DNA from: Achromobacter pulmonis
GTDB lineage: Bacteria; Pseudomonadota; Gammaproteobacteria; Burkholderiales; Burkholderiaceae_B
Direction of reading: 5' to 3'
Length of the DNA stretch: 64,000 nt
Assembly: GCF_902859765.1 (NCBI RefSeq)
Contig: NZ_CADIJV010000013.1
Coordinates: 1-64,000, forward strand
Positions 1-64,000 of this stretch are shown in pieces. The translations under genes were made by a program, and so were the position numbers. The notes under the pieces are model-generated. The model saw nothing but the letters and a program-made list of their open reading frames with translations, made no database searches and was not told where the DNA came from. Numbering within the stretch: the stretch's first letter is position 1; each line of letters begins with the position of its first letter.

Positions 1-3000
1 GCGCGCGTGCAGTCGCTGGCCGTGGGCGAGACGCTGACCGAGACCATCACCGTCACCACCGCCGACGGCACCACCGGCACGGTCACCATCACCATCAACG
101 GCACCAACGACACCCCGACCATCAGCGGCGAAGCCGCCGGCGCGGTCAAGGAAGACGGCACGCAGGAAGTGTCTGGCCAGCTGGACAAGGCCGACGTCGA
201 CGCCAGCGACACTCACACCTGGTCCGCCAACGACGGCGGCAAGGGTCAGTACGGCACACTCACGGTCGACCAGAGCGGCAGGTGGACCTATGTGCTGGAC
301 AACGGCAGCGACAAGGTCCAGGCGCTGACCGATGGCCAGAAGGTCACCGACACCCTCACCGTCACGGTGGATGATGGCCATGGCGGCACCGCCACCGAAA
401 CCATCACCGTCGAAATCACCGGCACCCGCGACGCCGCCATCATCACCCCGAGCAAGCCGGGCGATGACGCCGGCACCGTGCAGGAAGACAAGGCCTACAC
501 GGCCAATGGCAAGCTCGACGTCACGGACAAAGACGCTGGTCAGGCCAGCTTCAACGCCCAGACCGACGCCAAGGGCGAGCACGGCTCGTTCTCGATCGAC
601 GCCAACGGCAACTGGACCTACACGCTCGACAACACCGATCCCAAGGTTCAGGCCCTGGCCGTGGGTGAGAAGCTCGCCGAGACCTTCACCGTCACTACCG
701 ACGACGGCACCCAGAGCACCGTTACCGTCACCATCGACGGCACCAACGACAAGCCCGAACTCAGCGGCAAGACCGATGGCGCCGTGACCGAGGACGACAC
801 CGACACCGCCACCGCCACCGGCAAGCTCGACGTCAGCGACATCGACACCCGCGACACGCACACCTGGACCGTCGGCAACGATGGCAAGGGCCAGTACGGC
901 ACCTTCACCGTCGAGCAGAACGGCAACTGGAAGTTTGAGCTGGACAACGAGAGTGCCAAGGTCCAGGAGCTGGCAGAAGGCCAGCAGGTCACCGACACCT
1001 TCACCGTCACGGTGGACGACGGCCATGGCGGCACCGCCACCGAAACCATCACCGTCGAAATCACTGGCACCAACGACGCCCCGACCATCACCGGCACGGC
1101 CACCGGCAAGATCCAGGAAGGCAGCACCCAGGCGCTGACCGGCCAGCTCACCCAGCATGACGTCGACACCAACGACACCCATACCTGGTCGCTGAACAAC
1201 GACGGCAAGGGCCAGTACGGCAGCTTCACGCTCGACCAGCATGGCAATTGGACCTACAAGCTCGACAACGCCAATACGGACGTCAAGGCGCTCAAGGACG
1301 GCGAACACCTGACCGAAACCATCACCGTGACGGTCGACGACGGGCAGGGCGGCAAGGCCACGCAGGTCATCGCCATCACGGTCGATGGCACCAGCGACGG
1401 CGCCGTCATCACCCCGAGCAAGCCGGGCGATGACGCCGGCACCGTCGAGGAAGACGCCACGCTGACCGCCAGCGGCAAGCTCGATGTCATCGATCCGGAT
1501 GCCGGCGAGGCCGTGTTCCGTCCGCAGACCGACTTCGCGGGCCAGTACGGCACGTTCTCGATCGACGCCAATGGCAACTGGCGCTTCAAGCTCGACAACA
1601 ACGCCCAGGCCATCCAGCAACTGGGCGCCAAGGATCACCTGACGGAAGTGTTCACGGTCATCACCGCCGACGGCACTAACGGCCAGGTCACCATCACCAT
1701 CAACGGCACCAACGACGCGCCCACCCTCAGCGGCGCGGTTACCGGCGCCGTCAGGGAAGACGGCGCCCAGACCGCTTCCGGTCAACTGGACAAGGCTGAC
1801 ATCGACGCCAGTGACACGCATACCTGGACCGTCAGCAATGACGGCAAGGGCCAGTACGGCTCGTTCACCGTGGACGGCAGCGGCAAGTGGACCTACACGC
1901 TGGACAACGCCAGCGACAAGGTCCAGGCCCTCAAGGATGGCGAGACCGTCACCGACACCCTCACCGTCACGGTGGACGATGGCCATGGCGGCACGGCCAC
2001 CGAAACCATCACCGTCGAAATCACCGGTACCCGCGACGCCGCCATCATCACCCCGAGCAGGCCGGGCGATGACGCCGGCACTGTGCAGGAAGACAAGGTC
2101 TACACGGCCAATGGCAAGCTCGACGTCACGGACAAAGACGCTGGTCAGGCCAGCTTCACGCCGCAGACCGACCACCAGGGCCAGTACGGCAAGTTCTCGA
2201 TCGACGCCATCGGCAACTGGACCTTCACGCTCGACAACGACGCCCAGGCCGTCCAGCAACTGGGCGCCAAGGATCACCTGACGGAAGTGTTCACGGTCAC
2301 CACCGCCGACGGCACCAGCGGCAAGGTCACCATCACCATCAACGGCGCCAACGACGCGCCGGTGGCTGCCGACAGTGCCGCCAGCGTGACCGAGGGAGGC
2401 CGCCACACCTTCACCGCCGCCGAGTTCAACTTCAACGATGGCGCCGAAGGCAATTCGCTCGACAGCGTCATCATCACGCGCCTGCCCGTCGACGGCGCGC
2501 TGGCGCTGAACGGCCGGCCGATCACCGCGAACACCGTGGTCCCGGCCGCGGACCTCGCCGCGGGCAAGCTGGTCTACACGCCGTCGGCAACGGGTCAGAA
2601 CGCCTCTTTCGGCTTCAAGGTGCGCGACAACGGCGGCACCGCCGATGGCGGCCGCGACACTTCCGGCGAGTACAACTTCGTCATCAAGACCAACGCATTC
2701 ATCGCCGGCGACAACGACAGCAGCGGCACGGGCGCCAAGCCGCCCCTCAGCGGCGGCGCCGGTGACGACGTCATCCTGGGCGACAAGGGCGGCACCGTCA
2801 CCACGGTCGAACCGGGCAAGAACTACAGCATCGCGCTGGTGGTCGACACATCGGAAAGTATGTTGGACCCTTCGGGCACGAAGGACATGAACCGGATGCA
2901 GTTGACGATCGACGCGCTCAAGAACCTGGCGAATACGCTGAAGGGCCACGACGGCATCATCAACCTGGCGCTGATCAGCTTCCAAGGATCTTCTGCTATC

Positions 3001-4302
3001 AGGCACACGGTCAAGGGCCTGAATGGAGACAACGTCGGCAGCTTGATTAAGGCCATCGAGGGACTCTCGGCCAAAGGGGGTACCAACTATGCGGACGCGT
3101 TCTGGCAAGCGAACAGATGGTTCAACATGCAGCCGGAGGCCTCCAAGGGCGCGCCGTTCGAAAAGGTCGTGTATTTTCTTACGGACGGCGACTCGATTTC
3201 CATGGATTACGCTGTCGCGCAGTTCAAGCTCCTGACCGACAAGGGCGCCACGGTCCACGCTATCGGCATCGGCCAGGGCGTCAAGGAGGAATACCTGAAG
3301 TTCTTCGATAACTCGGGCGAGATGGAGATGGGCAAGTTGACGTTGCCTGGTGGCGATGTCGTCGCCCCGGTTGGCCAGCCCGAGATCGTCAACACCGCCG
3401 AGGAGTTGAAGGCTGCCCTGCAGAGCGGATCGTCCAAGACGGATCCAACCGCCGTTGGCGACGACGTGGTCAAGGGTGACGCCGGTCACGATCTCATTTT
3501 CGGCGACGTCCTGAACACCGATGGCGACGTGCTGGACTGGTCCGCCGTGGGCGGCCGCCCGGCCGACCTGGCGCAAGGGGCGGGCGTGAAGGCGCTGCAG
3601 GTGTTCCTGGAGATGCGCGACGGCCATACGCCGAGCAACGGCGAGCTGTACCAGTACATCAAGGAGCACCACGCCGACTTCAACCTGGCCGACGACGCGC
3701 GCGGCGGCGATGACACCATCCACGGTGGCAGCGGCGACGACATCATCTACGGGCAGGGCGGCAACGACACGCTGTACGGCGACGATGGCAGCGACATCCT
3801 CTATGGCGGCACCGGCGACGACAAACTTCATGGCGGTGACGGCAACGATATGCTGCATGGCGGTTCGGGCGACGACAGGCTCGATGGTGGCAATGGCAGC
3901 GACTTGCTGATCGGCGGCAAGGGTGACGACATCCTGACCGGCGGGGACGGCAGCGATGTCTTCAAGTGGGAGTTGGGCGACCAGGGCACGACCGCCAAGC
4001 CGTCCGTCGATACCATCAAGGACTTCTCGCTAGCCGCCGCGTCGGCAGGCGGCGATGTGCTGGATCTACGGGACCTGCTAACCGTCGGCAAGGCGGGCAG
4101 CCTGGCCCATTACCTGAACTTTCACAAGGAAGGCAACAACACAGTCATCGACGTCAACACCAAGGGCGAGCTGGGTTCCCAGGGCGCGGACCAGAAGATT
4201 GTGCTGGAGAATGTCGACCTGACGCACGATGGCCAGTTGAACAACCAAGCCATCATTGATGACCTGTTGCAGAAGGGCAAGCTCAACGTTGACCTGGGTT
4301 AG
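1..4302 (+). CDS. RTX adhesin with VCBS-type repeats, VWA domain and type I secretion signal (5' truncated)
   Basis: The frame is open from the first base, so the true start lies before the window; the GTG at 7 is only internal. In order the protein shows a partial and then seven full Ig-like/VCBS-type repeats of about 106-109 residues, a cadherin-like segment (nt 2344-2700), a von Willebrand A domain (nt about 2820-3425) with a MIDAS DTSES motif, GGTNYAD and LTDGDS, then about ten RTX nonapeptides of the GGxGxDxLx type (nt 3700-3965) and a C-terminal region typical of type I secretion substrates. This is the architecture of LapA/BrtA-family biofilm adhesins, which are exported by an ABC-type secretion system and held at the surface through an N-terminal retention module not visible here. 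The first half of an RTX-like motif (GDDVILGD) lies before the VWA domain and another (GDDVVKGD) after it. Function is inferred from architecture. Confidence 0.9.
100..2343 (+). repeat. Seven tandem adhesin repeats, two alternating types
   Basis: Units start at 100, 421, 739, 1066, 1387, 1705 and 2026, each 318-327 bases, opening with [15 protein letters not shown] or [10 protein letters not shown]. Type A (1st, 3rd, 4th, 6th) carries DTHTW; type B (2nd, 5th, 7th) carries [13 protein letters not shown] or a close variant. The order is A-B-A-A-B-A-B. Long near-identical DNA stretches between units mean that copy number may vary and that assemblies may collapse here. Confidence 0.85.
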
Positions 4303-4352
4303 ATCCATCCCGGTCCCCCAAGCCGATGACGGCCCCCGTCCTCCTCAGGCCC

Positions 4353-4362
4353 GGGGGGGGGG
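4353..4362 (+). repeat. Homopolymer of ten G
   Basis: Ten consecutive G lie 50 bases after the adhesin stop, outside any convincing gene. The preceding C-rich stretch could pair with it, but no T-tract follows, so I do not call a terminator. The tract is prone to slippage and sequencing error. Confidence 0.6.
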
Positions 4363-4473
4363 CTGATGGGTTATTTCATCGCCCGGTTGATTGCGCGGGT
4401 ATGCTCGAGGAACTCGGAGATGGCAGGAAGTGGATCACCGGGTCGCTCGAAGCGCCTCTGGGTAGAGGCGTGA

Positions 4474-4605
4474 ATCAGCGTCCGCCAGTTCCTGGTGCAA
4501 GACCCGGACGGGTACTTGCTTCGCTTCCCGTCAACTCTCGGCGAGCGGCCGTTCGCCGGGTCGCCCGGCGGTGCGGGCCGACCCGCCGGAAGCTCCTGCG
4601 TCTGA
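4474..4605 (+). pseudogene. Remnant of a glyoxalase/bleomycin-resistance (VOC) protein, C-terminal end only
   Basis: The frame beginning at 4480 reads VRQFLVQDPDGYLLRFP followed by STLGERP, which matches the last strand of VOC-superfamily proteins (REFLVQDPDGYLLRF). It is preceded in frame by a stop at 4471 and ends at a TGA at 4603-4605. No N-terminal half is recognisable upstream in any frame, so this is a decayed fragment. Together with the G10 tract and the new promoter to its right, it marks a rearranged junction between the adhesin and the TetR gene. Confidence 0.6.
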
Positions 4606-4635
4606 TCCAGATTCACTCGGGACCGGGGCGACCGT

Positions 4636-4664
4636 TTGACAAATTTAGACCATCGGTCTAAATT
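4636..4664 (+). promoter_or_regulatory. Promoter of the TetR gene with embedded operator
   Basis: A perfect -35 hexamer TTGACA (4636-4641) is followed after 17 bases by TAAATT (4659-4664, 4 of 6 matches to TATAAT). The spacer and -10 contain the perfect inverted repeat TTTAGACC-ATC-GGTCTAAA (4644-4662). An operator occupying the promoter spacer is the classical layout for TetR autorepression. Confidence 0.7.
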
Positions 4665-4707
4665 GGCTTTACCCCTCATTCAGCCGCGCAATCCGCGTGA
4701 TTCCATC

Positions 4708-5367
4708 TTGTCCGCCTCCACGCCAGCCACTCGTGCCAGATTCACCGCGCTAAGCGATGACGCGCGCGCGCGCTGGCTTGACCCGGCCGAAATCGAGTTC
4801 AGTGAACATGGGTTCGAAAATGCTTCGCTCAACCGCATCATTGCGGCAGCGGGAGAAAGCAAGGGGCGGACCTATCATTACTTTGCCGACAAGGGCGAAC
4901 TGTTCCGCGCCACGCTTGAACGCAGTCTCGCCCGCCTAGGAAGGTTCGACGCGCAGGCCGAAGCGCTTGCCGGCGCCGCGCGAGATGCCTACTGGGCGCG
5001 GATCGCGGCCCTGTGCCGTCGATTGGCCGAGGCGCTTCAGCAGGATGAGCGCCTGGCCTGCCTGGTGCGGACCCTGCATCTGGAAGCCGCCGCGCAACGC
5101 GCCTGCGCCGAGCCGCTCGCGCAACTGCGGCGCCAGATCGAATCCATGCTGGCGTCCGGGCAAGCGGCCGCCGCAGTCCGAAACGACCTTCCTCTCGCGC
5201 TTCTGGCGGATGTTGCCTTGAGCCTTATCGTCACGGTGGACCGTTGGTTTGCGATGCATGCCTCTGCGCTGGATAAGCGCGAAGCGGCGCGCCTTTCCGA
5301 GGGCGCTTTTTCGCTGCTGATGGCGCCGCTTTTGCCCCCGGGCAATCCCGGAAAGACGAACCCATGA
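4708..5367 (+). CDS. TetR/AcrR-family transcriptional regulator
   Basis: 219 residues from the TTG at 4708. The frame is open to a TTG at 4636, but that codon is the -35 box of the promoter, so translation must start downstream; 4708 is my best choice although no strong ribosome binding site precedes it. The N-terminal helix-turn-helix reads ASLNRIIAAAGESKGRTYHYFADKGELFRATL, as in TetR proteins (quoted in part: GESKGRTYHYFADKGELF). The C-terminal ligand-binding region is all-helical and not diagnostic. The gene overlaps the next one by four bases (ATGA), so the membrane protein is probably part of the same regulated unit. A palindrome over the promoter suggests autorepression. The ligand is unknown. 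Confidence 0.88.
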   Translation: MSASTPATRARFTALSDDARARWLDPAEIEFSEHGFENASLNRIIAAAGESKGRTYHYFADKGELFRATLERSLARLGRFDAQAEALAGAARDAYWARIAALCRRLAEALQQDERLACLVRTLHLEAAAQRACAEPLAQLRRQIESMLASGQAAAAVRNDLPLALLADVALSLIVTVDRWFAMHASALDKREAARLSEGAFSLLMAPLLPPGNPGKTNP

Positions 5368-5846
5368 TCCCGACGCGCGGTCTTGCCGCTCTGCTCGTTC
5401 TCAGCGCCGTGAACCTGGCCCTGATGGTGCCGGGCGGCCTTGTGGAAACCCGCAACTTTCCGGGATACAGCGTTGCCGTGCTGGCCGCGTTCAACCTCTT
5501 TCTGACGCTGCTCGGTCTCGGCAGCCTGGTCTTGGCCTATCGCGTTTTACGGTCTGGGCGGGGCGGGGCTTTTTCGGTGCTTGCCGGTGCCGCATTCATG
5601 GCGGTCTATCTGCTGGATCTGGCGACCGTCTTTCCCATTGCGGCGGCGCCGATGTCGACGACGCTCGCGGCCATGGAGTGGACTGGAACCGTCTTGGGCC
5701 TTGCGACCATGGCCGCCGGCGCATGGCTGGCGTTCGCGCAGGGTAAGCAGCAGGCCCGGTCTTCGCGGCTGCCGCTCGGGCTGCTGATCGCCATGGGCGT
5801 GATGACGGTGGCAATCGTCACGTTCGCCACGTTATCCGCGCGGTAG
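5364..5846 (+). CDS. Small integral membrane protein, co-transcribed with TetR
   Basis: 160 residues with four likely membrane helices (about residues 5-25, 35-60, 70-95 and 105-125) and a possible fifth near the C-terminus (135-157). The start ATG overlaps the TGA of the TetR gene, which implies translational coupling. I do not recognise a characterised family; the helix pattern resembles small DUF-type four- or five-helix membrane proteins. It converges on the CheB/CheR kinase gene with 111 bases between stops. It may be the target of the TetR regulator. Confidence 0.8.
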   Translation: MIPTRGLAALLVLSAVNLALMVPGGLVETRNFPGYSVAVLAAFNLFLTLLGLGSLVLAYRVLRSGRGGAFSVLAGAAFMAVYLLDLATVFPIAAAPMSTTLAAMEWTGTVLGLATMAAGAWLAFAQGKQQARSSRLPLGLLIAMGVMTVAIVTFATLSAR

Positions 5847-5957
5847 GTCTGGGCGGCCGATCCGGTGGTGGCTTCATGGAAATGGCCGAGGGCGCGATAG
5901 CGGCGGCGGCTTGGGCGAACTTCCAGGGGCCGCTCCGCGTAACAGTGACCGGGCAGG

Positions 5958-8900
5958 TCAGGCGGCATCGCCCGTCGCCGTGGCAACTTCGTTGTTATCC
6001 AGAGGTACGTTGATCTGGCACGAGATCCCCTCCTGCCTGAATTCCAATGTTGCTTTGGCGCGTAGCGTGAAAGCCAGTGCATGTTCGATCAGCTCGCTGC
6101 CGTAGCCGCGGCGGGTCGCGTTTGGCGCCACCGGCGCGCCGGTTTCGGTCCAGTCGATCACCAAGTGATCCTTGCTGTCTTGCGGCTGCACCCGCCACAC
6201 GATATCCAGGCGACCGGCGCTATGGCTCAGCGCGCCGTACTTGACGGCATTGGTGGCCAGTTCGTGGATGGCCAGCGCCAAAGTCTGGATGTGATCCGCC
6301 TGCACCAGTACCGGCGGTCCCGAGAACGTGATCTGGTGTTCATTGCCGACGGCTTCCAGCTCGCGGCGCAACATGCCGCCGAATTCGATGCGCGCGGTGT
6401 CGCTTTCGCCCAGTAGATCCTGCACCCGGTCTAACGCGGCAAGGCGGGTGTCCAGGCGCTTGAAGGGTTCGCCGTCGCCCAGCGTGCGCCGGGCTACGTT
6501 TTTGACTAGCGCCAGCAGGTTACGGGTGCGGTGTTGTAGCTCGGATATCAGGATGCGGTGGCGCCGCTCCGCGTGGGTGACCTGCGTGATGTCGATGAAT
6601 GTCACGACCACGCCGTCCACCTGGCTATCGCTGCCACGGTAGGGGACCAGGCGCAGTAGGTAATGTTTGCCATCCAGCGTTCCAGCGATGCGCCGTTCGA
6701 TCGGCAGGTAACGATCGTAGACGTGCTGGATATCGCTGGCGAACGAGGGCAGGTCGAAACGGCTGGCCAAGTCGGTGATGGGGCGTCCGCAGTCGCTGGG
6801 CAAAATATTGAACACGTCACTGACCGCTGGCGTGAAGCTACGGATGATCAAGTTCTGATCCAGGAAAAGCGTAGCGATGGCTGTGCTTTCGAACAGGTTG
6901 TGCAGGTCGCTGTTGCTGCGGTCCAGCTCGTCGACCTTGCCATGCAACTCGGCATTGACAGTGTGCAGTTCTTCGTTCAGCGAGACCAGTTCTTCCTTGG
7001 AGGCTTCCAGCTCCTCGTTGGTCGATTGCAGCTCTTCATTGACAGACAGCAGCTCTTCATTGGAAGACTTCAATTCTTCAAGAGCAGTTTCGTATTCCTC
7101 GATCATCGACTGCAACCGTTCGCGCATGTCGCGCAATTCGCTTTCCAGGTGCCGTGTTGCGTCGTGACGCTGTGGATACGCGAGGTCTTGTGCCTCGTCC
7201 CGCGGCAGGACGGGGCCCTGGTCGTCGAACAGGATCAGATAGAGGGGCTCGGTTTCGTGTCGCGCCGCCAGGGGTTCGACAGTTAACGATATTTGCTGCA
7301 CGCGGCCTTCGTCATCTTCCAGCGCGACATTTTTTCGAACGGCTGCCTGGCCCGTCTCGACGGCTTCATGCAGTAGCGTGCGCAGATCAAGTCGCAGGTC
7401 TTTACGGGCCAACGTCAGTACCTGCCGGGTGGGGGCCCCGGCCGCCGCTTCCAGGTATTTTCCGGTGCGGCTGGAGTAATAAACGATGTCGCCATCGCGG
7501 TTGACCAGCACATGCGCGGGGGCATGTTGCGACAACACTTGTGCGTCGACGGCTTGGCGTAGCGCGGTAGCGCCTGTTTGTTGGCGCGGCGTGCCGATGC
7601 TGGGTTGCCCCCGCGTCTGCAGCGCGGCCACTGGCAGCGCGGGGCGAGGTGGCGCGGCAATGTCTGCGCGGCGTTGGAAAATACGGTGTTTCTTCTCGAT
7701 GGGGATGAAAAGCTCGCTGAATTGGCTGACGTTTTCAGACATTCCCAGGAATAGGTAACCGCCGGGGCGCAACGAATAGTGGAAGGTCGGAATGACTTGC
7801 TTCTGGATATCGCTGCCAAAGTAGATCAGCAGATTACGGCAGGAGATCAGGTCGATACGCGAAAACGGCGGATCCCGTAGGACACTGTGCGGCGAAAAAA
7901 TGCAGATCTCGCGCACTTGTTTGTTGACTACGTAGCTGTCCCCGTCTGCATAAAAATGGCGATCGCGCCGCTCCTGCGACAAGTTTTCCAGCAGTTGACC
8001 GGGATAGCGTGCGGCCCGGGCCACGGCCAGCGCCCGGTCGTCGATATCGGTGGCGAACAACTGGATTTGCGGCGGTGACGGCATGCTGTCCATGTGCTCG
8101 CGCAGCAAAATCGCCAGGGAATAGACCTCTTCGCCAGTGGCGCAGCCCGGTATCCAGAGACGTACGGATTCGGCCGGGCCGCGGCCGTCCAGCAACTTCG
8201 GGATGACCAGACGCTGCAATGAATCGAACGCATCCTTGTCACGGAAGAAATTGGTGACGCTAATAAGCAGGTCGCGAAATAGCGCGCCAGCCTCTTGCGG
8301 GGACTGTTTCAGGCGCTCGATGTAGGCGTCTATGCCCTCGATTTGGTTGACATGCATGCGTCGCTGCACCCGGCGCATGAAAGTCTTGTTCTTGTAGCCG
8401 CTGAAGTCATGGCCGATGCGGCTACGCAGCAAGTTGCTAATTGCGAGTCCTGCCGCATCCAGGCACACCGGGCCGCTGCCCTGCGGCTCGGGGGGCGGAA
8501 CGTGCCGCGCGAATTCGGCTAACCGCGGGCCCATCTGCCCGACCGGGAGCACGAAATCGATCAGGCCGCTGGCAATCGCACTGTCAGGCATCTCGGGATT
8601 CAGGGGGCCAAACTCGTTCGTCGCTTGCGCCAGGGTCAGGCCCCCGTGCTCCTTGATGGCCTTGATGCCTAGAGTGCCGTCGGAATTACCGCCCGATAGG
8701 ATGACCCCCGCGGCGACATCACCGCAATCGCGCGCCAAGGCGGTAAAAAACAGATCGATAGGGCGGCGGCCAGGCAAGTCCGCAGGCCGCTTGAGCACCC
8801 GCAGGCGGCGATGGCTGATCGACATGAGCGCGTCTTGCGGCAGCACATAAATGCAATTGACATCGACCTGCTGATTGTCGACCGCGGGCAGCACCTGCAG

Positions 8901-9164
8901 CGTGGTGTAGCGCGACAGAACTTCTGACAGATGGCTTTCCCGCGACGGGCTCAGGTGCGTGATGACCACGATGGCCACACCGGGCGAAGGGGGCAGCCCG
9001 CGCAAGAACCCTTCGAGCGCTTCGATGCCGCCGGCGGAGGCGCCCACCCCCACGATAGGGAACTCCTGTTTGAGCGTCATGGCGCGGGGTACATGATTGA
9101 CGGGATAAACAACGGATATGGGAGCATGGGACTCGCTGTGCCGTGGGCTATTGTTGTGAGCCAA
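5958..9164 (-). CDS. CheB-CheR-PAS-HWE sensor histidine kinase fusion
   Basis: 1068 residues from a TTG at 9164; an internal ATG at 9080 (MTLKQEFPIVGVGAS) is an equally plausible start because homologues begin close to that point. Domains: CheB methylesterase (about 35-215) with the catalytic triad S43 (GASAGG), H70 and D162 (GGNSDGT); CheR methyltransferase (about 235-490) with the SAM motif GCATGEE (340-346); a PAS-like segment (about 535-650); a Glu/Leu-rich coiled coil (670-755); a second PAS (755-865); an HWE/HisKA_2-type kinase core with H878 in ELQHRTRN, N-box HELATNAVKYGALS and WTETGAP. The family is soluble, with no membrane segment seen. It is thought to link chemotaxis-type methylation chemistry with a stress or light-type kinase. 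A motif shared with the neighbouring small gene lies about 165 bases upstream of the start. Confidence 0.92.
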   Translation of the reverse strand: MAHNNSPRHSESHAPISVVYPVNHVPRAMTLKQEFPIVGVGASAGGIEALEGFLRGLPPSPGVAIVVITHLSPSRESHLSEVLSRYTTLQVLPAVDNQQVDVNCIYVLPQDALMSISHRRLRVLKRPADLPGRRPIDLFFTALARDCGDVAAGVILSGGNSDGTLGIKAIKEHGGLTLAQATNEFGPLNPEMPDSAIASGLIDFVLPVGQMGPRLAEFARHVPPPEPQGSGPVCLDAAGLAISNLLRSRIGHDFSGYKNKTFMRRVQRRMHVNQIEGIDAYIERLKQSPQEAGALFRDLLISVTNFFRDKDAFDSLQRLVIPKLLDGRGPAESVRLWIPGCATGEEVYSLAILLREHMDSMPSPPQIQLFATDIDDRALAVARAARYPGQLLENLSQERRDRHFYADGDSYVVNKQVREICIFSPHSVLRDPPFSRIDLISCRNLLIYFGSDIQKQVIPTFHYSLRPGGYLFLGMSENVSQFSELFIPIEKKHRIFQRRADIAAPPRPALPVAALQTRGQPSIGTPRQQTGATALRQAVDAQVLSQHAPAHVLVNRDGDIVYYSSRTGKYLEAAAGAPTRQVLTLARKDLRLDLRTLLHEAVETGQAAVRKNVALEDDEGRVQQISLTVEPLAARHETEPLYLILFDDQGPVLPRDEAQDLAYPQRHDATRHLESELRDMRERLQSMIEEYETALEELKSSNEELLSVNEELQSTNEELEASKEELVSLNEELHTVNAELHGKVDELDRSNSDLHNLFESTAIATLFLDQNLIIRSFTPAVSDVFNILPSDCGRPITDLASRFDLPSFASDIQHVYDRYLPIERRIAGTLDGKHYLLRLVPYRGSDSQVDGVVVTFIDITQVTHAERRHRILISELQHRTRNLLALVKNVARRTLGDGEPFKRLDTRLAALDRVQDLLGESDTARIEFGGMLRRELEAVGNEHQITFSGPPVLVQADHIQTLALAIHELATNAVKYGALSHSAGRLDIVWRVQPQDSKDHLVIDWTETGAPVAPNATRRGYGSELIEHALAFTLRAKATLEFRQEGISCQINVPLDNNEVATATGDAA

Positions 9165-9290
9165 GAAAACCGCATTTGGCCCGCGAGACTTGCTGCATGG
9201 GAAAGGTTCGTCGTATTGACGGGGTATTTATCAACATTACCACGGACGTATCGCATTTGTAATAAGGCGTGATTTAGCGTCGACCGGTTG

Positions 9291-9342
9291 GCGGGATGCG
9301 TGCCCTTATAGGGTTGTTGCGCCAAAGATGCCACCCCCAACA
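9291..9342 (-). promoter_or_regulatory. Shared leader/promoter motif, copy 2 (upstream of the CheB-CheR kinase)
   Basis: On the minus strand this reads GGGGGTGGCATCTTTGGC, then GCAACAACCCTATAAGGGCA, then CGCATCC. It aligns with the stretch directly before the small gene at 9673, with a one- or two-base difference in spacing. Both copies point leftward to a gene. Whether it is a promoter (CTATA as -10) or a transcript leader cannot be decided from sequence. Confidence 0.45.
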
Positions 9343-9362
9343 ACGCCATAAGGCGCCAATAA

Positions 9363-9396
9363 AAAAGCCCTCGGCTCTATGCCAAAGGCTTCGCAT
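9363..9396 (-). terminator. Possible terminator after the small gene
   Basis: On the minus strand a short stem AGCC-GAG-GGCT, or the larger AAGCC...GGCTT pairing, runs into TTTTTT. The stem is short, so this is a weak candidate. It sits downstream of the 58-residue protein gene and upstream of the kinase leader. Confidence 0.4.
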
Positions 9397-9496
9397 ACGG
9401 ATCAGACATTCAAAAGATCCCTAGAAACTCACTGAGTGGTCAAGCGTCGTTAATGTGACCGCATTCTCGAATCAATGACGATGCCTGCAGCGCTGC

Positions 9497-9673
9497 TTAG
9501 TGCTGGCCGGCCGGAGGGGCCTTTTTGCCGCTTTGGTCTGCCGGAGCAGCCTTGCGCGCCGCGTCCTCCTTCTGCTGCTGGGTTTGCTGCTCGGCCTGCT
9601 TTTGGGCGGGATCGCCCTGACCGGGCTGGGTCGGTGAGTTGGATGATGCACTTTGACGAATGGTCGAAGACAT
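9497..9673 (-). CDS. Small disordered Gln/Ala/Lys/Pro-rich protein, 58 aa
   Basis: The ATG at 9673 is preceded by GAGGT with an 8-base gap, a good ribosome binding site, so the longer upstream frame is not used. The protein is hydrophilic: Ser-rich start, a Gln-rich middle (QKQAEQQTQQQKEDAARKA) and a Lys/Pro tail. There is no signal peptide, membrane helix or recognisable domain, and it is predicted to be disordered. Its leader shares a roughly 45-base motif with the leader of the CheB/CheR kinase to the left, suggesting joint control. Function unknown. Confidence 0.65.
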   Translation of the reverse strand: MSSTIRQSASSNSPTQPGQGDPAQKQAEQQTQQQKEDAARKAAPADQSGKKAPPAGQH

Positions 9674-9675
9674 TG

Positions 9676-9723
9676 TGCGTACCTCTATAGTGGTTGTGAC
9701 GAAGATGCCACCCCCCCAACGTA
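9676..9723 (-). promoter_or_regulatory. Shared leader/promoter motif, copy 1 (upstream of the small gene)
   Basis: On the minus strand this reads GGGGGGTGGCATCTTCGTC, then ACAACCACTATAGAGGTACG, ending at the start codon region. It contains the ribosome binding site of the small gene. AGATGCCA (plus 9703-9710) also forms a perfect inverted repeat with TGGCATCT (9735-9742), a pairing absent from copy 2. Confidence 0.45.
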
Positions 9724-9781
9724 CGCCGGTCCGATGGCATCTCCTAGGTCTCAATTGAAACAAGCTCTGTTGAGCGCGGAC

Positions 9782-10156
9782 TCAGGCGCGAAATGCGGTC
9801 TGGCCGGGGCTGCGGCCGCTTGCCGCATTCGCTGCGGCTGCCGCGCCGGGCAGCGCCAATTGCTGCTGCAGCCACGCCAGATAGTCTTGGATGCCGGCCT
9901 CATTGCGCTGGCAGTACGACCATTTCTGATGTCGGCGCACGGTGATGAATCCCGCCTGGCGCAGGATGTCCAGATGGCGGCTGGCGGTGGGCTGGGAGAC
10001 CTCCAGCATTTCGGCGATCAGTGTCATGCATACCCCGAAGGTTTCGGGGTCGGCGGACCATTGGTGGCCGAAGTGCTGCTTCGCCTGTGCCAGGTAACGC
10101 AGGATGGACAGGCGCACTTCGCTGGCCATGGCCTTGATTTGCAGGGATCGTGTCAT
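9782..10156 (-). CDS. ArsR-family winged-helix regulator
   Basis: 124 residues. The winged helix spans about residues 5-85, with recognition helix region EMLEVSQPTASRHLDILRQA and the wing FITVRRHQKWSYC. No metal-binding cysteine cluster of the ArsR/SmtB CxC type is visible (only isolated Cys), so a non-metal signal is likely. It is divergent from the alpha/beta hydrolase gene across a 48-base spacer holding an imperfect 16-base palindrome, so it probably represses both. The C-terminal Ala/Gly-rich tail looks unstructured. Confidence 0.88.
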   Translation of the reverse strand: MTRSLQIKAMASEVRLSILRYLAQAKQHFGHQWSADPETFGVCMTLIAEMLEVSQPTASRHLDILRQAGFITVRRHQKWSYCQRNEAGIQDYLAWLQQQLALPGAAAAANAASGRSPGQTAFRA

Positions 10157-10171
10157 TTGCCTATTATATTA

Positions 10172-10187
10172 TCACTTAGCTAAATGA
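10172..10187. promoter_or_regulatory. Likely ArsR-type operator
   Basis: TCACTTAG-CTAAATGA, an inverted repeat with one mismatch, sits in the AT-rich spacer between the divergent ArsR and hydrolase genes. Confidence 0.55.
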
Positions 10188-10204
10188 CTATATGAGGGCC
10201 GCGC

Positions 10205-11023
10205 GTGCTCGACTTGCCGCACACCACGTTGATTCAGGGAAACGCCGTCCGCTGGGGCCGATTCGGCAGTGGCCCGCCTTTGGTGGCGATTCACGGCACG
10301 CCGTTTTCCTCGCAGGTCTGGCGCCGCATCGTGCCGGCGCTGACCGATCGCCGCACCGTCTATTGTTTCGATCTGGTGGGTTACGGGCAGTCCGAGATGC
10401 GCGATGGGCAGGACGTGTCGCTGGGGGTGCAGAACCGGGTGCTGGCGGCGCTGTTCAAGGAATGGGGCCTGCAGCGTCCGGATGTCCTGGCGCACGATTT
10501 CGGCGGCGCCACGGCGCTGCGCGCGTATTTCCTGGATGGGTTGCGCTACGCCTCGCTGACGATTTTCGACGCGGTGGCCCTGGCGCCCTGGGGCTCGCCC
10601 TTTGTCCAACACGTGCGCCAGCACGAACAGGCGTTCGCGGCGATGCCCGACTACATGCATCGCGCGCTGTTGCGGGCCTACCTGCAAACGGCGGCCCATC
10701 AGCCGCTGTCCGAGGAGGCGCTGTCGGTCTATTGCGCGCCGTGGCTGGGCGCAACCGGCCAACCGGCGTTCTACCGGCAGATCGCGCAGATGGACCCGCG
10801 CTATACCGACGAGGTCCAGGGCAGCTACCGCGCGCTAGATTGTCCGGTACAGGTGCTGTGGGGAGAACAGGACCAATGGATTCCCCCGGGCCAGGGCGTG
10901 GCCCTGGCGGCGCTGATTTCCGATCGCCCCTGCCTGCCGGTGGCGGGCGCTGGCCACTTGGTGCAGGAAGACCGGCCCGAAGCCATTGTCGCGGCCGTGC
11001 TCAAGCAGATCGCGGCCGCCTGA
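10205..11023 (+). CDS. Alpha/beta-fold hydrolase with an Asp nucleophile elbow (dehalogenase/epoxide-hydrolase type)
   Basis: 272 residues from a GTG preceded by GAGGG. The oxyanion motif HGTPFSS is at 30-36. The nucleophile elbow reads AHDFGG with D98, where esterases have serine; aspartate here is characteristic of haloalkane dehalogenases, fluoroacetate dehalogenases and epoxide hydrolases. The acid lies in LWGEQDQWIPP and the base in GAGHLVQEDRPE. A cap domain lies between. The protein is cytoplasmic, with no signal peptide. It is divergently paired with an ArsR regulator, consistent with substrate-induced expression. The substrate cannot be named from sequence. Confidence 0.85.
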   Translation: MLDLPHTTLIQGNAVRWGRFGSGPPLVAIHGTPFSSQVWRRIVPALTDRRTVYCFDLVGYGQSEMRDGQDVSLGVQNRVLAALFKEWGLQRPDVLAHDFGGATALRAYFLDGLRYASLTIFDAVALAPWGSPFVQHVRQHEQAFAAMPDYMHRALLRAYLQTAAHQPLSEEALSVYCAPWLGATGQPAFYRQIAQMDPRYTDEVQGSYRALDCPVQVLWGEQDQWIPPGQGVALAALISDRPCLPVAGAGHLVQEDRPEAIVAAVLKQIAAA

Positions 11024-11129
11024 GCGTGCGGCGAAGTCATGCCTGGACCGCGCTTTCGAACGACGACACGCTTGGTTGCACTAGAATCCCGGCAAATAGT
11101 CCGCCTGCACTGTTTTGGGAGCGCACGCC

Positions 11130-12341
11130 ATGCTATCGACACTGATATATCGCAGCCGCGCCAGTCACTTGCAGAACCTCGACGCAATGAGCGGCCTGTT
11201 GGAGCTGGCCCGGCAGCGCAACACCGCCATGCACGTGACGGGCATATTGCTTTTCGATGGCGTCCATTTCGTGCAGCTTCTCGAAGGGCCCGATGCGGCG
11301 GTGGATGCGTTGTTCGAGTCGATCGGGCGGGATTCGCGCCATGGCAATGTCGTTCGTCTCATGCGCGACCACGCGGCGGCGCGTCGATTCGAAGGCGATT
11401 CGATGGCCCTGATCGACTTGCGCGAGCTCGATCCTGGGCAGGTGTCGTCGCGGCTACTCGCCCAAATGAAGACAAAGGGCCCTCTGTCCGGCAGCGATGA
11501 CCGGGTGATCAACATCCTGATCTGGTATGCCCTGGCCCGCGGAACCCGCCATGTCGTCGACGGCGAGGATGCCAGCAACTGGCGGTTCGTGCGCGGCGGG
11601 CCGCCGGCGGATCAGGCCGCGCCTGGGGTCCAAGGACAGCGCTACCAGTTTGCGCTGCAGCCGATCGTGAAGCCGATGCACAGGGAAGTCAGTTCGTTCG
11701 AGTTTCTGATTCGAGGCCCCCACGGAGGTCCACCCGAGGAACTGTTTTCCTCCATTGCGCCCGGCGAATTGCATCGCATCGACCTGGAGTCCAAGGCGCT
11801 TGCCTTTCGCCTGGCCGGTCGATTGCCCTTGAAAGACACCAAAATTGCGGTCAATCTCTTGCCAAGATCATTGATGGCGGAGCCGCAGGCGGTGGAATTC
11901 CTGGCCGATCAGATCGCAGCGGCGGGGTTGTCGTCCCAGCAAGTCATCGTCGAGGTGACCGAGCAGGAGGCCGTGTCCAGCCCAAGCACCTTCAGCGGCG
12001 TGATCGAGCGCCTGCGCAGGGCAGGCATCGGTGTGGCAATCGATGATTTCGGCGCGGGTTTTGCCGGTTTGTCGTTGCTCGCGGAATTCCAGCCCGACAA
12101 ACTCAAGATCGATCGCAAGCTCATTCAGGACATCCATTTGGATGGCCCTCGCCAGGCCATCGTGGTTGCGATTGTCGAGGCCTGCGCCGCGATGGGCATT
12201 ACGCCCGTGGCGGAAGGCGTTGAGCGGGTAGAGGAATGGTGCTGGCTGCAAGCCGCCGGCATCCAGCGTTTCCAAGGTTATCTATTTGCAAAGCCTGCGC
12301 TCAATGGCATGCCCGAAATAAGCTGGCCTGAACGCGTGTAG
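11130..12341 (+). CDS. BLUF-EAL blue-light-regulated c-di-GMP phosphodiesterase
   Basis: 403 residues; the ATG at 11130 is chosen because GGGAG lies 8 bases upstream and homologues begin with the first strand LSTLIYRSRAS. The BLUF domain (1-95) keeps the flavin-switch Tyr (LIYRS), the Asn of RNTAMHVTG and the Gln of FVQLLEG. An EAL domain occupies about 170-400. The signature is EFLIR rather than EALLR, but the catalytic Glu, the Asn of VNLLP, Glu of VEVTE, the Asp pair of DDFGAG, Lys of KIDR, Glu of AEGVE and Gln of QGYLFAKP are all present, so c-di-GMP hydrolysis is expected. The layout matches BlrP1. It stands alone between the hydrolase and flagellin genes and may tie light to the motility/attachment decision. 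Confidence 0.93.
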   Translation: MLSTLIYRSRASHLQNLDAMSGLLELARQRNTAMHVTGILLFDGVHFVQLLEGPDAAVDALFESIGRDSRHGNVVRLMRDHAAARRFEGDSMALIDLRELDPGQVSSRLLAQMKTKGPLSGSDDRVINILIWYALARGTRHVVDGEDASNWRFVRGGPPADQAAPGVQGQRYQFALQPIVKPMHREVSSFEFLIRGPHGGPPEELFSSIAPGELHRIDLESKALAFRLAGRLPLKDTKIAVNLLPRSLMAEPQAVEFLADQIAAAGLSSQQVIVEVTEQEAVSSPSTFSGVIERLRRAGIGVAIDDFGAGFAGLSLLAEFQPDKLKIDRKLIQDIHLDGPRQAIVVAIVEACAAMGITPVAEGVERVEEWCWLQAAGIQRFQGYLFAKPALNGMPEISWPERV

Positions 12342-12396
12342 CGGTATGCGTCGGCGGCGACTCGCGAGTCTGTCGTATTGCCCAGGGATGCGAAAA

Positions 12397-12433
12397 GCCC
12401 CCCGGCCATCGAATGGAACGATGGCCGGGGGGC
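12397..12433 (-). terminator. Flagellin terminator
   Basis: A perfect 15-base stem (12397-12411 with 12419-12433) and 7-base loop. On the minus strand the stem ends GGGGGGC followed by TTTT. It lies 25 bases past the flagellin stop, and on the other strand 55 bases past the BLUF-EAL stop, where it may act in reverse with less effect. Confidence 0.85.
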
Positions 12434-12457
12434 CCAAGTGGCTGAGCTACGGCGCGA

Positions 12458-14164
12458 TCAACGCAGCAGCGACAGCACCGTCTGCGGGACCTGGTTGGCC
12501 TGCGCCAGCACCGAGGTGCCGGCCTGTTGCAGGATCTGGGCCTTCGACATGTTCGACACTTCCGTGGCGTAGTCGGCGTCCTCGATGCGCGAACGCGCAT
12601 TGGCCAGGTTGTTGATCACGTTGTTCAGGTTGGCGATGGTCGATTCCAGGCGGTTCTGCACCGCGCCCAGTTCACCGGTCATCTTGTCCAGCATGGTGAA
12701 AGCGGCGTCCAGCGTCTTCATGGGGTCTTCGGTCTTCGTGCCCTTGCTGGTGGTGTCGGTGGTCAGCTTGCCTGAGGCGCTGACGTAGGCGAGCGAACCG
12801 GTCTTGGGAGCGTAGTCGCCCGTGCCGGTGCCGCCCGTCACGGTGGCTTGGCCCGAGGTGGGATCGACATGGTAGTTCGTCGTGAATTCCTTGGTGGTGG
12901 TGAACTCATTCCTTTCGTCGACGTAGGTGTTGGTCGACGTGCCGGAGGTGAATTGCACGTTGGCGGAGGTGATGCCCGAGCCCAGCGTGATGGCCACGTC
13001 GTTGGCGGTGGCGTTGGCCTTGACCTTGGCCAGCAACGCATCGGACGAGATGGTGTCGACGAAGGAGATGTGGGTATTGTTAGTCCCCCCAAGGCCCATG
13101 TTTTGGTACGTCTTGCCGCCGATGGTCAGCGACGACAGGCCAGCGGCATTGGTATTAGCGCCGACGGCGGTCAACACGGTAGTGAGCGTGGCGGCGGTGC
13201 CGCCGGCGTTGTTGGTGCTCATGTTGCCGCCGGCATCGAGGTATGCGATCTGGCCGCCTATCTTGATGGCGCCCGTGGCGTCGACGTCGAAATCACTCCA
13301 CGCGGTGCCGTTGGAGTGCACGTAGTGGCCGGTGGCGGTGCCGGTGGGCGGGCGCAGCGCGGTGGCCAGGGCGGTTATGGCGGCGGTGTCGGTGGTCGAC
13401 TTGTCGGTGAACGAGAAATTGTTCTTGCTGGCGTCGTAGGTGTAGACGGTGGCGGAGGAAGGCACGGCCGGCCCGAAGGTGACCTTGTTGCCATTTTCCA
13501 GCTTGGCGAACACCTGGTCGGCGGTGGCGCTGGCGTGATTGGTCTGCACCACCCAGTCGTTGCCGGTGGCGGTACCGTTGGCGGCTGCCAAGTCGGTCAC
13601 GGTGGCCGTGCGGTTCTGGGTCACGCCCGTGCCGTTGACGTTGAAGCCGTCCAGACCCAGCGTCTTGGCGCTGATTTCGGTCAGGTTCAGGGTGATGGTT
13701 TCGTTGTCGTTGGCGCCGACCTGCAAGGTCAGGGGCGTGGCCTTGTCCGACAGAACCTTGACGCCGTTGAAATCGGTTTGCTGCGAGATGCGGTCGATGT
13801 CCGACAGGCGCTGGTTGATTTCGTCCTGGATCGAGTTGAGCTGTTCCGACGAATAGCTGCCGTTGGCGGCCTGCACCGCCAGTTCGCGCACGCGCTGCAG
13901 GTGGGTGTTGATTTCGGCCGACGCGCCTTCGGTGGTCTGCGCCAGCGAGATGCCGTCGTTGGCGTTGCGGGCGGCCTGGGTCAGGCCCTTGACGTTGGCG
14001 GTGAAGCGGTTGGCGATGGCCATGCCGGCGGCATCGTCCTTGGCGCTGTTGATGCGCAGGCCCGACGACAGGCGTTCGATGGCGGTGCCCAGCGAGGCCT
14101 GGGACTTGTTGAGGTTGTTCTGCGCAACCAGCGACAAGTAGTTGGTGTTGATGACTGCAGCCAT
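12458..14164 (-). CDS. fliC: Flagellin
   Basis: 568 residues. The conserved N-terminal D0/D1 region (AAVINTNYLSLVAQNNLNKS; LSSGLRINSAKDDAAGMAIA) and C-terminal D1/D0 region (NLANARSRIEDADYATEVSN; ending QANQVPQTVLSLLR) frame a long Thr/Ala/Gly-rich variable middle of about 300 residues (D2/D3), larger than in a minimal flagellin of about 390 residues. It is exported by the flagellar type III apparatus, with no cleaved signal. The ATG at 14164 is preceded by GGAGC with a spacing of about 6. The gene stands alone between a strong terminator and a 330-base spacer with a possible FliA-type promoter. No other flagellar structural gene lies in the window. Confidence 0.97.
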   Translation of the reverse strand: MAAVINTNYLSLVAQNNLNKSQASLGTAIERLSSGLRINSAKDDAAGMAIANRFTANVKGLTQAARNANDGISLAQTTEGASAEINTHLQRVRELAVQAANGSYSSEQLNSIQDEINQRLSDIDRISQQTDFNGVKVLSDKATPLTLQVGANDNETITLNLTEISAKTLGLDGFNVNGTGVTQNRTATVTDLAAANGTATGNDWVVQTNHASATADQVFAKLENGNKVTFGPAVPSSATVYTYDASKNNFSFTDKSTTDTAAITALATALRPPTGTATGHYVHSNGTAWSDFDVDATGAIKIGGQIAYLDAGGNMSTNNAGGTAATLTTVLTAVGANTNAAGLSSLTIGGKTYQNMGLGGTNNTHISFVDTISSDALLAKVKANATANDVAITLGSGITSANVQFTSGTSTNTYVDERNEFTTTKEFTTNYHVDPTSGQATVTGGTGTGDYAPKTGSLAYVSASGKLTTDTTSKGTKTEDPMKTLDAAFTMLDKMTGELGAVQNRLESTIANLNNVINNLANARSRIEDADYATEVSNMSKAQILQQAGTSVLAQANQVPQTVLSLLR

Positions 14165-14269
14165 GTGTTTGCTCCTGGAGAGGGTGGCTTTACGGGATCG
14201 GGCCGCGGAGGCGGCCCGATGGAAACGCGGTGAGCCGCTGTGCGGGTGCGCGGCTCGTCCGTTGCCAGG

Positions 14270-14298
14270 ACTACGACCCTCGCCGATTTGTTCTTTAG
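14270..14298 (-). promoter_or_regulatory. Weak candidate sigma-28 (FliA) promoter of flagellin
   Basis: On the minus strand CTAAAG is followed, 15 bases after TAAAG, by GTCGTAGT. The -35 and spacing fit the FliA consensus TAAAG-N15-GCCGATAA, but the -10 is poor. It lies about 110 bases upstream of the start. Confidence 0.3.
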
Positions 14299-14386
14299 CG
14301 GTTTGCCTGGGGCAGGCGGGTTTTATGATTATTTATGAGCTTTTGCTCGCCATGTGGCGCCGGGCCGTACCGCGGAACACGAAAAA

Positions 14387-14422
14387 GAAAGCCCCACCCG
14401 CGGGTAAGCGGGTAGGGCTTTC
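14387..14422 (-). terminator. Terminator of the atypical response regulator gene
   Basis: A 15-base stem with one mismatch (14387-14401 with 14408-14422) is followed on the minus strand by CTTTCTTTTTC. It lies about 70 bases after the stop of the response regulator. Confidence 0.75.
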
Positions 14423-14493
14423 AGGTCTAGGCTCTCTTGGGGAAAGTTCTAAGACAAGGGCAGTGTAGGGCTTTTTGGGGCGTTGAAAACTCA

Positions 14494-15225
14494 TCAATGC
14501 TCAAACGCGCGCGGGGGGCAGGCCCGCGCCGCGAGGCGCACGGAGATGTCGCGCAGCACCAGCAAGGATCCCTCGGAATAGATGTTGCGGATCTGCATGG
14601 GCGTGCCGTGGATCGTGGCGAGTTTCTTGCGCACCCGGTAGAGCAGGGCGTCGATGCGGTGCTTGTCGTAGATGACCTCGGGGTAGCCCAGGATCTGCGA
14701 CAGGCGTTTGTGGCTGATGGGAAACTTCGGGCTCTGGATCAGCGAGGCCATGACGATGGATTCCTTGGCGGTCAGGCTGACCTGCTCGCCCTGCGCCGAG
14801 CGCAACTGGCGGGATTCGACGTCCAGGGTCCAGTCGCCAGGCTGCAGCGGGGCGGGCGAGGCCGTGACCAGGCGCCGTTCCAGCGCGCTCAGCGTCACCG
14901 CCAGCAATGGCAGTTGCACCGGCTTGATCAGGTAGTGGTCGGCGCCATCGCTCATGCCCTGCAATTGCGTCGTGATGCGCACGTTGGCAGTCAGCACGAT
15001 GATGCCCATGGTGGGAAAGGCGCGATGCAGCGCGGCGATGTGCGCGAGCATGTCGCCGTCCGGCAGCGGCGCGCCGCTGACGAGGATTTGCGGCGGTTCG
15101 CGCCGGATGCGGTCGAGCGCGTCGTGCAGGGTGCCGCAGGTGTGCACGTCATGGCCAAGCCCGGCGACATGCCGGGACACGGTTTCGGCCCACTCGGGGG
15201 GATCTTCGACGACGAGAATGCGCAT
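14494..15225 (-). CDS. OmpR-type response regulator with a degenerate receiver
   Basis: 243 residues: receiver (1-120) and winged-helix output (about 135-230). The acidic pair E7-D8 and the LTAN...IKP elements are kept, but the phospho-acceptor position is serine (S50 in ILVSGAPLPDGD) where active receivers have aspartate. Phosphorylation at the usual site is therefore not possible; such regulators act by dimerisation or ligand binding. No kinase gene adjoins it. It lies between flagellin and the TonB-receptor operon, divergent from the latter. The target is unknown. Confidence 0.85.
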   Translation of the reverse strand: MRILVVEDPPEWAETVSRHVAGLGHDVHTCGTLHDALDRIRREPPQILVSGAPLPDGDMLAHIAALHRAFPTMGIIVLTANVRITTQLQGMSDGADHYLIKPVQLPLLAVTLSALERRLVTASPAPLQPGDWTLDVESRQLRSAQGEQVSLTAKESIVMASLIQSPKFPISHKRLSQILGYPEVIYDKHRIDALLYRVRKKLATIHGTPMQIRNIYSEGSLLVLRDISVRLAARACPPRAFEH

Positions 15226-15460
15226 GCCAGCTCTTGCCCAGTCCGGCCGCGTACAGGGGGGCGCGGCGGAACGGGTGGAACGCGCGGCGTTCCACCTTGA
15301 ATTCGATACAAGCGGAATTCTAGGGTCGCGCGGGCCTGCAACTGCCGGTCGGAGTCCTGCTTTTGTCTGATATTCATGCCGGCCAGAGTTCGTGGGGGTT
15401 TCTGACTTTTAGCTGAAAAATCATCGATATTTATCCAGGGCATCTTCTTTTAGTCCGACC

Positions 15461-15491
15461 TATAATCATCTCGAGAAGCGTTTTCATTCGT
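15461..15491 (+). promoter_or_regulatory. Candidate iron-regulated promoter of the TonB-receptor operon
   Basis: A TATAAT box (15461-15466) has no good -35. Just downstream, 15473-15491 matches the 19-base Fur consensus at about 10 positions, including the core TCATT. Iron control is expected for this family, but the site is weak. Confidence 0.35.
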
Positions 15492-15509
15492 ATATAGGGG
15501 CGATGAATC

Positions 15510-17681
15510 TTGACCAACAATAAGCAATCGATCCTGGCGCAACACGCCAGGCGGCACGCGCCGCGTTTCGCGCTGGCGCTGGCATTTCCTTGCGCCGGCG
15601 CGCTGGCGCAAAGCGCGGCGCCCACGCTGCAACCGGTGACGGTGACGGCGGATTCGGTGCAGAACACGGACCTGCCCGCGCCATACGCGGGGGGGCAGGT
15701 GGCGCAGGGCGCGCGCCTGGGCCTGATGGGGAACCGGGACGTGATGGACACACCCTTTAACGTCACCAGCTATACCTCCGAACTGATCCGCAACCAGCAG
15801 GCCCGCACGCTGGCCGACGTGCTGGCCAACGACGCGTCGGTGCGCTTCACCACTTCCAGCGGCCACGCGTACGAGAACTTCCGCATTCGCGGCTTTGACG
15901 TCAACCAGAACGACGTGGCCATCAACGGGCTGTATGGCCTGGCGCCGATGGGCCGCACGCCGGTCGAATTTGTCGAGCGGGTCGAGGTGCTCAAGGGACC
16001 GAACGCCCTGTTTAGCGGTATGGCGCCCAGCGGCGCGGTGGGCGGCACCATCAATCTGGTGCCCAAGCGCGCCGACGACATCCCCAATGCCACCTTCGGC
16101 CTTAACTGGCAGGGCGACGGACAGTTGGGCACGACCATTGACGCTGGCCGGCGCTTTGGCGCCGACAACGCCTGGGGCGCCCGGGTCAACGGCGCATTCA
16201 GCGAAGGCGCCACCACGCTCGATGGCCAATCGCGCAAGCGTCAATTCCTGTCCGCCGGGTTGGACTACCGGGGAACCGCGCTGACCGCCTCGATCGACGC
16301 CTATCACAGCCAGGAATCGTTCAGCGGCGGCACGCCGGCCATGTTCTGGTTCGGCGGCTCGGTGGTGCCGAAGGCGCCCGATCCGCGCATCAACCAGTTC
16401 AGCACGGGCTACGGCAGCATCCAGAGCAATGCGGTGATCGGACGCGCCGAGTACCGCTTCAATGACAACGTGTCGGTATTCGGCGCCATTGGCCGGCGCG
16501 ACAGCCACCAATCGGGTCTGATCAATGGCACCCATGCGCGCCAGATCGACGCCAACGGCAACTTCACCGGCTCGATCATCGGTCAGCGCGCCTATACCGA
16601 CGCTACGTCGGCCGAAGGCGGTGTGCGAACGCGCTTCAGGACCGGCAGCGTGGGCCACGAACTGGTGCTGCAGGCCTCCTTGCTGGATCTGGAAGACGGC
16701 TCGGCCACTGGCAAGGCGTCGATGTTCAAGTCCAATATCTACCACCCGATCACGCCGGTCATGCCCGGCGTGCCCGACAGCGCCTCCAAGACCGCCGAGA
16801 ACAAACTGTCGAGTCTGGCGCTGGTCGACACGCTGTCGTTCTTCGACGACAAACTGTTGCTGACCGGCGGGGTGCGCAACCAGCGCGTCAAGACCACCAA
16901 CTTCGACAAGAGCGGCAGTGTCACCACGCGCTACGACAAGGAGGCCGTTACGCCTGCGGTGGCGGTGGTGGTCAAGCCATGGGGACCGGATCTTTCGTTC
17001 TACGCCAACTATGTGCAGGGCCTGAGCAAGGGCGACAGCGTCACGGATACCTCGGCCACCAATTTCGGGCAGGTGTTCGCGCCGTACAAGACCGAGCAGA
17101 AGGAAGTCGGCGTCAAATGGAACGCCGGCACTTTCACCAACACGCTGGCGCTGTTCCAGATCGACAAGCCGATGCTGGTGACCGAGGGCTCGACCTTGCG
17201 GCCGACCTACGCCGATGGCGGTGAAAAGCGCGTGCGCGGGGTGGAGTGGAACACTTTCGGCGAGCTGGGGCGCGGCGTGCGCGTGCTGGGCGGCGTGACG
17301 TATACGCAAGGCACGCAGACCAAGACCTCGTATGGTCGCTACGACGGCAACACGGCGGTCGGCGCGCCGCGCTGGCAGGCCAATACCGGGCTGGAATGGG
17401 ATACCCCTTGGGTGCCCGGCCTGACCCTGAGCGCCCGCGTGCAGGCCACCTCCAGCCAGTATGCCGACGCCGCCAACAAGCTCAGGATCCCGGGCTGGGG
17501 CCAACTGGACTTGGGCGCGCGCTACGCGATGCTGGTCAACGGCAAGGATGTCGTGCTGCGCCTGAATGTCAATAACGTGTTCGACAAACACTATTACGCC
17601 GGCAGCTTCAGCGACACCACCCCGATCGCCACGCTGGGGCCGGCGCGCACCGTGACCGCCTCGGCCAGCATCAGCTTCTGA
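15510..17681 (+). CDS. TonB-dependent siderophore receptor
   Basis: 723 residues from the TTG at 15510, the first possible start after an in-frame stop at 15504, with AGGGG 9 bases upstream. A signal peptide precedes a TonB-box-like stretch (LQPVTVTADSV). The plug domain (about 60-200) includes FRIRGFDVNQNDVAINGLYG and VERVEVLKGPNALFSG. The rest is the 22-strand barrel, ending in an aromatic residue (TASASISF) as required for assembly. It imports a ferric siderophore across the outer membrane with TonB energy. The plug resembles hydroxamate-type receptors, but the ligand cannot be set from sequence. It heads an operon with two small membrane proteins and a PepSY protein, a frequent partnership thought to release iron at the inner membrane. 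Confidence 0.93.
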   Translation: MTNNKQSILAQHARRHAPRFALALAFPCAGALAQSAAPTLQPVTVTADSVQNTDLPAPYAGGQVAQGARLGLMGNRDVMDTPFNVTSYTSELIRNQQARTLADVLANDASVRFTTSSGHAYENFRIRGFDVNQNDVAINGLYGLAPMGRTPVEFVERVEVLKGPNALFSGMAPSGAVGGTINLVPKRADDIPNATFGLNWQGDGQLGTTIDAGRRFGADNAWGARVNGAFSEGATTLDGQSRKRQFLSAGLDYRGTALTASIDAYHSQESFSGGTPAMFWFGGSVVPKAPDPRINQFSTGYGSIQSNAVIGRAEYRFNDNVSVFGAIGRRDSHQSGLINGTHARQIDANGNFTGSIIGQRAYTDATSAEGGVRTRFRTGSVGHELVLQASLLDLEDGSATGKASMFKSNIYHPITPVMPGVPDSASKTAENKLSSLALVDTLSFFDDKLLLTGGVRNQRVKTTNFDKSGSVTTRYDKEAVTPAVAVVVKPWGPDLSFYANYVQGLSKGDSVTDTSATNFGQVFAPYKTEQKEVGVKWNAGTFTNTLALFQIDKPMLVTEGSTLRPTYADGGEKRVRGVEWNTFGELGRGVRVLGGVTYTQGTQTKTSYGRYDGNTAVGAPRWQANTGLEWDTPWVPGLTLSARVQATSSQYADAANKLRIPGWGQLDLGARYAMLVNGKDVVLRLNVNNVFDKHYYAGSFSDTTPIATLGPARTVTASASISF

Positions 17682-17702
17682 GCCCGTTGCCGCGCGTGAT
17701 CA

Positions 17703-17742
17703 GCGCCCCGTTGCCGGACGGATCTGTCCGGCAACGGGGCGC
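17703..17742 (+). promoter_or_regulatory. Perfect 17-bp hairpin inside the TonB-receptor operon
   Basis: The arms 17703-17719 and 17726-17742 are perfectly complementary with a 6-base loop, 21 bases after the receptor stop and 17 bases before the next start. No T-tract follows. It is more likely an RNA processing or stability element, or an attenuator separating receptor from downstream expression, than a full terminator. Confidence 0.7.
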
Positions 17743-17759
17743 CGCTTGCAAGGATGACT

Positions 17760-18047
17760 ATGCCTTCCCTGGTTCTTCCCAGCCTGTTCGTGCTGTTTCT
17801 GGGCTGTCTGTGCCTGTATCTCGCCTCGCCCAACCAGCGCTGGCGCCGCGCGCCGAGTCCGCCGCTGGCCGCGCGCGGCGCGGGTGTCGTGCTGCTGGCG
17901 CTGGGCGGTGCGGGCTGCCTGCGCGCCTTCTCCACGGTGGCGGCTGTTTTTGTGTTTTGCACCGCCCTGATGCTGTTCTTCAGCCTGATCCCCTATCTGG
18001 GCGCACTGGCCGCGTTGCGGCGCAGCGATGCCGATGCGGCGCGCTGA
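17760..18047 (+). CDS. Small inner-membrane protein of the DUF3325 type
   Basis: 95 residues. The ATG at 17760 is chosen over the one at 17754 because AAGGA overlaps the earlier codon and has proper spacing to the later. Three hydrophobic helices (about 3-18, 38-58 and 60-82) surround a polar RWRRAP loop. The size, helix layout and place between a TonB receptor and a PepSY protein match DUF3325 proteins. The exact role is unknown, presumably handling iron at the inner membrane. The gene overlaps the next by 20 bases. Confidence 0.8.
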   Translation: MPSLVLPSLFVLFLGCLCLYLASPNQRWRRAPSPPLAARGAGVVLLALGGAGCLRAFSTVAAVFVFCTALMLFFSLIPYLGALAALRRSDADAAR

Positions 18048-18342
18048 ATCCGCCAGGCCGGACAGGCCCGCTTCGATCCGCCGCGACTGGGTCGCCAAGA
18101 CCCTGGCCGGCGCCTTGCTGGGTTTCGCGCTGGCGCTCGGAGCCAGCGCCGTGCTGGCCGCATTGACCCAGGCCGTTCCCCTGGCGACCCGCTCGCAGCT
18201 TGCCATGTGGCTTGTGCCGCCGGTGTGGCTGGGCGTGCTCGCCGGCGTCTATTTCTTTTCCAGTGGGCTGCGGGCCTGGTGCTGGCTGGGCGGGGCCTGC
18301 GCGCTGCTGTACGGCGGGCTGTTCCTGGCCGGCGCGCTGTGA
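18028..18342 (+). CDS. Small inner-membrane iron-uptake protein of the DUF3649 type
   Basis: 104 residues with a basic N-terminus (RRDWVAKTLAGALLGF) and three membrane helices (about 23-48, 58-78 and 82-104). The RDWxAKTLAGxLLGF opening and WLVPPVWLGVL core are typical of DUF3649 proteins found with siderophore receptors. The start overlaps the preceding gene by 20 bases, so the two are translationally coupled. A second ATG at 18034 is possible. Confidence 0.8.
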   Translation: MPMRRAESARPDRPASIRRDWVAKTLAGALLGFALALGASAVLAALTQAVPLATRSQLAMWLVPPVWLGVLAGVYFFSSGLRAWCWLGGACALLYGGLFLAGAL

Positions 18343-18348
18343 GGTGTT

Positions 18349-19986
18349 GTGGCGATCATGAAAGCCGACTACATACGCATCTACAAGTCGGTCCACACCT
18401 GGACCGGCATCCTGGCGGGCATGGCGTTGTTCATCGCCTTCTATGCCGGCGCGCTGACGCTGTTCAAGGAACCCCTGTCGCGCTGGGCAACGCCGCCATC
18501 GGCACAGGCGCAGGTGCCGCTGGACGAAACCCCCGACCTGATCGCCCGGACCCTGGCGGCGCGGCCGGAGGTGGCCAAGGGCTTCGACATATACCTGCGG
18601 CAGACCGAAAACGTGCCGGCTCGGCTGGGTTGGGAAGTGCGCGACGCGCGGGCCGACGAGCACGATGAGTCGGCGGTGCGCCACTATGTCGCGGTGCCCG
18701 GGGCCGACGGCGGGCTGCGGCTGGAGCAGGCCGCGCCCAGCGGGCTGGCTGCGTTCATCGACGTGCTGCACCGGGTGGTGGGCCTGCCGGTCGACACCGA
18801 CCCCAATCGCTGGATCATGGGGGTGATCGCCGCGCTGTACGCGCTGGCGCTGGTATCGGGTGTGGTGGTGCTGTTGCCCTCGCTGGTCAAGGATTTCTTC
18901 GCCCTGCGCATCGGCAAGAACCGCAAGCGCATGTGGCTGGACGCGCACAATGTGGTGGGCATCGTGTCGTTGCCGTTCCATCTGGTCATGGCGCTCAGTT
19001 CGGTGGTGTTCGCGTTCCATGACGGTATCTATGACCTGCAGGACAAGCTGATGTACCAAGGCAGGCTGGAGGCGGTGTTCCAGCGCCCGGGCGGCGCGGC
19101 CGGGGATGCGCCGCGGCGCGATCCGGCGGCCATGCTGGCGCCGCGTGAACTGTTGGCGCGGGCGCACGCGGCGGCCCCGGGTTTCGTGCCCGAGGTGCTG
19201 CAGTACCAGCAGGTCGACGGGCCGCGCGCGGTGGTGCGGGTGTGGGGCAAGGACCCGCGCGCGGTGTCGCCGCGCGCGCGCGGCGGCTTCGTGGCGATCG
19301 ATCCGTACTCGGGCCGTATCGTCAACCGCGATTACCTTCCCGGCGCGCAAAGCGCCGCCAATCTGTGGATCAGCAGCTTCTTCGCCCTGCACATGGCGGC
19401 CTTTGGCGGCGTGACCGTGCAGTGGCTGTATTTCCTGCTGGCGCTGGCGGGCGCCTGGCTGTTCTACAGCGGCAACCTGTTGTGGATCGAAACGCGCCGC
19501 AAGAGCGCCGACCGCAAGACGGGCGCGATTCCGGCGCAGCGGCGCGACACGCGGCTGATGGCGGCGGCCACGGTAGGGGTCTGCCTGGGCAGCGTGTGCG
19601 GGATTTCGCTGATGATCGTCGCGGCCAAATGGCTCAATGGCCACGTCGCGGGCCTGGATGGCTGGCTGCGCGGGCTGTACTACACGGGCTTTTTCGCCAG
19701 CATCGCGTGGGCGTTCCTGCGGGGCGGCGCGATAGCAGGCGTGCAGCTGCTGTGGACGGCGGCGGCAGTGACGCTGGCGATTCCGTTGACGTCACTGGTG
19801 GGCGCGTTGTGGCCCGCCAGCGGCCTGTGGGCGCATACCTCGGCCGCGGCGTTGGCCGTGGATGCCACGGCACTGGTGGCTGCCCTGGGTTTTGCCGGGA
19901 TGGCGCGGGCCAGCGCGCGGCGCGTTCGAGACGGCGCACGCGACAGCGTCTGGGCGCTTGGCGCCGAGGCGCGCGCGCGCACGTGA
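18349..19986 (+). CDS. PepSY-associated transmembrane protein (probable ferric-siderophore reductase)
   Basis: 545 residues from GTG 18349; an ATG at 18358 (MKADYIRIYKSVHTWTGI) is also possible, and the GAGG at 18341-18344 fits neither perfectly. TM1 lies in VHTWTGILAGMALFIAFYAG, followed by a large periplasmic PepSY-type region, further helices around residues 155-180, 200-225, 345-375 and a final cluster from about 400 to 530. Conserved histidines in helices (VHTW, DAHNVVGI, FHLVMAL) resemble haem-ligating residues of this family. Family members are thought to reduce ferric siderophores at the inner membrane. It is the last gene of the operon. Confidence 0.85.
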   Translation: MAIMKADYIRIYKSVHTWTGILAGMALFIAFYAGALTLFKEPLSRWATPPSAQAQVPLDETPDLIARTLAARPEVAKGFDIYLRQTENVPARLGWEVRDARADEHDESAVRHYVAVPGADGGLRLEQAAPSGLAAFIDVLHRVVGLPVDTDPNRWIMGVIAALYALALVSGVVVLLPSLVKDFFALRIGKNRKRMWLDAHNVVGIVSLPFHLVMALSSVVFAFHDGIYDLQDKLMYQGRLEAVFQRPGGAAGDAPRRDPAAMLAPRELLARAHAAAPGFVPEVLQYQQVDGPRAVVRVWGKDPRAVSPRARGGFVAIDPYSGRIVNRDYLPGAQSAANLWISSFFALHMAAFGGVTVQWLYFLLALAGAWLFYSGNLLWIETRRKSADRKTGAIPAQRRDTRLMAAATVGVCLGSVCGISLMIVAAKWLNGHVAGLDGWLRGLYYTGFFASIAWAFLRGGAIAGVQLLWTAAAVTLAIPLTSLVGALWPASGLWAHTSAAALAVDATALVAALGFAGMARASARRVRDGARDSVWALGAEARART

Positions 19987-20024
19987 TTCCGCGCGGCACT
20001 AAGAATGAGTCCGCGCGCGCGGCG

Positions 20025-20957
20025 CTAGGCCCGCTTGCCGCGCGTGGCCGCGGCCGCCTTGGCATCGCCGCCACACGCCAACACAGCTTCGCGGAACTCG
20101 TTCATCAGCGGCGACCAGGTGGTGCCACGGCGTGAGATCAAGGCAATACTGCGCCGCAAGGGTTGCCCCAGCGCCACCGGCAACGGCGTGACGGCCACCG
20201 TACCGGCCAGCGCGCTCAGCGGCAGCACGGCCAGCATGTCGCCCTCGGCCAGCAACTGCAACGATCCCGGAGAAAAATGCTCCACTTCGAGCGCCGCGGC
20301 CGGCGGCGTCAGGCCGGCCTCGGCGAACCGCGCATCCAGCATGCGGCGCACCACCGAGGTCGGGCGGGGCAGGATCCAGCGCTGCCCGGCCAGGTCGCGC
20401 CAGTGCAGGCGCGCCCGGGCGGCCAGGGGATGGCGCCGGCTGGCGGCCACGCACAAACCATCCTCGAACATGATCTCGTGGAGCAGGGTGGCGGGGCCGT
20501 CGGCATAGACCGGGGTTACCGCCAGGTCGAGGCCGCCGCGCTCGACCTGCTGGTTCAGGTCGTCGGACAGGCCTTGCGTGAGCTGCAGCCGCAGCGCTGG
20601 CCGGCGCGGCAGCAGGCGCCGCAGGGCGGGCATGACCACGCTATCCACCGTGACGCCGGTGGCGCCTACGCGCAACAGGCCGGCCTCGCCCATGCGCAGC
20701 TCCATCGCGTGGCGCACCGCGTCGCGGTACTCGGCCCAGAGCTTGTTGGCGTGCTGCAGGAACACCAGGCCCTCGGAAGAGAGCCGCAGGCCGCGCCCGT
20801 GGCGCTGCATCAGCGCCAGCCCGGTATCGGCCTCCAGCCGCCGCAACGACTTGGACAGCGCCGGCTGGCTCACGCCGCAGGCGGCGGCGGCGCGCTCCAG
20901 GTGGCCATGCTCGACCGCGGCCAGGAAGTACTCGATATCGCGCAATGACAGATTCAT
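20025..20957 (-). CDS. LysR-family transcriptional regulator
   Basis: 310 residues with a canonical N-terminal helix-turn-helix (HLERAAAACGVSQPALSKSL) and a C-terminal periplasmic-binding-like effector domain (90-300). It is divergent from the sulfatase gene with 99 bases between starts. That spacer holds an interrupted inverted repeat (ATTCC-N14-GGAAT), suited to a LysR protein. It probably activates the sulfatase and solute-receptor genes and represses itself. The effector is unknown. Confidence 0.92.
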   Translation of the reverse strand: MNLSLRDIEYFLAAVEHGHLERAAAACGVSQPALSKSLRRLEADTGLALMQRHGRGLRLSSEGLVFLQHANKLWAEYRDAVRHAMELRMGEAGLLRVGATGVTVDSVVMPALRRLLPRRPALRLQLTQGLSDDLNQQVERGGLDLAVTPVYADGPATLLHEIMFEDGLCVAASRRHPLAARARLHWRDLAGQRWILPRPTSVVRRMLDARFAEAGLTPPAAALEVEHFSPGSLQLLAEGDMLAVLPLSALAGTVAVTPLPVALGQPLRRSIALISRRGTTWSPLMNEFREAVLACGGDAKAAAATRGKRA

Positions 20958-20968
20958 GAATCTTGGTT

Positions 20969-20992
20969 ATTCCAGATCACACTTTCAGGAAT
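20969..20992. promoter_or_regulatory. Candidate LysR operator
   Basis: ATTCC (20969-20973) and GGAAT (20988-20992) form an interrupted inverted repeat in the LysR/sulfatase spacer. Confidence 0.45.
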
Positions 20993-21056
20993 GTTAAGAC
21001 CGGATGACGCTTTTAGAATCCCGGACATACCCCGAGACCCTCCAGGAAACGCCGTT

Positions 21057-22388
21057 ATGTCCCATCGCCCCAATATCGTGCTGATCGTCGCCGACAATCT
21101 CGGCTGGGGCGAGCTGGGCTGTTATGGCGGCGGGGCGCTGCGCGGGGCGCCTACGCCGCACATCGACCGGCTCGCCAGCGAAGGGCTGCTGTTGCAGAAC
21201 TTCAACGTCGAAAGCGACTGCGTGCCGACCCGTTCGGCGCTGATGAGCGGCCGCCACCCGATCCGCACCGGCTGCCTGCAATCGGTGCCGCCGGGCCTGC
21301 CGCAGGGCCTGACGCGCGACGAGATCACGCTGGCGCAGCAGTTGTCGGGCCAGGGTTACGCCACGGCGCATTACGGCAAGTGGCACCTGGGCGACATTCC
21401 CGGCCGGTTTCCGTCGGATCGCGGCTTCGACCATTGGTACGGCATTCCGCGCACCACCGACGAAAGCCAGTTCACCTCGTCCATCGGTTTCGATCCCAGT
21501 GTGGCGGATCTGCCCTACATCATGGAGGGCCGCGCCGGCCAGGCGTCGACCCAGGTCAAGCTGTACGACCTGGACAGCCGCCGCGGCATCGACGCCGACC
21601 TGGTGCGCCACGCCCAGGCCTTCATGCGCGAGCAGGCGCACGCCGCGCGCCCGTTCTTCCTGTATCTGCCGCTGGTGCATCTGCACTTTCCGACGCTGCC
21701 GCATCCGGACTTCGCCGGCCGTACCGGCGCGGGCGACTTCGCCGACTCCATGGTGGAAATGGACCATCGCGTGGGCCAGATCGTGGCCGAGGTGGACCAA
21801 CTGGGGCTGCGCGACGACACGGTGTTCATCTTCTGCAGCGACAACGGTCCGGAGTTCCGCAAGCCCTACCGGGGCACCGCCGGCCCCTGGAGCGGCACCT
21901 ATCACACCGCCATGGAAGGCAGCCTGCGCGTGCCGTTCATCATCCGCTGGCCTGGCAAGGTGGCACCCGGCCGCGTGTCCAACGAAATGGTGCACGTGAC
22001 CGACCTGTTCACGACGCTGTCGCGCATCGGCGGCGCCGACATCCCGGCCGACCGGCCGATCGACGGCATCGACCAGACCGACTTCTTCACTGGCGCGCGC
22101 GCCGATTCCACGCGCGAGGGCTTCCTGTTCTACATCAAGAACGAGTTGCGCGCGGTCAAGTGGCGCGACTGGAAGCTGCACTTCTATTGGGAACCCGAGG
22201 TCAACGAAGGCAAGGGCAAGCTCGAATCGCCTTACCTGTTCAATCTGAAACAGGACCCCAAGGAAGAAAGCGACATCCTGATCTTCAACACCTGGGTGCT
22301 CGGGCCGATGCTGAAAATGGTGCAGGCATTCAACCAATCCTGCGCCGAGCATCCCAACACCACACCCGGCCGGCCCGACCGGGATTGA
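21057..22388 (+). CDS. Type I sulfatase (arylsulfatase family)
   Basis: 443 residues; the ATG at 21057 is chosen because AGGA precedes it and homologues start with RPNIVLIVADNLGWGELGCYG. The formylglycine motif is C55-V-P-T-R, followed by the ALMSGRHPIRTG signature. Cys at this site needs an aerobic formylglycine-generating enzyme or anSME, not encoded here. Metal and substrate residues are seen in VADN, YGKWHLGD and CSDNGPEF. There is no signal peptide, so it is probably cytoplasmic, which is unusual since many arylsulfatases are exported. It lies 41 bases before a TctC-type receptor, suggesting a shared organosulfate or carboxylate substrate. The substrate is not predictable. Confidence 0.92.
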   Translation: MSHRPNIVLIVADNLGWGELGCYGGGALRGAPTPHIDRLASEGLLLQNFNVESDCVPTRSALMSGRHPIRTGCLQSVPPGLPQGLTRDEITLAQQLSGQGYATAHYGKWHLGDIPGRFPSDRGFDHWYGIPRTTDESQFTSSIGFDPSVADLPYIMEGRAGQASTQVKLYDLDSRRGIDADLVRHAQAFMREQAHAARPFFLYLPLVHLHFPTLPHPDFAGRTGAGDFADSMVEMDHRVGQIVAEVDQLGLRDDTVFIFCSDNGPEFRKPYRGTAGPWSGTYHTAMEGSLRVPFIIRWPGKVAPGRVSNEMVHVTDLFTTLSRIGGADIPADRPIDGIDQTDFFTGARADSTREGFLFYIKNELRAVKWRDWKLHFYWEPEVNEGKGKLESPYLFNLKQDPKEESDILIFNTWVLGPMLKMVQAFNQSCAEHPNTTPGRPDRD

Positions 22389-22429
22389 GCCGCCCGCGCA
22401 GACGGGGGGCGTTCATACAAGGGGAAATC

Positions 22430-23404
22430 ATGAAATCCGTCATCCGACGCTTCGCACTCTGGCTGGGGTGCGCCACGGCCCTGGCGCCAGCCTGGTCCGC
22501 GCAGGCCGAACCGGCCCTGGCCTGGCCCGCCCGGCAGATCACCTGGGTCGTGGGCTTCGTGCCCGGCGGCACCGCCGACGTACTGACCCGCGTTGCCGCG
22601 CAGGAACTCTCGCGCCGCAGCGGCCTGACGGTGGTGGTGGAAAACAAGGCGGGCGCGTCCGGCGCGATCGCGCTGCAACTGGTGGCGCGCAGCCAGGCCA
22701 GCGATGGCTACCTGATCACCGTGCCCGGGCCCCTCATCTATCCCAACCCGCAGCCGGCGATCGGCAAGGAACTTGCGCCGGTGATGCTGCTGGCGCAAGG
22801 GCCCATGGTGATTGTGGGGCCGGCCTCGCGCAGCCTGCCGGGCCTGGCCGAGGTGCTGGCCGATGCGCGCAAGCATCCCGAGGCGTGGAGCTTCGGCAGC
22901 TCGGGCAACGGCACGTCGCAACACCTGGCTGGCGAGCTGCTGAACCAGTACGCCGGCACGCGCATTATGCACGTGCCCTACAAGGGCGGCGGCCAGGCCG
23001 TTTCGGATGTCGCGGGCGGCCAGATTCCGCTGGCCATCCTGGGCTCGGCGCCGGTGCTGCCACAGATCCGCGCCGGCGTGCTCAAGGCCTATGCGGTCAC
23101 CACGCGCGCGCGCCTGGCTTCGCTGCCGGATGTGCCCACCGTGGCTGAATCGGGCTTTCCGGACTACGACGCGAGCCAGTGGTTTTCAGTGGCGGCCTCG
23201 CCCGCGATCGACGCGGCGGTGCTCGACCAATTGAACGCGCTGCTGCGCCAGACGGTGCAGTCGCGCGCCTTCCAGGACGCGGTCGCCACCGCCGGCATGA
23301 CCGCTGGCGGCGGCTCGCGCGCCGATTTGCAGCGCTTCATCGCCGATGACTCGGCCAAGTGGCGCAAGCTGCTCGACAGCGGCGCGATCAAGCTGGGCAA
23401 CTGA
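22430..23404 (+). CDS. Bug/TctC-family periplasmic solute-binding protein
   Basis: 324 residues with a signal peptide (cleavage near AWSAQA-EP) and a preceding AAGGGGAA ribosome binding site. Family marks include the opening WPARQITWVVGFVPGGTADV, NKAGASGAIA and HVPYKGGGQAV. These receptors are expanded in Bordetella and its relatives and bind carboxylates or other small acids, either for the TctAB permease or as sensors. No TctA/TctB gene is present, so it is an orphan receptor. It follows the sulfatase and probably serves the same substrate. Confidence 0.93.
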   Translation: MKSVIRRFALWLGCATALAPAWSAQAEPALAWPARQITWVVGFVPGGTADVLTRVAAQELSRRSGLTVVVENKAGASGAIALQLVARSQASDGYLITVPGPLIYPNPQPAIGKELAPVMLLAQGPMVIVGPASRSLPGLAEVLADARKHPEAWSFGSSGNGTSQHLAGELLNQYAGTRIMHVPYKGGGQAVSDVAGGQIPLAILGSAPVLPQIRAGVLKAYAVTTRARLASLPDVPTVAESGFPDYDASQWFSVAASPAIDAAVLDQLNALLRQTVQSRAFQDAVATAGMTAGGGSRADLQRFIADDSAKWRKLLDSGAIKLGN

Positions 23405-23418
23405 CGCGCCGTCCGCGT

Positions 23419-24381
23419 TCACGCCGGGTCCGCCGGCGTGGGCAGCGGCGCGCCGGCGCCGGTGCGCTCGACGATCAACTGGTAGTGGCGCGGGCTGCGG
23501 TGCTTGGCGAAATTGAACACGTGCTCGCGGAAGGTCTGGCCCATGGCCAGATCGATCCGGGCCGTGATGACTTCGTCCTCTTCATAGGTCGAGCGCGCCA
23601 CGATTTCTCCGGACGGCGCCACGATCATCGAACTGCCGATCATGTGGTGGCCGTCTTCCGAGCCGCATTTGCCGGCCGCGCCGATCCACACGGCATTCTG
23701 GTAGGCGCTGGCCTGCAGCACGATCTCGTGCGTGCTGGTGCGCCAGTGCGCCGGTTCGTTCCAGTGGATGTTGAGCGAGGGCGTGTTGTAGCCCAGCACG
23801 ATCAGCTCGGCGCTTTGCAGTGACATCACGCGGTAGGTCTCGGGCCAGCGGCGGTCGTTGCACAGGCACATGCCGACCTGGGTGCCTTCCAGGTCCCATA
23901 CGCCGAAGCCCAGATCGCCGACTTCGAAGAATTTCTTTTCCAGGTGCTGGAAGGGCGCATCGGTCTTGTGGTCGTCGTGGCCGGGCAGGTGGATCTTGCG
24001 GTACTTGCCGATGATGCGCGCGGTCCGGTCGACCAGCACGGCCGTGTTGTAGCGGCGGCCGTCCGGCGTGATTTCGGCATAGCCAAGGTAGAAGCCGATG
24101 CCCAGGTCGCGGGCGGTGTCGAACAGCGGCTGCACGTCGGCGTTGGGCATGCTGCGCTCGAAGAAGCGCTCGACCGCCTCGGCTTCGCTCATCCAGTAGC
24201 GCGGGAAGAACGTGGTCAGCGCCAGTTCCGGAAAGACCACGAATTCGCTGCCGCGCGCGGACGCCTCGCGCATCATTTCGACCAGTCGTTTGACCACGGC
24301 GGCCCGATCGTCGGCCAGATGCACCGGGCCCATTTGCGCGACCGCCAGGCCAAGCTTGCGGCGGGTGGACGTTTTGCTCAC
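23419..24381 (-). CDS. N-carbamoyl-D-amino-acid hydrolase (nitrilase superfamily)
   Basis: 320 residues from the GTG at 24381, which has GAGGAG 7 bases upstream; the frame is open further but the upstream part is Pro/Arg-rich and not conserved. The catalytic Glu-Lys-Cys triad is visible in VVFPELALTTFFPR, YRKIHLPGH and MCLCNDRRWPETYR. The match of these motifs and of FYLGYAE, KKFFEVGDLGFGVWD and GYNTPS to D-carbamoylases is close, so I prefer this to other nitrilase-fold amidases. It would release CO2 and ammonia from N-carbamoyl-D-amino acids, the last step of D-hydantoin degradation. No hydantoinase gene adjoins. It converges on the solute receptor with 14 bases between. Confidence 0.9.
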   Translation of the reverse strand: MSKTSTRRKLGLAVAQMGPVHLADDRAAVVKRLVEMMREASARGSEFVVFPELALTTFFPRYWMSEAEAVERFFERSMPNADVQPLFDTARDLGIGFYLGYAEITPDGRRYNTAVLVDRTARIIGKYRKIHLPGHDDHKTDAPFQHLEKKFFEVGDLGFGVWDLEGTQVGMCLCNDRRWPETYRVMSLQSAELIVLGYNTPSLNIHWNEPAHWRTSTHEIVLQASAYQNAVWIGAAGKCGSEDGHHMIGSSMIVAPSGEIVARSTYEEDEVITARIDLAMGQTFREHVFNFAKHRSPRHYQLIVERTGAGAPLPTPADPA

Positions 24382-24571
24382 AGGAAAGCTCCTCGTAGGG
24401 GGATCGAGGCCTGGCATGCGGCCCCTTGGATTCAAAGCGCGTAGATTGCCCGCTGGCGAGCGATAGGGGAACCCGGGGCGGACGGGCGCGGGCGCCCGTC
24501 CCGGAACTGGCGTTGTCCGGGTAAGTGGCTGTTTTGAATGATGATTTTTCAGCCCGGCTGGCGCGCGCGTG

Positions 24572-24593
24572 GCGCCGGGCATAACCCCGGCGC
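24572..24593 (-). terminator. Hairpin after the subtilase autotransporter gene
   Basis: GCGCCGGG and CCCGGCGC form an 8-base stem with a 6-base loop, about 50 bases past the autotransporter stop. No T-tract follows, so termination is only possible. Confidence 0.4.
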
Positions 24594-24645
24594 ATGGGTC
24601 ATGCGCAAAGATTGATAGGCGGGCGGAGCGTGCGCGCCGCGCGCC

Positions 24646-27600
24646 TTACGGGAAGCGCCAGCGCAGCCCCGCCGACAGGCCATTGCTGGCCACGCCGCCA
24701 CGGCCGAATTGCAGGGTGCCGTTGACGAACCAGGACAGCGCGTTGCCGAGCTGGGCGCGGACGCCCATGCCGACCCAGCCGCTATGGCGCGGCAGCCCGA
24801 TGCCTTCGACCTGGAAGCTGGCGTCGGGGGCGCCGCCAAAGGCGGCCGTGAAGTCCAGCCGCGCCGGATTGCCGTAGCGGTAGGCGCCATAGGCGCTGAA
24901 GGTGGTGAGGCCGCCGGCCCAGTCCACCGGCGCGGCGCGCAGCCGCAGGCCCAGCAGTCCGGCGCTCTGGTCGTAGGCGCGCGCGCCGGACTTCAGGGCG
25001 AAGGGATGGCTGCCCTCGTCGATGGCGCCGCGCCGCAGGTGGTCGTGCGACAGGCCCACGAACGGGGTGAGGCGGCTGCCATGGCCGGCGAAGGCGTGGC
25101 CGGCTTCAAGGTACAGCGAGGTCAGGCCGTCGGCGCGCCCGCTGTCCAGGCGCGTGGTGGCGCCCACCAGGACATCGCGGCGGACGTCGGCGTGGATCCA
25201 TTCATGGCCGGCGCGGGCCGCCACATAGGGCCCCTGGTCGGCGCCCAGGCGCGCATACAGCGATAGCCCGGCGCCCTGGCTCCTGGCGCGGCCGCCGTAG
25301 CTGTCGAAGCTGGCCTTGGCGTCAGACCAGGCCAGGGCGATGCCCACCACGGTGTCGGCGTTGATGGCGTGGTCGAAGCCGGCCTGGCCGCCATACAGGC
25401 GGGTGTTGGCGCTGGCGTAGCCGGACTGGCGCAGCCGGCCCGTGGCGCCGATCATGTTGACCCAGCCGCCGGTGCGCGCGCCGGACGGCGCGAGGTCGTC
25501 GAGGCGGTCGGTCAAGGCGCGGTCCACCGTCTGCGCCTGCTGGAATGCCAGCGCCTGCGACGAGGCGTGGATCTGTCCGCTGACGCTGTCCAGGGCGGCG
25601 GCCAGCGACGTGGCGTCGGCCACGGCTTGCAACTGGGCCGCGCCCGCGACGAAGGCGTCGCTGACGCGGGCCTCCGCGCCCAGCGCTTTCTCGTCGGCGG
25701 CCTGGAAGGCGGTTTCGACGGCTTGCGCGGCGGCCAGCCGGCCGGGCTGGCCGGCGTACAGGCCTTGCGCCACCTCCGCGACGTCCTTGCGCGCCACGTT
25801 CAGGTCGACCTGGGTGGCCGAGTAGTCGGGGCTGACCGCATACAACAGGCCCGCGCCCGCGGTCACCGTGCCGAAACGGCCGATCACCGCGCCGGCCTTG
25901 ACCGCGGTCTCGCGCGACATGACGACGTAGGCGTCGTCCGGTTTGGTGACCACCAGGGTGGAATCGTTCAGGCTGGCGGCGCCATCGACCGTCAGGGCCG
26001 TGCCGAGCTGGGTGGTCAGGTTGGCTTCGCGCTCGGCGGTGTAGTCGCCGAGGATGTGCAGGCCATTGCCGTCGGTCCGCAGTGTGCCGCGGTTGTCCAC
26101 CGAGCGTCGCGCCACGCCGCCGTCGGCGCTCAGGGCGCCGTCAGGCTGGATGGCGATGTCGCCGGCAAGGCTGCCGTACAGCTCGACGGTGCCGTTGTTG
26201 ATGGTGGTGGTGCCGGCGTAGCTGTTCTGGCCCCACAGCACCAGCGTGCCGGTGCCGCCCTTGGTCAGGCCGGCGTCGCCGCCGATGTCGTTGAAGAACT
26301 CCGAGCGCATGTCATCGAAACTGGCCACGAAGTCGCCGCCAAGCGTCAGGCGCGTGTCGAACAGGGCGGGGCCGCGCACGGCGCGCTCAATGTTCAACTT
26401 GCCCCAGCCAAAGCGCGCCCGGTCGCCCAGGTCGTCGGTGGTCGACAGCACGGTCTGGCGCAGGGCGCTGTTGTCCATCCAGGGATAGGCCTGCGCCACC
26501 AGCGCCGCGGTGGCCGCGACCATGGGCGCGGCGAACGAAGTGCCGGTGAGGGATTTGGCGCGCGTGCGTACGCTCAGGCACCAGTTCGCCGCGACACCGC
26601 AGGCGTCGGACCACAACGCGAGATTATCAGCCCCGGACTCCAATTGCGTGACCGTGAGCCAGCCGCGTTCAAGCGCGGGCATGACATACGGCGCGCCCGC
26701 GATCAGGTAGGGATTGTCCCGCGATTCGTTGCCGTTGGCCCAGACCAACAACTGGTTGTTGCGGGTCACGGCGGTCAAGTACATCGGGAAATAACCCCTG
26801 ACGGTGGCTGAGTCGGGCCGGGCTTCGCTACCGTCTGGCAGCGCCTGCGAGGCGACGATGGTGAAGGACCAGGAGTTGTTGATGATCCTGACCCCGCGCG
26901 CGTTCATGGCGGTCATCAGGTTTTGCAGGTGTACGTTCGAGAAGCTGGTAGGCCGGTTGGCCTGGTACAGGTTGACACCGGTGGCCACACCCCTGGGAAA
27001 GCTGTCGCCCGCCACGCTCTGGCCGGCGAGGACGCGGCTGACCATGGCGCCGTGGGTGGTGACCGCGCCCCTGGCGTCAGTAGGCTCGGCGGATTCCGGG
27101 GCGATGACCTCGCGCAGCGCGCCGGCCACCGCGGTCTTGTGGTGATCCTTGGCGGGGTCGGCTTCGAAGCCATTGTCGATCACGCCGACATTGACGCCGG
27201 TGCCGTCGAACGCGGTCACCAGCGGCACCGCCGGCATAGGCGACGTGGGCCGCCAGCCGGGAATGCCGCCGTCGCTGATGGGCACGGGCGGGCCGATCGG
27301 AATGGGGGCGGGCAGCGGCTCGGCGGGCTCGACGGGAACGGCGGTTGGGCCGGCGGAGGTGTCGGTATCGGCTGAGGTGTCGGTATTGACGGGTGTGTCG
27401 GTATTGACGGGTGTGTCGGTATCGGCGGGCGTGTCGGTATTGACGGGTGTGTCGGTATCGACGGGCGTGTCGGTATTGACAGGTGTGTCGGTATTGACGG
27501 GTGCGTCGGTATCGACGGGCGTGTCGGTATTGACGGGGGCGTCGGTATCGACGGGCGTGTCGGTCTTGACGGGTGTGTCGGTATCGGCGGGCGTGTCGGT

Positions 27601-28332
27601 ATTGACGGGTGTGTCGGTATCGGCGGGCGTGTCGGTATTGACGGGTGCGTCGGTATCGACGGGCGTGTCGGTCTTGACGGGTGTGTCGGTCTCGACAGGC
27701 GCGTCGGTCTCGGCTGGTGGGACCGTGTCGTCGGGCGGGACTGGCGTGTCGGGCGCAGGCTCGACGGGAACGGCGGTAGGGCCTGGGTCGGCGGACGTAC
27801 TGGAGTCGTCAGGCGTGCCGGTATCAGCGGGTGGGAGAGGCGCGACGGGTATGGGTTCAACGGGCACCGGCTCGACAGGAACAGGCTCGGCGGGAACGGC
27901 GGCTGGGTCCGGGTCGGCGGGCGTGTCCGTATCGGCGTGGGCGTCAGGATCTGCGGGCGCGTCAGGATCGTCAGGAAGCGCCGGCGCAACCGGGGCGGCC
28001 GGTTCATCAGGATTGTCGGGTGCGACCGGATCGACAGTCACGACAGGCTCGTCGCGCGTACCTGGGTCCACCGGCTCGACAGGCGCAACCGGAACCACTG
28101 GAACAACCGGAACAACCGGAACAACTGGATCCACCGGCGCGGCTGGCGCCGCCGTGTTCTCGCTACCGCTGCCGCCGCCTGCGGGGCCGGGCAGGGGCGC
28201 GTTCGCCCCCGAGGCGCCTTGACGCGAACCGCCACCGCCACCGCCACCGCCACCGCAGGCGGCCAGGATGGACAGGGCAAGAATGGACAGGGCGCGTCGG
28301 GATGCGATCCGCAGGGATCCGGGTGTGCGCAT
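24646..28332 (-). CDS. SphB1-like subtilisin autotransporter lipoprotein
   Basis: 1228 residues from the ATG at 28332 (GGAGA upstream); the longer frame has no signal peptide at its start. The signal peptide ends in a lipobox (LSILAAC) followed by seven or more glycines. Then come a Pro/Val/Asp-rich linker and twenty TDTPV-type hexapeptides (nt 27359-27718). The S8 protease domain has the triad in GVIDNGF, TTHGAMVSRVLAG and LTGTSFAAPMVAATA. An autotransporter-associated repeat (GGTGTLVLWGQNSYAGTTTI) leads to a C-terminal barrel ending WRFP, with proline after the usual terminal aromatic residue. Lipobox, Gly/Pro-rich stem, subtilase and barrel are the features of Bordetella SphB1, which matures FHA at the cell surface. 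No FHA gene is in the window, so the substrate is open. Confidence 0.9.
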   Translation of the reverse strand: MRTPGSLRIASRRALSILALSILAACGGGGGGGGGSRQGASGANAPLPGPAGGGSGSENTAAPAAPVDPVVPVVPVVPVVPVAPVEPVDPGTRDEPVVTVDPVAPDNPDEPAAPVAPALPDDPDAPADPDAHADTDTPADPDPAAVPAEPVPVEPVPVEPIPVAPLPPADTGTPDDSSTSADPGPTAVPVEPAPDTPVPPDDTVPPAETDAPVETDTPVKTDTPVDTDAPVNTDTPADTDTPVNTDTPADTDTPVKTDTPVDTDAPVNTDTPVDTDAPVNTDTPVNTDTPVDTDTPVNTDTPADTDTPVNTDTPVNTDTSADTDTSAGPTAVPVEPAEPLPAPIPIGPPVPISDGGIPGWRPTSPMPAVPLVTAFDGTGVNVGVIDNGFEADPAKDHHKTAVAGALREVIAPESAEPTDARGAVTTHGAMVSRVLAGQSVAGDSFPRGVATGVNLYQANRPTSFSNVHLQNLMTAMNARGVRIINNSWSFTIVASQALPDGSEARPDSATVRGYFPMYLTAVTRNNQLLVWANGNESRDNPYLIAGAPYVMPALERGWLTVTQLESGADNLALWSDACGVAANWCLSVRTRAKSLTGTSFAAPMVAATAALVAQAYPWMDNSALRQTVLSTTDDLGDRARFGWGKLNIERAVRGPALFDTRLTLGGDFVASFDDMRSEFFNDIGGDAGLTKGGTGTLVLWGQNSYAGTTTINNGTVELYGSLAGDIAIQPDGALSADGGVARRSVDNRGTLRTDGNGLHILGDYTAEREANLTTQLGTALTVDGAASLNDSTLVVTKPDDAYVVMSRETAVKAGAVIGRFGTVTAGAGLLYAVSPDYSATQVDLNVARKDVAEVAQGLYAGQPGRLAAAQAVETAFQAADEKALGAEARVSDAFVAGAAQLQAVADATSLAAALDSVSGQIHASSQALAFQQAQTVDRALTDRLDDLAPSGARTGGWVNMIGATGRLRQSGYASANTRLYGGQAGFDHAINADTVVGIALAWSDAKASFDSYGGRARSQGAGLSLYARLGADQGPYVAARAGHEWIHADVRRDVLVGATTRLDSGRADGLTSLYLEAGHAFAGHGSRLTPFVGLSHDHLRRGAIDEGSHPFALKSGARAYDQSAGLLGLRLRAAPVDWAGGLTTFSAYGAYRYGNPARLDFTAAFGGAPDASFQVEGIGLPRHSGWVGMGVRAQLGNALSWFVNGTLQFGRGGVASNGLSAGLRWRFP
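27359..27718 (-). repeat. Minisatellite: 20 units of 18 bp in the autotransporter stem
   Basis: Twenty tandem units (plus-strand consensus GTGTCGGTATTGACGGGT) encode hexapeptides [T]DTPV[N/D/K] or close variants. All units keep the 18-base length, so copy changes leave the frame intact. Four or five unit variants recur in blocks, indicating past duplication by slippage or recombination. Confidence 0.95.
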
Positions 28333-28745
28333 GGTGGGACGGGTCTCCGTGAACGTCTGGGCCTCGCGAGCGAGGCGTGAAGGGGGGCATTGCCCTTGAG
28401 CCAGTCCCGGTTCTTTGCAATGCCCCGGGCTCGACGCCGCACCATGCTCACCGCCGCGCATTAACCCGACGTTAGCGGGCGGCGAGACTGCAAAAGCGCG
28501 CGCGCGTTCTCGGACTGAACAACGGATTTGTCCACCGTCCCACGCGCTGCGCGCGCATTGCAAAAATTTATAGAGGCCTTAAGCAAATGCTTGAACCAGC
28601 AGCGGGAAAAGTCGCAAAAACCCGCTTTTCCTAGTGTTATCCCGGCCGGTGCCTTGGTCCTACGATGCAAGTCCGGCTCAACACAGCCCCGGCACAACAA
28701 CAGGCGGTATCACGCCATCGGGCCGCGGCACCCTAGGGAGCAAGC
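28333..28745. other. 413-bp spacer between divergent autotransporter and chemoreceptor genes
   Basis: No gene is seen. The middle (about 28555-28645) is AT-richer, with a minus-strand TATAAA (about 28568-28573), the small palindrome AAGCA-AA-TGCTT (28581-28592) and a plus-strand TTTTCCTA. These are plausible promoter elements for both genes, but none fits a consensus well. Confidence 0.4.
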
Positions 28746-30353
28746 ATGTTTCGGCTTTTTTCTGGTTTGCGTATCCGTGCCCGCCTGTCGGGCGCATTTC
28801 TGATGGTGGCGCTATTGGGAGGCGCGATCGGCGCTTTCGGCGTCTGGGCCATGGCCCGCATCAACGACATGAACACCGAGCTTTACGATGTCGAGCTGCG
28901 TGGCCTGACCGCAATCAAGGACGCCAACCTCCAACTGGTGTACGCCGGCCGCGCCCGCAACAGCTACCTGGCGGCGACCAGCGAGCGCGAGCGCGAGGCC
29001 ATCCGTCAGCAGTTCGACACCGCCGTGAGCAAGCTGGACGCGTTGCGCGAGCGCGCCCATGGCTACTTCCACACCGAGGAAGGGCGCCGCATGCTGGTGT
29101 CGTTCAAACAGATGGAAGACGCCTGGCGGCGCGACGCCGATGCGTTCTTCAACGAAGCCGCCAGACTGCCGCTGATGCAGAAGGATCCACGCGCCGTCGA
29201 GATCGAAAAGCAGTTGATCGCGTCTTCGGAAATGCTGGACGCCCTCATGGCAAAACTCGCCCGCAACAAGGAAAACGCCACCGCGCAGTCGGTGCAGGCC
29301 GGTTCCGATCTGTATGAGCGCACCCGCGACATCATGGTCGCGCTGTCGTTCGGCGGCGTGGCGCTCGGGATTCTACTGGGCTGGCTGATGACGCGCGGCA
29401 TCGTCGGGCCGCTCGGCCAGGCGGTGAACGCGGCGCGCCAGGTGGCCGCCGGCGACCTGACCGGCGACATCCGCGTTCTCAGCCGCGATGAGACCGGTGA
29501 CCTGATGACCGCGCTCAAGGACATGAACGACGGCCTGGCGTGCATTGTGCGCGACGTGCGCGATGGCTGCGAAGGCATTGCCGCGGCCTCTTCCGAGATC
29601 GCGCAGGGCAATGCCGATCTGTCGCAACGCACCGAGGCGCAGGCGGCGTCGCTGGAAGAAACCGCGGCGTCGATGGAGCAACTGACCAGCACCGTGCAGT
29701 TGAACGCCAACCATGCGAGTCAGGCCGAGCAGCTCGTCACCCGCGCCTCCAGCGTGGCCACGCGCGGCGGCGAGGAAGTCGACGGCGTGGTGCGAACCAT
29801 GGAAGCGATCGCGGAAAGCTCGCGCCGGATCGCCGACATCACGAACGTGATAGATGGCATCGCGTTTCAGACCAATATCCTGGCGCTCAATGCCGCCGTC
29901 GAAGCCGCGCGCGCTGGCGCGCAGGGCCGCGGCTTCGCGGTGGTGGCCGGCGAGGTCCGCACGCTGGCGCAGCGTTCGGCGGTGGCGGCCAAGGAAATCA
30001 ACGCGCTGATCAACGAATCGGTCAGCCGCGTCGAGGACGGCACCCGCCAGGCCGACGAGGCCGGCCGCACCATGCGGGAAGTGGTGGAGAGCGTGCACCG
30101 CACCGTGACGCTGGTTCGCGAGATCGCGGGCGCCTCGGTCGAACAGTCCACCGGCATCGGCCAGGTCAATCAGGCCGTGGCGCAGATGGACGACGTCACC
30201 CAGCAGAACGCCGCGCTGGTGGAGCAGGCCGCCGCCGCGGCCGTCAGCATGCGCGAGCAGTCCGGCCGGTTGGCGCAGCAAGTGCGGCGCTTCAAGGTGC
30301 ATGCGGAGGCGGTGCCGGTGGGGCCGGCCGGGGCCGGCGCCACGCCGCCCTGA
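28746..30353 (+). CDS. Methyl-accepting chemotaxis protein, four-helix-bundle sensor
   Basis: 535 residues. TM1 about 11-33, periplasmic four-helix-bundle ligand domain to about 190, TM2 about 196-216, HAMP ([24 protein letters not shown]), then the cytoplasmic signalling hairpin with its tip ending in [34 protein letters not shown] lies 7 bases before the ATG. There is no C-terminal CheR-docking NWETF-like pentapeptide. It belongs to the Tar-like 4HB class whose ligands are often amino or organic acids. It stands alone; the chemotaxis operon is not in the window. Confidence 0.95.
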
Positions 30354-30437
30354 CGGCAGGCTCGGGGTATTCCCGGCTAAGACAATTCCGGTTTTTTTCG
30401 AGGACGAAATCAGCACTTCTCCGGCTGGTAGATTGAG

Positions 30438-30450
30438 TTTCACAGTGAAA
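30438..30450. promoter_or_regulatory. Perfect palindrome upstream of the esterase autotransporter
   Basis: TTTCAC-A-GTGAAA lies 124 bases before the esterase start in an AT-richer stretch; a CGTTCGTTTTGGTAAACG element follows. It is a possible operator; the binding protein is unknown. Confidence 0.45.
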
Positions 30451-30573
30451 TCAAACGTTCGTTTTGGTAAACGCTGTTCAAAAAAACTGTCGCATGGCGT
30501 GCTGCCAAGCCAAGTGCCTGAGCGGGCGGCCATGACGATGGCTTCGACTCAATAAACTGGAGGAGACAGTCGC

Positions 30574-32928
30574 ATGATTGATTCAAGGTACCCGAAGCGC
30601 CGGCGCAAGGCGCGGATGATGGCGATCGCGCTGGCCGCCGTGCTGGGCCCCCAACTGAACGCCCTGGCCTCGCCCTATGACGAGGTCATTTTCCTGGGCG
30701 ATTCGCTCACTGATACCGGGGCAATCGCCGCAAAGTCGTTTACCGGGAAGTATGTACTCGGGCCGGATGGAAGGTCCCTGCCGGAGTATTTCATGCAAGG
30801 TCCGGGGCAGGCCGAGGCGCAAAAGGCTACGGATCTGATCATGGGCCAAATTAAAGCGAATAGGGCAGACGTAGTTGATTTTGCACAACAAGCTGTCCAG
30901 GACGCAATATTAAAAGCTGCCAGTTCGTGGCTAGGCGGCGCTATGTCGTGGGTGGGCGGCCCTCTAAATAGCGCCGTCTCACCGCAGATACCCGATCTCG
31001 TCGATCAAGCGATGGTGACGGGAAAACCCCGGATTCTAGAGGTATTGAAGACCCAGGTCCTGCCAAATTATGCCCTCCACCTGGCGCAGCCATTATCCCG
31101 CGCCGCATCCACGATGACGGTAGCCGACACGGCCTACATTCTCTGGGGCAGGCCCCTGCTGCCCGCCCACACGACCAATCCGGATTCCACCTGGGCGTTC
31201 CATCTGGCCCGGGCCTTGGGTGGTGGCAATGCGGATGCCTGGAAACCGGCGGGGGATGGCGGCAACAACTACGCCTGGGGCGGCGCGCGCACGACACAGG
31301 CCACCCAATACCTATTGCCCGAGCTGGATACCGGGATGGGGAAAGTGTCCCTGCACTACATGATTCCCTCGGTCAAAGATCAGATCTCGGCGCTGTTGCA
31401 GAGCCGCCCTGGGGGCCTGAGCCGCAACGGCCTGTATTCGGTCTGGGTGGGCGCCAACGATCTGATGGCGACGATGGAGACCTATCAAGGTTCGTTGGCG
31501 GTACCCGTGACGCGGGCCGACGCCGCACGGCAGGTGCTGGCGATCTCCGGCCAGACCGCCGTCGACGTCGCCGGCCAGGTCATGCGCTTGCGCGACGCCG
31601 GCGCGGGCACCGTGCTCGTCGTCAACCTGCCCGACATTGGCCGCACCCCCCGGGCGCTGGGCTTGCCGGCCCAGGCGCGCAGCCTGTTGAGCTACATGGC
31701 CTCGACCTTCAATGATTCGCTGAACAGCCAGCTCGCGGATTACCAGGGCAACCTGGTCGCCCTTGATGTCCATGGTCTGCTCAATGAGGTGATCGACCAT
31801 CCGCAGCGCTACGGCCTGCGCAACGTGACCACGCCCGCGTGTGGGGCCGAGGCGGCGATCTGGTGCGGCCGCGCCAACCTGGTGGCGCCCGATGCGGACC
31901 GTACCTATCTGTTCGCGGACGGCATCCACCCCAGCGGCATCGGGCACGCGCTGCTGTCCGATTACGTGCTGTCGGTGCTGCAGGCGCCCACCCGCATCGG
32001 CCTGCTGGCCGAAGCGCCGGTGGCGGGCACGCGCGCCAGCCTGTCCGCGATCGGAGACCGTCTGCGCGTGCGTGACAACACCTCCGGCGTGCAGACCTAT
32101 GCCTCGTATCAGCGCGCCAGCGATAGCCAGCGTGGCGGCGACGCCTGGAAGCCCGGCTTCGGCAACCGCATGGACATGTTGCTCATTGGCATCGACGGCG
32201 GCGTTGGCCAGAACTGGCTCGTGGGGGTCGGCGCGTCCCAGGTCCAGCACCACGCCACGCTGGGACGGGACGCCGGCTGGTTCCGCCTTGGCCAGACCCA
32301 GTTGTCGGCGTACGGCCGTTATCGCACGGGCGATTGGTCGGCGGCGCTGATCGGTAGCGTTGGCTACCTGAGCTATGGCGACGTGGCCCGCGAGTTCGCC
32401 ATCGGGCCTGCCCGCTTGCGCGAGCAGGGTTCGACTACTGGGACGACCTCCGCCTTGTCCGCCTCGACGCAATACGACTGGCATGCGGGCGCCTTCACGT
32501 TGATCCCTTCGCTCGGCCTGACCTGGCAAAACATCAATGTCAGGGGCTACAACGAGTCGCGCGATGGCGGGCGCACCGCGACCAGCATGAATTACCGCGA
32601 ACAGACCCGGCGCTCGCTGGCGTCCACGCTGGGGCTGCGCCTGCAGGCCGATCTGCGCCATGGCGAGTACCTGTGGCGACCCTACGCCGGCCTGGCCTGG
32701 GAGCACGAGTTCCAGCGCAAGACCCGCGAAGTGCGCGGCCACTTGCGCGGCATGGCGGGCAGCTTCGGGCAGACCATCGCAATGGCGCCGGCCGACCGCA
32801 TGCTGGTCTCGGCCGGCCTGAGCGTCGCCAATGGCGGCGCCTGGAGCGGGCGGGTGGGCTACCAGGGCCGCTATGGCGGCGGGGAGCAGTCGCGAGCGGT
32901 GCAGGCCTCGGTGCAATACCGGTTCTAG
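30574..32928 (+). CDS. GDSL-esterase autotransporter with an inserted helical segment
   Basis: 784 residues; GGAGGAG precedes the ATG. A basic N-terminal signal peptide (RRRKARMMAIALAAVLGPQLNA, ending NALAS) leads to a GDSL passenger: block I FLGDSLTDTG, block III GANDLM and block V DGIHPSGIGH with the Asp-His pair. The C-terminal 12-strand barrel ends in SVQYRF. It belongs to the EstA/BatB-type surface esterases. Between block I and the block-II-like NNYAWGGA there are about 165 residues, including an Ala/Gln-rich stretch with few homologous features, where EstA-type proteins have far fewer; the DNA at 30720-31130 is also visibly AT-richer than its surroundings. This looks like a domain insertion. 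Confidence 0.9.
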   Translation: MIDSRYPKRRRKARMMAIALAAVLGPQLNALASPYDEVIFLGDSLTDTGAIAAKSFTGKYVLGPDGRSLPEYFMQGPGQAEAQKATDLIMGQIKANRADVVDFAQQAVQDAILKAASSWLGGAMSWVGGPLNSAVSPQIPDLVDQAMVTGKPRILEVLKTQVLPNYALHLAQPLSRAASTMTVADTAYILWGRPLLPAHTTNPDSTWAFHLARALGGGNADAWKPAGDGGNNYAWGGARTTQATQYLLPELDTGMGKVSLHYMIPSVKDQISALLQSRPGGLSRNGLYSVWVGANDLMATMETYQGSLAVPVTRADAARQVLAISGQTAVDVAGQVMRLRDAGAGTVLVVNLPDIGRTPRALGLPAQARSLLSYMASTFNDSLNSQLADYQGNLVALDVHGLLNEVIDHPQRYGLRNVTTPACGAEAAIWCGRANLVAPDADRTYLFADGIHPSGIGHALLSDYVLSVLQAPTRIGLLAEAPVAGTRASLSAIGDRLRVRDNTSGVQTYASYQRASDSQRGGDAWKPGFGNRMDMLLIGIDGGVGQNWLVGVGASQVQHHATLGRDAGWFRLGQTQLSAYGRYRTGDWSAALIGSVGYLSYGDVAREFAIGPARLREQGSTTGTTSALSASTQYDWHAGAFTLIPSLGLTWQNINVRGYNESRDGGRTATSMNYREQTRRSLASTLGLRLQADLRHGEYLWRPYAGLAWEHEFQRKTREVRGHLRGMAGSFGQTIAMAPADRMLVSAGLSVANGGAWSGRVGYQGRYGGGEQSRAVQASVQYRF

Positions 32929-35354
32929 CCGCGCGCCGCGCTGGCCGCCATGCGGCGGCACAGCGCGGCGGCGTCTTCGTAGGGCCGGTCGGGGTCGGGT
33001 TTGGCCACCGGCTGGAATTCCAGGATGCATTTGCCGCCGTCCTTCAGGCCCACCTGCAGCGGCAGCGCATACGCGTCATCCAGGAAGATCTGGCCGCGCC
33101 GGCCCACCAGGGTGATGACATGGCCGCGCCCATCCATCACCGGCAGCCGCTCGGCCAGCGGCTGCCGGTCATCGGCCGACACCGCCGACAGCAGATAGCG
33201 CTGCACCTGGCGCAGATTGAAGTCCACCACCTGCACCGCGCCGCGCGCCGGCTTGAGCGACTGGATGCCGTTGGGCAGGTTGGCGTTGCGCGGCAGGCTG
33301 GTGGTGTTGATCTCGACCGCGCTTTCGCTGTAGGCGGGCAGCTCGGGGATGACCGCGTGGCCCCAGGCGTCAGTCCAGGTCGGCCCGGCCGGCGTCTGGA
33401 TCTCCACCCCGCCCAGGTTGCCGACCTTGGCGATGCCGAACGTATCGCCCACTTGGTGCGGCGAAAACGCCACGGCGCCGCCGGCCGCCACCACCGCGCC
33501 CTGCACGCCCCAGTTGGTCGACACGCCGCCCTGGGCATCGCGGTTGGCCGACAGATTGACGCGGGCATAGCGCGGCAGCGTATCGATCGCCACCGACGAA
33601 TTGACGGCGTGGCCGGGATTGGCCACGCTGGAGCTCAGGTTGTAGCTGAACTGCGGGCTGAGCGTGTCGGAATAGCTCGCCCCGACCGCGCTGCTGTCGC
33701 CGGCCTTGCTGACGTACACGCCGGCGCTGGCGCTACCCAACGGAAAACTGAGCGTCAGGAAATACTGATTGTCCGTGTACGCGCGCGTGTCCGCGCTCAG
33801 GTCCCGGGCCGCCGACAGCGTGACCGACGCGCGTCCGAAACTGCGGTTCCACGACAAGGTGGCGCGTTGACGCGTGGCGTCCACGCCGCCCAGGCGGCTG
33901 GCGGAATAGGTCGCTGACAGCGAGCCCAGCGTGGGCTGGAACCAGGATACGCCGGCCGTATAGGTCTGGCTCGCCCTGGCGCCGGCGCGTGGGTCGCGGG
34001 TGCGTTGCAGCACCTGCGCCAGGTCGCGGTAGTCCTCGGTCTGCCAGGTCGCCGAGACATTGGTGGACAGGCGCTCCAGGGGCGAAAGCGACAGGGTCGC
34101 GGCAATCTGCCGGCCCTGGCGCCTGGCGCCGTCGGCCGAGGCGCTCGACATGCGGATGCCGATCGAGCCGTTGAGGGCGGCGCTGGGCGAGGCGGCGAAG
34201 GTGGCCGCCAGGGCGCGGTAGGGCGCCGACACCAGCAGGCCGGCATTGAGGGTGCTGTGCTCGCCCAGGTTCCAGCCATTGCTCGCGGTGGCCACCAACG
34301 GGGTCTGGCTGTCACTGCCCCGGTAAGCCTGGTAGCGTCCCACCGCGACCGAAAGCCCCGGCGCCGTGGTGTTGCGCACGGCGCCGAAGGAAGCCGCCGG
34401 CACCACGAACTGCTGCCGTTCGCCATTGCTCGCGATCACCTGCACGTCCAGGTCGGCGTTGCCGCTGATGATGGGAACGTCGCTGATGGTGTAGGCGCCG
34501 GCCGGCACCTGCGTCATCAGGATCAACGTGCCCAGTTGCCGCACTTCGATCCGGCTCTGGCCGTTGGCGATGCCGCTGAAGCCGACGCCTGAGGCCTGGG
34601 TCTGGCGCAGCGCGTATTCCGGGAACAGCTGCGCGCCGCGCAGGGTGCCCACGGCGAACAATGAGCCGGTGGGGGATATCTGGCCCGCCTGGAACGTGGC
34701 GCGCAACGCCGGCACGGCGCGCTGCGCATAGGTGTCGCCCTGGGTGAAGGTCGAACGTCCGCCTTGCGAGTAATAGTCCTGGCGGCTGCGCACAATCCAG
34801 TCGGCGATGTTCAGGCCGGTTTCGCTGTAGGCGCGCAGGTACTGATAGCCGGTGTCGCCATTGCCGCTGCGCGCGCCGCTGATGTTGTAGTTGAGCAGGG
34901 CGGCGACACCGCCCGACGCGTATTGCCCCACCATGGATTCCTCGACCGGCGCGCGCGCGGCCAACGGTGTGACGATGTCGACCTGCGCCTGATTCGGCAA
35001 CTGCGTGATGGCGGTTTCGGGGTAGGCCTTGCGATAGTCCGGGCAGTCCTGGTCGGCGGTGCCGTCCGGCACCTTCAGGCCGGCGCGCCGCAGCAGGTCG
35101 GGGGTGAAGCAGAGCGTGCCTTCCTCGTCGAAGCGCACGTCGGCCGTTCCCAGGTCGGCGCCGTTGACCCGCAGGCGTACCCGGGTGACGCCCGGCAGAA
35201 AGCGCGCGGTCTTGCTGAAATAGGCGGCCGTTTCCGGCGAGATGCCCAGCCGGCGCAAGGTCTGCGGGTCGAATTGCTGCGCGAACGCGGCGGGGGAGAC
35301 CATCATGCTGAGCAGGACGGCCAGGCCCACGGCCGGGTACGCGAGCGGGTTCAT
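32925..35354 (-). CDS. Fimbrial usher, cluster 1
   Basis: 809 residues with a signal peptide (MMVSPAAFA-QQ). An N-terminal chaperone-binding region is followed by the 24-strand barrel with plug (VPIISGNADLDVQVIASNGE, GAYTISDVP) and C-terminal domains. Conserved usher features include DYYSQGG and GLNIADWIVRSRQDY. It inserts in the outer membrane and polymerises and exports pilin subunits. Its start overlaps the chaperone stop by four bases (ATGA). It converges with the esterase gene, overlapping it by 4 bases at the stops (32925-32928). It is the last gene of the six-gene fimbrial operon. Confidence 0.9.
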   Translation of the reverse strand: MNPLAYPAVGLAVLLSMMVSPAAFAQQFDPQTLRRLGISPETAAYFSKTARFLPGVTRVRLRVNGADLGTADVRFDEEGTLCFTPDLLRRAGLKVPDGTADQDCPDYRKAYPETAITQLPNQAQVDIVTPLAARAPVEESMVGQYASGGVAALLNYNISGARSGNGDTGYQYLRAYSETGLNIADWIVRSRQDYYSQGGRSTFTQGDTYAQRAVPALRATFQAGQISPTGSLFAVGTLRGAQLFPEYALRQTQASGVGFSGIANGQSRIEVRQLGTLILMTQVPAGAYTISDVPIISGNADLDVQVIASNGERQQFVVPAASFGAVRNTTAPGLSVAVGRYQAYRGSDSQTPLVATASNGWNLGEHSTLNAGLLVSAPYRALAATFAASPSAALNGSIGIRMSSASADGARRQGRQIAATLSLSPLERLSTNVSATWQTEDYRDLAQVLQRTRDPRAGARASQTYTAGVSWFQPTLGSLSATYSASRLGGVDATRQRATLSWNRSFGRASVTLSAARDLSADTRAYTDNQYFLTLSFPLGSASAGVYVSKAGDSSAVGASYSDTLSPQFSYNLSSSVANPGHAVNSSVAIDTLPRYARVNLSANRDAQGGVSTNWGVQGAVVAAGGAVAFSPHQVGDTFGIAKVGNLGGVEIQTPAGPTWTDAWGHAVIPELPAYSESAVEINTTSLPRNANLPNGIQSLKPARGAVQVVDFNLRQVQRYLLSAVSADDRQPLAERLPVMDGRGHVITLVGRRGQIFLDDAYALPLQVGLKDGGKCILEFQPVAKPDPDRPYEDAAALCRRMAASAARG

Positions 35355-36064
35355 TTCCCGGGCGTCGGCTTGCAGCCGTTGCCTAAGGTGATCGCGTGCT
35401 GGCCCGCGGCGTAACCGTAGACGGTCGCCGGCCAGATCGTTACCGTGCCGGTGGCGGCGGCGCGCTTGCCGGCCAGGGGCAGTTCGAAACGTTCACCGGG
35501 CAGCAGATAGGTCTTGGGCAGCGGCAGGTTGACGTTGCCGCTGTCCAGGCGCGCCTGTTGGGCCATTCGCACCACGTAGCCGCTGTCATTGCACAGGCGC
35601 AGTTTGCCGCCGTCGACGCTGGCGCTCAGGCGGGTCCAGGGGTCTTTCAGCTTTTCCAGCCCGCGCGGCTGGATGATCACCGGGATGTTCTGGCGAAAGG
35701 TCGTCTGCACCTGATTGTCGGCATCGCGCGCGAAGGGAATGCCCTCGAAGGTGGCGCGCTTGAGGCGCTGCGTGGCCAGCGGGCCCTTGCGGGTCAGCAT
35801 GAAGCGCACCAACTGCGATTGGCCGGCTTCCAGACGAGCCATCGGCGGGGTCACGACCAGCAGTTCTTCGGTGTCCTCGGCGACGTTCTCGATCGCCGAA
35901 TAGAGCAACACCGGCGCGGTGTCGGTGTTCTGTACGGTCATGGTGCCCTCGCCGGTGGCCTCATCGACGATGAGCACCGAGCTTTCGGGCACCACGCCGG
36001 CGGCGCCGGCGGCGTTGGCCAGCAGGGCGCCGGCCAGGGAAACAAGGGTCAGGAAGGTTTTCAT
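35351..36064 (-). CDS. Fimbrial periplasmic chaperone, cluster 1
   Basis: 237 residues from ATG 36064, which gives a clean signal peptide (MKTFLTLVSLAGALLANAAGAAG). The two-domain PapD-like Ig fold shows the subunit-binding strand motif LEAGQSQLVRFMLTR and the FRQNIPVIIQPRG segment, where the family's conserved basic residues lie. Homologues deliver pilins to the usher by donor-strand complementation. It is coupled to the usher by ATGA overlap. Confidence 0.9.
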   Translation of the reverse strand: MKTFLTLVSLAGALLANAAGAAGVVPESSVLIVDEATGEGTMTVQNTDTAPVLLYSAIENVAEDTEELLVVTPPMARLEAGQSQLVRFMLTRKGPLATQRLKRATFEGIPFARDADNQVQTTFRQNIPVIIQPRGLEKLKDPWTRLSASVDGGKLRLCNDSGYVVRMAQQARLDSGNVNLPLPKTYLLPGERFELPLAGKRAAATGTVTIWPATVYGYAAGQHAITLGNGCKPTPGK

Positions 36065-36129
36065 GGCAGCAGGTAAAAGACGTGTTGATGCCGGCCGCAA
36101 GCGGCCCGCGGTAATGGCCCTCGGAAGGC

Positions 36130-36756
36130 CTACAGGAAAATCGCCGACAGGCTGATCGAGCCGTCGAGCAGGGCCTCGCGGCCCAGGTACAAGGTGGCGG
36201 TCGGTGCGATCGCCGATTCGATCCGCACGCCGGCCGTCAGGCTGCGGCCGCTGGCCGGGCGGCGTTCGCCGCCGCGCGACCAGGCGATCAGGTCGGCGTC
36301 GCCGACTACCGTGTCGTCCTGCATGTCGCGCCAGGTGGCGCCGCCGTCGGACGAGATGATCAGTTGCGCTGGCACGCCATCGAGCGTGGCGCCGTCGCGC
36401 CGCCAGCGCAGCGCGAAAGCGCCCAGTGGCCGGCCGGATGCCCGCCCGAGTCCATGGCTGGTCTGCGGCGTCAGGCCCAGCCTGCCGCCGGCCGCCGGAT
36501 GGGCCGCGCCGTCGCTGGCCGACTGCCGCAAGGCGAGCCTCGCGGGCTGTTCACAGGTCAGCGTGAACTGACGTTGCTGCGGCGGCAACGGGGCGGCCTC
36601 GGCGGCGCGCAACAGGTTGCGCTTGATCCGGCCGTAGTCGATGGCGGCGCCGCCGCCAAGCTGGATCCGGCAGCCGGCCGCGGGCGGCGCCGCCCGGCTC
36701 GGGGCGCCAGGCGCGGCGCCCAGCAGGGCGCAAAGGAGTATCAGGTATGGCTTCAT
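36130..36756 (-). CDS. DUF1120-type fimbrial-associated secreted protein
   Basis: 208 residues with a signal peptide (to SRAAPPAAG). A single Cys pair (GCRIQLGGG; LTCEQPARLAL) and the closing strand SISLSAIFL match the pattern of its three upstream paralogues. The family includes E. coli YhcF/GltF, encoded beside a chaperone-usher pair. It is probably a pilin-like minor subunit. It is the most divergent of the four paralogues. Confidence 0.75.
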   Translation of the reverse strand: MKPYLILLCALLGAAPGAPSRAAPPAAGCRIQLGGGAAIDYGRIKRNLLRAAEAAPLPPQQRQFTLTCEQPARLALRQSASDGAAHPAAGGRLGLTPQTSHGLGRASGRPLGAFALRWRRDGATLDGVPAQLIISSDGGATWRDMQDDTVVGDADLIAWSRGGERRPASGRSLTAGVRIESAIAPTATLYLGREALLDGSISLSAIFL

Positions 36757-36794
36757 GATCCGCCGGCGCTCCCGGCACGAGGCGGCCGCGGCCG

Positions 36795-37466
36795 CTAAAG
36801 ATAGACAAGTGTCAGGACCGCGCCGCCGATGAAGGGGGTCTCGCTCGACAGACCCAGTCGGGCGGTACTGTCCAAGGCCACCTGAACCCGCATCGTGCCC
36901 ACGAATTCGCTGCCGGATACCGGTTCCTTCGATCCGCTCGGGCTCCAGGACTCCAGGCTGCCGTCGTCATGGAAGAAGTTGCCCACCGAGGGTTGCCAGG
37001 TAACGCCTCGGTCGCTGCTGTAGATGGAGTCGGTGGGCTGCTGGTCCACTTTGAAGCCGGGCACCAGTTGCAAGGCCCAGGCGCCCATGCTGCGTCCCGT
37101 ATCGTCGCGCAGCCCATACTGCCGCGAGGGCGACCAGCTCTTGCCGCTTCCGCCGAAGAACACGATGTCTTGCGAGAATGCCACCTTCCCGGCGTTGCTG
37201 TCGCTGATGGTCAGCGCCACTTGGGATTTCGCCTCGCAGGAAATACGCAGTTCGCGGTCGAGCGTGGGCAGCAAGGTGAAGCTGTCCCTTTTCAGCGCTT
37301 TGGGCTGGATCCGCCCATAGTTGAAGGTGCCTTGTTCGGCGATCTGCAAGGCGCAGGCGGCCGGCTTGATCTGGCCCTGCACCGCGATGTTCAGGGGAAC
37401 GTCCTGTGCCTGGCTCGCCAGCGGCATGGCCGCCACGGTCCAGCAAAACAAAGTTCGGAGTTTCAT
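36795..37466 (-). CDS. DUF1120-type secreted pilin-like protein
   Basis: 223 residues with a signal peptide (MPLASQA-QDV). It has the motif QIKPAACALQ (Cys1), FNYGRIQPKALKRDSFTLLP, LRISCEAKSQVALTISD (Cys2) and the C-terminal strand GAVLTLVYL. FNYGRI and INP-like segments are shared with the neighbouring paralogues, so the four genes arose by duplication. It is probably a minor fimbrial subunit. Confidence 0.8.
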   Translation of the reverse strand: MKLRTLFCWTVAAMPLASQAQDVPLNIAVQGQIKPAACALQIAEQGTFNYGRIQPKALKRDSFTLLPTLDRELRISCEAKSQVALTISDSNAGKVAFSQDIVFFGGSGKSWSPSRQYGLRDDTGRSMGAWALQLVPGFKVDQQPTDSIYSSDRGVTWQPSVGNFFHDDGSLESWSPSGSKEPVSGSEFVGTMRVQVALDSTARLGLSSETPFIGGAVLTLVYL

Positions 37467-37520
37467 GTTCGTGTGGCCTTCAGCCTGCCGCCGTCTGTCG
37501 CACGGCGGCAGGCGTCCGGA

Positions 37521-38282
37521 TCAGAGGTAGCTGAGCGTGATGGTGGCTTCGCCACGGAACGTCAGGTTGTCGTTGAGCGTGAGTTCCGACTTCGGCGAGA
37601 TCACCGCGCCGATGACGATGTCGCCATCGAACAGCGAGGCCCTCACCGGCACGCTGGGTGTGGCCGCGTCCACGAAGGTCACGTAGTTCGAGCCGTCGGA
37701 CTTCAGTTGCGCGGCGTTCTCATCGGTGTCGGCCGCGGTGCTCCACGCGGCCCGGTCCTCGCTGGATGCGACCAGGGCCTTGACTGCCTTGCCATCGGTG
37801 GCGGCGGCGGTCGTGTAGCGGAAGTTGCGGAACTGGAACACGTAGCGGCCGATGCGGTTCGTCGCGGTCGCGACATCCACCAGGTCGTAGATGTAGCCCT
37901 TTTTCGACGCGGCGCGGATGCCGGTGGCCTTGTGATCGAGCGACTCATCGTAAGCCTTGGCGGCCTTGAGGGCGCCAGTGACCGACAGGGCCACGGCGGC
38001 ATCGCCGCCATCGCATTTGATGGACAAGGGCTGGACGATGGGGGCCAGCGGGGTTTCCGCTTTTTCCTTCAGCGAGGTCGGGTTGATCTTCTTCAGGTCG
38101 AAGGCCACCGATTTCGCGGCCGGGGTGCAACTGCCCGGGGTGATGACGCCACCCACCGCGACGTTCAGCCCGGCGGTTCCGGCGGGCGCGGACGGCGCGG
38201 CCGATGCATCGACCGAGGCCACGGCGCCGGCCGCGCAAGCCAGTGCGGCCAACAGGATCTTGCTGGATTGGAGATGGTTCAT
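37521..38282 (-). CDS. DUF1120-type secreted pilin-like protein
   Basis: 253 residues from ATG 38282; the frame is open far upstream, but this codon gives a signal peptide (SKILLAALACAAGAVASVDASA) and a GAGAG ribosome binding site. It shows VGGVITPGSCTPAAKSVAFDLKKINP, LSIKCDGGDAAVALS and the last strand ATITLSYL. About 40 percent of positions agree by eye with the next gene upstream (TGTIAPGSCTPAASALTFDM). It is a likely structural subunit. Confidence 0.85.
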   Translation of the reverse strand: MNHLQSSKILLAALACAAGAVASVDASAAPSAPAGTAGLNVAVGGVITPGSCTPAAKSVAFDLKKINPTSLKEKAETPLAPIVQPLSIKCDGGDAAVALSVTGALKAAKAYDESLDHKATGIRAASKKGYIYDLVDVATATNRIGRYVFQFRNFRYTTAAATDGKAVKALVASSEDRAAWSTAADTDENAAQLKSDGSNYVTFVDAATPSVPVRASLFDGDIVIGAVISPKSELTLNDNLTFRGEATITLSYL

Positions 38283-38329
38283 TGTTGCTCTCGGAATGTC
38301 GAAGCCTGTGCCACGCATGAATGCGCGGA

Positions 38330-39064
38330 TCAGAGGTAGTTCAGCGTGATGGTGGCGCCGCCTTCGAATTTCAGGTCGCCGGTCAGCTTCAGGTCCTTCT
38401 TGGCGAGAATGAGAGGGGCGATGAGCAGTTCGCCTTCGAAGACGCTCGCCAGCGCCGGAACGGTTTGCGCCTTCTCGTCGGAAAAGGAGACGAAATTGCT
38501 GCCGTCGCGCTTGAGCTGGGCGGTATTCCAGCCGTTCTGGTCGCTGGTGTAGGCCCAGCTGACCTTGTCGTCGCTTGTGATCACGCTGGCCTTGGTGGAC
38601 GTGGAGCCCGTGCCGCCGCCGGTGTACGTGAAGTTGCGGAACTGCATGCCGTACACGCCGATGCGCTTGTTGCCATCGGCGGGGTCGACCAGGTCGTACA
38701 GCAACGGCTCGGAGGTCGACACGCCGGCGGGATGGTTCTTCAATTCCGAATCCCATTTTGCCGGGGCGGTGGTGCTGCTGGTGACATTCAGCGCGATCGC
38801 GGTGTCGGCGGTGCAGGTGATCTTGACCTTGTTGGTCAGCGCCGGCAGCATCGTCACCTTGTCGACGTTCAGCGATTTCGGATTGATGTTCTTCATGTCG
38901 AAGGTCAGGGCGCTGGCGGCCGGCGTGCAGCTACCGGGGGCGATGGTGCCGGTGACGTTGATCTTGAAGCTGGGGGCGGCGACGGGCGCGGTCTGGGCCA
39001 TGGCGCCGATGCTGGTGATGCACGCCAGAATGGCGGCGGAGAGCGTGCTGATATGGAGTTTCAT
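38330..39064 (-). CDS. DUF1120-type secreted protein, first gene of fimbrial cluster 1 (likely major subunit)
   Basis: 244 residues from ATG 39064; the frame continues upstream without a signal peptide. The signal peptide is ISTLSAAILACITSIGAMA. It has the two-Cys pilin-like pattern (TIAPGSCTPAAS; VKITCTADTAIALN) and the C-terminal donor-type strand GGATITLNYL. As promoter-proximal gene it is the best candidate for the major subunit. An RcsAB-box-like motif lies 116 bases upstream of the start. Confidence 0.85.
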   Translation of the reverse strand: MKLHISTLSAAILACITSIGAMAQTAPVAAPSFKINVTGTIAPGSCTPAASALTFDMKNINPKSLNVDKVTMLPALTNKVKITCTADTAIALNVTSSTTAPAKWDSELKNHPAGVSTSEPLLYDLVDPADGNKRIGVYGMQFRNFTYTGGGTGSTSTKASVITSDDKVSWAYTSDQNGWNTAQLKRDGSNFVSFSDEKAQTVPALASVFEGELLIAPLILAKKDLKLTGDLKFEGGATITLNYL

Positions 39065-39179
39065 GGAGTCTGAGAAGCGGAAGTGGATGCAGGTCGGTTG
39101 TTGTGTTCCAACGCGGCGGGCGCGAGCCCTTGCGTTCATCACGGAAACTAAGGTACCAACCGGACACTGCACCGCACCA

Positions 39180-39193
39180 TCAGACGATTCCGG
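39180..39193 (+). promoter_or_regulatory. RcsAB-box-like motif, copy C (fimbrial cluster 1 promoter region)
   Basis: TCAGACGATTCCGG matches 9 of 14 positions of TAAGAATATTCCTA, and the 13-base core ATCAGACGATTCC is identical to copy A in the regulator spacer. Copies B and C also share ACC before ATCAGAC. Confidence 0.55.
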
Positions 39194-39231
39194 TACTCGC
39201 GGCGCGTAGCGAGCAGCGCGGTGTTTTGCCC

Positions 39232-40380
39232 CTACGAGGCGGGTTTCATGATGCGCGCCAGCCACGCCGCGCGCAGCGTGGCGATATGCGCCACCGTGAT
39301 GTTCGCCCACTCCAGGGGGATCAGACGCGCGGCGACGTCGGGTGCCAGCAGCGGAATCCTGCGCCGAGCCGCTTCGCTGACCTTGGCCTTCTGGTTCGCG
39401 GGCGCGTAGTACATCGCTTCGGCGAAGGCCTGTTGCGCGGGCGGGCTCAAGGAATAATTGATGAAAGCCTGGGCCGCCTCGCCGTTCGGGCGGTCGGCCA
39501 CCCGCGCGATCAGGATGGGGACGGCGATCGTGCCTTCCTGGGGCACGGTCGTGGCGTAGCCGCTGAGGCTGTCCATCTGGCTCTGGCTGCGGGAATTCCA
39601 GCCCAACGCCAACAGCGCCTGGTTGCGCGCCACCATCCAGTACTGATTGGGGCGCGGGGTCCATGTCAGGATGTTCGGCGCCAGTTTTTCCAGATAGGCG
39701 AAGGCCGCGTCGAAGCTGGTGATGCCATCGGGCGCGCCGGCCAGCCGGTTGGCGAGCGTCGTCAGCGCGATCATGCTGCCATTGACGGCCTGGTTGGTGG
39801 ACACAGTCACTTTGCCGCGGTACTTGGGATCCCACATGTCGCGCCAGCTCTTGGGCGGCTGCGCGAACGCCGACTTGGCGTACACCAGCGTCATGGAATC
39901 GTACATGGCCGGCAGCGCCCAGAAGCCCAGCTCTCGGCCCATGGACCCCAGGTCGGCCGCGTTCGGGACAAGCGTGGGATCCAGCGGCGCGATCAGCTGC
40001 TCGGCCTGGGCCAGACGCGCATTGGGCGGGTCGATGATGACGACGTCGACCCGCGGCGCCATGCGTTGCGCGCGCAATACCGCCAGGGCGTTGCGCGAGT
40101 CGCGCACGGCGTAGTAGCTCACCGTGATGCCCGGATGCGCGGCTTCGAAGGGGCGGATGACCGTGCGCATGTATTTCTGGTCGAAGCCGTCCACGCCATA
40201 AGCCATGACGGTAAGCCGTGCCGGCGCAGCCGCCTGTGCCGCCACGGGCGGCAACCCGCTACCCGCGCAGGCCAGCAGCGCCAGGGCGATGAGCCGGCGC
40301 ACGGGCGTCGGCCGCGCGTGAGAAAGGGGACGCGCCCCGGGGCGGCGCGATTCTAGAGGCGTGTCAGGCATGGTTTTCAT
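39232..40380 (-). CDS. Orphan ABC-type periplasmic solute-binding protein in a signalling operon
   Basis: 382 residues with a late signal peptide (RLIALALLACAGSGLPPVAAQA). The fold is that of the polyamine/iron/thiamine class of binding proteins (LTVMAYGVDGFDQKYMRTVIRPFEAAHPGITV; VDVVIIDPPNARLAQAEQLI). The start overlaps the stop of the RcsB-like regulator (ATGA), so it is translated with it. No permease or ATPase gene adjoins. It may feed ligand information to the hybrid kinase of the same operon; that role is inference. Confidence 0.85.
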   Translation of the reverse strand: MKTMPDTPLESRRPGARPLSHARPTPVRRLIALALLACAGSGLPPVAAQAAAPARLTVMAYGVDGFDQKYMRTVIRPFEAAHPGITVSYYAVRDSRNALAVLRAQRMAPRVDVVIIDPPNARLAQAEQLIAPLDPTLVPNAADLGSMGRELGFWALPAMYDSMTLVYAKSAFAQPPKSWRDMWDPKYRGKVTVSTNQAVNGSMIALTTLANRLAGAPDGITSFDAAFAYLEKLAPNILTWTPRPNQYWMVARNQALLALGWNSRSQSQMDSLSGYATTVPQEGTIAVPILIARVADRPNGEAAQAFINYSLSPPAQQAFAEAMYYAPANQKAKVSEAARRRIPLLAPDVAARLIPLEWANITVAHIATLRAAWLARIMKPAS

Positions 40381-41021
40381 TTGAAGACATCGTGATTGAC
40401 GCCGAACATGACCAGTTCATGGTCGGTTTCCACATCCAGTTTGCGCATCGCGGCGATCTTGTGGGTGCTGACCGTCTTGACGCTGCGGTTCATGATGCGG
40501 GCGATGTCGCCCACCGAGGTGCCCGACAGAAAATGCCGCAGCACTTCCAGCTCTTTGGGCGAGAGCCGCGCGATCCGCGCCGCCGCATCCTGCGCTTCGC
40601 GCGGATAGGCGCTGAGCGCCGTCTGCTGCCCGCTGCGGTAGACCTGGTTCTTTTCGAGTGTGCCCAGCGCCGTCAGGATCTCGGCCAGGTCGCGGCTCTT
40701 GAACAACACGCCGCTGACGCCTTCCTCGTACAAGCTGGCGACGATCACCGGCGAGGTGATCATGGTATGGATCAGGATGCGCACCTTCGGAAAATGGCGG
40801 CGCAGGTATTGCACCAATGCCAGCCCGTCGCCATAACCGTCCTCCGACGGCATGTTGTAGTCGGTGATGATGATGTCGGGCGCCAGCTCGCGCGCCTTGC
40901 AGATGAGGTCGGTGGCGTTGGTGGCCTCGCCCACGACCTGGTAGCGGGCGGCGCCTTCGAGCACGTTGCGAACGCCCAGGATCACGACTTGGTGATCGTC
41001 GGCCAGCAGGATTCGGGTCAT
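40377..41021 (-). CDS. RcsB/RocA-like LuxR-type response regulator
   Basis: 214 residues with AGGAG before the ATG. Receiver domain with D8-D9, phospho-acceptor D54 (IIITDYNMP) and the YGDGLALVQYLRRHFP run that is also diagnostic of RcsB. The output domain reads LSPKELEVLRHFLSGTSVGDIARIMNRSVKTVSTHKIAAMRKL, a LuxR/NarL helix-turn-helix (quoted partly: NRSVKTVSTHKIAAMRKL). It should receive phosphate from the HPt domain of the hybrid kinase upstream. The DNA motif found twice before the operon and once before the fimbrial genes resembles the box bound by RcsB-type regulators, so autoregulation and fimbrial control are likely. Confidence 0.9.
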   Translation of the reverse strand: MTRILLADDHQVVILGVRNVLEGAARYQVVGEATNATDLICKARELAPDIIITDYNMPSEDGYGDGLALVQYLRRHFPKVRILIHTMITSPVIVASLYEEGVSGVLFKSRDLAEILTALGTLEKNQVYRSGQQTALSAYPREAQDAAARIARLSPKELEVLRHFLSGTSVGDIARIMNRSVKTVSTHKIAAMRKLDVETDHELVMFGVNHDVFK

Positions 41022-41091
41022 GGTATCGCTCCTTGTGTGATGCGCTTGGCGAGTTGGCCTGCGGTCTGTTCGGGCTGTTTTGGGGGCGTGA

Positions 41092-44000
41092 TTACAGTTC
41101 CTTGAATTGCTCCGCGATCTGCGCCAGGGTGCTCTTGATGGCGTTTTCGAGCACGGGCGTCAGCCCATCCGTGGCGATTTTCTGTTCGAGCACGCCACAG
41201 AAGCGGGCAATGTCCTCCGCGTTGACCACGACCAGCGAGCCGCGCATGCGGTGCAGCGTCGCCACGGCCGCGGCGGGATCGCGCGCCGCCAGGGCCGCCC
41301 GCATGGCGGCCATGTCTTCGCGCATGGTGGTGTGGAAGGCCGCCCGCAGGTGATCGTCATAGAACTCCTTGGGCTTGTTCGGCGGCGGGCCGGAGAACTT
41401 GGCGCTGATGATGCGCGCGCAGGCCGTGCTGAGCGCGTCGTGCAGCGTGCGCAGGTCCACGGGCTTGACCACCCAGGCGTTCAACCCGGCGGCGAAACCG
41501 GCTTCCCGTTGCGTCTGCAGCGCGTCGGCCGTCAAGCCGATGATGGGGGCGTTGGTGCTGCGCGCGCGTAGCGTGCGCACCAGTTCGTAGCCATTCATCA
41601 GCGGCATGTTCATGTCCGTGATCAGCACGTCGAACTCGTCGCTGTTCCAGCGGGCCAGGGTTTCCACGCCATCGGCGCACAGCGTTACTTCGCAACCCAG
41701 TTCTTCCAGTTGCCGCACCAGGAGGGTCCGGTTGACGGGGTTGTCCTCGGCGGCCAGCACGCGCAATCCCAGCCTGCGCAGCCCCGCATCCGGGCGGTAT
41801 GTGCCGGGGCCGGGATCATCGGTCGTGTCCGCTTCGGCCTGCTTGGCCTCGGCCGGGGTTGGCCTGCCGCGTTGCGCCAGGGCCACCGCCTCGACGATGC
41901 TGTGCCGCAGGTGACTGGTCACGTGGATTTCGGACAGGCTCCATTGCGGTTTGTCGGGGCCGTCGGGAATGCACGACACGCGCGGTCCGCTCCACTCGAT
42001 CGGCGGCAGACGCTCGGGCAGCAGTTCCACCAGGATGCCGTCGTCCTTGAGGGGCGCGGTGTTGTGCAGGGGACGCGCGTTGGCGCCGGCCAGCGTCAGC
42101 CAGGCGCAGGTATCCTGCGCCAGGTCCGCCACCGGCGCTCGCACCCAGACCGACGAGGACGCGGCGATCTCGCCGTTGCCCACCCGGTGCGTGGCGTCGG
42201 CCGTGATCCGCAACGGCAGCCTGAACGTGAACGCGCTGCCGCGGCCCGGGCTGCTGTCCAGGGTGATGGTGCCTTGCATCAGTTCGCACAGGCTGTGGCA
42301 GATGTAGAGGCCCAGCCCGGTGCTGGGCAGGGCGTGTCCGGGCGTGGCGTGCGCCTGATAGAACGGCTGGAAAAGATGCGGTTGCTGATCGGGCGCAATG
42401 CCCAGCCCGGTATCGGCGATGTGCCATTCGAGCATGGCCTGATGCTCGCTCGTGGCCCCCAGAGTCAGGTCGACCCGGACCCAGCCGGCTTCGGTGAACT
42501 TGATGGCATTGCTGACGAGGTTGTTCAAGACCTGCTTGATGCGCAGCGCATCGCCGTAGGCATAGACCGGCACATCGGTGGCGATGGTCGAGAAGAACTG
42601 CAGGCCCTTGGCGTCCGCGGTGGCCGCATAGGCCTGCAAGATTTCCTCGGTGAGCGTGGCCGGGTCGAGCCGGTGATCCTTGAGGGTCATCTGGCGCGAC
42701 TCGATCTTGGACACGTCCAGGATGTCGTTGATCACATTGAGCAGACCGGCCGACGAGGTCTGGATGGTGCGCAGGTAGCCGCGTTGCAGGTTGGTCAGCG
42801 GCGTCAGGCCGAGCAGCTCGACCGTACCCAGGGTGCCATAGAGCGGCGTGCGGATTTCGTGGCTCATGGTCGCCAGGAACACCGTCTTGCCCGCGTTGGC
42901 GTCGTCGGCGGCGCGCTTGGCTTGCGCCAGCGCGGTCTGCACGCGTTTGTGGTCGCTGATATCGCTGAACGTGGCCAGGACCACATCCTGGCCCTGGTAG
43001 GTCAGGCGCGAGGCGCTGAAACTCAGGTGCCGGCCATTGATCTCGACTTCGCCGGTCTTGGCCGGGCTGTCGGGCGCGAAGGTGAGGCGCCTGACGATTT
43101 CCTCGTCCCCCAGCCAGTCGTCGGCCAGGCGGTTCTTGGCGACGATGCGGTGGTCGCTCACGCGCAGCGCGCAGACCGCCACGCGCGCGGCCTCGATCAC
43201 CGCGCGGTTGAAGGACTCGCTTTCGACCACCCGTTCATGGCTGGCCTGGGCCGGCCGCACCACCAGGTTGCGATGGCGCCGGTACAGCACCACACAGCCG
43301 CCCGCGCACAACAGGATCAGCGCCGCGAAAGCGGTCAACTGCCTGGGCGCGGCCTGGAAGAACTGGGTGTAGGGCACGAGGTAGCTGGCGGTCCAGCCGT
43401 CATCGCACCAGGTGGTGATGCGGGTGCCTTCCAGCCCGAAATGCACGCGGCTGTGGACTTCCTCGAGCGCGCCATGTTCGCTGGCGCCGCCTAACAGTTT
43501 GGCGCCCGGCAAAATGTCCAGGCGCTCGAAGTACACGCGGCCATAGTCCGGGTCGCCGTTGTATACGTCGCGCATTTCGATGAAGGTCGCCAGCACCAGG
43601 TCGCGCTTGGGCGTATCGGGCAGCCACAGCGCGTCCGGCAGCTCGATGGCGCTGTACACCACATAGCCGAGACGGTCCGCGCCGCCGCTGGGCAGGGTGA
43701 CGCTGATCCAGCGGTCGCCGGCCGGACTGGGGCGACTCGACTGGGTGTAGATCAGTTCGCGCACCCGGTCCGCCGACAGGGGGCAGCGCCACCAGCGGTG
43801 CACGTCGTCGGTCATGGAATCCTCGGAGCACGGCACCGAGATGCTGACTGGGCTGTTCAGGTCGAGCAGGAAGCCTTGCATGCCGGGCTGCTGCCAGGCG
43901 CTGCGATAGGTGCCATAGACGTTGGACAGCCCGGCCGCCACGGTCTGCAAGCGGCTGGCCAGATCGCCGCCGGCAGCGCTGTCATCACGCTTGACCTTGA

Positions 44001-44367
44001 TGATGTAAGGCATCGCCAGGCTTTCGCGCTGGCCCTCGTAGGTATTGGTGACAGCGTCGCTGTCGATCAGGTCGAACGAGGCCGGGCGTGCCTGCGGCGG
44101 GGCCAGCGCGAGCCGGACGGCATCGTTGCGGGTGGCGCGGGCCAGGAAGGATTCCTGGCCATGCAGGTTGGCGGCGAGCTGCTGGAAATGCGTGCGGGCC
44201 TCATTGCTGGCCAGGTGGATCAGGCCATTCACAATCCAGTAGCACAGCACCAGCATGATCACGGTAATGATCAGCGTCACGATGAAAAGCGCCTGCACCC
44301 GCAGGGAGATGCGGGCCAGATCGCCGATGGTGGCGATGCGGGTGAACCTGGGCGTTGAGCGCGGCAT
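41092..44367 (-). CDS. Hybrid sensor kinase with receiver and HPt domains (RcsC/BvgS-like phosphorelay)
   Basis: 1091 residues from ATG 44367, three bases after the stop of the preceding gene; the longer frame lies inside that gene. TM1 about 25-48, a periplasmic domain of about 300 residues that I do not recognise (four or five Cys visible), TM2 about 350-372, a PAS domain, HisKA with SHEIRTPLYG, an ATPase domain with NNLVSNAIKF and DTGLGI, a receiver with DMNMP acceptor, and a C-terminal HPt with LHRMRGSL. The presence of H1-D1-H2 means that only the separate RcsB-like regulator is needed to complete the relay. The transmitter resembles RcsC; the sensor domain does not show BvgS-type Venus flytraps. 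Confidence 0.93.
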   Translation of the reverse strand: MPRSTPRFTRIATIGDLARISLRVQALFIVTLIITVIMLVLCYWIVNGLIHLASNEARTHFQQLAANLHGQESFLARATRNDAVRLALAPPQARPASFDLIDSDAVTNTYEGQRESLAMPYIIKVKRDDSAAGGDLASRLQTVAAGLSNVYGTYRSAWQQPGMQGFLLDLNSPVSISVPCSEDSMTDDVHRWWRCPLSADRVRELIYTQSSRPSPAGDRWISVTLPSGGADRLGYVVYSAIELPDALWLPDTPKRDLVLATFIEMRDVYNGDPDYGRVYFERLDILPGAKLLGGASEHGALEEVHSRVHFGLEGTRITTWCDDGWTASYLVPYTQFFQAAPRQLTAFAALILLCAGGCVVLYRRHRNLVVRPAQASHERVVESESFNRAVIEAARVAVCALRVSDHRIVAKNRLADDWLGDEEIVRRLTFAPDSPAKTGEVEINGRHLSFSASRLTYQGQDVVLATFSDISDHKRVQTALAQAKRAADDANAGKTVFLATMSHEIRTPLYGTLGTVELLGLTPLTNLQRGYLRTIQTSSAGLLNVINDILDVSKIESRQMTLKDHRLDPATLTEEILQAYAATADAKGLQFFSTIATDVPVYAYGDALRIKQVLNNLVSNAIKFTEAGWVRVDLTLGATSEHQAMLEWHIADTGLGIAPDQQPHLFQPFYQAHATPGHALPSTGLGLYICHSLCELMQGTITLDSSPGRGSAFTFRLPLRITADATHRVGNGEIAASSSVWVRAPVADLAQDTCAWLTLAGANARPLHNTAPLKDDGILVELLPERLPPIEWSGPRVSCIPDGPDKPQWSLSEIHVTSHLRHSIVEAVALAQRGRPTPAEAKQAEADTTDDPGPGTYRPDAGLRRLGLRVLAAEDNPVNRTLLVRQLEELGCEVTLCADGVETLARWNSDEFDVLITDMNMPLMNGYELVRTLRARSTNAPIIGLTADALQTQREAGFAAGLNAWVVKPVDLRTLHDALSTACARIISAKFSGPPPNKPKEFYDDHLRAAFHTTMREDMAAMRAALAARDPAAAVATLHRMRGSLVVVNAEDIARFCGVLEQKIATDGLTPVLENAIKSTLAQIAEQFKEL

Positions 44368-44369
44368 CG

Positions 44370-45554
44370 TCAGACGGCGGGATTCCGTTTGAGGAATCCC
44401 AGCAGCAATTCGGGGGTCAGGGCGCGGGATATCAGGAAGCCCTGCGCCATGTCGCACTGCATCTTCTTGAGCTGGGCCAGTTGTTCCCAGGTTTCGACGC
44501 CTTCGGCCACCACGTTCAGCGCCAAACGCCGGCCCAGTGAAACGATGCTCTCGACCGCGGCCTGCGCGCCGTCGTCGGTAACGCAGCGGCTGATCAGGGA
44601 GCGGTCTATCTTCAGTTCGGTGAAGGGGGTGGACACCAGGTTGAACACCGAGCTGTAGCCCTGGCCCGAATCGTCCTGGGCCAGGCCGAAGCCCTTCATC
44701 CTCAGGCGGCAGGCGCCCGCGTAGTAATCGCTTATCGCATCCGTGGTCGTGCCCTCGGTCAGTTCAAAGCAGATGTCCCGCGGGTTGCCCCCCAGGCGCA
44801 TGACGTGGTCGTACAGGCGGTCCGGCAATTCGGCGTCCTGCAGCAGGTGCGTCGGCAAATTGACGGAGACTTCCACCCGGAAGTCATGCTGCTGCCAGGC
44901 GTGTTGCGCGGTAATGGTCTGTGCGAGCATCGACAATAGCAGGTCGTCTTCGAGCTCGTCCAGTATCAGGGCCGGCAGGAATTGGCCGGGCAGCAGCACG
45001 CTGCCATCGGGGCGAACCCAGCGCACCAGGGCTTCGGCGGCCACGATGGTGCCATCGCCGATCCGCATCTTGGGTTGGAACCAGGCGCGGATTTCGCCCG
45101 AGGTCAAGGCTTGCTGCAATGCGGCACGGTCGAACATCTGGCCCGATACCAGCGATTCCGCCTTGAGCCGCGAGGCGGCCTTCAGCTTGGCCACCAGGGC
45201 GATGATGGCCTGGGGCTGGGCCGGCTTGGACAATTGGTCGATGACGCGCATGCCCAGCGTCTTGGCCACCAGGCTGGCGCCGGAGATCAGGCGCTTGGGC
45301 GAGGAACTGATCACCGCCAGCAGCGGCGGGGTTTCGTAGGTGGACAGGCGCTGGATCAGCTGCACGCCGTCCAGCTCGGGCATGAGCAGATCGCTCAGCA
45401 CCAGGTCGTAGGGTTGTTGCTCCAGCAGGCGCAAGGCATGCGAGCCGTTCTCAGCGGTTTCCACATGCGCGATGCCGGCCTGGAGAAACAGGTTTTTCAG
45501 GTACTCGCGCTGCAATAGTTGGTCGTCGACGATCAGGACGCGATAGGACAACAT
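44370..45554 (-). CDS. REC-EAL response regulator, c-di-GMP phosphodiesterase (RocR-like)
   Basis: 394 residues from ATG 45554; upstream frame is unconserved. The receiver (1-125) has D10-D11, acceptor D55 (VLSDLLMPELDG) and the SKP lysine. The EAL domain has E174-A-L, VNLPTHLL, CFELTEGT, KIDRSL, AEGVET and QGFLISRAL, so the catalytic set is complete. Loop 6 reads DDSGQGYSS instead of DDFGxGYSS; the Phe-to-Ser change is odd in a loop that couples dimerisation to activity. As the first gene of the phosphorelay operon it parallels RocR in the Pseudomonas RocSAR system, where it opposes fimbrial gene expression. Confidence 0.92.
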   Translation of the reverse strand: MLSYRVLIVDDQLLQREYLKNLFLQAGIAHVETAENGSHALRLLEQQPYDLVLSDLLMPELDGVQLIQRLSTYETPPLLAVISSSPKRLISGASLVAKTLGMRVIDQLSKPAQPQAIIALVAKLKAASRLKAESLVSGQMFDRAALQQALTSGEIRAWFQPKMRIGDGTIVAAEALVRWVRPDGSVLLPGQFLPALILDELEDDLLLSMLAQTITAQHAWQQHDFRVEVSVNLPTHLLQDAELPDRLYDHVMRLGGNPRDICFELTEGTTTDAISDYYAGACRLRMKGFGLAQDDSGQGYSSVFNLVSTPFTELKIDRSLISRCVTDDGAQAAVESIVSLGRRLALNVVAEGVETWEQLAQLKKMQCDMAQGFLISRALTPELLLGFLKRNPAV

Positions 45555-45676
45555 GGCTTGTAATCTCCAAGGGGGCGGCCCGGCTCGTCCAGGACGGAAC
45601 GGGCCGAGCGGTAATGGCGTGCACGCGTCGGCGGTCGGCAGTCCGCCATTAGAGCGATCCATGACCAAGCCCGGTA

Positions 45677-45690
45677 TCAGACGATTCCTA
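45677..45690 (+). promoter_or_regulatory. RcsAB-box-like motif, copy A (phosphorelay operon spacer)
   Basis: TCAGACGATTCCTA matches 11 of 14 positions of TAAGAATATTCCTA. It lies 123 bases upstream of the REC-EAL start and is inverted relative to copy B. Confidence 0.6.
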
Positions 45691-45739
45691 ATCGACGGCC
45701 GGAAGGGCACGGCGTTTCGACGGCCTGGCGGTGGCGCTT

Positions 45740-45753
45740 TAGGAACTGTCTGA
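45740..45753 (-). promoter_or_regulatory. RcsAB-box-like motif, copy B (inverted)
   Basis: On the minus strand TCAGACAGTTCCTA, 10 of 14 matches. It lies 186 bases upstream of the REC-EAL start and 58 bases before the divergent pseudo-receiver gene, so it could serve either. Confidence 0.55.
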
Positions 45754-45810
45754 TGGTCGCGGCGAAGCGGCGTTTCTAGAATCCCATGCTTCCAATTCCG
45801 TGCTTTCGCC

Positions 45811-46227
45811 GTGGCCCATTTCGCCTTTCTGCACAACCTGCATGTGCACGCCCAATACCTCGACCGCGCCGAGCGCCTCGCGACCTGTCTGAAGGAGTCG
45901 GTGGCGACCGTCAGCCTCTATGCGGAGACCCAGGCCAGCCTGTATGCGCGGGCTGGCGCGCCGGGCAGGCACTACCTGCTGGTCGAGGGGCGCTCGTCGT
46001 GGCTGCTGCGCTTCCTGGCGGTGCCGCATTGCCCGCGGCTGGCCGGCGTGATCGCGATCGTCAGCGATCGGGCGGGCTCGGCCGATCGCGCCAAGCTCCT
46101 GCTGGCGGGCGCGGACGTCTGCCTGCCCGGCTCGGCCTTGCCGCGGGAGATGGTGGCGGCGCTGTCGGTGTTGGCGCGTATGGAACGCCGGCTCGCCGTT
46201 GCCGACCAGGGCCAGCAGGCAGCGTGA
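45811..46227 (+). CDS. Stand-alone degenerate receiver-like protein
   Basis: 138 residues from a GTG. The pattern of hydrophobic strands and the late segment IAIVSDRAGSADRAKLLLAG followed by ADVCLPGSALPREMVAALSV resembles the second half of a response-regulator receiver, as in winged-helix regulators with poorly conserved receivers, but there is no acidic pocket, no phospho-acceptor Asp at the expected place and no output domain. It is divergent from the phosphorelay operon and shares its spacer with both RcsAB-like boxes. It may be an accessory partner of one of the regulators; that is a guess. Start uncertain, as no ribosome binding site is visible. Confidence 0.6.
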   Translation: MAHFAFLHNLHVHAQYLDRAERLATCLKESVATVSLYAETQASLYARAGAPGRHYLLVEGRSSWLLRFLAVPHCPRLAGVIAIVSDRAGSADRAKLLLAGADVCLPGSALPREMVAALSVLARMERRLAVADQGQQAA

Positions 46228-46313
46228 GATTAGTTCGATTTATGGAAAACACTATTCCACCAAAGAAAAGTTTGGCAGAATGTAACCCCGGCATTCGAAT
46301 TTCCACTGAGCCC

Positions 46314-46526
46314 ATGAGCAGACCCAGAGTTGCCTTGAGCGGATGGTTGCGCGCCGCGCGCAGGAACTGGCGCCCCTTTGTCCTGGGGGTGCTGATCGTG
46401 TTTACCGTGGCGCTCGTGTGTGTCCTGTACCTGCTGGGTACGGACCGGGGCGAGCATGCGGCAATTGTCCTCGGAACGGCGCTCATCGGCATGCTCGGTC
46501 TGGGCGTCTGGGTTTGCCGCCGCTGA
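46314..46526 (+). CDS. Small two-helix membrane protein, 70 aa
   Basis: The ATG at 46314 opens a frame with normal high-GC codons; the frame is open back to an ATG at 46242, but those codons are AT-rich and unlike local genes, so I treat 46228-46313 as leader or promoter. Two helices (about 20-41 and 48-67) follow a basic N-terminus (WLRAARRNWRP). No family recognised. It converges on the cluster 2 chaperone gene. Confidence 0.6.
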   Translation: MSRPRVALSGWLRAARRNWRPFVLGVLIVFTVALVCVLYLLGTDRGEHAAIVLGTALIGMLGLGVWVCRR

Positions 46527-46548
46527 CGATCCGGCGCCCGCGCTGCCG

Positions 46549-47295
46549 TCAGTCGCCGGTGCGCTCCTGGAACACGCACAGGCCCGCTTCGCAGCGGTAG
46601 CGGTTCATGCGCAGGCCGCCATAATCATCGACGTTGCCCAGCATCAACTGGCCGGCGCTGGCGGGCAGCACTGCCTTCAGCGTCTGCTCCGACCGCGGCG
46701 CCAGCATGACGGGCGTGTCGAAGCCTGGCAGCCGCTGCTTGCGGTCCGTGCCCAGCCAGAGCACCGTGACGTAGTAGGGCGATGCATTCTTGAGCGTCAG
46801 CGTGCGGCCGTCGGTGCGCGCCTGCAAGGTCTGTTCCGGCGCGGCCTCGCCGCGCGCGGCCAACTCGGCCGGGCGCAGGAACAGCTTGATCTGGCTTTGC
46901 GTGGTCAGTTGCAAAATGCTGGCGTCCTTGTCTTTCGGCGCTGGCGGGATCTCGCGCACGTTGAAATAGAACAGGCTTTCTCGGTCCTGCGGCAGGCGCG
47001 CCCTGGCGGCGGCGCTCATCTGCGCGATCCGTACCTGCGCCTTCTTGCCCGCGTCGATGCGCTGCAGCGGCGGCAGCGCCAGCAGGTCGTTGGTGATGTT
47101 GCCATCCTGGTCTTCGATCCAGGACTGCGCCAGGTAGGGAATGTCGGCGCTTTCGTTGGTCAGCACCACGGAGACTGATTTTTGCGCGGCGCCCATGATG
47201 ATGCGGGTCCGGTCCACGTTGATCGCGGCCTGGCCAGGGGCGGAGCAGGCCAGCAGCGCCCCCAGGAGGGGCGCCGCCAAATGTTTGGTGTTCAT
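46549..47295 (-). CDS. Fimbrial periplasmic chaperone, cluster 2
   Basis: 248 residues from ATG 47295 with a signal peptide (LLACSAPGQAA). PapD-like: INVDRTRIIM opening, SVVLTNESADIPYLAQSWIED, VNVREIPP-like FYFNVREIPPAPKD and QIKLFLRPAEL with the conserved Lys. A C-terminal Cys pair (YRCEAGLC) is typical of some chaperones. It is last in cluster 2, separated from the usher by a 61-codon remnant, and has no good ribosome binding site. Confidence 0.9.
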   Translation of the reverse strand: MNTKHLAAPLLGALLACSAPGQAAINVDRTRIIMGAAQKSVSVVLTNESADIPYLAQSWIEDQDGNITNDLLALPPLQRIDAGKKAQVRIAQMSAAARARLPQDRESLFYFNVREIPPAPKDKDASILQLTTQSQIKLFLRPAELAARGEAAPEQTLQARTDGRTLTLKNASPYYVTVLWLGTDRKQRLPGFDTPVMLAPRSEQTLKAVLPASAGQLMLGNVDDYGGLRMNRYRCEAGLCVFQERTGD

Positions 47296-47348
47296 GGCTG
47301 TCTGAAAAAGGAAAACGGGGGAGTCCGGATTCACGGACGGCTCGGCGC

Positions 47349-47534
47349 TCAAGAGTAGGCCAACGCATCAGTGACGCTGGCCGAGATCGAGCCGGGGGGG
47401 CGCGGCGGGGCCTGCAATCGGTTGGCGCAGTGGTCAAGGAAATCGAAACGCAGGTCGCCCGCGCCAGGCATCGTCAGAGGCGGAATACGCGGCGCTGACG
47501 AGCGCGCTAGGGTCGAGTCGGCGAGCGGCTTCAT
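47349..47534 (-). pseudogene. Remnant of a fimbrial adhesin/subunit gene (61 codons), coupled to the usher
   Basis: The ATG at 47534 overlaps the usher stop (ATGA), the usual position and coupling of a tip-adhesin gene. The 61 residues start MKPLADSTLARSS without a usable signal peptide and end GSISASVTDALAYS, close to the pilin-type closing strand (compare VNSSVTYTLSYF in the cluster 2 pilin). Beginning and end of a subunit gene with the middle missing suggests an internal deletion. A genuine small protein cannot be excluded. Confidence 0.5.
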
Positions 47535-50020
47535 TGGCATGGCAGGGGCTGCGGCCCCGCCTCCAGGGTGGTTGGTGCGGGCAGGGTCAGGTGGCATTCC
47601 CGCTCGCCGGCCCAGGTCACGGTGAGCGCATCGCGGTCCTGCGCGTCCAGGCCGCTCAGGTAGACCAGCCCGTCATCGCCCACCATGCCGGCGCCGCGGC
47701 CGGTGCGGGTGGACAACACCACCGCGCCCAGCGGCGGACTGCTGCCGTCGGCCAGCCGTACGTGGCCCAGGATCTGTTCGCCCTGGCTGGCGCGGATGCG
47801 CGAGTAGCCGATGGCTCCTTCGGTCAGCACCTGGCCGATGACCGACTCGGCCACCTCCACGCCGTCGGGCAATGCGTTCACGTCCACCGAGATGCTGCTC
47901 TCGTGATAGCTCGATACGCCATTGACCACCGCGATGCCGAAGCGGTTGGTGACGCCGCTGCCGTTGTCCACCGGCACGTCGCCGATGCCGTCGGTGTCGA
48001 TCATCATGCGCGGCTCGTTGCCGGCGCCGGGCTGGCCGAAGGCCGCGCCCGCGGCCGTGGCGGTCACCGAGCCATACCAGTTCAGGCCGATGTTGCGGTA
48101 CTGGCCCGGCTGCACGGTGAAGTCGGCGCTGGCGCGGCCATAGGGCGTGCGGCTTTGGATGTTGCCGCTCAGGCTCTGGCGCTGCGCGTCGGCGCTGCGT
48201 TCGTCGCTCGCGCTCAGGTTCCAGGTGGTGTCCGGACGGCTGAAGTCGGTGTAGCCGGCGGTGTGCTGCATGCGGCCGTTGCCGCTGTTCTGGTAGCCGT
48301 AGTTCAATTGGCGGCTGTCGCCCAGCGGGATGCCGAGCGTGACATACATCTGGTTCTCGGTCTGGCCGTAAATGCCCTGGGTGCGGGCGAGCGACAGCGA
48401 CAGGTTGACGTTGCGCAGCGCGCCGAAGCTGGCATTCTTGCTGAGCGACAGCATGTAGTGGTTGTTGCTGGCGCCGTCGTTCCAGTAGTTCAGCCGGCTC
48501 AGCGACAGCGACACGCTCATGTCGAGCGCGCGCAGGTACTGGCTGTACGCCACCGTGTAGCTCTGCTTCTCGTCGCGGAAGTATTCGTCGCGCAGGGCCG
48601 CGCGCGCGATGTAGTCCTGCAACGACAGGAAGTGCCGCCCCGAGAACCGGTAACCCATGAAGGCGATGGTGCTGCCCAGGTCGTCGAAGGTCTTGGCGTA
48701 GTTGACGCGGTAGCTGTAGCCGATGCGGCGCGGCGCGCCCGAGAACGGCAGCCGCGCATCCGAGCGTGTGACGTCGGCCGACAGCGCGCCCAGCACGCCC
48801 AGGTTCTGACCGGCGCCCAACGCCAGCGCGTGGTAGTTGCCGTTGGTGGCGATCAGGCCGCCATACAGCGAGGTGTCGTTGAACGCGCCCCAGGTGGCCT
48901 CGCCCATGATGAAGCCGGGAGCGGCCAGCTGGTTGTTGGCGCGGCCGCCGAACAACGGCCGCCCGGCCGACACCTGGTAGCGCAGGTTGCCCTTGCGCGT
49001 CATGAAGGGCACGCTGGCGGTGGTGATCTGCCAGCTGCGCGTGCTGCCGTCGCTTTCCTGCAGCGTCACGTCCAGGTTGCCGCTGATGTTGCGGTTCAGC
49101 GCCGGCAGCACGAAGGGGCCGGGCGATACCCGCGTCTGGTACAGCAGGCGGCCGTTCTGGCTGACCGTCACCTGCGCGTTGCTGTTGGCGATGCCGGTCA
49201 CCTGCGGTGCATAGCCCTGCAGCGACGGCGGCAGCATGCGTTCATCACTGGCCAGCGTGATGCCGGCGAAGCGGAACGGGTCGAAGATGGAAGACGCCAG
49301 GTAGGTCTGGCCCAGCGTCAGCCTGGATTGCCACTGCGGCAGCGGCCGGAACAGGTAGGTCTGCGGCAGGCTGAAGCTGGCCTGCGTGCCGCCGCGGCTG
49401 TCGTAGCGGTTGTACTGGTAGTCGCTGCGCAGGCGCCAGGCGCCCAGGTTCAGGCCGGCGGTGCCATAGAGCGTGTAGCTGGCGGTGTCGCCGCCCTGCC
49501 GCGCCATGTTGCGGTTGGCCAGCAGGTTGTAGTCCAGCAGCACGCCGTTCACGCCGTGGCTCCAGCGCGCCGGCGGCACCCAGTCGGGGTCCTGGTATCG
49601 CAGCCAGGCCTGCGGCACGGTCACCGTCAGCGACTGGCTGTCGGGGCTGTAGTCGACCTTGCTGGTGGGCGTGTCCAGGTCGATGCAGGTGCCTTCGGCG
49701 GTGTTGACGCGGGCCAGCCGCGCGACGACGTCGTCCTTGAGCGTGAGCATGTCGAGCATTGCCGCGGTGATGCAGAATGCCGTGCCGTCGTCGATCACCG
49801 GCACGGCCTTGACCAGGTACTGGCTCTGGATCAGCCGCTGGTTCAGATAGAAATCCACCAGGTAGGCGCCGGGTGCGACGTAGCCGTCGCGGCTGAAAGT
49901 CGACAAATCGACGTTGCGCTTGTCTTTGGTATTGAGAAAGACGCTGCTGAATTCCGTGGCCTGCGCCGATAGCACAAAAGTACTGATTGCCATGATGGAT
50001 GCCAAACGGGCCAGGGTCAT
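47531..50020 (-). CDS. Fimbrial usher, cluster 2
   Basis: 829 residues from ATG 50020, giving a signal peptide (IMAISTFVLSAQA-TEF); the frame extends upstream without one. The usher pattern is clear: N-terminal domain with FLNTKDKRNVDLSTFSRDG and YLVDFYLNQ, barrel with QVTVSQNGRLLYQTRVSPGP, DVTLQESDG, and C-terminal TRTGRGAGMVGDDGLVYLSG. It is nearer to the classical type 1 fimbrial ushers than the cluster 1 usher is. It follows the pilin after a GC-rich hairpin. Confidence 0.93.
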   Translation of the reverse strand: MTLARLASIMAISTFVLSAQATEFSSVFLNTKDKRNVDLSTFSRDGYVAPGAYLVDFYLNQRLIQSQYLVKAVPVIDDGTAFCITAAMLDMLTLKDDVVARLARVNTAEGTCIDLDTPTSKVDYSPDSQSLTVTVPQAWLRYQDPDWVPPARWSHGVNGVLLDYNLLANRNMARQGGDTASYTLYGTAGLNLGAWRLRSDYQYNRYDSRGGTQASFSLPQTYLFRPLPQWQSRLTLGQTYLASSIFDPFRFAGITLASDERMLPPSLQGYAPQVTGIANSNAQVTVSQNGRLLYQTRVSPGPFVLPALNRNISGNLDVTLQESDGSTRSWQITTASVPFMTRKGNLRYQVSAGRPLFGGRANNQLAAPGFIMGEATWGAFNDTSLYGGLIATNGNYHALALGAGQNLGVLGALSADVTRSDARLPFSGAPRRIGYSYRVNYAKTFDDLGSTIAFMGYRFSGRHFLSLQDYIARAALRDEYFRDEKQSYTVAYSQYLRALDMSVSLSLSRLNYWNDGASNNHYMLSLSKNASFGALRNVNLSLSLARTQGIYGQTENQMYVTLGIPLGDSRQLNYGYQNSGNGRMQHTAGYTDFSRPDTTWNLSASDERSADAQRQSLSGNIQSRTPYGRASADFTVQPGQYRNIGLNWYGSVTATAAGAAFGQPGAGNEPRMMIDTDGIGDVPVDNGSGVTNRFGIAVVNGVSSYHESSISVDVNALPDGVEVAESVIGQVLTEGAIGYSRIRASQGEQILGHVRLADGSSPPLGAVVLSTRTGRGAGMVGDDGLVYLSGLDAQDRDALTVTWAGERECHLTLPAPTTLEAGPQPLPCQ

Positions 50021-50120
50021 GATGTCTTTTGCCGTCTCTCCGGCATGAGGGGGGGCCGGAAACACTCGGCGGCGACGTGGCGCGGCAGCCACCTCGGGAC
50101 GAAAAGGGAACGCGCCGGCC

Positions 50121-50152
50121 GCGCCCCGCCGCGTGGGCGGGGGGCGGGGCGC
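50121..50152 (-). promoter_or_regulatory. GC-only hairpin between pilin and usher genes
   Basis: Perfect 10-base all-GC stem (50121-50130 with 50143-50152), loop 12, starting 12 bases after the pilin stop. It has no T-tract. In chaperone-usher operons such elements stabilise the pilin transcript and lower usher expression. Confidence 0.65.
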
Positions 50153-50163
50153 CGCCGGGCCGC

Positions 50164-50733
50164 TTAGAAATAGCTCAGCGTGTAGGTGACCGAACTGTTG
50201 ACCGTGCCGGCGCCGCCGACGCCGGTGGCAAAGAGCCGTGCGAAGAAGTTCAGCGCGTTGCCGGCGCCGCCGCCGTCCGTCATCTGCTGGGCGTTGGCGG
50301 CCGCGGGCGCGGTGGTGAAATTGACGGGAGCGGTGTTGGTCTTGTCGAGGATCTGGACCACGACGTTGGCGGCGGTGCCGGTATTGGTGAGCTTGCCAGT
50401 CGCCGCGTCGCTGACGGCGCCGGTGAAGGCGATGCCGACTTTCGACAGATTGGTGGCCGGCGTGCCGGTTGGTGTGCCGAAGGAGCAGCCCGTCAGGTGG
50501 ATGCTGATCGGCACCGAGGCGGAGAATTTGTTGGCTGCGCTCAGGTCCTTCTTGGAGATCTGGCCCAGGTCGATGACCTGGTTCGAGTCGGCGGCGGTGA
50601 TGCTGCATGGCGCTTCCGTGACCGAACCGGTGAAGGTGATGGTGCCTTGGCCCATGTCGCCGGCGGCGAACGCGGCGAGCGGGCTGAGCAGGGCGGCGCT
50701 GGCGGCGGTGGCGAGGAGCGTTTTCTTGAACAT
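50164..50733 (-). CDS. Type 1-like fimbrial major subunit, cluster 2
   Basis: 189 residues with AGGA upstream and a signal peptide (TAASAALLSPLAAFA-AGD). Pilin hallmarks: GTITFTGSVTEAPCSI with Cys1, HLTGCSFG with Cys2, and the closing strand SSVTYTLSYF with the penultimate Tyr. The mature protein has about 166 residues, normal for FimA-type pilins. First gene of cluster 2. Confidence 0.95.
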   Translation of the reverse strand: MFKKTLLATAASAALLSPLAAFAAGDMGQGTITFTGSVTEAPCSITAADSNQVIDLGQISKKDLSAANKFSASVPISIHLTGCSFGTPTGTPATNLSKVGIAFTGAVSDAATGKLTNTGTAANVVVQILDKTNTAPVNFTTAPAAANAQQMTDGGGAGNALNFFARLFATGVGGAGTVNSSVTYTLSYF

Positions 50734-51156
50734 GGATAGTCCTTTTTGATATCCGTGGGGGTTTTTCTGCGCTGAATGCGGCGCAGTGGTTTAAGAAATC
50801 TCAGGAGGGCCGCGCCGGGTTCAAACAGCGGAACGGGCGGGCAGGCCCGCACCGTCAGCGGCAAGCGCCGTGCGGGGGCGGAGGAGCGGCGGGGGGGAAG
50901 GGACGGACGGCAGGGCGCGGACTGCGCGGGCATGCACCGCGCGGGAGTGCGTCGTTGGCAGGCGGAGGTGAACCCGCCAGGCAGGCGAAGGGATATGCGT
51001 CTTTTGCATCATGCGACGAATCGTGCATGACGCCAATTATCTGAACGTTAATTGCACGTCAGACTAATCTGGTTCGCGGGCGGAGGCCGCGCGGCGATTG
51101 ACCCGGCCGTACCGTACCATACGCCGCGCTGGCGTGGGCGCCGCGCGGCCGGCGTA
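50734..51156. other. 423-bp spacer upstream of the cluster 2 pilin
   Basis: No gene is seen. The first 280 bases next to the pilin are very GC-rich and include a run of seven C on the pilin strand (plus G7 at 50891-50897). The outer part (51005-51075) is AT-rich, with TTATCTGA and TCAGACTAA as an imperfect inverted pair (51037-51067); TCAGAC recalls the first half of the RcsAB-like boxes, but the second half is missing. The promoter is probably in this stretch. Confidence 0.45.
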
Positions 51157-51951
51157 TCAGGCGCGCCAGGCAAGTACGCCGGCGACCACCACGCAGACCG
51201 CCGCGAAGACCCGTTGCAGCACGGCTTGCGGCACGCGCGGCGCCACCATGCGGCCCGCCGCCATGCCGGCGATGGCGGCGGCCACGAAGGCCCATTGCGC
51301 CGCCGTCAGCGTCAGGCCGTGCAGCAGCGCCGAACTGACCGTGGCAGCCGATACCAGCGCGATGACCATGAGCGAGGTGGAGACAATGCTGATCATGCGC
51401 GCGTCGCTGAAGTGCGCCAGCGCCGGCACGATGATGAAGCCGCCGCCCACGCCCAGCATGCCGGTGCACAGACCGGACACCGCACCGATGCCGCCCAGCG
51501 TGGCGGCGGTGAGGCGGTTCCAGACGAAACGGCCGGTTTCGGGCGACAGGCGGCAGGCCTTGGGCGGCGCCTCGGGCGCGCCGTCGCCCGGCGCGCCGCG
51601 GCGCGATTGCTGCACCATGCGCGCCGCCACCAGCAGCATCACGCCGGCAAATGTCAGACTAAGCCAATGCGCCGGCAGGTGGCGGGCCAGCGACAATCCG
51701 AGGGGAGCGGTCAGCGCGCCCACCGCCGCCATCAGCATGGCGGCCTTGTAGCGCACCAGGCCGCGCAAAAGGCCCTGCAAGGCGCCGACCGCCGATGCGA
51801 TGCCCACCGCGATCAGCGCCACCGGCGCGGCCTGCGGCAGCGTCAGGCCCAGGCCGAACATCAGCGCGGGCACCGCCAGGATGCCGCCGCCCGCCCCGGT
51901 CAGGCCCAGGGAGACGCCGATACACAGGCCGAGCAGGGTCGCGGTCAACAT
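51157..51951 (-). CDS. TauE/SafE-family membrane permease
   Basis: 264 residues, about eight membrane helices, with the duplicated family motif (LGLTGAGGGILAVPALM near the N-terminus and GMLGVGGGFIIVPAL in the middle). Family members export sulfite, sulfoacetate or other organosulfur anions. It is divergent from an OmpR-type regulator across a 68-base spacer that contains a palindrome, so that two-component system may control it. Confidence 0.9.
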   Translation of the reverse strand: MLTATLLGLCIGVSLGLTGAGGGILAVPALMFGLGLTLPQAAPVALIAVGIASAVGALQGLLRGLVRYKAAMLMAAVGALTAPLGLSLARHLPAHWLSLTFAGVMLLVAARMVQQSRRGAPGDGAPEAPPKACRLSPETGRFVWNRLTAATLGGIGAVSGLCTGMLGVGGGFIIVPALAHFSDARMISIVSTSLMVIALVSAATVSSALLHGLTLTAAQWAFVAAAIAGMAAGRMVAPRVPQAVLQRVFAAVCVVVAGVLAWRA

Positions 51952-51973
51952 GGCTAATAACTTTTAGAAATTA

Positions 51974-51997
51974 ACTTATTACTTGAATAAGTATAAC
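51974..51997. promoter_or_regulatory. Palindrome and -10 box between the permease and the two-component system
   Basis: ACTTATT-ACTTG-AATAAGT (51974-51992) is a perfect 7-base inverted repeat; TATAAC (51992-51997) right of it fits a -10 for the regulator gene. Confidence 0.5.
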
Positions 51998-52019
51998 GTG
52001 CCGGGACAGGGAGTCTGCG

Positions 52020-52685
52020 ATGCGCATTTTGTTGGTCGAGGATGACGCTTCCATCGCCATGGCGATACAGGCCGGGCTCGGGTTGCAGGGGTTCGTGGTG
52101 GATGCCGTCGGCAGCTTGCGGCAGGCCGACCTGGCGATGCAGACATCCCATGTCTGCGCCTGTCTGCTGGATCTGTGCCTGCCCGATGGCGATGGCATGA
52201 CGCTGCTGCGGAAATGGCGCGCGCGCCGCGAAAGCGTGCCGGTACTGGTGCTGAGCGCGCGCTCGGCGGTCACGCAGCGCGTCGACGCGCTGCGGGCCGG
52301 CGCCGACGATTACCTTTCCAAGCCGTTCGACCTGGACGAACTGGGCGCGCGCCTGCAGGCCGTGATCCGGCGCGTGGCCGGGCATGCCAGCGATCGCATC
52401 GACCACGGCCGCCTGACCTTGTTTCCGTCGCGCGGCGAGGTGCTGCTGGATGGCGCCCGCATCACGCTGCAGCGGCGCGAGCTGGCCTTGCTCCAGACCC
52501 TGTTGCAGCATCCCGGGCAGATCCTCACCATGGACCAGCTGCACGACAGCCTCTATGGCTTCGATGACCGGGTCGAGAGCAACGCCGTCAACGTGCACAT
52601 CCATAAGCTGCGCCGCAAGTTCGGCGCGGACCTGATCGAAACCGTGCGCGGCTGGGGCTACCGGCTGGGGGCGCCGACGCCATGA
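52020..52685 (+). CDS. OmpR/QseB-like response regulator
   Basis: 221 residues; GGGAG lies upstream. Receiver with E7-D8-D9, acceptor D51 (CLLDLCLPDGDG), LSARS and SKP lysine; winged-helix output ending with NAVNVHIHKLRRKFG and IETVRGWGYRLG. A complete, phosphorylatable regulator. Its stop overlaps the kinase start by four bases. Confidence 0.95.
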   Translation: MRILLVEDDASIAMAIQAGLGLQGFVVDAVGSLRQADLAMQTSHVCACLLDLCLPDGDGMTLLRKWRARRESVPVLVLSARSAVTQRVDALRAGADDYLSKPFDLDELGARLQAVIRRVAGHASDRIDHGRLTLFPSRGEVLLDGARITLQRRELALLQTLLQHPGQILTMDQLHDSLYGFDDRVESNAVNVHIHKLRRKFGADLIETVRGWGYRLGAPTP

Positions 52686-53551
52686 TCGCCGGCGGGCGCG
52701 CGATGCTGCTGCTGGGCGCCACCTGGGTCGCCGGGGTGGTGGCCGGGTGGCTGGCGGCAAGGGGGCTGCCAAGAAGGGGCGCCGAACGCCTGCCGGCGCC
52801 GCATGCGTTGGCGCGGCACATGGAAGAAACGCTGCGGCGCGAACGGCATTTTTCGGATTACGCCGCGCACGAGATGCGTTCGCCGGTCACCGCGATCAAG
52901 GCGCATCTGCAGGTGCTGCAACGGCTGCCGGCGGCGCGCGATGCGGCCAGCAGCCAGGCGATCGCGCAGGCATTGCTGGGCACCGAGCGCCTGGAGCGCC
53001 TGATCGAACAATTGTTGACGCTGGCCCGTGTCGATGGCGCCGAGGCGGCCGAGGGGCCGGCCTGCGACGCCATGACGGTGTTGGATCGGGTGGCGTGCCG
53101 CAAGCCCGCCCGGGTGCGCTGGCGCCTGCCCGGCGAACTGCCATGGGCGGCGCTGCCGGACGCCTTGCTGGACTGCGCGGTGCGCAACCTGGTGGACAAC
53201 GCCCTCAAGTATTCGCCGCCGGACCGGCCGGTGGAGGTCGACGCCACGGTCTTGCCGCACTGGCTGGTGGTGGCGGTGCGCGACCACGGTCCCGGCCTGA
53301 CCGCGACGCAGTGCGAACAGGCGGCCGAGCCGTTCTGGCGCGGCCAGCGTCAGGTCGAGGGGGCGGGCCTGGGGCTGTCGATCGTGGCGACCATCGCGGC
53401 GCGCCATGGCGGCATGCTGGCGCTGGCGCCGGCCGCGGGCGGCGGCCTTTGCGCGCGCCTGACCCTGCCGCTGGCCGAGACGCCGGTTATTCCCAGGATC
53501 GAGAATAGCTGTGATCCCGGAACAGCTCGGGCAGGCCCGACACCTGTTTGA
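52682..53551 (+). CDS. Sensor histidine kinase with minimal sensor region
   Basis: 289 residues. One N-terminal membrane helix (about 7-27), then directly the dimerisation domain with H63 in DYAAHEMRSPVTAI and an ATPase domain with NLVDNALKYSP, VRDHGPGL and GAGLGLSIV. QseC/TctE-type partners normally have two helices, a periplasmic domain of 100 or more residues and often HAMP; all are missing here. It may sense the membrane or rely on a partner protein. The last 65 bases overlap, on the opposite strand, the 3' end of the IbrB-like gene. Confidence 0.9.
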   Translation: MIAGGRAMLLLGATWVAGVVAGWLAARGLPRRGAERLPAPHALARHMEETLRRERHFSDYAAHEMRSPVTAIKAHLQVLQRLPAARDAASSQAIAQALLGTERLERLIEQLLTLARVDGAEAAEGPACDAMTVLDRVACRKPARVRWRLPGELPWAALPDALLDCAVRNLVDNALKYSPPDRPVEVDATVLPHWLVVAVRDHGPGLTATQCEQAAEPFWRGQRQVEGAGLGLSIVATIAARHGGMLALAPAAGGGLCARLTLPLAETPVIPRIENSCDPGTARAGPTPV

Positions 53552-54122
53552 AGCGCAGCACTTCGTCTTCGTCCATGCCGAGCTGGCGCGCCACGTCGGC
53601 GTCGCTCCAGCCGGCTCGCAGCAGGCGCACCACGATCTCGGTCATGGGCATCACGCCGTGCACGCCGCGGGCGCGGTTGTGGCGGATGGTGGCGGCGATG
53701 CGGTCGGCGGCCGCGTCGCGGCCGGGCCGGATCGTCACCAGCGGCAGGTAGCCGTGCACGCGCGCCTGGATCGGGCCTTTCTTCTTGCCGACGCGCTGGC
53801 GGTGAAAGCCGTCGACCACCACGTAGCGATCCGCCGCCGCATGATGGGCGACGATGGGCTGGGTATAGCCGTCGGCCGCGATCGACAGCTCCAGCAGGCG
53901 CATTTCGGGCGGCGCGACGCTGTTGGGGTTGTAGTCGTTGGCCTCGACCTGGTAGCCGGGAATCCACTGCACGCAGTCGACCGGTTCGGCCGCGAACGGG
54001 CTGTGCTCATGCAGGCAGCGCCGGATCCGGTTGATGGCGTCGATGCGCGAAGCCAGGGGCAGGTTGCGCAGTTCCTCGAACAAGGTCCTGGCGCGGTTCT
54101 CCAGATCCGTTACGTGTGGCAT
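53487..54122 (-). CDS. ibrB: IbrB-like ParB/sulfiredoxin-fold protein
   Basis: 211 residues with AAGGA 7 bases before the ATG. The ParB-type core spans about 55-115: YQVEANDYNPNSVAPPEMRL, DGYTQPIVAHH and VVVDGFHRQRVG, followed by a helical domain with a possible helix-turn-helix (WSDADVARQLGMDEDEVLRF). IbrB together with IbrA was described in E. coli as needed for expression of prophage-borne Eib surface proteins; a DNA-related role is likely. It overlaps the GNAT gene upstream by 116 bases and the kinase gene opposite by 65 bases. Confidence 0.85.
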   Translation of the reverse strand: MPHVTDLENRARTLFEELRNLPLASRIDAINRIRRCLHEHSPFAAEPVDCVQWIPGYQVEANDYNPNSVAPPEMRLLELSIAADGYTQPIVAHHAAADRYVVVDGFHRQRVGKKKGPIQARVHGYLPLVTIRPGRDAAADRIAATIRHNRARGVHGVMPMTEIVVRLLRAGWSDADVARQLGMDEDEVLRFKQVSGLPELFRDHSYSRSWE

Positions 54123-54552
54123 GCGTGTTCCTTTTCAAGGTGACCCAGTTGCCCCGGGTGGTTTGGACCTGGAAGCCGTGCGGCAGCAGCAGCGTCGCGC
54201 AGTCGCGCGGCACGCGTAGCGTGCAGGGTTGGTCGCGTTCGTCGATGAATTCGAGCACCTGGCGGCGCAGCTCCCGGAACAGGCCGCGCTGGCGCGCTTC
54301 GGGGCGGATGTAGCCGTCGCGGATGCGGACGGCGCCGGTCTGCAATTCGATGCTGACGAAACCGAGCAGGCGCTGCTGGCCGCGCCGGCGCACCACGAAC
54401 CAGCGGTGGCGCGCGCTGTCGTTCAGGGGGTAGCCGCCGCAGTCGCGGCGCACCGTGGCGCTGGCGAAAAAGCGCCCCATCTGGGCGAAGAAGGCGGCCT
54501 CGTCGTCGTAGGAGGTCAGGCGCAGGAAGTCGTATTGGTTCAGGGCGGGCAT
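54007..54552 (-). CDS. GNAT-family protein nested between ibrA and ibrB
   Basis: 181 residues from ATG 54552. The GNAT-like core includes RWFVVRRRGQQRLLGFVSIE, the acetyl-CoA loop region YIRPEARQRGLFRELRRQVL and the late LLPHGFQVQTTRGNW. The motif-A signature is R-Q-R-G-L-F instead of Q/RxxGxG/A, as in some divergent members. The gene overlaps ibrA by 13 bases and runs 116 bases into ibrB in another frame, so the three are one transcriptional unit. Its acceptor is unknown. Confidence 0.7.
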   Translation of the reverse strand: MPALNQYDFLRLTSYDDEAAFFAQMGRFFASATVRRDCGGYPLNDSARHRWFVVRRRGQQRLLGFVSIELQTGAVRIRDGYIRPEARQRGLFRELRRQVLEFIDERDQPCTLRVPRDCATLLLPHGFQVQTTRGNWVTLKRNTHATRNGSGEPRQDLVRGTAQPAPGFAHRRHQPDPALPA

Positions 54553-55772
54553 GGGGACGTCCGCTGTGCAGGGGCAAGCACGGTGTCGATGTCGCGGCGG
54601 GCGGGCCCGAACGACAGTGAACGGGCCATGTCCTGCTTGAGCAGCGACAGGCCGATGCGCCGCCAGGATGGCTGCGCCTTGCGGTTTTCGAGATCGGGAA
54701 TGCCGGCATCGGGCCACTGGGCCAGCGGTTGGCCGTGCTGTTCCCACCAGGCGATGAAGACGTCGATGCGGCGCGCGTATACCTGGCGCAGCGTGGCGGG
54801 CATGCTTTCGAGCAGGAACTGGCTGTACTGGCGCCAGGAACTGAAGGTGGGCGGCAGGCCGAGGCCGCCGCGATAGCCAAGAAAGCGCTGGCGGCAGTAG
54901 CGCGCGGCATAGTTGGCGCCTTCGACGCGCTTGACGGCGCGGAACCAGGTGGCCGGCTCGAGCTTGTGGAACAGGTCCAGCCCCTTGCGCTGGTCGTCGC
55001 CATAGGGTTGGCAGATGCGCATCTGCGAGTACGCCACGCCGGCGCGCAGCATCTGGTCGTAGAGCCGGTTGTAGGGGTGGCGGTGCTCGCCGGTGTAGCG
55101 CCAGATGTCTTCGAACTTCCAGTCGTAGATCGGAAAGAAGGTGACGGCCCTGTCGCTCAGCTTGTCGCGCGTGCTCCAGGCCAGCGCCTTGCGCGCGCCA
55201 GGCGGGGTCCAGGCGCATTTCTTGCTGCGGCGCTTGACCGCCAGGTAGCGGTTGAGCGATTCGTCGGAGCGGATGCCCACCAGGAACGCGGTGGACGCGT
55301 CGCGCGACAGCCAGTGGTTGAATTCGGGCACGAACTCCTCGAATTCCATGCGATGGCGGTAGAACGGGAAATAGCCGGGATCGCTGATCACGGCGGGATG
55401 CCGTGGCAGCGGGCGGATCCAGTCGGCCTCGCGGCCCGGTTCCCAGGCGCACCAGTAGGGTTCGCGCAGGCTGGAGGCATTGCGCAGGTTGATGGGCAGG
55501 CAGATCCACCACGGATGGACGTCGGGCCGCTGGAACATCTCGGTGACGTGGGCGATGGTGGCCTGGTATTGGCCTTCGAGATCGATGAAGACCGCGTGCA
55601 CCGGGCCGCGTCCCATTTCGCGCGCCACGTCGAGCGCCAGATGCAGGGTGACGGAGCTGTCCTTGCCGCCCGAAAAGGCGACGCAGACGCGTTCGAAGTA
55701 CTTGAACGCCAGGCGGATGCGCGCCCGGGCGGCTTCAAGGACATTGCAGTCGCGGTAATGCTTGACCGCCAT
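54540..55772 (-). CDS. ibrA: IbrA-like PAPS-reductase/ATP-pyrophosphatase family protein
   Basis: 410 residues from ATG 55772, with AAAGG 8 bases upstream; a GTG at 55781 is the alternative. The PP-loop S34-GGKDSS at residues 34-40 (VAFSGGKDSSVTLHLALD) marks the ATP-pyrophosphatase fold shared with PAPS reductase and DndC. Other features include IDLEGQY, GIRSDESLNRY, PIYDWKFEDIWRY and several Trp/His-rich segments. PAPS reductase C-terminal KRT-ECG-LH motif is not seen, so it is not an assimilatory sulfate reductase. First gene of the IbrA-GNAT-IbrB unit. Confidence 0.88.
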   Translation of the reverse strand: MAVKHYRDCNVLEAARARIRLAFKYFERVCVAFSGGKDSSVTLHLALDVAREMGRGPVHAVFIDLEGQYQATIAHVTEMFQRPDVHPWWICLPINLRNASSLREPYWCAWEPGREADWIRPLPRHPAVISDPGYFPFYRHRMEFEEFVPEFNHWLSRDASTAFLVGIRSDESLNRYLAVKRRSKKCAWTPPGARKALAWSTRDKLSDRAVTFFPIYDWKFEDIWRYTGEHRHPYNRLYDQMLRAGVAYSQMRICQPYGDDQRKGLDLFHKLEPATWFRAVKRVEGANYAARYCRQRFLGYRGGLGLPPTFSSWRQYSQFLLESMPATLRQVYARRIDVFIAWWEQHGQPLAQWPDAGIPDLENRKAQPSWRRIGLSLLKQDMARSLSFGPARRDIDTVLAPAQRTSPCPP

Positions 55773-55949
55773 TCTTCCCACCTTTGCACGGCATTACGGT
55801 CGCGCCGGGTGGCCGGGGCCATGGCGCCATGTCTCTGTCGGCCAGGAAGGGTTTATACGTATCCACCGCGACAGGCTAGTGAGAATAGCCCGAACGCGCA
55901 GGGGGCACGCGGTCATTGCGTCCGACTTTGATCGGACGGGGCGCGCGCC

Positions 55950-56321
55950 TCAGGTCAGCCTGGCACCGTTGGGCACATGGTGCTCGGGCGTCACCAGAAT
56001 GGTGTGGTCGGCATCGTCGGCCAGGCCCAGCACCAGCACTTCGGAGCGCACCGGGCCGACCTGGCGCGGCGGGAAGTTGACCACGGCCAGCACGCGCTTG
56101 CCCGGCAATTGCTCGAGGCTGTAGCGGCCGGTGATTTGCGCCGAGCTTTTCTTGATGCCGACGCCGGCGCCGAAGTCGATGGTGAGCTTGTAGGCCGGTT
56201 TGCGCGCTTCGGGGAACGGGTCGGCGGCCATCACGGTGCCGACGCGGATGTCGACCTTCATGAAGTCGTCGAAGCTGACGGTGGCGGCGGGCGGGGTGTT
56301 CGGGTCCTGGGTGTAGTGCAT
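55950..56321 (-). CDS. csaA: CsaA-like tRNA-binding/chaperone protein
   Basis: 123 residues from ATG 56321; longer frame upstream is unconserved. The EMAP/tRNA-binding OB fold shows FDDFMKVDIRVGTVMAADPF, PAYKLTIDFGAGVGIKKSSAQIT, LPGKRVLAVVNFPPRQVGP and SEVLVLG. Length and ending match CsaA, described as a secretion-associated chaperone with tRNA-binding ability. It stands alone. Confidence 0.92.
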   Translation of the reverse strand: MHYTQDPNTPPAATVSFDDFMKVDIRVGTVMAADPFPEARKPAYKLTIDFGAGVGIKKSSAQITGRYSLEQLPGKRVLAVVNFPPRQVGPVRSEVLVLGLADDADHTILVTPEHHVPNGARLT

Positions 56322-56442
56322 GGTCTCGGGTGAGGCGAAGCGGCGCATGGGCGCGATGGTGGCGCATCGCGTCGAGCCGGCCGCGGTCCCGTCGTGCCGG
56401 CGGCGCATGGGCGCGCGCGGCACGGCAGGACCGTCAGGCGCG

Positions 56443-56613
56443 TCAGGGTTTGGTGGCGGCGGCCGCCGGGGCGGCGCTTTTCTTGCCGCGCGGCTTGGCC
56501 GCGGGCGTCTGGGTTACTGGCGGCGTGTCGATCTCCTGTTTGTTTCGTTCGCCCCGCGGGGTGTTTTCCGGATGGGGTTTGGGAAAGGCCCAGGGTTTCG
56601 TTTTCTGATCCAT
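56443..56613 (-). CDS. Small disordered Pro/Lys/Ala-rich protein, 56 aa
   Basis: AGGAG lies 9 bases before the ATG at 56613, which decides the start over an in-frame ATG at 56691. The sequence (MDQKTKPWAFPKPHPENTPR opening, KPRGKKSAAPAAAATKP tail) is charged and Pro-rich, predicted unstructured, with no known domain. In composition it resembles the 58-residue protein at 9497-9673, though alignment is not convincing. Confidence 0.6.
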   Translation of the reverse strand: MDQKTKPWAFPKPHPENTPRGERNKQEIDTPPVTQTPAAKPRGKKSAAPAAAATKP

Positions 56614-57098
56614 TGCTTGTACTCCTTGCACAGGCGGAACAGTAGCATTTGCCGTGGCCGTGAGTAAGTGAGGGTTGACGTCAATATTCATCGCATCGTG
56701 ATGGGGAAAAGCGGCGGGCGCGGTATCGCGCCGGCTGCTGTACGACCGCCGCGGCGGCGGTGCGTTCACTATTTGATGGGGGCGTGTGTGGTGATGGGTT
56801 GTCGGAAGGCCGCGATGTCGATCGCGGACCGGGCCTGGCGGCGGATCCGGCGCCAGCGCGGACGCGCAATATACCCGGTTGGCGCGTCGCGCATGGCGCA
56901 ACGCTTGCCGCGATCCGCGCGGCAATACGCATGCCAGGCGCGGTTCGGCGCAATTCTACCGCGCCCGGGGCCAGCCCCGCGTTCAGGGTATTCATCCGGA
57001 TGGCATCCGGCCTCATCCCTTTGCATCGGCGAAACCCTGTATTGTCGGCCGCGCTGGAACGTCTACGATGGACGTCGTGCACATAGGGGGGATGCGCT
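56614..57098. other. 485-bp spacer without a convincing gene
   Basis: Open frames here have no ribosome binding sites or protein-like composition. One perfect 8-base inverted repeat, TTGCCGCG-ATCCG-CGCGGCAA (56905-56925), has no T-tract. Nothing else stands out. Confidence 0.4.
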
Positions 57099-57293
57099 AT
57101 GGACACGAGCAAGGAATGGTATGCCGCCGTCAAGGAATGGCAGCGCGCGCGCGACGCATTGACCAGCGCCATCGCCGCCATCAAATGGCCCGATCCGACA
57201 CCGGATTGCCTGGCCACTTACGATCGTGCCTATGCGCAGGAGACTGCCGCGCGCGAGCGCATGAAGCAGGCCTATGAGCGTGTGCGGCGGTGA
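57099..57293 (+). CDS. Small helical protein, 64 aa
   Basis: The ATG is preceded by GGGGGGA with 5-6 bases spacing. The sequence is acidic/basic helical (KEWYAAVKEWQRARDALTSA; RAYAQETAARERMKQAYERV) with a Pro break in the middle, suggesting a helical hairpin. No family recognised and no signal or membrane segment. It is 38 bases before the GNAT gene, perhaps one operon. Confidence 0.6.
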   Translation: MDTSKEWYAAVKEWQRARDALTSAIAAIKWPDPTPDCLATYDRAYAQETAARERMKQAYERVRR

Positions 57294-57331
57294 TGCGGTG
57301 AGGCGGCGGCGCGGTTGCTACACTGCCGCGC

Positions 57332-57817
57332 ATGACGCAATTTTCGAACACTCTGATCGTCCGGCCGGCGCGGCCCGACGACGTGGCGGCGCTGGAAGCC
57401 GTGCTGACGCGCACCTACGAAGGCACCTGGCGGCCGCAGATGACGCCGGAGAAATACCGGTATTTCCTCGATAGCGGCAAGATCCCGCGCTACGTCGCCG
57501 AGCGCGGCGCGCGCTTTCATGTTTGCGAGGCCGATGGCCGCGTGGCCGGCATGGTCGATTGGGAGCAGAACTTCATCTGGGCGCTGCATGTGCATCCGGA
57601 TTGGCAACGGCGTGGCGTCGGCGCCGCGCTGCTGGCGCTGGCCGAGGATGGCATGCGCGCCGACGGCCACCGCCAGGCGCGCCTTGAGACCGACACCTTC
57701 AACACACAGAGCCGCGCGTTCTATGGCAAGCACGGCTATGTCGAGGCCGACACTTACCCTGACGAGGAATGGGACAGCGGCTTCACCACGGTGCTGCTGG
57801 TCAAGGCGCTGGCCTGA
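57332..57817 (+). CDS. GNAT-family N-acetyltransferase
   Basis: 161 residues. Motif A is standard: WALHVHPDWQRRGVGAALLALAED, followed by LETDTFNTQSRAFYGKHGYVEA (motif B). The N-terminal IVRPARPDDVAALEAVLTRTYEG is typical of stand-alone GNATs. The acceptor cannot be predicted. Confidence 0.9.
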   Translation: MTQFSNTLIVRPARPDDVAALEAVLTRTYEGTWRPQMTPEKYRYFLDSGKIPRYVAERGARFHVCEADGRVAGMVDWEQNFIWALHVHPDWQRRGVGAALLALAEDGMRADGHRQARLETDTFNTQSRAFYGKHGYVEADTYPDEEWDSGFTTVLLVKALA

Positions 57818-57932
57818 CACGGCGCGGGCATGGCGCCATGGCATGGCTCCATGAATTGCGATGCCTATGGCTCTGGCAATGGGGCCAGGGCGGCGTTAAG
57901 GTGGGCTTTTCTTACCGACCACGTCATTCGCC

Positions 57933-58565
57933 ATGTACCTGCCGTCCGCTTTCCGTGAAGACTCGCCCGAGGTCCAGCACGATTTCATCCGCGCGCATCC
58001 TCTCGGGGTGCTGATGACCGGCGGGGAAGGCGGGCTGATGGCCAACCACATTCCCTGTCTGCTCTACCCAGAAGGGCCGCAAGGCGTGCTGCGCCTGCAC
58101 ATGGCGCGCGCCAATCCCCAATGGCGGGAACTGGCCGCGGGCGCCGAATGCCTGGTGGTGTTCCATGGCGCGCAGGCCTACATCACGCCGTCCTGGTACG
58201 CCACCAAGGCCGAGACACACAAGGTCGTTCCGACCTGGAATTTCGTCGCCGTGCATGTCTGGGGCAGGCCGACGGTGCACGATGACGCGGCCTGGGTACG
58301 GACCCAGATCGGCGCCTTGACCGACGCGCAGGAGAAGGCGCGGGTCGAGCCCTGGCGGGTGGAGGACGCGCCCGAGGATTTCATCGCCGCGCAGATGCGC
58401 GCGATCGTCGGCGTGGAGATCGCCATCACGCGCATCGAAGGCAAATGGAAGGTCAGCCAGAACCGCAACGCCGCCGACCGCCAGGGCGTGGCGGCCGGGC
58501 TGGCGGGCGAGCATGGCGACGCCGTCATGGCCGGGCTGGTGGCGCGTCGCGGCGGCCTGGATTGA
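57933..58565 (+). CDS. PaiB-family FMN-binding protein
   Basis: 210 residues. Family features: MYLPSAFREDSPEVQHDFIRAHPLGVL, ANHIPCLLYPEG, HMARANPQWREL, ITPSWYATKAETHKVVPTWNFVAVHVWG and the C-terminal EGKWKVSQNR. PaiB of Bacillus was reported as a transcriptional regulator; the fold is that of FMN-binding split barrels. The last 41 bases overlap the 3' end of the convergent MFS gene. Confidence 0.93.
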   Translation: MYLPSAFREDSPEVQHDFIRAHPLGVLMTGGEGGLMANHIPCLLYPEGPQGVLRLHMARANPQWRELAAGAECLVVFHGAQAYITPSWYATKAETHKVVPTWNFVAVHVWGRPTVHDDAAWVRTQIGALTDAQEKARVEPWRVEDAPEDFIAAQMRAIVGVEIAITRIEGKWKVSQNRNAADRQGVAAGLAGEHGDAVMAGLVARRGGLD

Positions 58566-59793
58566 CGTGGCGTGAGGCGCCTCGGCCCCAAGCCAGGCAG
58601 ACGATCGCCGCCGCCTGCAGGGCCGCCGCCAGCGCCAGGAACCCGAACAAGGGGTGCGGCCCCTGGCCGGACAGTGTCCGCAGCACGCCGAACACGGCCG
58701 GCGCGAAGGCGTAGGCGGCCTGCGACAGGGCCACGATCAGCGGCACCACCCGCGCCGCGTCCGCACGCGTGAATTCGGCCTGGGCGATCAGCGGCGGCAG
58801 CGAGGTGGCGTTGCCAATGCCGGCGCCGAACAGCAGCACGCCCAGCCACACCGCCCAGGTGTGCTCCATGGCCAGCATCAGCACCAGCGAGCCGGCGATC
58901 TGCGTGGCGTACGACAGGCAGGCCACCAGGCGGCGGTCGGCCGCCGGCGGCATCAGCCAGCCCACCAGGCTGCGGCCGGCGATGGCGCTGGCCGTGGCCA
59001 GTCCCATGGCGATGCCGGCGGTCTGCGCGCCCAGCAGCGGCGCCAGCAGCGACAGCAGGTGGGCGATCAGGCCGATCTGCGCGAACAGGCCCAGCGCCAT
59101 GCCCGCGCCCAGCGACAGGAAGGCGCGGTCGCGCCACAGCCGCGGCACGGCCGGCGCGGTCGCCGCCTGTGCCGGCGCCTGCGGCGGCAGGCCGTCGGGA
59201 TGCTGGCCCAGTTGCCGGGGCGTGACGGCGAAGACCCGGCGCGCCAGCACCGCGATCACGATCACCATCGCCGCGCCTACCCACGCGGCGGCCTGCGCGA
59301 AGCCGCAAGCGCCGATCAGGAATACCCACAGCGGCGAGAACACGATGCCGCCGACGCTGGCGCCGTTGTAGGCCATGCCCAGCGCGGCGGGCCGGCGCTG
59401 GACGAACCACGGCGCGATCAGCGCGTTGACCGCGGCCGCGCCCAGCGTCACCCAGCCCATGCCGGAGAACAGCGCGGCTGCATACAACTGCCATGGTTCG
59501 GCCGCGCGCGCCCAGCCGGATACGCCCAGCGCCAACGCCAGCGCGCCGGCCACCGTCACCGCCGGCACGCCCCAGCGCCGGTACAGGCGCGGCAGGTTGG
59601 CGACGATCAGGGTGCCGCACAGAAAATGCAGCGTGACGGCGGCCGATACCAGGGCCACGCTCCAGCCGGTGCGCTGCACGACTGCGTGCAGGAACACGGG
59701 CGGGCCGTAAAAACCCACGCCCCAGCCGAAGATGGCCAGCACGAAGGTGGCCTGGAGGACGGTCCAGCCAAAGAAACGAGTCGGGGTGTGCAT
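58525..59793 (-). CDS. MFS transporter
   Basis: 422 residues from ATG 59793, twelve predicted helices, with the N-terminal TRFFGWTVLQATFVLAIFGWG and loop 2-3 region LPRLYRRWG as in the monocarboxylate-type/OFA-like MFS group. No ribosome binding site is seen before this ATG. It is divergent from an ArsR-type regulator across a 77-base spacer, so the regulator probably controls it. Substrate unknown. Confidence 0.9.
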   Translation of the reverse strand: MHTPTRFFGWTVLQATFVLAIFGWGVGFYGPPVFLHAVVQRTGWSVALVSAAVTLHFLCGTLIVANLPRLYRRWGVPAVTVAGALALALGVSGWARAAEPWQLYAAALFSGMGWVTLGAAAVNALIAPWFVQRRPAALGMAYNGASVGGIVFSPLWVFLIGACGFAQAAAWVGAAMVIVIAVLARRVFAVTPRQLGQHPDGLPPQAPAQAATAPAVPRLWRDRAFLSLGAGMALGLFAQIGLIAHLLSLLAPLLGAQTAGIAMGLATASAIAGRSLVGWLMPPAADRRLVACLSYATQIAGSLVLMLAMEHTWAVWLGVLLFGAGIGNATSLPPLIAQAEFTRADAARVVPLIVALSQAAYAFAPAVFGVLRTLSGQGPHPLFGFLALAAALQAAAIVCLAWGRGASRHVNPGRRDAPPARP

Positions 59794-59813
59794 GACGGTG
59801 CGCGCTGTCTTGT

Positions 59814-59827
59814 TGCGATGACTCGCA
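59814..59827. promoter_or_regulatory. Possible operator in the MFS/ArsR spacer
   Basis: TGCGA-TGAC-TCGCA, a 5-base inverted repeat (59814-59827), is the only symmetric element of note in the 77-base spacer. Weak. Confidence 0.3.
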
Positions 59828-59870
59828 GTATGCTTGTGCCTGCACACAACACTTTGGCCTGGGCCGAATC

Positions 59871-60611
59871 ATGGAATCCGAGTTCGCCGACATCAATCTC
59901 TCGGCTGTCGCCGGCGCCATCGCCGATCCGGCGCGGGCCCGCATGCTGTGCCTGCTGCTCGATGGCCGCGCCCGCACCGCCACCGAGCTGGCGGCGGCCG
60001 CCGACATCGGCGCGTCCACCGCCAGCAGCCATTTCCAGCGGTTGCGCGAGCAGGGCCTGGTGGAGCAGGCGGCGCAGGGCAAGCATCGCTATTACCGGCT
60101 GGCCAACGCCGAAGTGGCGCGGGCGCTGGAGGCCTTGCTGGTGGTGGCGGGCGCCGAACGCGCGCCCTTCAAGCCGAATACGCCGTCAGCCCTGCGCGAG
60201 GCGCGCACCTGCTACGACCACATGGCCGGCACCCTGGCGGTGCGCGTTCATGATGCGATGCTGGCGCGCCGGTGGCTCACCGCCGATGGCCGCGATTACG
60301 TGTTGACGCCGCTGGGCGAGGCCTCGCTGGCGCAGGTGGGGGTGGACGTGGCGGGGGCGCGTCAGCGCCGCCGCCGCTTCGCCTGCCCGTGCCTGGACTG
60401 GAGCGAGCGCCGCTCGCACCTGGGCGGCGCGCTGGGCGCCGCCTTGCTGGAGGCGCTGCTGCAACGCGGCTGGGTCGACAAGGACCTGGATTCGCGCGCG
60501 CTCTCCGTCACGCGCAAGGGCGCGCGGCAGTTTCCCGCATTTTTCGGCATGTCCGGGGAGGCGGCCGCCGACGCGGTGGACTGGAACCAGCAAGGCGGCC
60601 ACGCCGCCTAG
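59871..60611 (+). CDS. ArsR-family regulator with an extended C-terminal domain
   Basis: 246 residues. The winged helix fills 1-95 (ATELAAAADIGASTASSHFQRLREQGLVEQ; quoted in part: DIGASTASSHFQRLREQG; wing QGKHRYYRLAN). The remaining 150 residues form a second domain with a Cys pair (FACPCLDWSERRSHLGG) and another winged-helix-like end (LLEALLQRGWVD, LSVTRKGARQF). This two-part design occurs in ArsR proteins next to MFS genes. The CPC could hold a metal or redox sensor. Followed by a strong terminator. Confidence 0.9.
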   Translation: MESEFADINLSAVAGAIADPARARMLCLLLDGRARTATELAAAADIGASTASSHFQRLREQGLVEQAAQGKHRYYRLANAEVARALEALLVVAGAERAPFKPNTPSALREARTCYDHMAGTLAVRVHDAMLARRWLTADGRDYVLTPLGEASLAQVGVDVAGARQRRRRFACPCLDWSERRSHLGGALGAALLEALLQRGWVDKDLDSRALSVTRKGARQFPAFFGMSGEAAADAVDWNQQGGHAA

Positions 60612-60666
60612 CGTTCCCCGGCCGGGGACTCCCCCGGCTTGATGCGCTTTCCCTCGATTTCACTTT

Positions 60667-60712
60667 CGCCCCCCGCGGACCGGCTGGCTGCGGGGGGCGC
60701 ACATCTTTTTTT
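60667..60712 (+). terminator. Rho-independent terminator of the ArsR gene
   Basis: CGCCCCCCGC (60667-60676) pairs with GCGGGGGGCG (60690-60699); seven T follow at 60706-60712. Confidence 0.88.
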
Positions 60713-60744
60713 CATCGGGCATTTGCCCTGTACAGGAGGTGGCC

Positions 60745-61395
60745 TTGCCTACGCTGGCCCTGCACCTTCTCCGCCGCGCCTTGCCTTGCGCGACGGAGCT
60801 GCGCATCGACGTCAACCACGGTCCGCGCGAAGTGGAAACCGAACTCGATGCCATCCACGACCGCATGAACCGGCCCTCGGATCGCCTGCATGGATTGCCG
60901 GAGGTTCAAACCGATATCCCTGGCCTGGTGCTTCGCTACCGCGAAGCCGATGGCGAGTATTACGTGTACGTGGTGGATGTGCGGCGTGGGCGGCTGGCGG
61001 GCTATACGGTGTTCAACCGCCTGATCGAAGTGGGCCGGCGCGCCGACCCCTATGTGCGCGCGCCGCACTCGAAGTACGCCGCGCCGTACCAGGGCATGGG
61101 GCTGGCCACGGCGGTGTATCGCTGGGGGCTGGAGGCGGGGCTGTGCATCATGAGCGGAGCGCGCCAGTCGGTCGGCGCCCATCGCCTGTGGCTGGGCCTG
61201 GCGCGTGACTACACGCTGGGCTACGTCGATCTGCGGCGCAAGCGCCTGACCTATCTGGGCGCGGCCGTGACGGCGCCGGTGCTGGGCGACCTGCATACCC
61301 GCATGTTCCTGCTGGGACGGGGCTGGAGCCTGCCGGACTACCTGCGTGCCACCGCCATGCAGGTGGCCGAAAGTGCGCTTTCGCAACAGCCCTAG
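60745..61395 (+). CDS. GNAT-like protein of unknown role
   Basis: 216 residues. The TTG at 60745 is chosen because AGGAGG (60734-60739) is 5 bases upstream and overlaps the alternative GTG at 60739. A GNAT-like core is suggested by LVLRYREADGEYYVYVVDVR, LAGYTVFNRLIEV and YQGMGLATAVYRWGLEAG, where QGMGLA mimics motif A. The following MSGARQSVGAHRLWLGLARD region is reminiscent of phage-type acetyltransferases. Gene stands alone. Function unknown. Confidence 0.7.
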   Translation: MPTLALHLLRRALPCATELRIDVNHGPREVETELDAIHDRMNRPSDRLHGLPEVQTDIPGLVLRYREADGEYYVYVVDVRRGRLAGYTVFNRLIEVGRRADPYVRAPHSKYAAPYQGMGLATAVYRWGLEAGLCIMSGARQSVGAHRLWLGLARDYTLGYVDLRRKRLTYLGAAVTAPVLGDLHTRMFLLGRGWSLPDYLRATAMQVAESALSQQP

Positions 61396-61622
61396 GGGAA
61401 ATCCCCGGGACGGATCCGCGCGGCCCGCGCCGGACGACCCTGTCATCCGGCTGTAAGCCGCGTCCCGCCTGCCTGTCGCCGCCCTTGCCGAATCTGCCGT
61501 GGAAACGGGGACGCAATTTCCGCATTGCAACAGTGTTTCTATCGGCAGCTCACGTTACAAAACATATCTGAACTGTCATGGGCAGGCGCGGTATGCTGAA
61601 TCGCAGAAAGAGGGCATCCGAA

Positions 61623-61895
61623 GTGCATCAGAACAACTTGATCTACAAGGGATACCGGCTGACGGCCAAGGTTTCCCGGGGCGCCGGCGCTGAAGTTCAG
61701 GCGTTGCCCAGCGGCCCCGTTTTCATCGCATCGATCATGGTGGTCCAGGCGGGCGCCGTGCAGGAAGGCGGCGACGAATATCCCGTGCCATGCTTTGCCG
61801 AGGGCGGTTTCGTGTACAGCCCGCGCGAGGCCGTGCATGCCGCCATCCTGCATGGCCGCGAGATCGTCGACGGCCTGACCCACATGTCTACCTGA
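61623..61895 (+). CDS. Conserved small protein of unknown function, 90 aa
   Basis: The GTG at 61623 is preferred: GAGGG lies 9 bases upstream and the conserved part starts with HQNNLIYKGYRLTAKVSRG. The end SPREAVHAAILHGREIVDGL is a helix that recurs in small proteins annotated only as hypothetical in Burkholderiales. No signal or membrane segment. Confidence 0.65.
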   Translation: MHQNNLIYKGYRLTAKVSRGAGAEVQALPSGPVFIASIMVVQAGAVQEGGDEYPVPCFAEGGFVYSPREAVHAAILHGREIVDGLTHMST

Positions 61896-61971
61896 CGCCG
61901 GGGCGGCGCCGGCAAGGCGCGCCATGGCGGCCATGCGCCACCGCGCCTGGGGTGCGGCGGCCGCGCCCGCC

Positions 61972-62739
61972 TTACTCGGCGGCGAAAACCGCTTTCCAGT
62001 CGCGCGTCTTGGCCAGCGTCAGCACGCTGGCCGATTGTTCCAGGATGGCCACGGCCTTCTTCAATTCCTCGGCCGAGGCGCCATCTTCCAGGATGACCAT
62101 GCGCGCGTTGCGGGCGTTGGCCATTTTCACGTCCGACATCTTGCCGTGGGTCTGGTAGACCTGGGTCCAATCCATTTTCTTGCCGGCCTTCAGGGCGATC
62201 GGCTCGATATAGGTGAGCGCAGTGCTGCCGGCCGCGCGCACGGCGAAGGCGAAGTCGGCGGTGTGGCCGCTGCTGCCCTTGGCGCGCGCGCCCTTGACCA
62301 TGCGGTTGGGGCCGACGCCGGCCGCCAGCGCCCGGCCCACCTGGGCGCGAAAGCGCAGCTGGCTGAAGCGCGGCATCCATTTGGCGCACTGGAACGACAG
62401 CGCCATGGCCAGCTTGACGGCGTCCCACAAGGCTTCCTGCAATTGCTCGTTGGGGCCGGTGGCGACGATGGCGCCGGACTTGTCAAAGTGCGCCAGGCTG
62501 ACGCCCGGGGTTTCGTTGAGGAAATCGATGCGCTTGGCCGCCACTTCGATCCCGTAGCTGGAGGCGTGCATCGCGGTCTCACAGGCGTCGGTGAGATAGA
62601 AGGTGTCGTCGTCCGGATAGGCGATGAAAAACGCCGCGTGCTGGCCGTCCAGGCCCAGCGTCATCGGCGCGATTGCGCGGATCGCGTGTTCTCCCGCCGG
62701 CAGGACGGTCCAGCCGGCGGCTTCCAGGAAATTGCTCAT
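61972..62739 (-). CDS. DUF1828/DUF1829-like protein
   Basis: 255 residues. The N-terminal half (VLPAGEHAIRAIAPMTLGLDG, FYLTDACETAMHASSYGIEV) has the arrangement of DUF1828, and the C-terminal half (about 130-250) resembles DUF1829, including the long basic loop GPNRMVKGARAKGSSGH. Soluble. The start overlaps the stop of the upstream gene by four bases (ATGA). Function of these families is not established; they appear in mobile or defence-associated settings, but no such context is visible here. Confidence 0.65.
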   Translation of the reverse strand: MSNFLEAAGWTVLPAGEHAIRAIAPMTLGLDGQHAAFFIAYPDDDTFYLTDACETAMHASSYGIEVAAKRIDFLNETPGVSLAHFDKSGAIVATGPNEQLQEALWDAVKLAMALSFQCAKWMPRFSQLRFRAQVGRALAAGVGPNRMVKGARAKGSSGHTADFAFAVRAAGSTALTYIEPIALKAGKKMDWTQVYQTHGKMSDVKMANARNARMVILEDGASAEELKKAVAILEQSASVLTLAKTRDWKAVFAAE

Positions 62740-63272
62740 AGGATCAGTTCGATTTGTCGGCCCTTGAGGGGATGCGCGAAACCGCCGGTCAGGGTCAGGT
62801 TGGCCCTCGGCAGGAAATACTGCATCAGCTCGGCGATGGTATGCAGGGCGGGCACGACGGGCGCGGCGTAGCCTTCGCCTTCGTCGACCCAGATATGTTC
62901 GTGGCTGCGGTCGGCCAGCGGCTTGCGGTAGTGCGGCCGGTCCTGGCCCACCAGACTGGTGTGGAAGGCGTCATCGGTGTCGACGCCGAAAACGCGGTGC
63001 GGGCCGACGAACAGGCTGGCGCAGAAGGCTTCGGCCAGGAAGATCGTGGCCTGGCCGTGCACGTCGGTGCGGGCGCCGCGATAGGTGGCGCGAAAGATCA
63101 CGTCGTCGCGCACCTCGCCCTTGACGCGGCACGGGCTGGCGAATTCCATCCATTGGGGGCTGATCGCGGCCGGCTTGGGGGTCCAGGTGACCGGTTTGAC
63201 GGTTTCCTTGGGCTCCGCAAGGATCTCTTGCACCTCATCAGGGGTGATTAACGGTTCGAACTTGTTGGCCAT
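62736..63272 (-). CDS. Unrecognised protein, partner of the DUF1828-like protein
   Basis: 178 residues. After an acidic N-terminus comes a conserved-looking core: VIFRATYRGARTDVHGQATIFLAEAFCASLFVGPHRVFGVDTDD (in parts), HYRKPLADRSHEHIWVDEGEGY and the C-terminal LKGRQIELIL. His-, Asp- and Glu-rich segments (RSHEHIWVDEGEG) could bind metal. I know no family name for it. Translationally coupled to the following gene, so the two proteins probably act together. Confidence 0.65.
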   Translation of the reverse strand: MANKFEPLITPDEVQEILAEPKETVKPVTWTPKPAAISPQWMEFASPCRVKGEVRDDVIFRATYRGARTDVHGQATIFLAEAFCASLFVGPHRVFGVDTDDAFHTSLVGQDRPHYRKPLADRSHEHIWVDEGEGYAAPVVPALHTIAELMQYFLPRANLTLTGGFAHPLKGRQIELIL

Positions 63273-63321
63273 GGAACGGATCTAGAGTCGGGAAATGCAC
63301 CGCCGGGCCGCCCAGCGGAAA

Positions 63322-63339
63322 AGCCCCCTCGCGGGGGCT
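63322..63339 (-). terminator. Terminator after the zinc metallopeptidase gene
   Basis: AGCCCCC-TCGC-GGGGGCT; on the minus strand TTTT follows. It separates the metallopeptidase gene from the two-gene operon to its left. Confidence 0.75.
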
Positions 63340-63453
63340 CTGACCCGCGCCGCCGGATGGGCGCGGGGGCGTAATCTTACAAGATGAAGACGGTGCCGGT
63401 CTGTTCGCTGTACGGATATACAGCCATGGCGGCCGGCGCGCCGGCATGCCGGG

Positions 63454-64000
63454 CTACAGCGAACTGGCGGCGAAAGTATCGCATTGCTTGAGGCTGCCGC
63501 TTTCCAGGCCGCGCTTGAACCAGCGCACGCGCTGCGCCGACGAGCCGTGGGTGAAGGCGTCGGGCACCACATAACCCTGGCTCTGCTTTTGCAGCCGGTC
63601 ATCGCCGATGGCGGTGGCGGCGGCCAGCGCTTCCTCGACGTCGCCGCTTTCGAGGATATTGCGGGCGGCGTTGGCGCGCTGCGCCCACAGGCCGGCGAAG
63701 CAGTCGGCCTGCAGTTCCATGCGCACCGACAGCGCGTTGGCCTGCGAGGGGTTGCGCCGGCGCAGGTTGTCGACCTGGTCGGAGATGCCCAGCAGATGCT
63801 GGACGTGGTGGCCGACCTCGTGCGCGATGACATAGGCCTGGGCGAAATCGCCGGGGGCCTTGAAGCGGCTCTGCAATTCGTCGAAAAAGGCCAGGTCGAT
63901 ATAGACCTTGCTGTCGCCGGGGCAGTAGAACGGCCCCATGGCGGCCTGGCCGGTGCCACAGGCGGTGGGCGTGGCGCCGCGGAACAGCACCAGCTTGGGC
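63454..64000 (-). CDS. Neutral zinc metallopeptidase (YpfJ family), 5' end beyond the window
   Basis: The frame is open through base 64000, reading [16 protein letters not shown], so the N-terminal part is missing. The visible 180 residues contain the zincin motif HEVGHHVQ within [16 protein letters not shown], the downstream [12 protein letters not shown] with the third ligand, [18 protein letters not shown] and the closing [20 protein letters not shown]. The first part of the family normally has one membrane helix. Role in bacteria is poorly known. Confidence 0.92.

Follow-up and report, generated by a model that had tools for sequence, protein, structure and literature searches.

The closest described precedent for the locus examined here is the PvrSR/RcsCB-cupD system of Pseudomonas aeruginosa PA14 (PMC3842833, PMC2696094), in which RcsB activates cupD and raises pvrR, and in which the cupD1 promoter contains an RcsB-box-like site, with a GAA that has been reported as crucial (PMC3842833). 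We have taken it as the closest known system, because the Achromobacter locus encodes a PvrR-like REC-EAL protein together with a regulator that is nearest to RcsB. The two loci share a PvrR-type REC-EAL phosphodiesterase, a hybrid kinase with an Hpt domain and an RcsB-like regulator, located beside a chaperone-usher fimbrial operon, as well as a fimbrial promoter with a site resembling the RcsB box (cupD1 being compared by its description); they differ in that the Achromobacter operon has one hybrid kinase where the precedent has both PvrS and RcsC, includes a solute-binding protein, is accompanied by a DUF1120-type fimbria nearby and by an unlinked Csu-type fimbria, and shows one and the same box/-10 geometry at four promoters. 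A further likeness is found in the Roc1 system (RocS1-RocA1-RocR) of P. aeruginosa, for which excerpts from PMC3842833 and PMC12051241 describe a kinase, a NarL-type regulator and a REC-EAL protein around the cupB/cupC fimbriae; the Achromobacter REC-EAL protein differs in fitting the PvrR family best, and the two systems are likened by their logic. What appears to be new is the sequence and geometry of the site, the layout with a single kinase and a binding protein, and the apparent control of two fimbrial classes; in the open-licence literature, searched by title, no title matched this system.

The phosphorelay operon is located on the minus strand of the window, i.e. the whole stretch of 64,000 nucleotides that was analysed. 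Its first gene (44370..45554) encodes a protein with Pfam REC and EAL domains, a PvrR-like c-di-GMP phosphodiesterase, which scores 552.3 bits (E 4.8e-166) against the PvrR family (NCBIfam NF052596), just under the equivalog cut-off of 580. Across the class, with E up to 1e-100 and at most four candidates scored per genome, this family was found in 1 of 369 sampled genomes, namely the one that contains the window; it was found in none of the 14 control genomes, and no plasmid relatives of the REC-EAL protein were found with E up to 1e-60. The hybrid histidine kinase that follows (41092..44367, minus strand) has HisKA, HATPase, REC and Hpt domains in Pfam, with RcsC as its best NCBIfam family (365 of 920 bits). 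The response regulator (40377..41021, minus strand), which is the presumed reader of the boxes, contains REC and GerE domains, and has RcsB as its best match both in the PDB (E 3.7e-37) and among the NCBIfam families, where it scores 148.6 bits against the RcsB equivalog (NF008098), below the cut-off of 235; two residues of RcsB, K180 and S184, contact the bases according to an excerpt from PMC5829831, and in the aligned regulator K180 is kept while S184 is replaced by T. The last gene (39232..40380, minus strand; Pfam SBP_bac_8) encodes a periplasmic solute-binding protein, a presumed signal partner, whose start overlaps the stop of the regulator gene by 4 nt in the window and in two of the relatives (G025 and G020); this overlap was not seen as such in the other three (G040, G029 and G031).

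The initial annotation had pointed out three 14-mers, at 45677-45690 (+), 45740-45753 (-) and 39180-39193 (+), and we have found them at these places and on these strands. Their shared core is GGAA-nn-GTCTGAT (reverse complement ATCAGAC-nn-TTCC), and we refer to the three sites by their 13-mers: box B, ATCAGACGATTCC (45676..45688, +), directed toward the minus-strand REC-EAL operon; box A, ATCAGACAGTTCC (45742..45754, -), directed toward a divergent small gene on the plus strand; and box F, ATCAGACGATTCC (39179..39191, +), directed toward the minus-strand fimbrial cluster 1. The boxes do lie before the REC-EAL and fimbrial operons, as had been described, with the correction that the one at 45740-45753 faces the small gene (45811-46227) and not the REC-EAL operon.

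The pattern TCAGACGATTCCTA with up to three mismatches has six matches in the window against a mean of 1.54 in shuffled sequence (maximum 4 in 100 shuffles), and with up to two mismatches its three matches are the three boxes. In the whole genome (5.67 Mb), the latter search gives seven matches, three of them being the boxes, against four for the reversed control, so that the loose 14-mer is not decisive alone. The tighter core ATCAGACNNTTCC has four exact matches in this genome, i.e. the three boxes and one on contig C9, while its reverse has none and about 1.07 would be expected from base composition. The composite of box and -10 hexamer has three exact matches in the genome and none with one or two mismatches, against an expectation of 0.0009 from base composition; neither the exact core nor the composite is thus spread over the genome, as a motif frequent at non-promoter sites would have been. 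The three motifs are real, rightly placed and far beyond chance.

We have also recounted the likeness to the RcsAB box, using the consensus TaAGaatatTCcta as given in a figure legend of PMC4325325, and have obtained the same 11, 10 and 9 matches of 14 positions. The five capital bases of this consensus are present in all three boxes of the window, and in 21 of 21 sites overall (18 located by position and 3 by the motif itself), which match it at 7 to 11 of 14 positions, as compared to 9 to 11 in the window. Box B additionally contains TTAGGAA, identical to the flhDC half-site of enterobacterial RcsB as it appears in an excerpt from PMC5829831. The sites resemble an RcsB-type operator, but they form a variant that differs from the enterobacterial box by its fixed GTCTGAT half, and their presumed reader scores 148.6 bits where the RcsB equivalog requires 235; the name “RcsAB box” is too strong, and the site is better described as an RcsB-type relative.

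Downstream of each box, at a distance of 22-23 nt, stands a -10-like hexamer that has no -35 hexamer to pair with it, and this spacing is the same at four different promoters; judged from the layout, the boxes are placed as class II activator sites near -41 would be. The hexamer after box B is TCTAAT (45648..45653, minus strand; 22 nt; exact composite match 45648-45688), which is kept in five of the six genomes that carry the locus and is TCCAAT in one. The hexamer after box A is TAGAAT (45777..45782, plus strand; 22 nt; exact composite match 45742-45782), also kept in five of six, with G025 having GACAAT shifted by 1 nt. After box F, the hexamer is a weak TACCTT (39150..39155, minus strand; 23 nt), which is kept in all six; with three mismatches, a weak -10 and an offset of 1 nt, this promoter falls outside the strict composite pattern. 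Scans for consensus promoters detected no -35/-10 pair of the sigma-70 type in the two spacers, and the proposed -10 hexamers are assigned by position and conservation.

The regulator is carried by six genomes, in which the order of the REC-EAL, kinase, regulator and fimbrial genes is kept as far as the contigs reach, and the boxes occur at the same three promoters in all six, within spacers that have otherwise diverged; loss in relatives, which would have counted against the initial annotation, is not what we see. In the REC-EAL spacer, the two boxes are the two most conserved 13-mers, with box A the best (12 of 13 columns invariant) and box B second (11 of 13), i.e. 23 of 26 columns inside the boxes against 45 of 225 elsewhere; in the fimbrial spacer, the corresponding counts are 10 of 13 and 44 of 150, with one core base of box F changed in G020. 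The exact composite has 14 matches among 268 genomes of the family, located in six genomes that all have the regulator, with none in the other 262 and none for the reversed control; all 14 lie at the promoters described above or at that of an unlinked fimbrial operon of the Csu type (SCPU). Relaxed to two mismatches, the composite is not specific (107 matches in 34 of 43 genomes of the genus, against 20 for the reversed control). Among the genomes compared, none was found that has these targets without the regulator, and the co-occurrence is partly trivial, as the boxes are passed on along with the operon and the fimbriae.

The bare exact core has 25 matches in the six carriers, 20 at the four promoters and 5 elsewhere, and 27 matches in the 37 congeneric non-carriers (reversed control: 8); the matches outside the four promoters are, with as many as 27 in non-carriers, unconvincing as targets. 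A one-mismatch composite match in G029 (C45:175189) has no clear target either.

One presumed target, fimbrial cluster 1, is located on the minus strand and comprises the first subunit (38330..39064; 17.4 bits for DUF1120, whose cut-off is 21), which is a paralogue of the second (37521..38282; no Pfam match, 39-44% identity to the first-subunit genes of the loci compared), a DUF1120 subunit above the cut-off (36795..37466), a DUF1120-like subunit just below it (36130..36756; 20.5 of 21 bits), a chaperone presumed from its open reading frame and position (35351..36100) and an outer-membrane usher (32925..35354; Pfam Usher, 1.4e-79). The divergent small gene (45811..46227, plus strand) has a GTG start in all six genomes and is 66-75% identical to its five orthologues; neither Pfam nor NCBIfam has a match for it, and the PDB has none that is meaningful. 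That it encodes a degenerate receiver domain, an idea taken from PA1468 (PMC3842833), has found no support: AlphaFold2 with six sequences gave a mean pLDDT of 50.8, the best PDB profile match had an E of 0.91, and the probability by hhalign, with six receiver domains as references, was 21%.

The motif search has also led to the unlinked Csu-type operon, which has the same promoter layout; the inferred regulon is for this reason not self-contained, contrary to the initial proposal. Like other Csu/archaic chaperone-usher pili, the operon (locus L201) encodes an SCPU subunit as its first protein, a PapD_N chaperone, an usher and a tip-like SCPU protein, and it differs from them in being apparently under control of the PvrR/RcsB type. 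Close orthologues occur in only 3 of 43 genomes, the one studied here included. G013, which has no orthologue of the regulator, contains a more distant operon of the Csu type (41% identity) that is without a box, the sole match with up to two mismatches in its 7.5 kb being located within another open reading frame; it is too distant to serve as a clean control.

We consider it probable that the RcsB-like regulator encoded in the operon uses the boxes as its operators and acts as a class II activator of the four promoters. That a regulator of this kind connects a phosphorelay with fimbriae had been suggested by the initial annotation, which did not name the P. aeruginosa precedent; the sites do tie the operons together in all six genomes, and the 40377-41021 protein would be the one that binds them. 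The hybrid kinase would phosphorylate the regulator through its HisKA-REC-Hpt relay; a regulator dimer would read two unequal half-sites, GGAA and GTCTGAT, and, by occupying roughly positions -47 to -35 in promoters without a matching -35 hexamer, would recruit RNA polymerase. It would thus turn on its own operon, including the PvrR-like phosphodiesterase and the periplasmic binding protein, the divergent small gene, fimbrial cluster 1 and, where present, the unlinked Csu-type fimbria, which suggests that one regulator controls the sensing operon, the small gene and two sets of fimbriae together. The phosphodiesterase, raised along with the fimbriae, may act as a built-in brake, as has been argued for P. 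aeruginosa PvrR. Achromobacter is an opportunist in cystic fibrosis airways, where attachment and biofilm matter; the predicted response of two unrelated classes of surface fimbriae and a c-di-GMP phosphodiesterase to one signal would come with a precise operator and promoter geometry for an RcsB-like fimbrial regulator outside enterobacteria and Pseudomonas, in the form of a motif that is directly usable for finding more targets.

The boxes could instead be read by another regulator of the NarL/RcsB family, a paralogue of 42-47% identity acting by itself or in a heterodimer with the regulator of the operon: the genome has more RcsB-like regulators on contigs C5 and C22 (42-44% identity), and an excerpt from PMC12051241 reports similar sites in vitro for Pseudomonas RocA1, RocA2 and RocA3. 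We judge this improbable, as a different palindrome, TAAGANNNNTCTTA, lies beside the C5 paralogue, and as 30 of the 37 non-carriers in the genus have such paralogues listed, while the exact composite occurs in none of the 37; this absence is not a clean test, because the targets are absent there too (as judged for Csu). An opposite sign of control, with the operon's regulator bound near -41 over the -35 region and blocking polymerase, is also rather unlikely: the boxes overlap that region and RcsB is reported to be both activator and repressor at gadA (PMC4325325), but no -35 hexamer is paired with the -10 hexamers, as fits dependence on an activator, and in the closest precedent RcsB acts positively on both cupD and pvrR (PMC3842833).

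Two readings without a regulator carry much less weight. The inverted pair at 45676-45754, two short inverted repeats around 53 bp, might mark a site of recombination or inversion, but its orientation is identical in all six genomes and the same box stands single at two other promoters, which makes this very improbable. Chance similarity, which does produce single matches, as the 27 bare cores of the 37 genomes without an orthologue indicate, is hardly credible for boxes conserved at fixed places, with 14 exact composite matches confined to regulator-carrying genomes.

A more tentative idea, which we hold to be possible yet doubtful, is that Achromobacter has several parallel relays of the RcsB/PvrR type, each insulated by a private variant of the box: ATCAGAC-nn-TTCC here, and the perfect palindrome TAAGANNNNTCTTA for a paralogue possibly attached to another PvrR locus, one that includes an autotransporter. 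The specificity code would then be readable, and one regulator family would run separate adhesion programmes within a single cell. The palindrome occurs at two places in the genome, both by relay genes, against one for the reversed control; genus-wide, its rate is not above chance, as the reversed control has 81 places and the palindrome itself 21, spread over 14 of 43 genomes, and it is retained as a lead only. Within 450 nt upstream of 35 regulator entries (34 distinct genes, one entered twice), boxes of the same kind were matched in three entries only, and with a looser filter (all five conserved bases plus 9 or more of 14 positions), three paralogue loci show several matches, some of which lie within genes.

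The three RcsAB-box-like 14-mers that the initial annotation had assigned to an RcsB-like phosphorelay operon and fimbrial cluster 1 are found where it had placed them (45677-45690 +, 45740-45753 - and 39180-39193 +); our comparison confirms and strengthens this observation, and the interpretation proves right in direction, with several details corrected. The operon, on the minus strand, encodes a REC-EAL protein (44370-45554), a hybrid kinase with HisKA, HATPase, REC and Hpt domains (41092-44367) and a REC-GerE regulator (40377-41021), after which a solute-binding protein is encoded (39232-40380 -); the solute-binding gene and the regulator stop overlap by 4 nt in the window and in the relatives G025 and G020, and no such overlap was seen in G040, G029 and G031. 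The best NCBIfam families of the three relay proteins are PvrR (552.3 bits, below the cut-off of 580), RcsC (365 bits, below 920) and RcsB (148.6 bits, below 235), respectively; since none of the cut-offs is passed, the proteins are relatives, not formal members, of these families. The usual EAL catalytic positions are legible in the REC-EAL translation, in the stretches AEALVRW, VSVNL, FELTE, QDD, ELKID, AEGVE and AQGF.

The fimbrial operon, downstream of the solute-binding gene, encodes an usher and four subunit-like proteins, one of which scores above the DUF1120 cut-off. On the other side, the divergent gene (45811-46227 +) encodes a conserved small protein, with a GTG start in all six genomes compared and its own conserved promoter box. 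A second chaperone-usher cluster (46549-50608 -) adjoins this small gene, an adjacency also present in G040 and G020; the window search found no 14-mer match at up to two mismatches near that cluster.

Five further Achromobacter genomes (G040, G025, G020, G029 and G031) carry orthologous loci in which the gene order is unchanged; the G031 contig stops within the solute-binding gene, and its fimbrial promoter was recovered from another contig. The boxes, for which conservation in relatives had been proposed as a check, are kept in the orthologous spacers of all six regulator-carrying genomes. In the alignment of the REC-EAL spacer, 23 of the 26 box columns are invariant, compared with 45 of 225 elsewhere; in the fimbrial spacer, the counts are 10 of 13 and 44 of 150. 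When non-overlapping 13-base windows are ranked by invariant columns, the two boxes lead the REC-EAL spacer (12 and 11), followed by the ribosome-binding region (8), while the top window of the fimbrial spacer (11) comprises the GTCTGAT half and the following 6 nt, followed by the -10 region (10) and by the GGAA half with the bases upstream (8).

Read in the direction of transcription, the box is GGAA-nn-GTCTGAT, with a single exception, a G-to-A change at one position of the fimbrial site of G020. An interval of 22 nt separates it from TCTAAT or TCCAAT at the REC-EAL promoter (box 45676-45688 +), from TAGAAT at the divergent-gene promoter (box 45742-45754 -; G025 deviates) and from TGTAAT at the promoter of an unlinked Csu-type operon; at fimbrial cluster 1 (box 39179-39191 +), 23 nt precede TACCTT. 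Neither the REC-EAL nor the fimbrial spacer yielded a sigma-70 -35/-10 pair in a consensus scan. Given a transcription start about 7 nt past the -10 element, the box would span approximately -47 to -35, the position of a class II activator. The placement of the boxes in two spacers thus stands, but the 45740-45753 box, attributed initially to the REC-EAL operon, serves the divergent gene by its box-to--10 direction, so that the two spacers contain three promoters.

The specificity of the motif depends on how strictly it is defined. In the window, the 14-mer has six matches at up to three mismatches, against a mean of 1.54 and a maximum of 4 among 100 shuffles; the proposed search of the own genome (5.67 Mb, 91 contigs) at up to two mismatches recovers the three original boxes among seven matches, against four for the reversed motif, and the case therefore needed a tighter pattern and the relatives. 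The core ATCAGACNNTTCC has four matches in the own genome, all at the proposed promoters, and 25 in the six regulator-carrying genomes, 20 of them at such promoters, with no reversed matches in either set; the 37 other congeneric genomes hold 27 in total, against 8 reversed. The composite GGAANNGTCTGAT-N22-TNNAAT occurs exactly three times in the own genome, where base composition predicts about 0.0009; no match has one or two mismatches and 29 have three (one being the fimbrial promoter), the reversed control giving 10 at up to three. Across the 268 genomes of the family sample, all 14 exact matches (six REC-EAL, five divergent-gene and three Csu promoters) fall in six genomes, with none in the other 262 and none reversed; the strict form misses the six fimbrial cluster 1 promoters, with their 23 nt and TACCTT, and likewise the divergent-gene promoter of G025, where the spacing is off by 1 nt. 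Loosened to two mismatches, the composite loses its specificity, matching in 34 of the 43 genomes of the genus sample (107 matches, 20 reversed). One match with a single mismatch (TATAGT; L195:1718, G029:C45:175189-175229) has no clear target gene.

The regulator occurs at 84-100% identity in exactly six of the 268 family genomes (best 11 candidates per genome), the same six that carry exact composite sites; at genus level, scoring covered every candidate in 42 of the 43 genomes and, in the remaining one, G021, 71 of 79. At 86-89% identity, the regulator is encoded in the named records of A. ruhlandii LMG 1866 and of Achromobacter sp. UMC71 and ASV32. Because boxes, operon and targets are largely co-inherited, their joint absence from other genomes is partly trivial; among the genomes compared, none was found with the targets and without the regulator.

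It was the motif search that led, through an off-locus match (box G000:C9:156210-156222), to the Csu-type (SCPU) operon downstream of that box (L201:7158-13105 on G000:C9), whose products are SCPU subunits, a tip-like SCPU protein, a chaperone and an usher. At G020:C5 and G031:C375, such an operon is likewise preceded by this box with the same distance to the -10. Close orthologues (84-100%) of its first subunit occur only in these three of the 43 genomes, all of which have box and regulator; the next best reaches 41% (G013). With this fourth box-bearing promoter, the inferred regulon extends beyond the relay locus and, contrary to the initial suggestion, is not self-contained. Of the 21 sites compared, 18 were located by alignment position and the three Csu sites by the motif, with which they agree by selection; the argument draws on conservation inside diverged spacers, on one geometry at four promoters and on the motif having led to a second fimbrial operon.

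The window boxes match the RcsAB consensus TaAGaatatTCcta, as printed in a figure legend of PMC4325325, at 11, 10 and 9 of 14 positions, as initially noted; the 21 sites match at 7 to 11, with the five capital bases present in every one. In the E. coli RcsB-flhDC structure (PMC5829831), the half-sites TTAGGAA and TCTAAGA are read by K180 and S184; the former half-site has an exact copy in the REC-EAL box, and in the alignment the window's regulator retains the lysine, with threonine in place of the serine. The closest system is PvrSR/RcsCB of P. aeruginosa PA14 (see also PMC2696094), where, according to PMC3842833, a GAA at -78 to -76 is crucial for cupD1 promoter function, RcsB overproduction induces pvrR, pvrS, rcsC and rcsB, and PvrR opposes cupD expression. 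Among the titles listed in searches of open-licence papers on Achromobacter and Bordetella, none concerned this system. The present system appears to be a variant of the PvrR/RcsB fimbrial relay, with predicted control of an unlinked second fimbrial target.

In the most probable mechanism, whose biochemical steps we infer, a periplasmic signal would set the kinase, perhaps via the solute-binding protein encoded after the regulator, and phosphate would be relayed His-Asp-His onto the regulator. At the level of the sites, where the comparison lends support, a regulator dimer would bind the box and switch on both sets of fimbrial genes together with the divergent gene and the relay operon itself; the co-produced phosphodiesterase may then lower c-di-GMP and limit the response, a role already proposed for PvrR.

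Besides the proteins of the window, the own genome encodes two PvrR-like proteins, on C22 and C49, and additional RcsB-like regulators, on C5 and on C22. The pattern TAAGANNNNTCTTA occurs there in two places only: as the perfect palindrome TAAGATTCTTCTTA (L061:7615, G000:C5:170614-170627), about 139 nt upstream of the paralogous C5 regulator, and as TAAGAATCGTCTTA (L209:7127-7140), about 115 nt before an autotransporter-like ORF with an autochaperone domain (7256-10645 +). The latter adjoins the C49 relay genes (L209:10712-18098 -), a second PvrR-like locus, with two kinases and no regulator detected there by tblastn; letter-identical copies of the site exist in G040 and in G020, the G020 copy again preceding an autotransporter-like ORF. 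Genus-wide, the palindrome pattern is found at 21 places, its reversed control at 81, and as a class it is not above chance, so that private box variants for parallel relays are only a lead. On C22, a third PvrR-like/kinase/RcsB-like operon (L210:253-894, 925-4194 and 4291-5538, all -) shares 44% (regulator) and 51% (REC-EAL) identity with that of the window; loosely RcsB-box-like sequences lie at 5625 and 5909 of the same locus.
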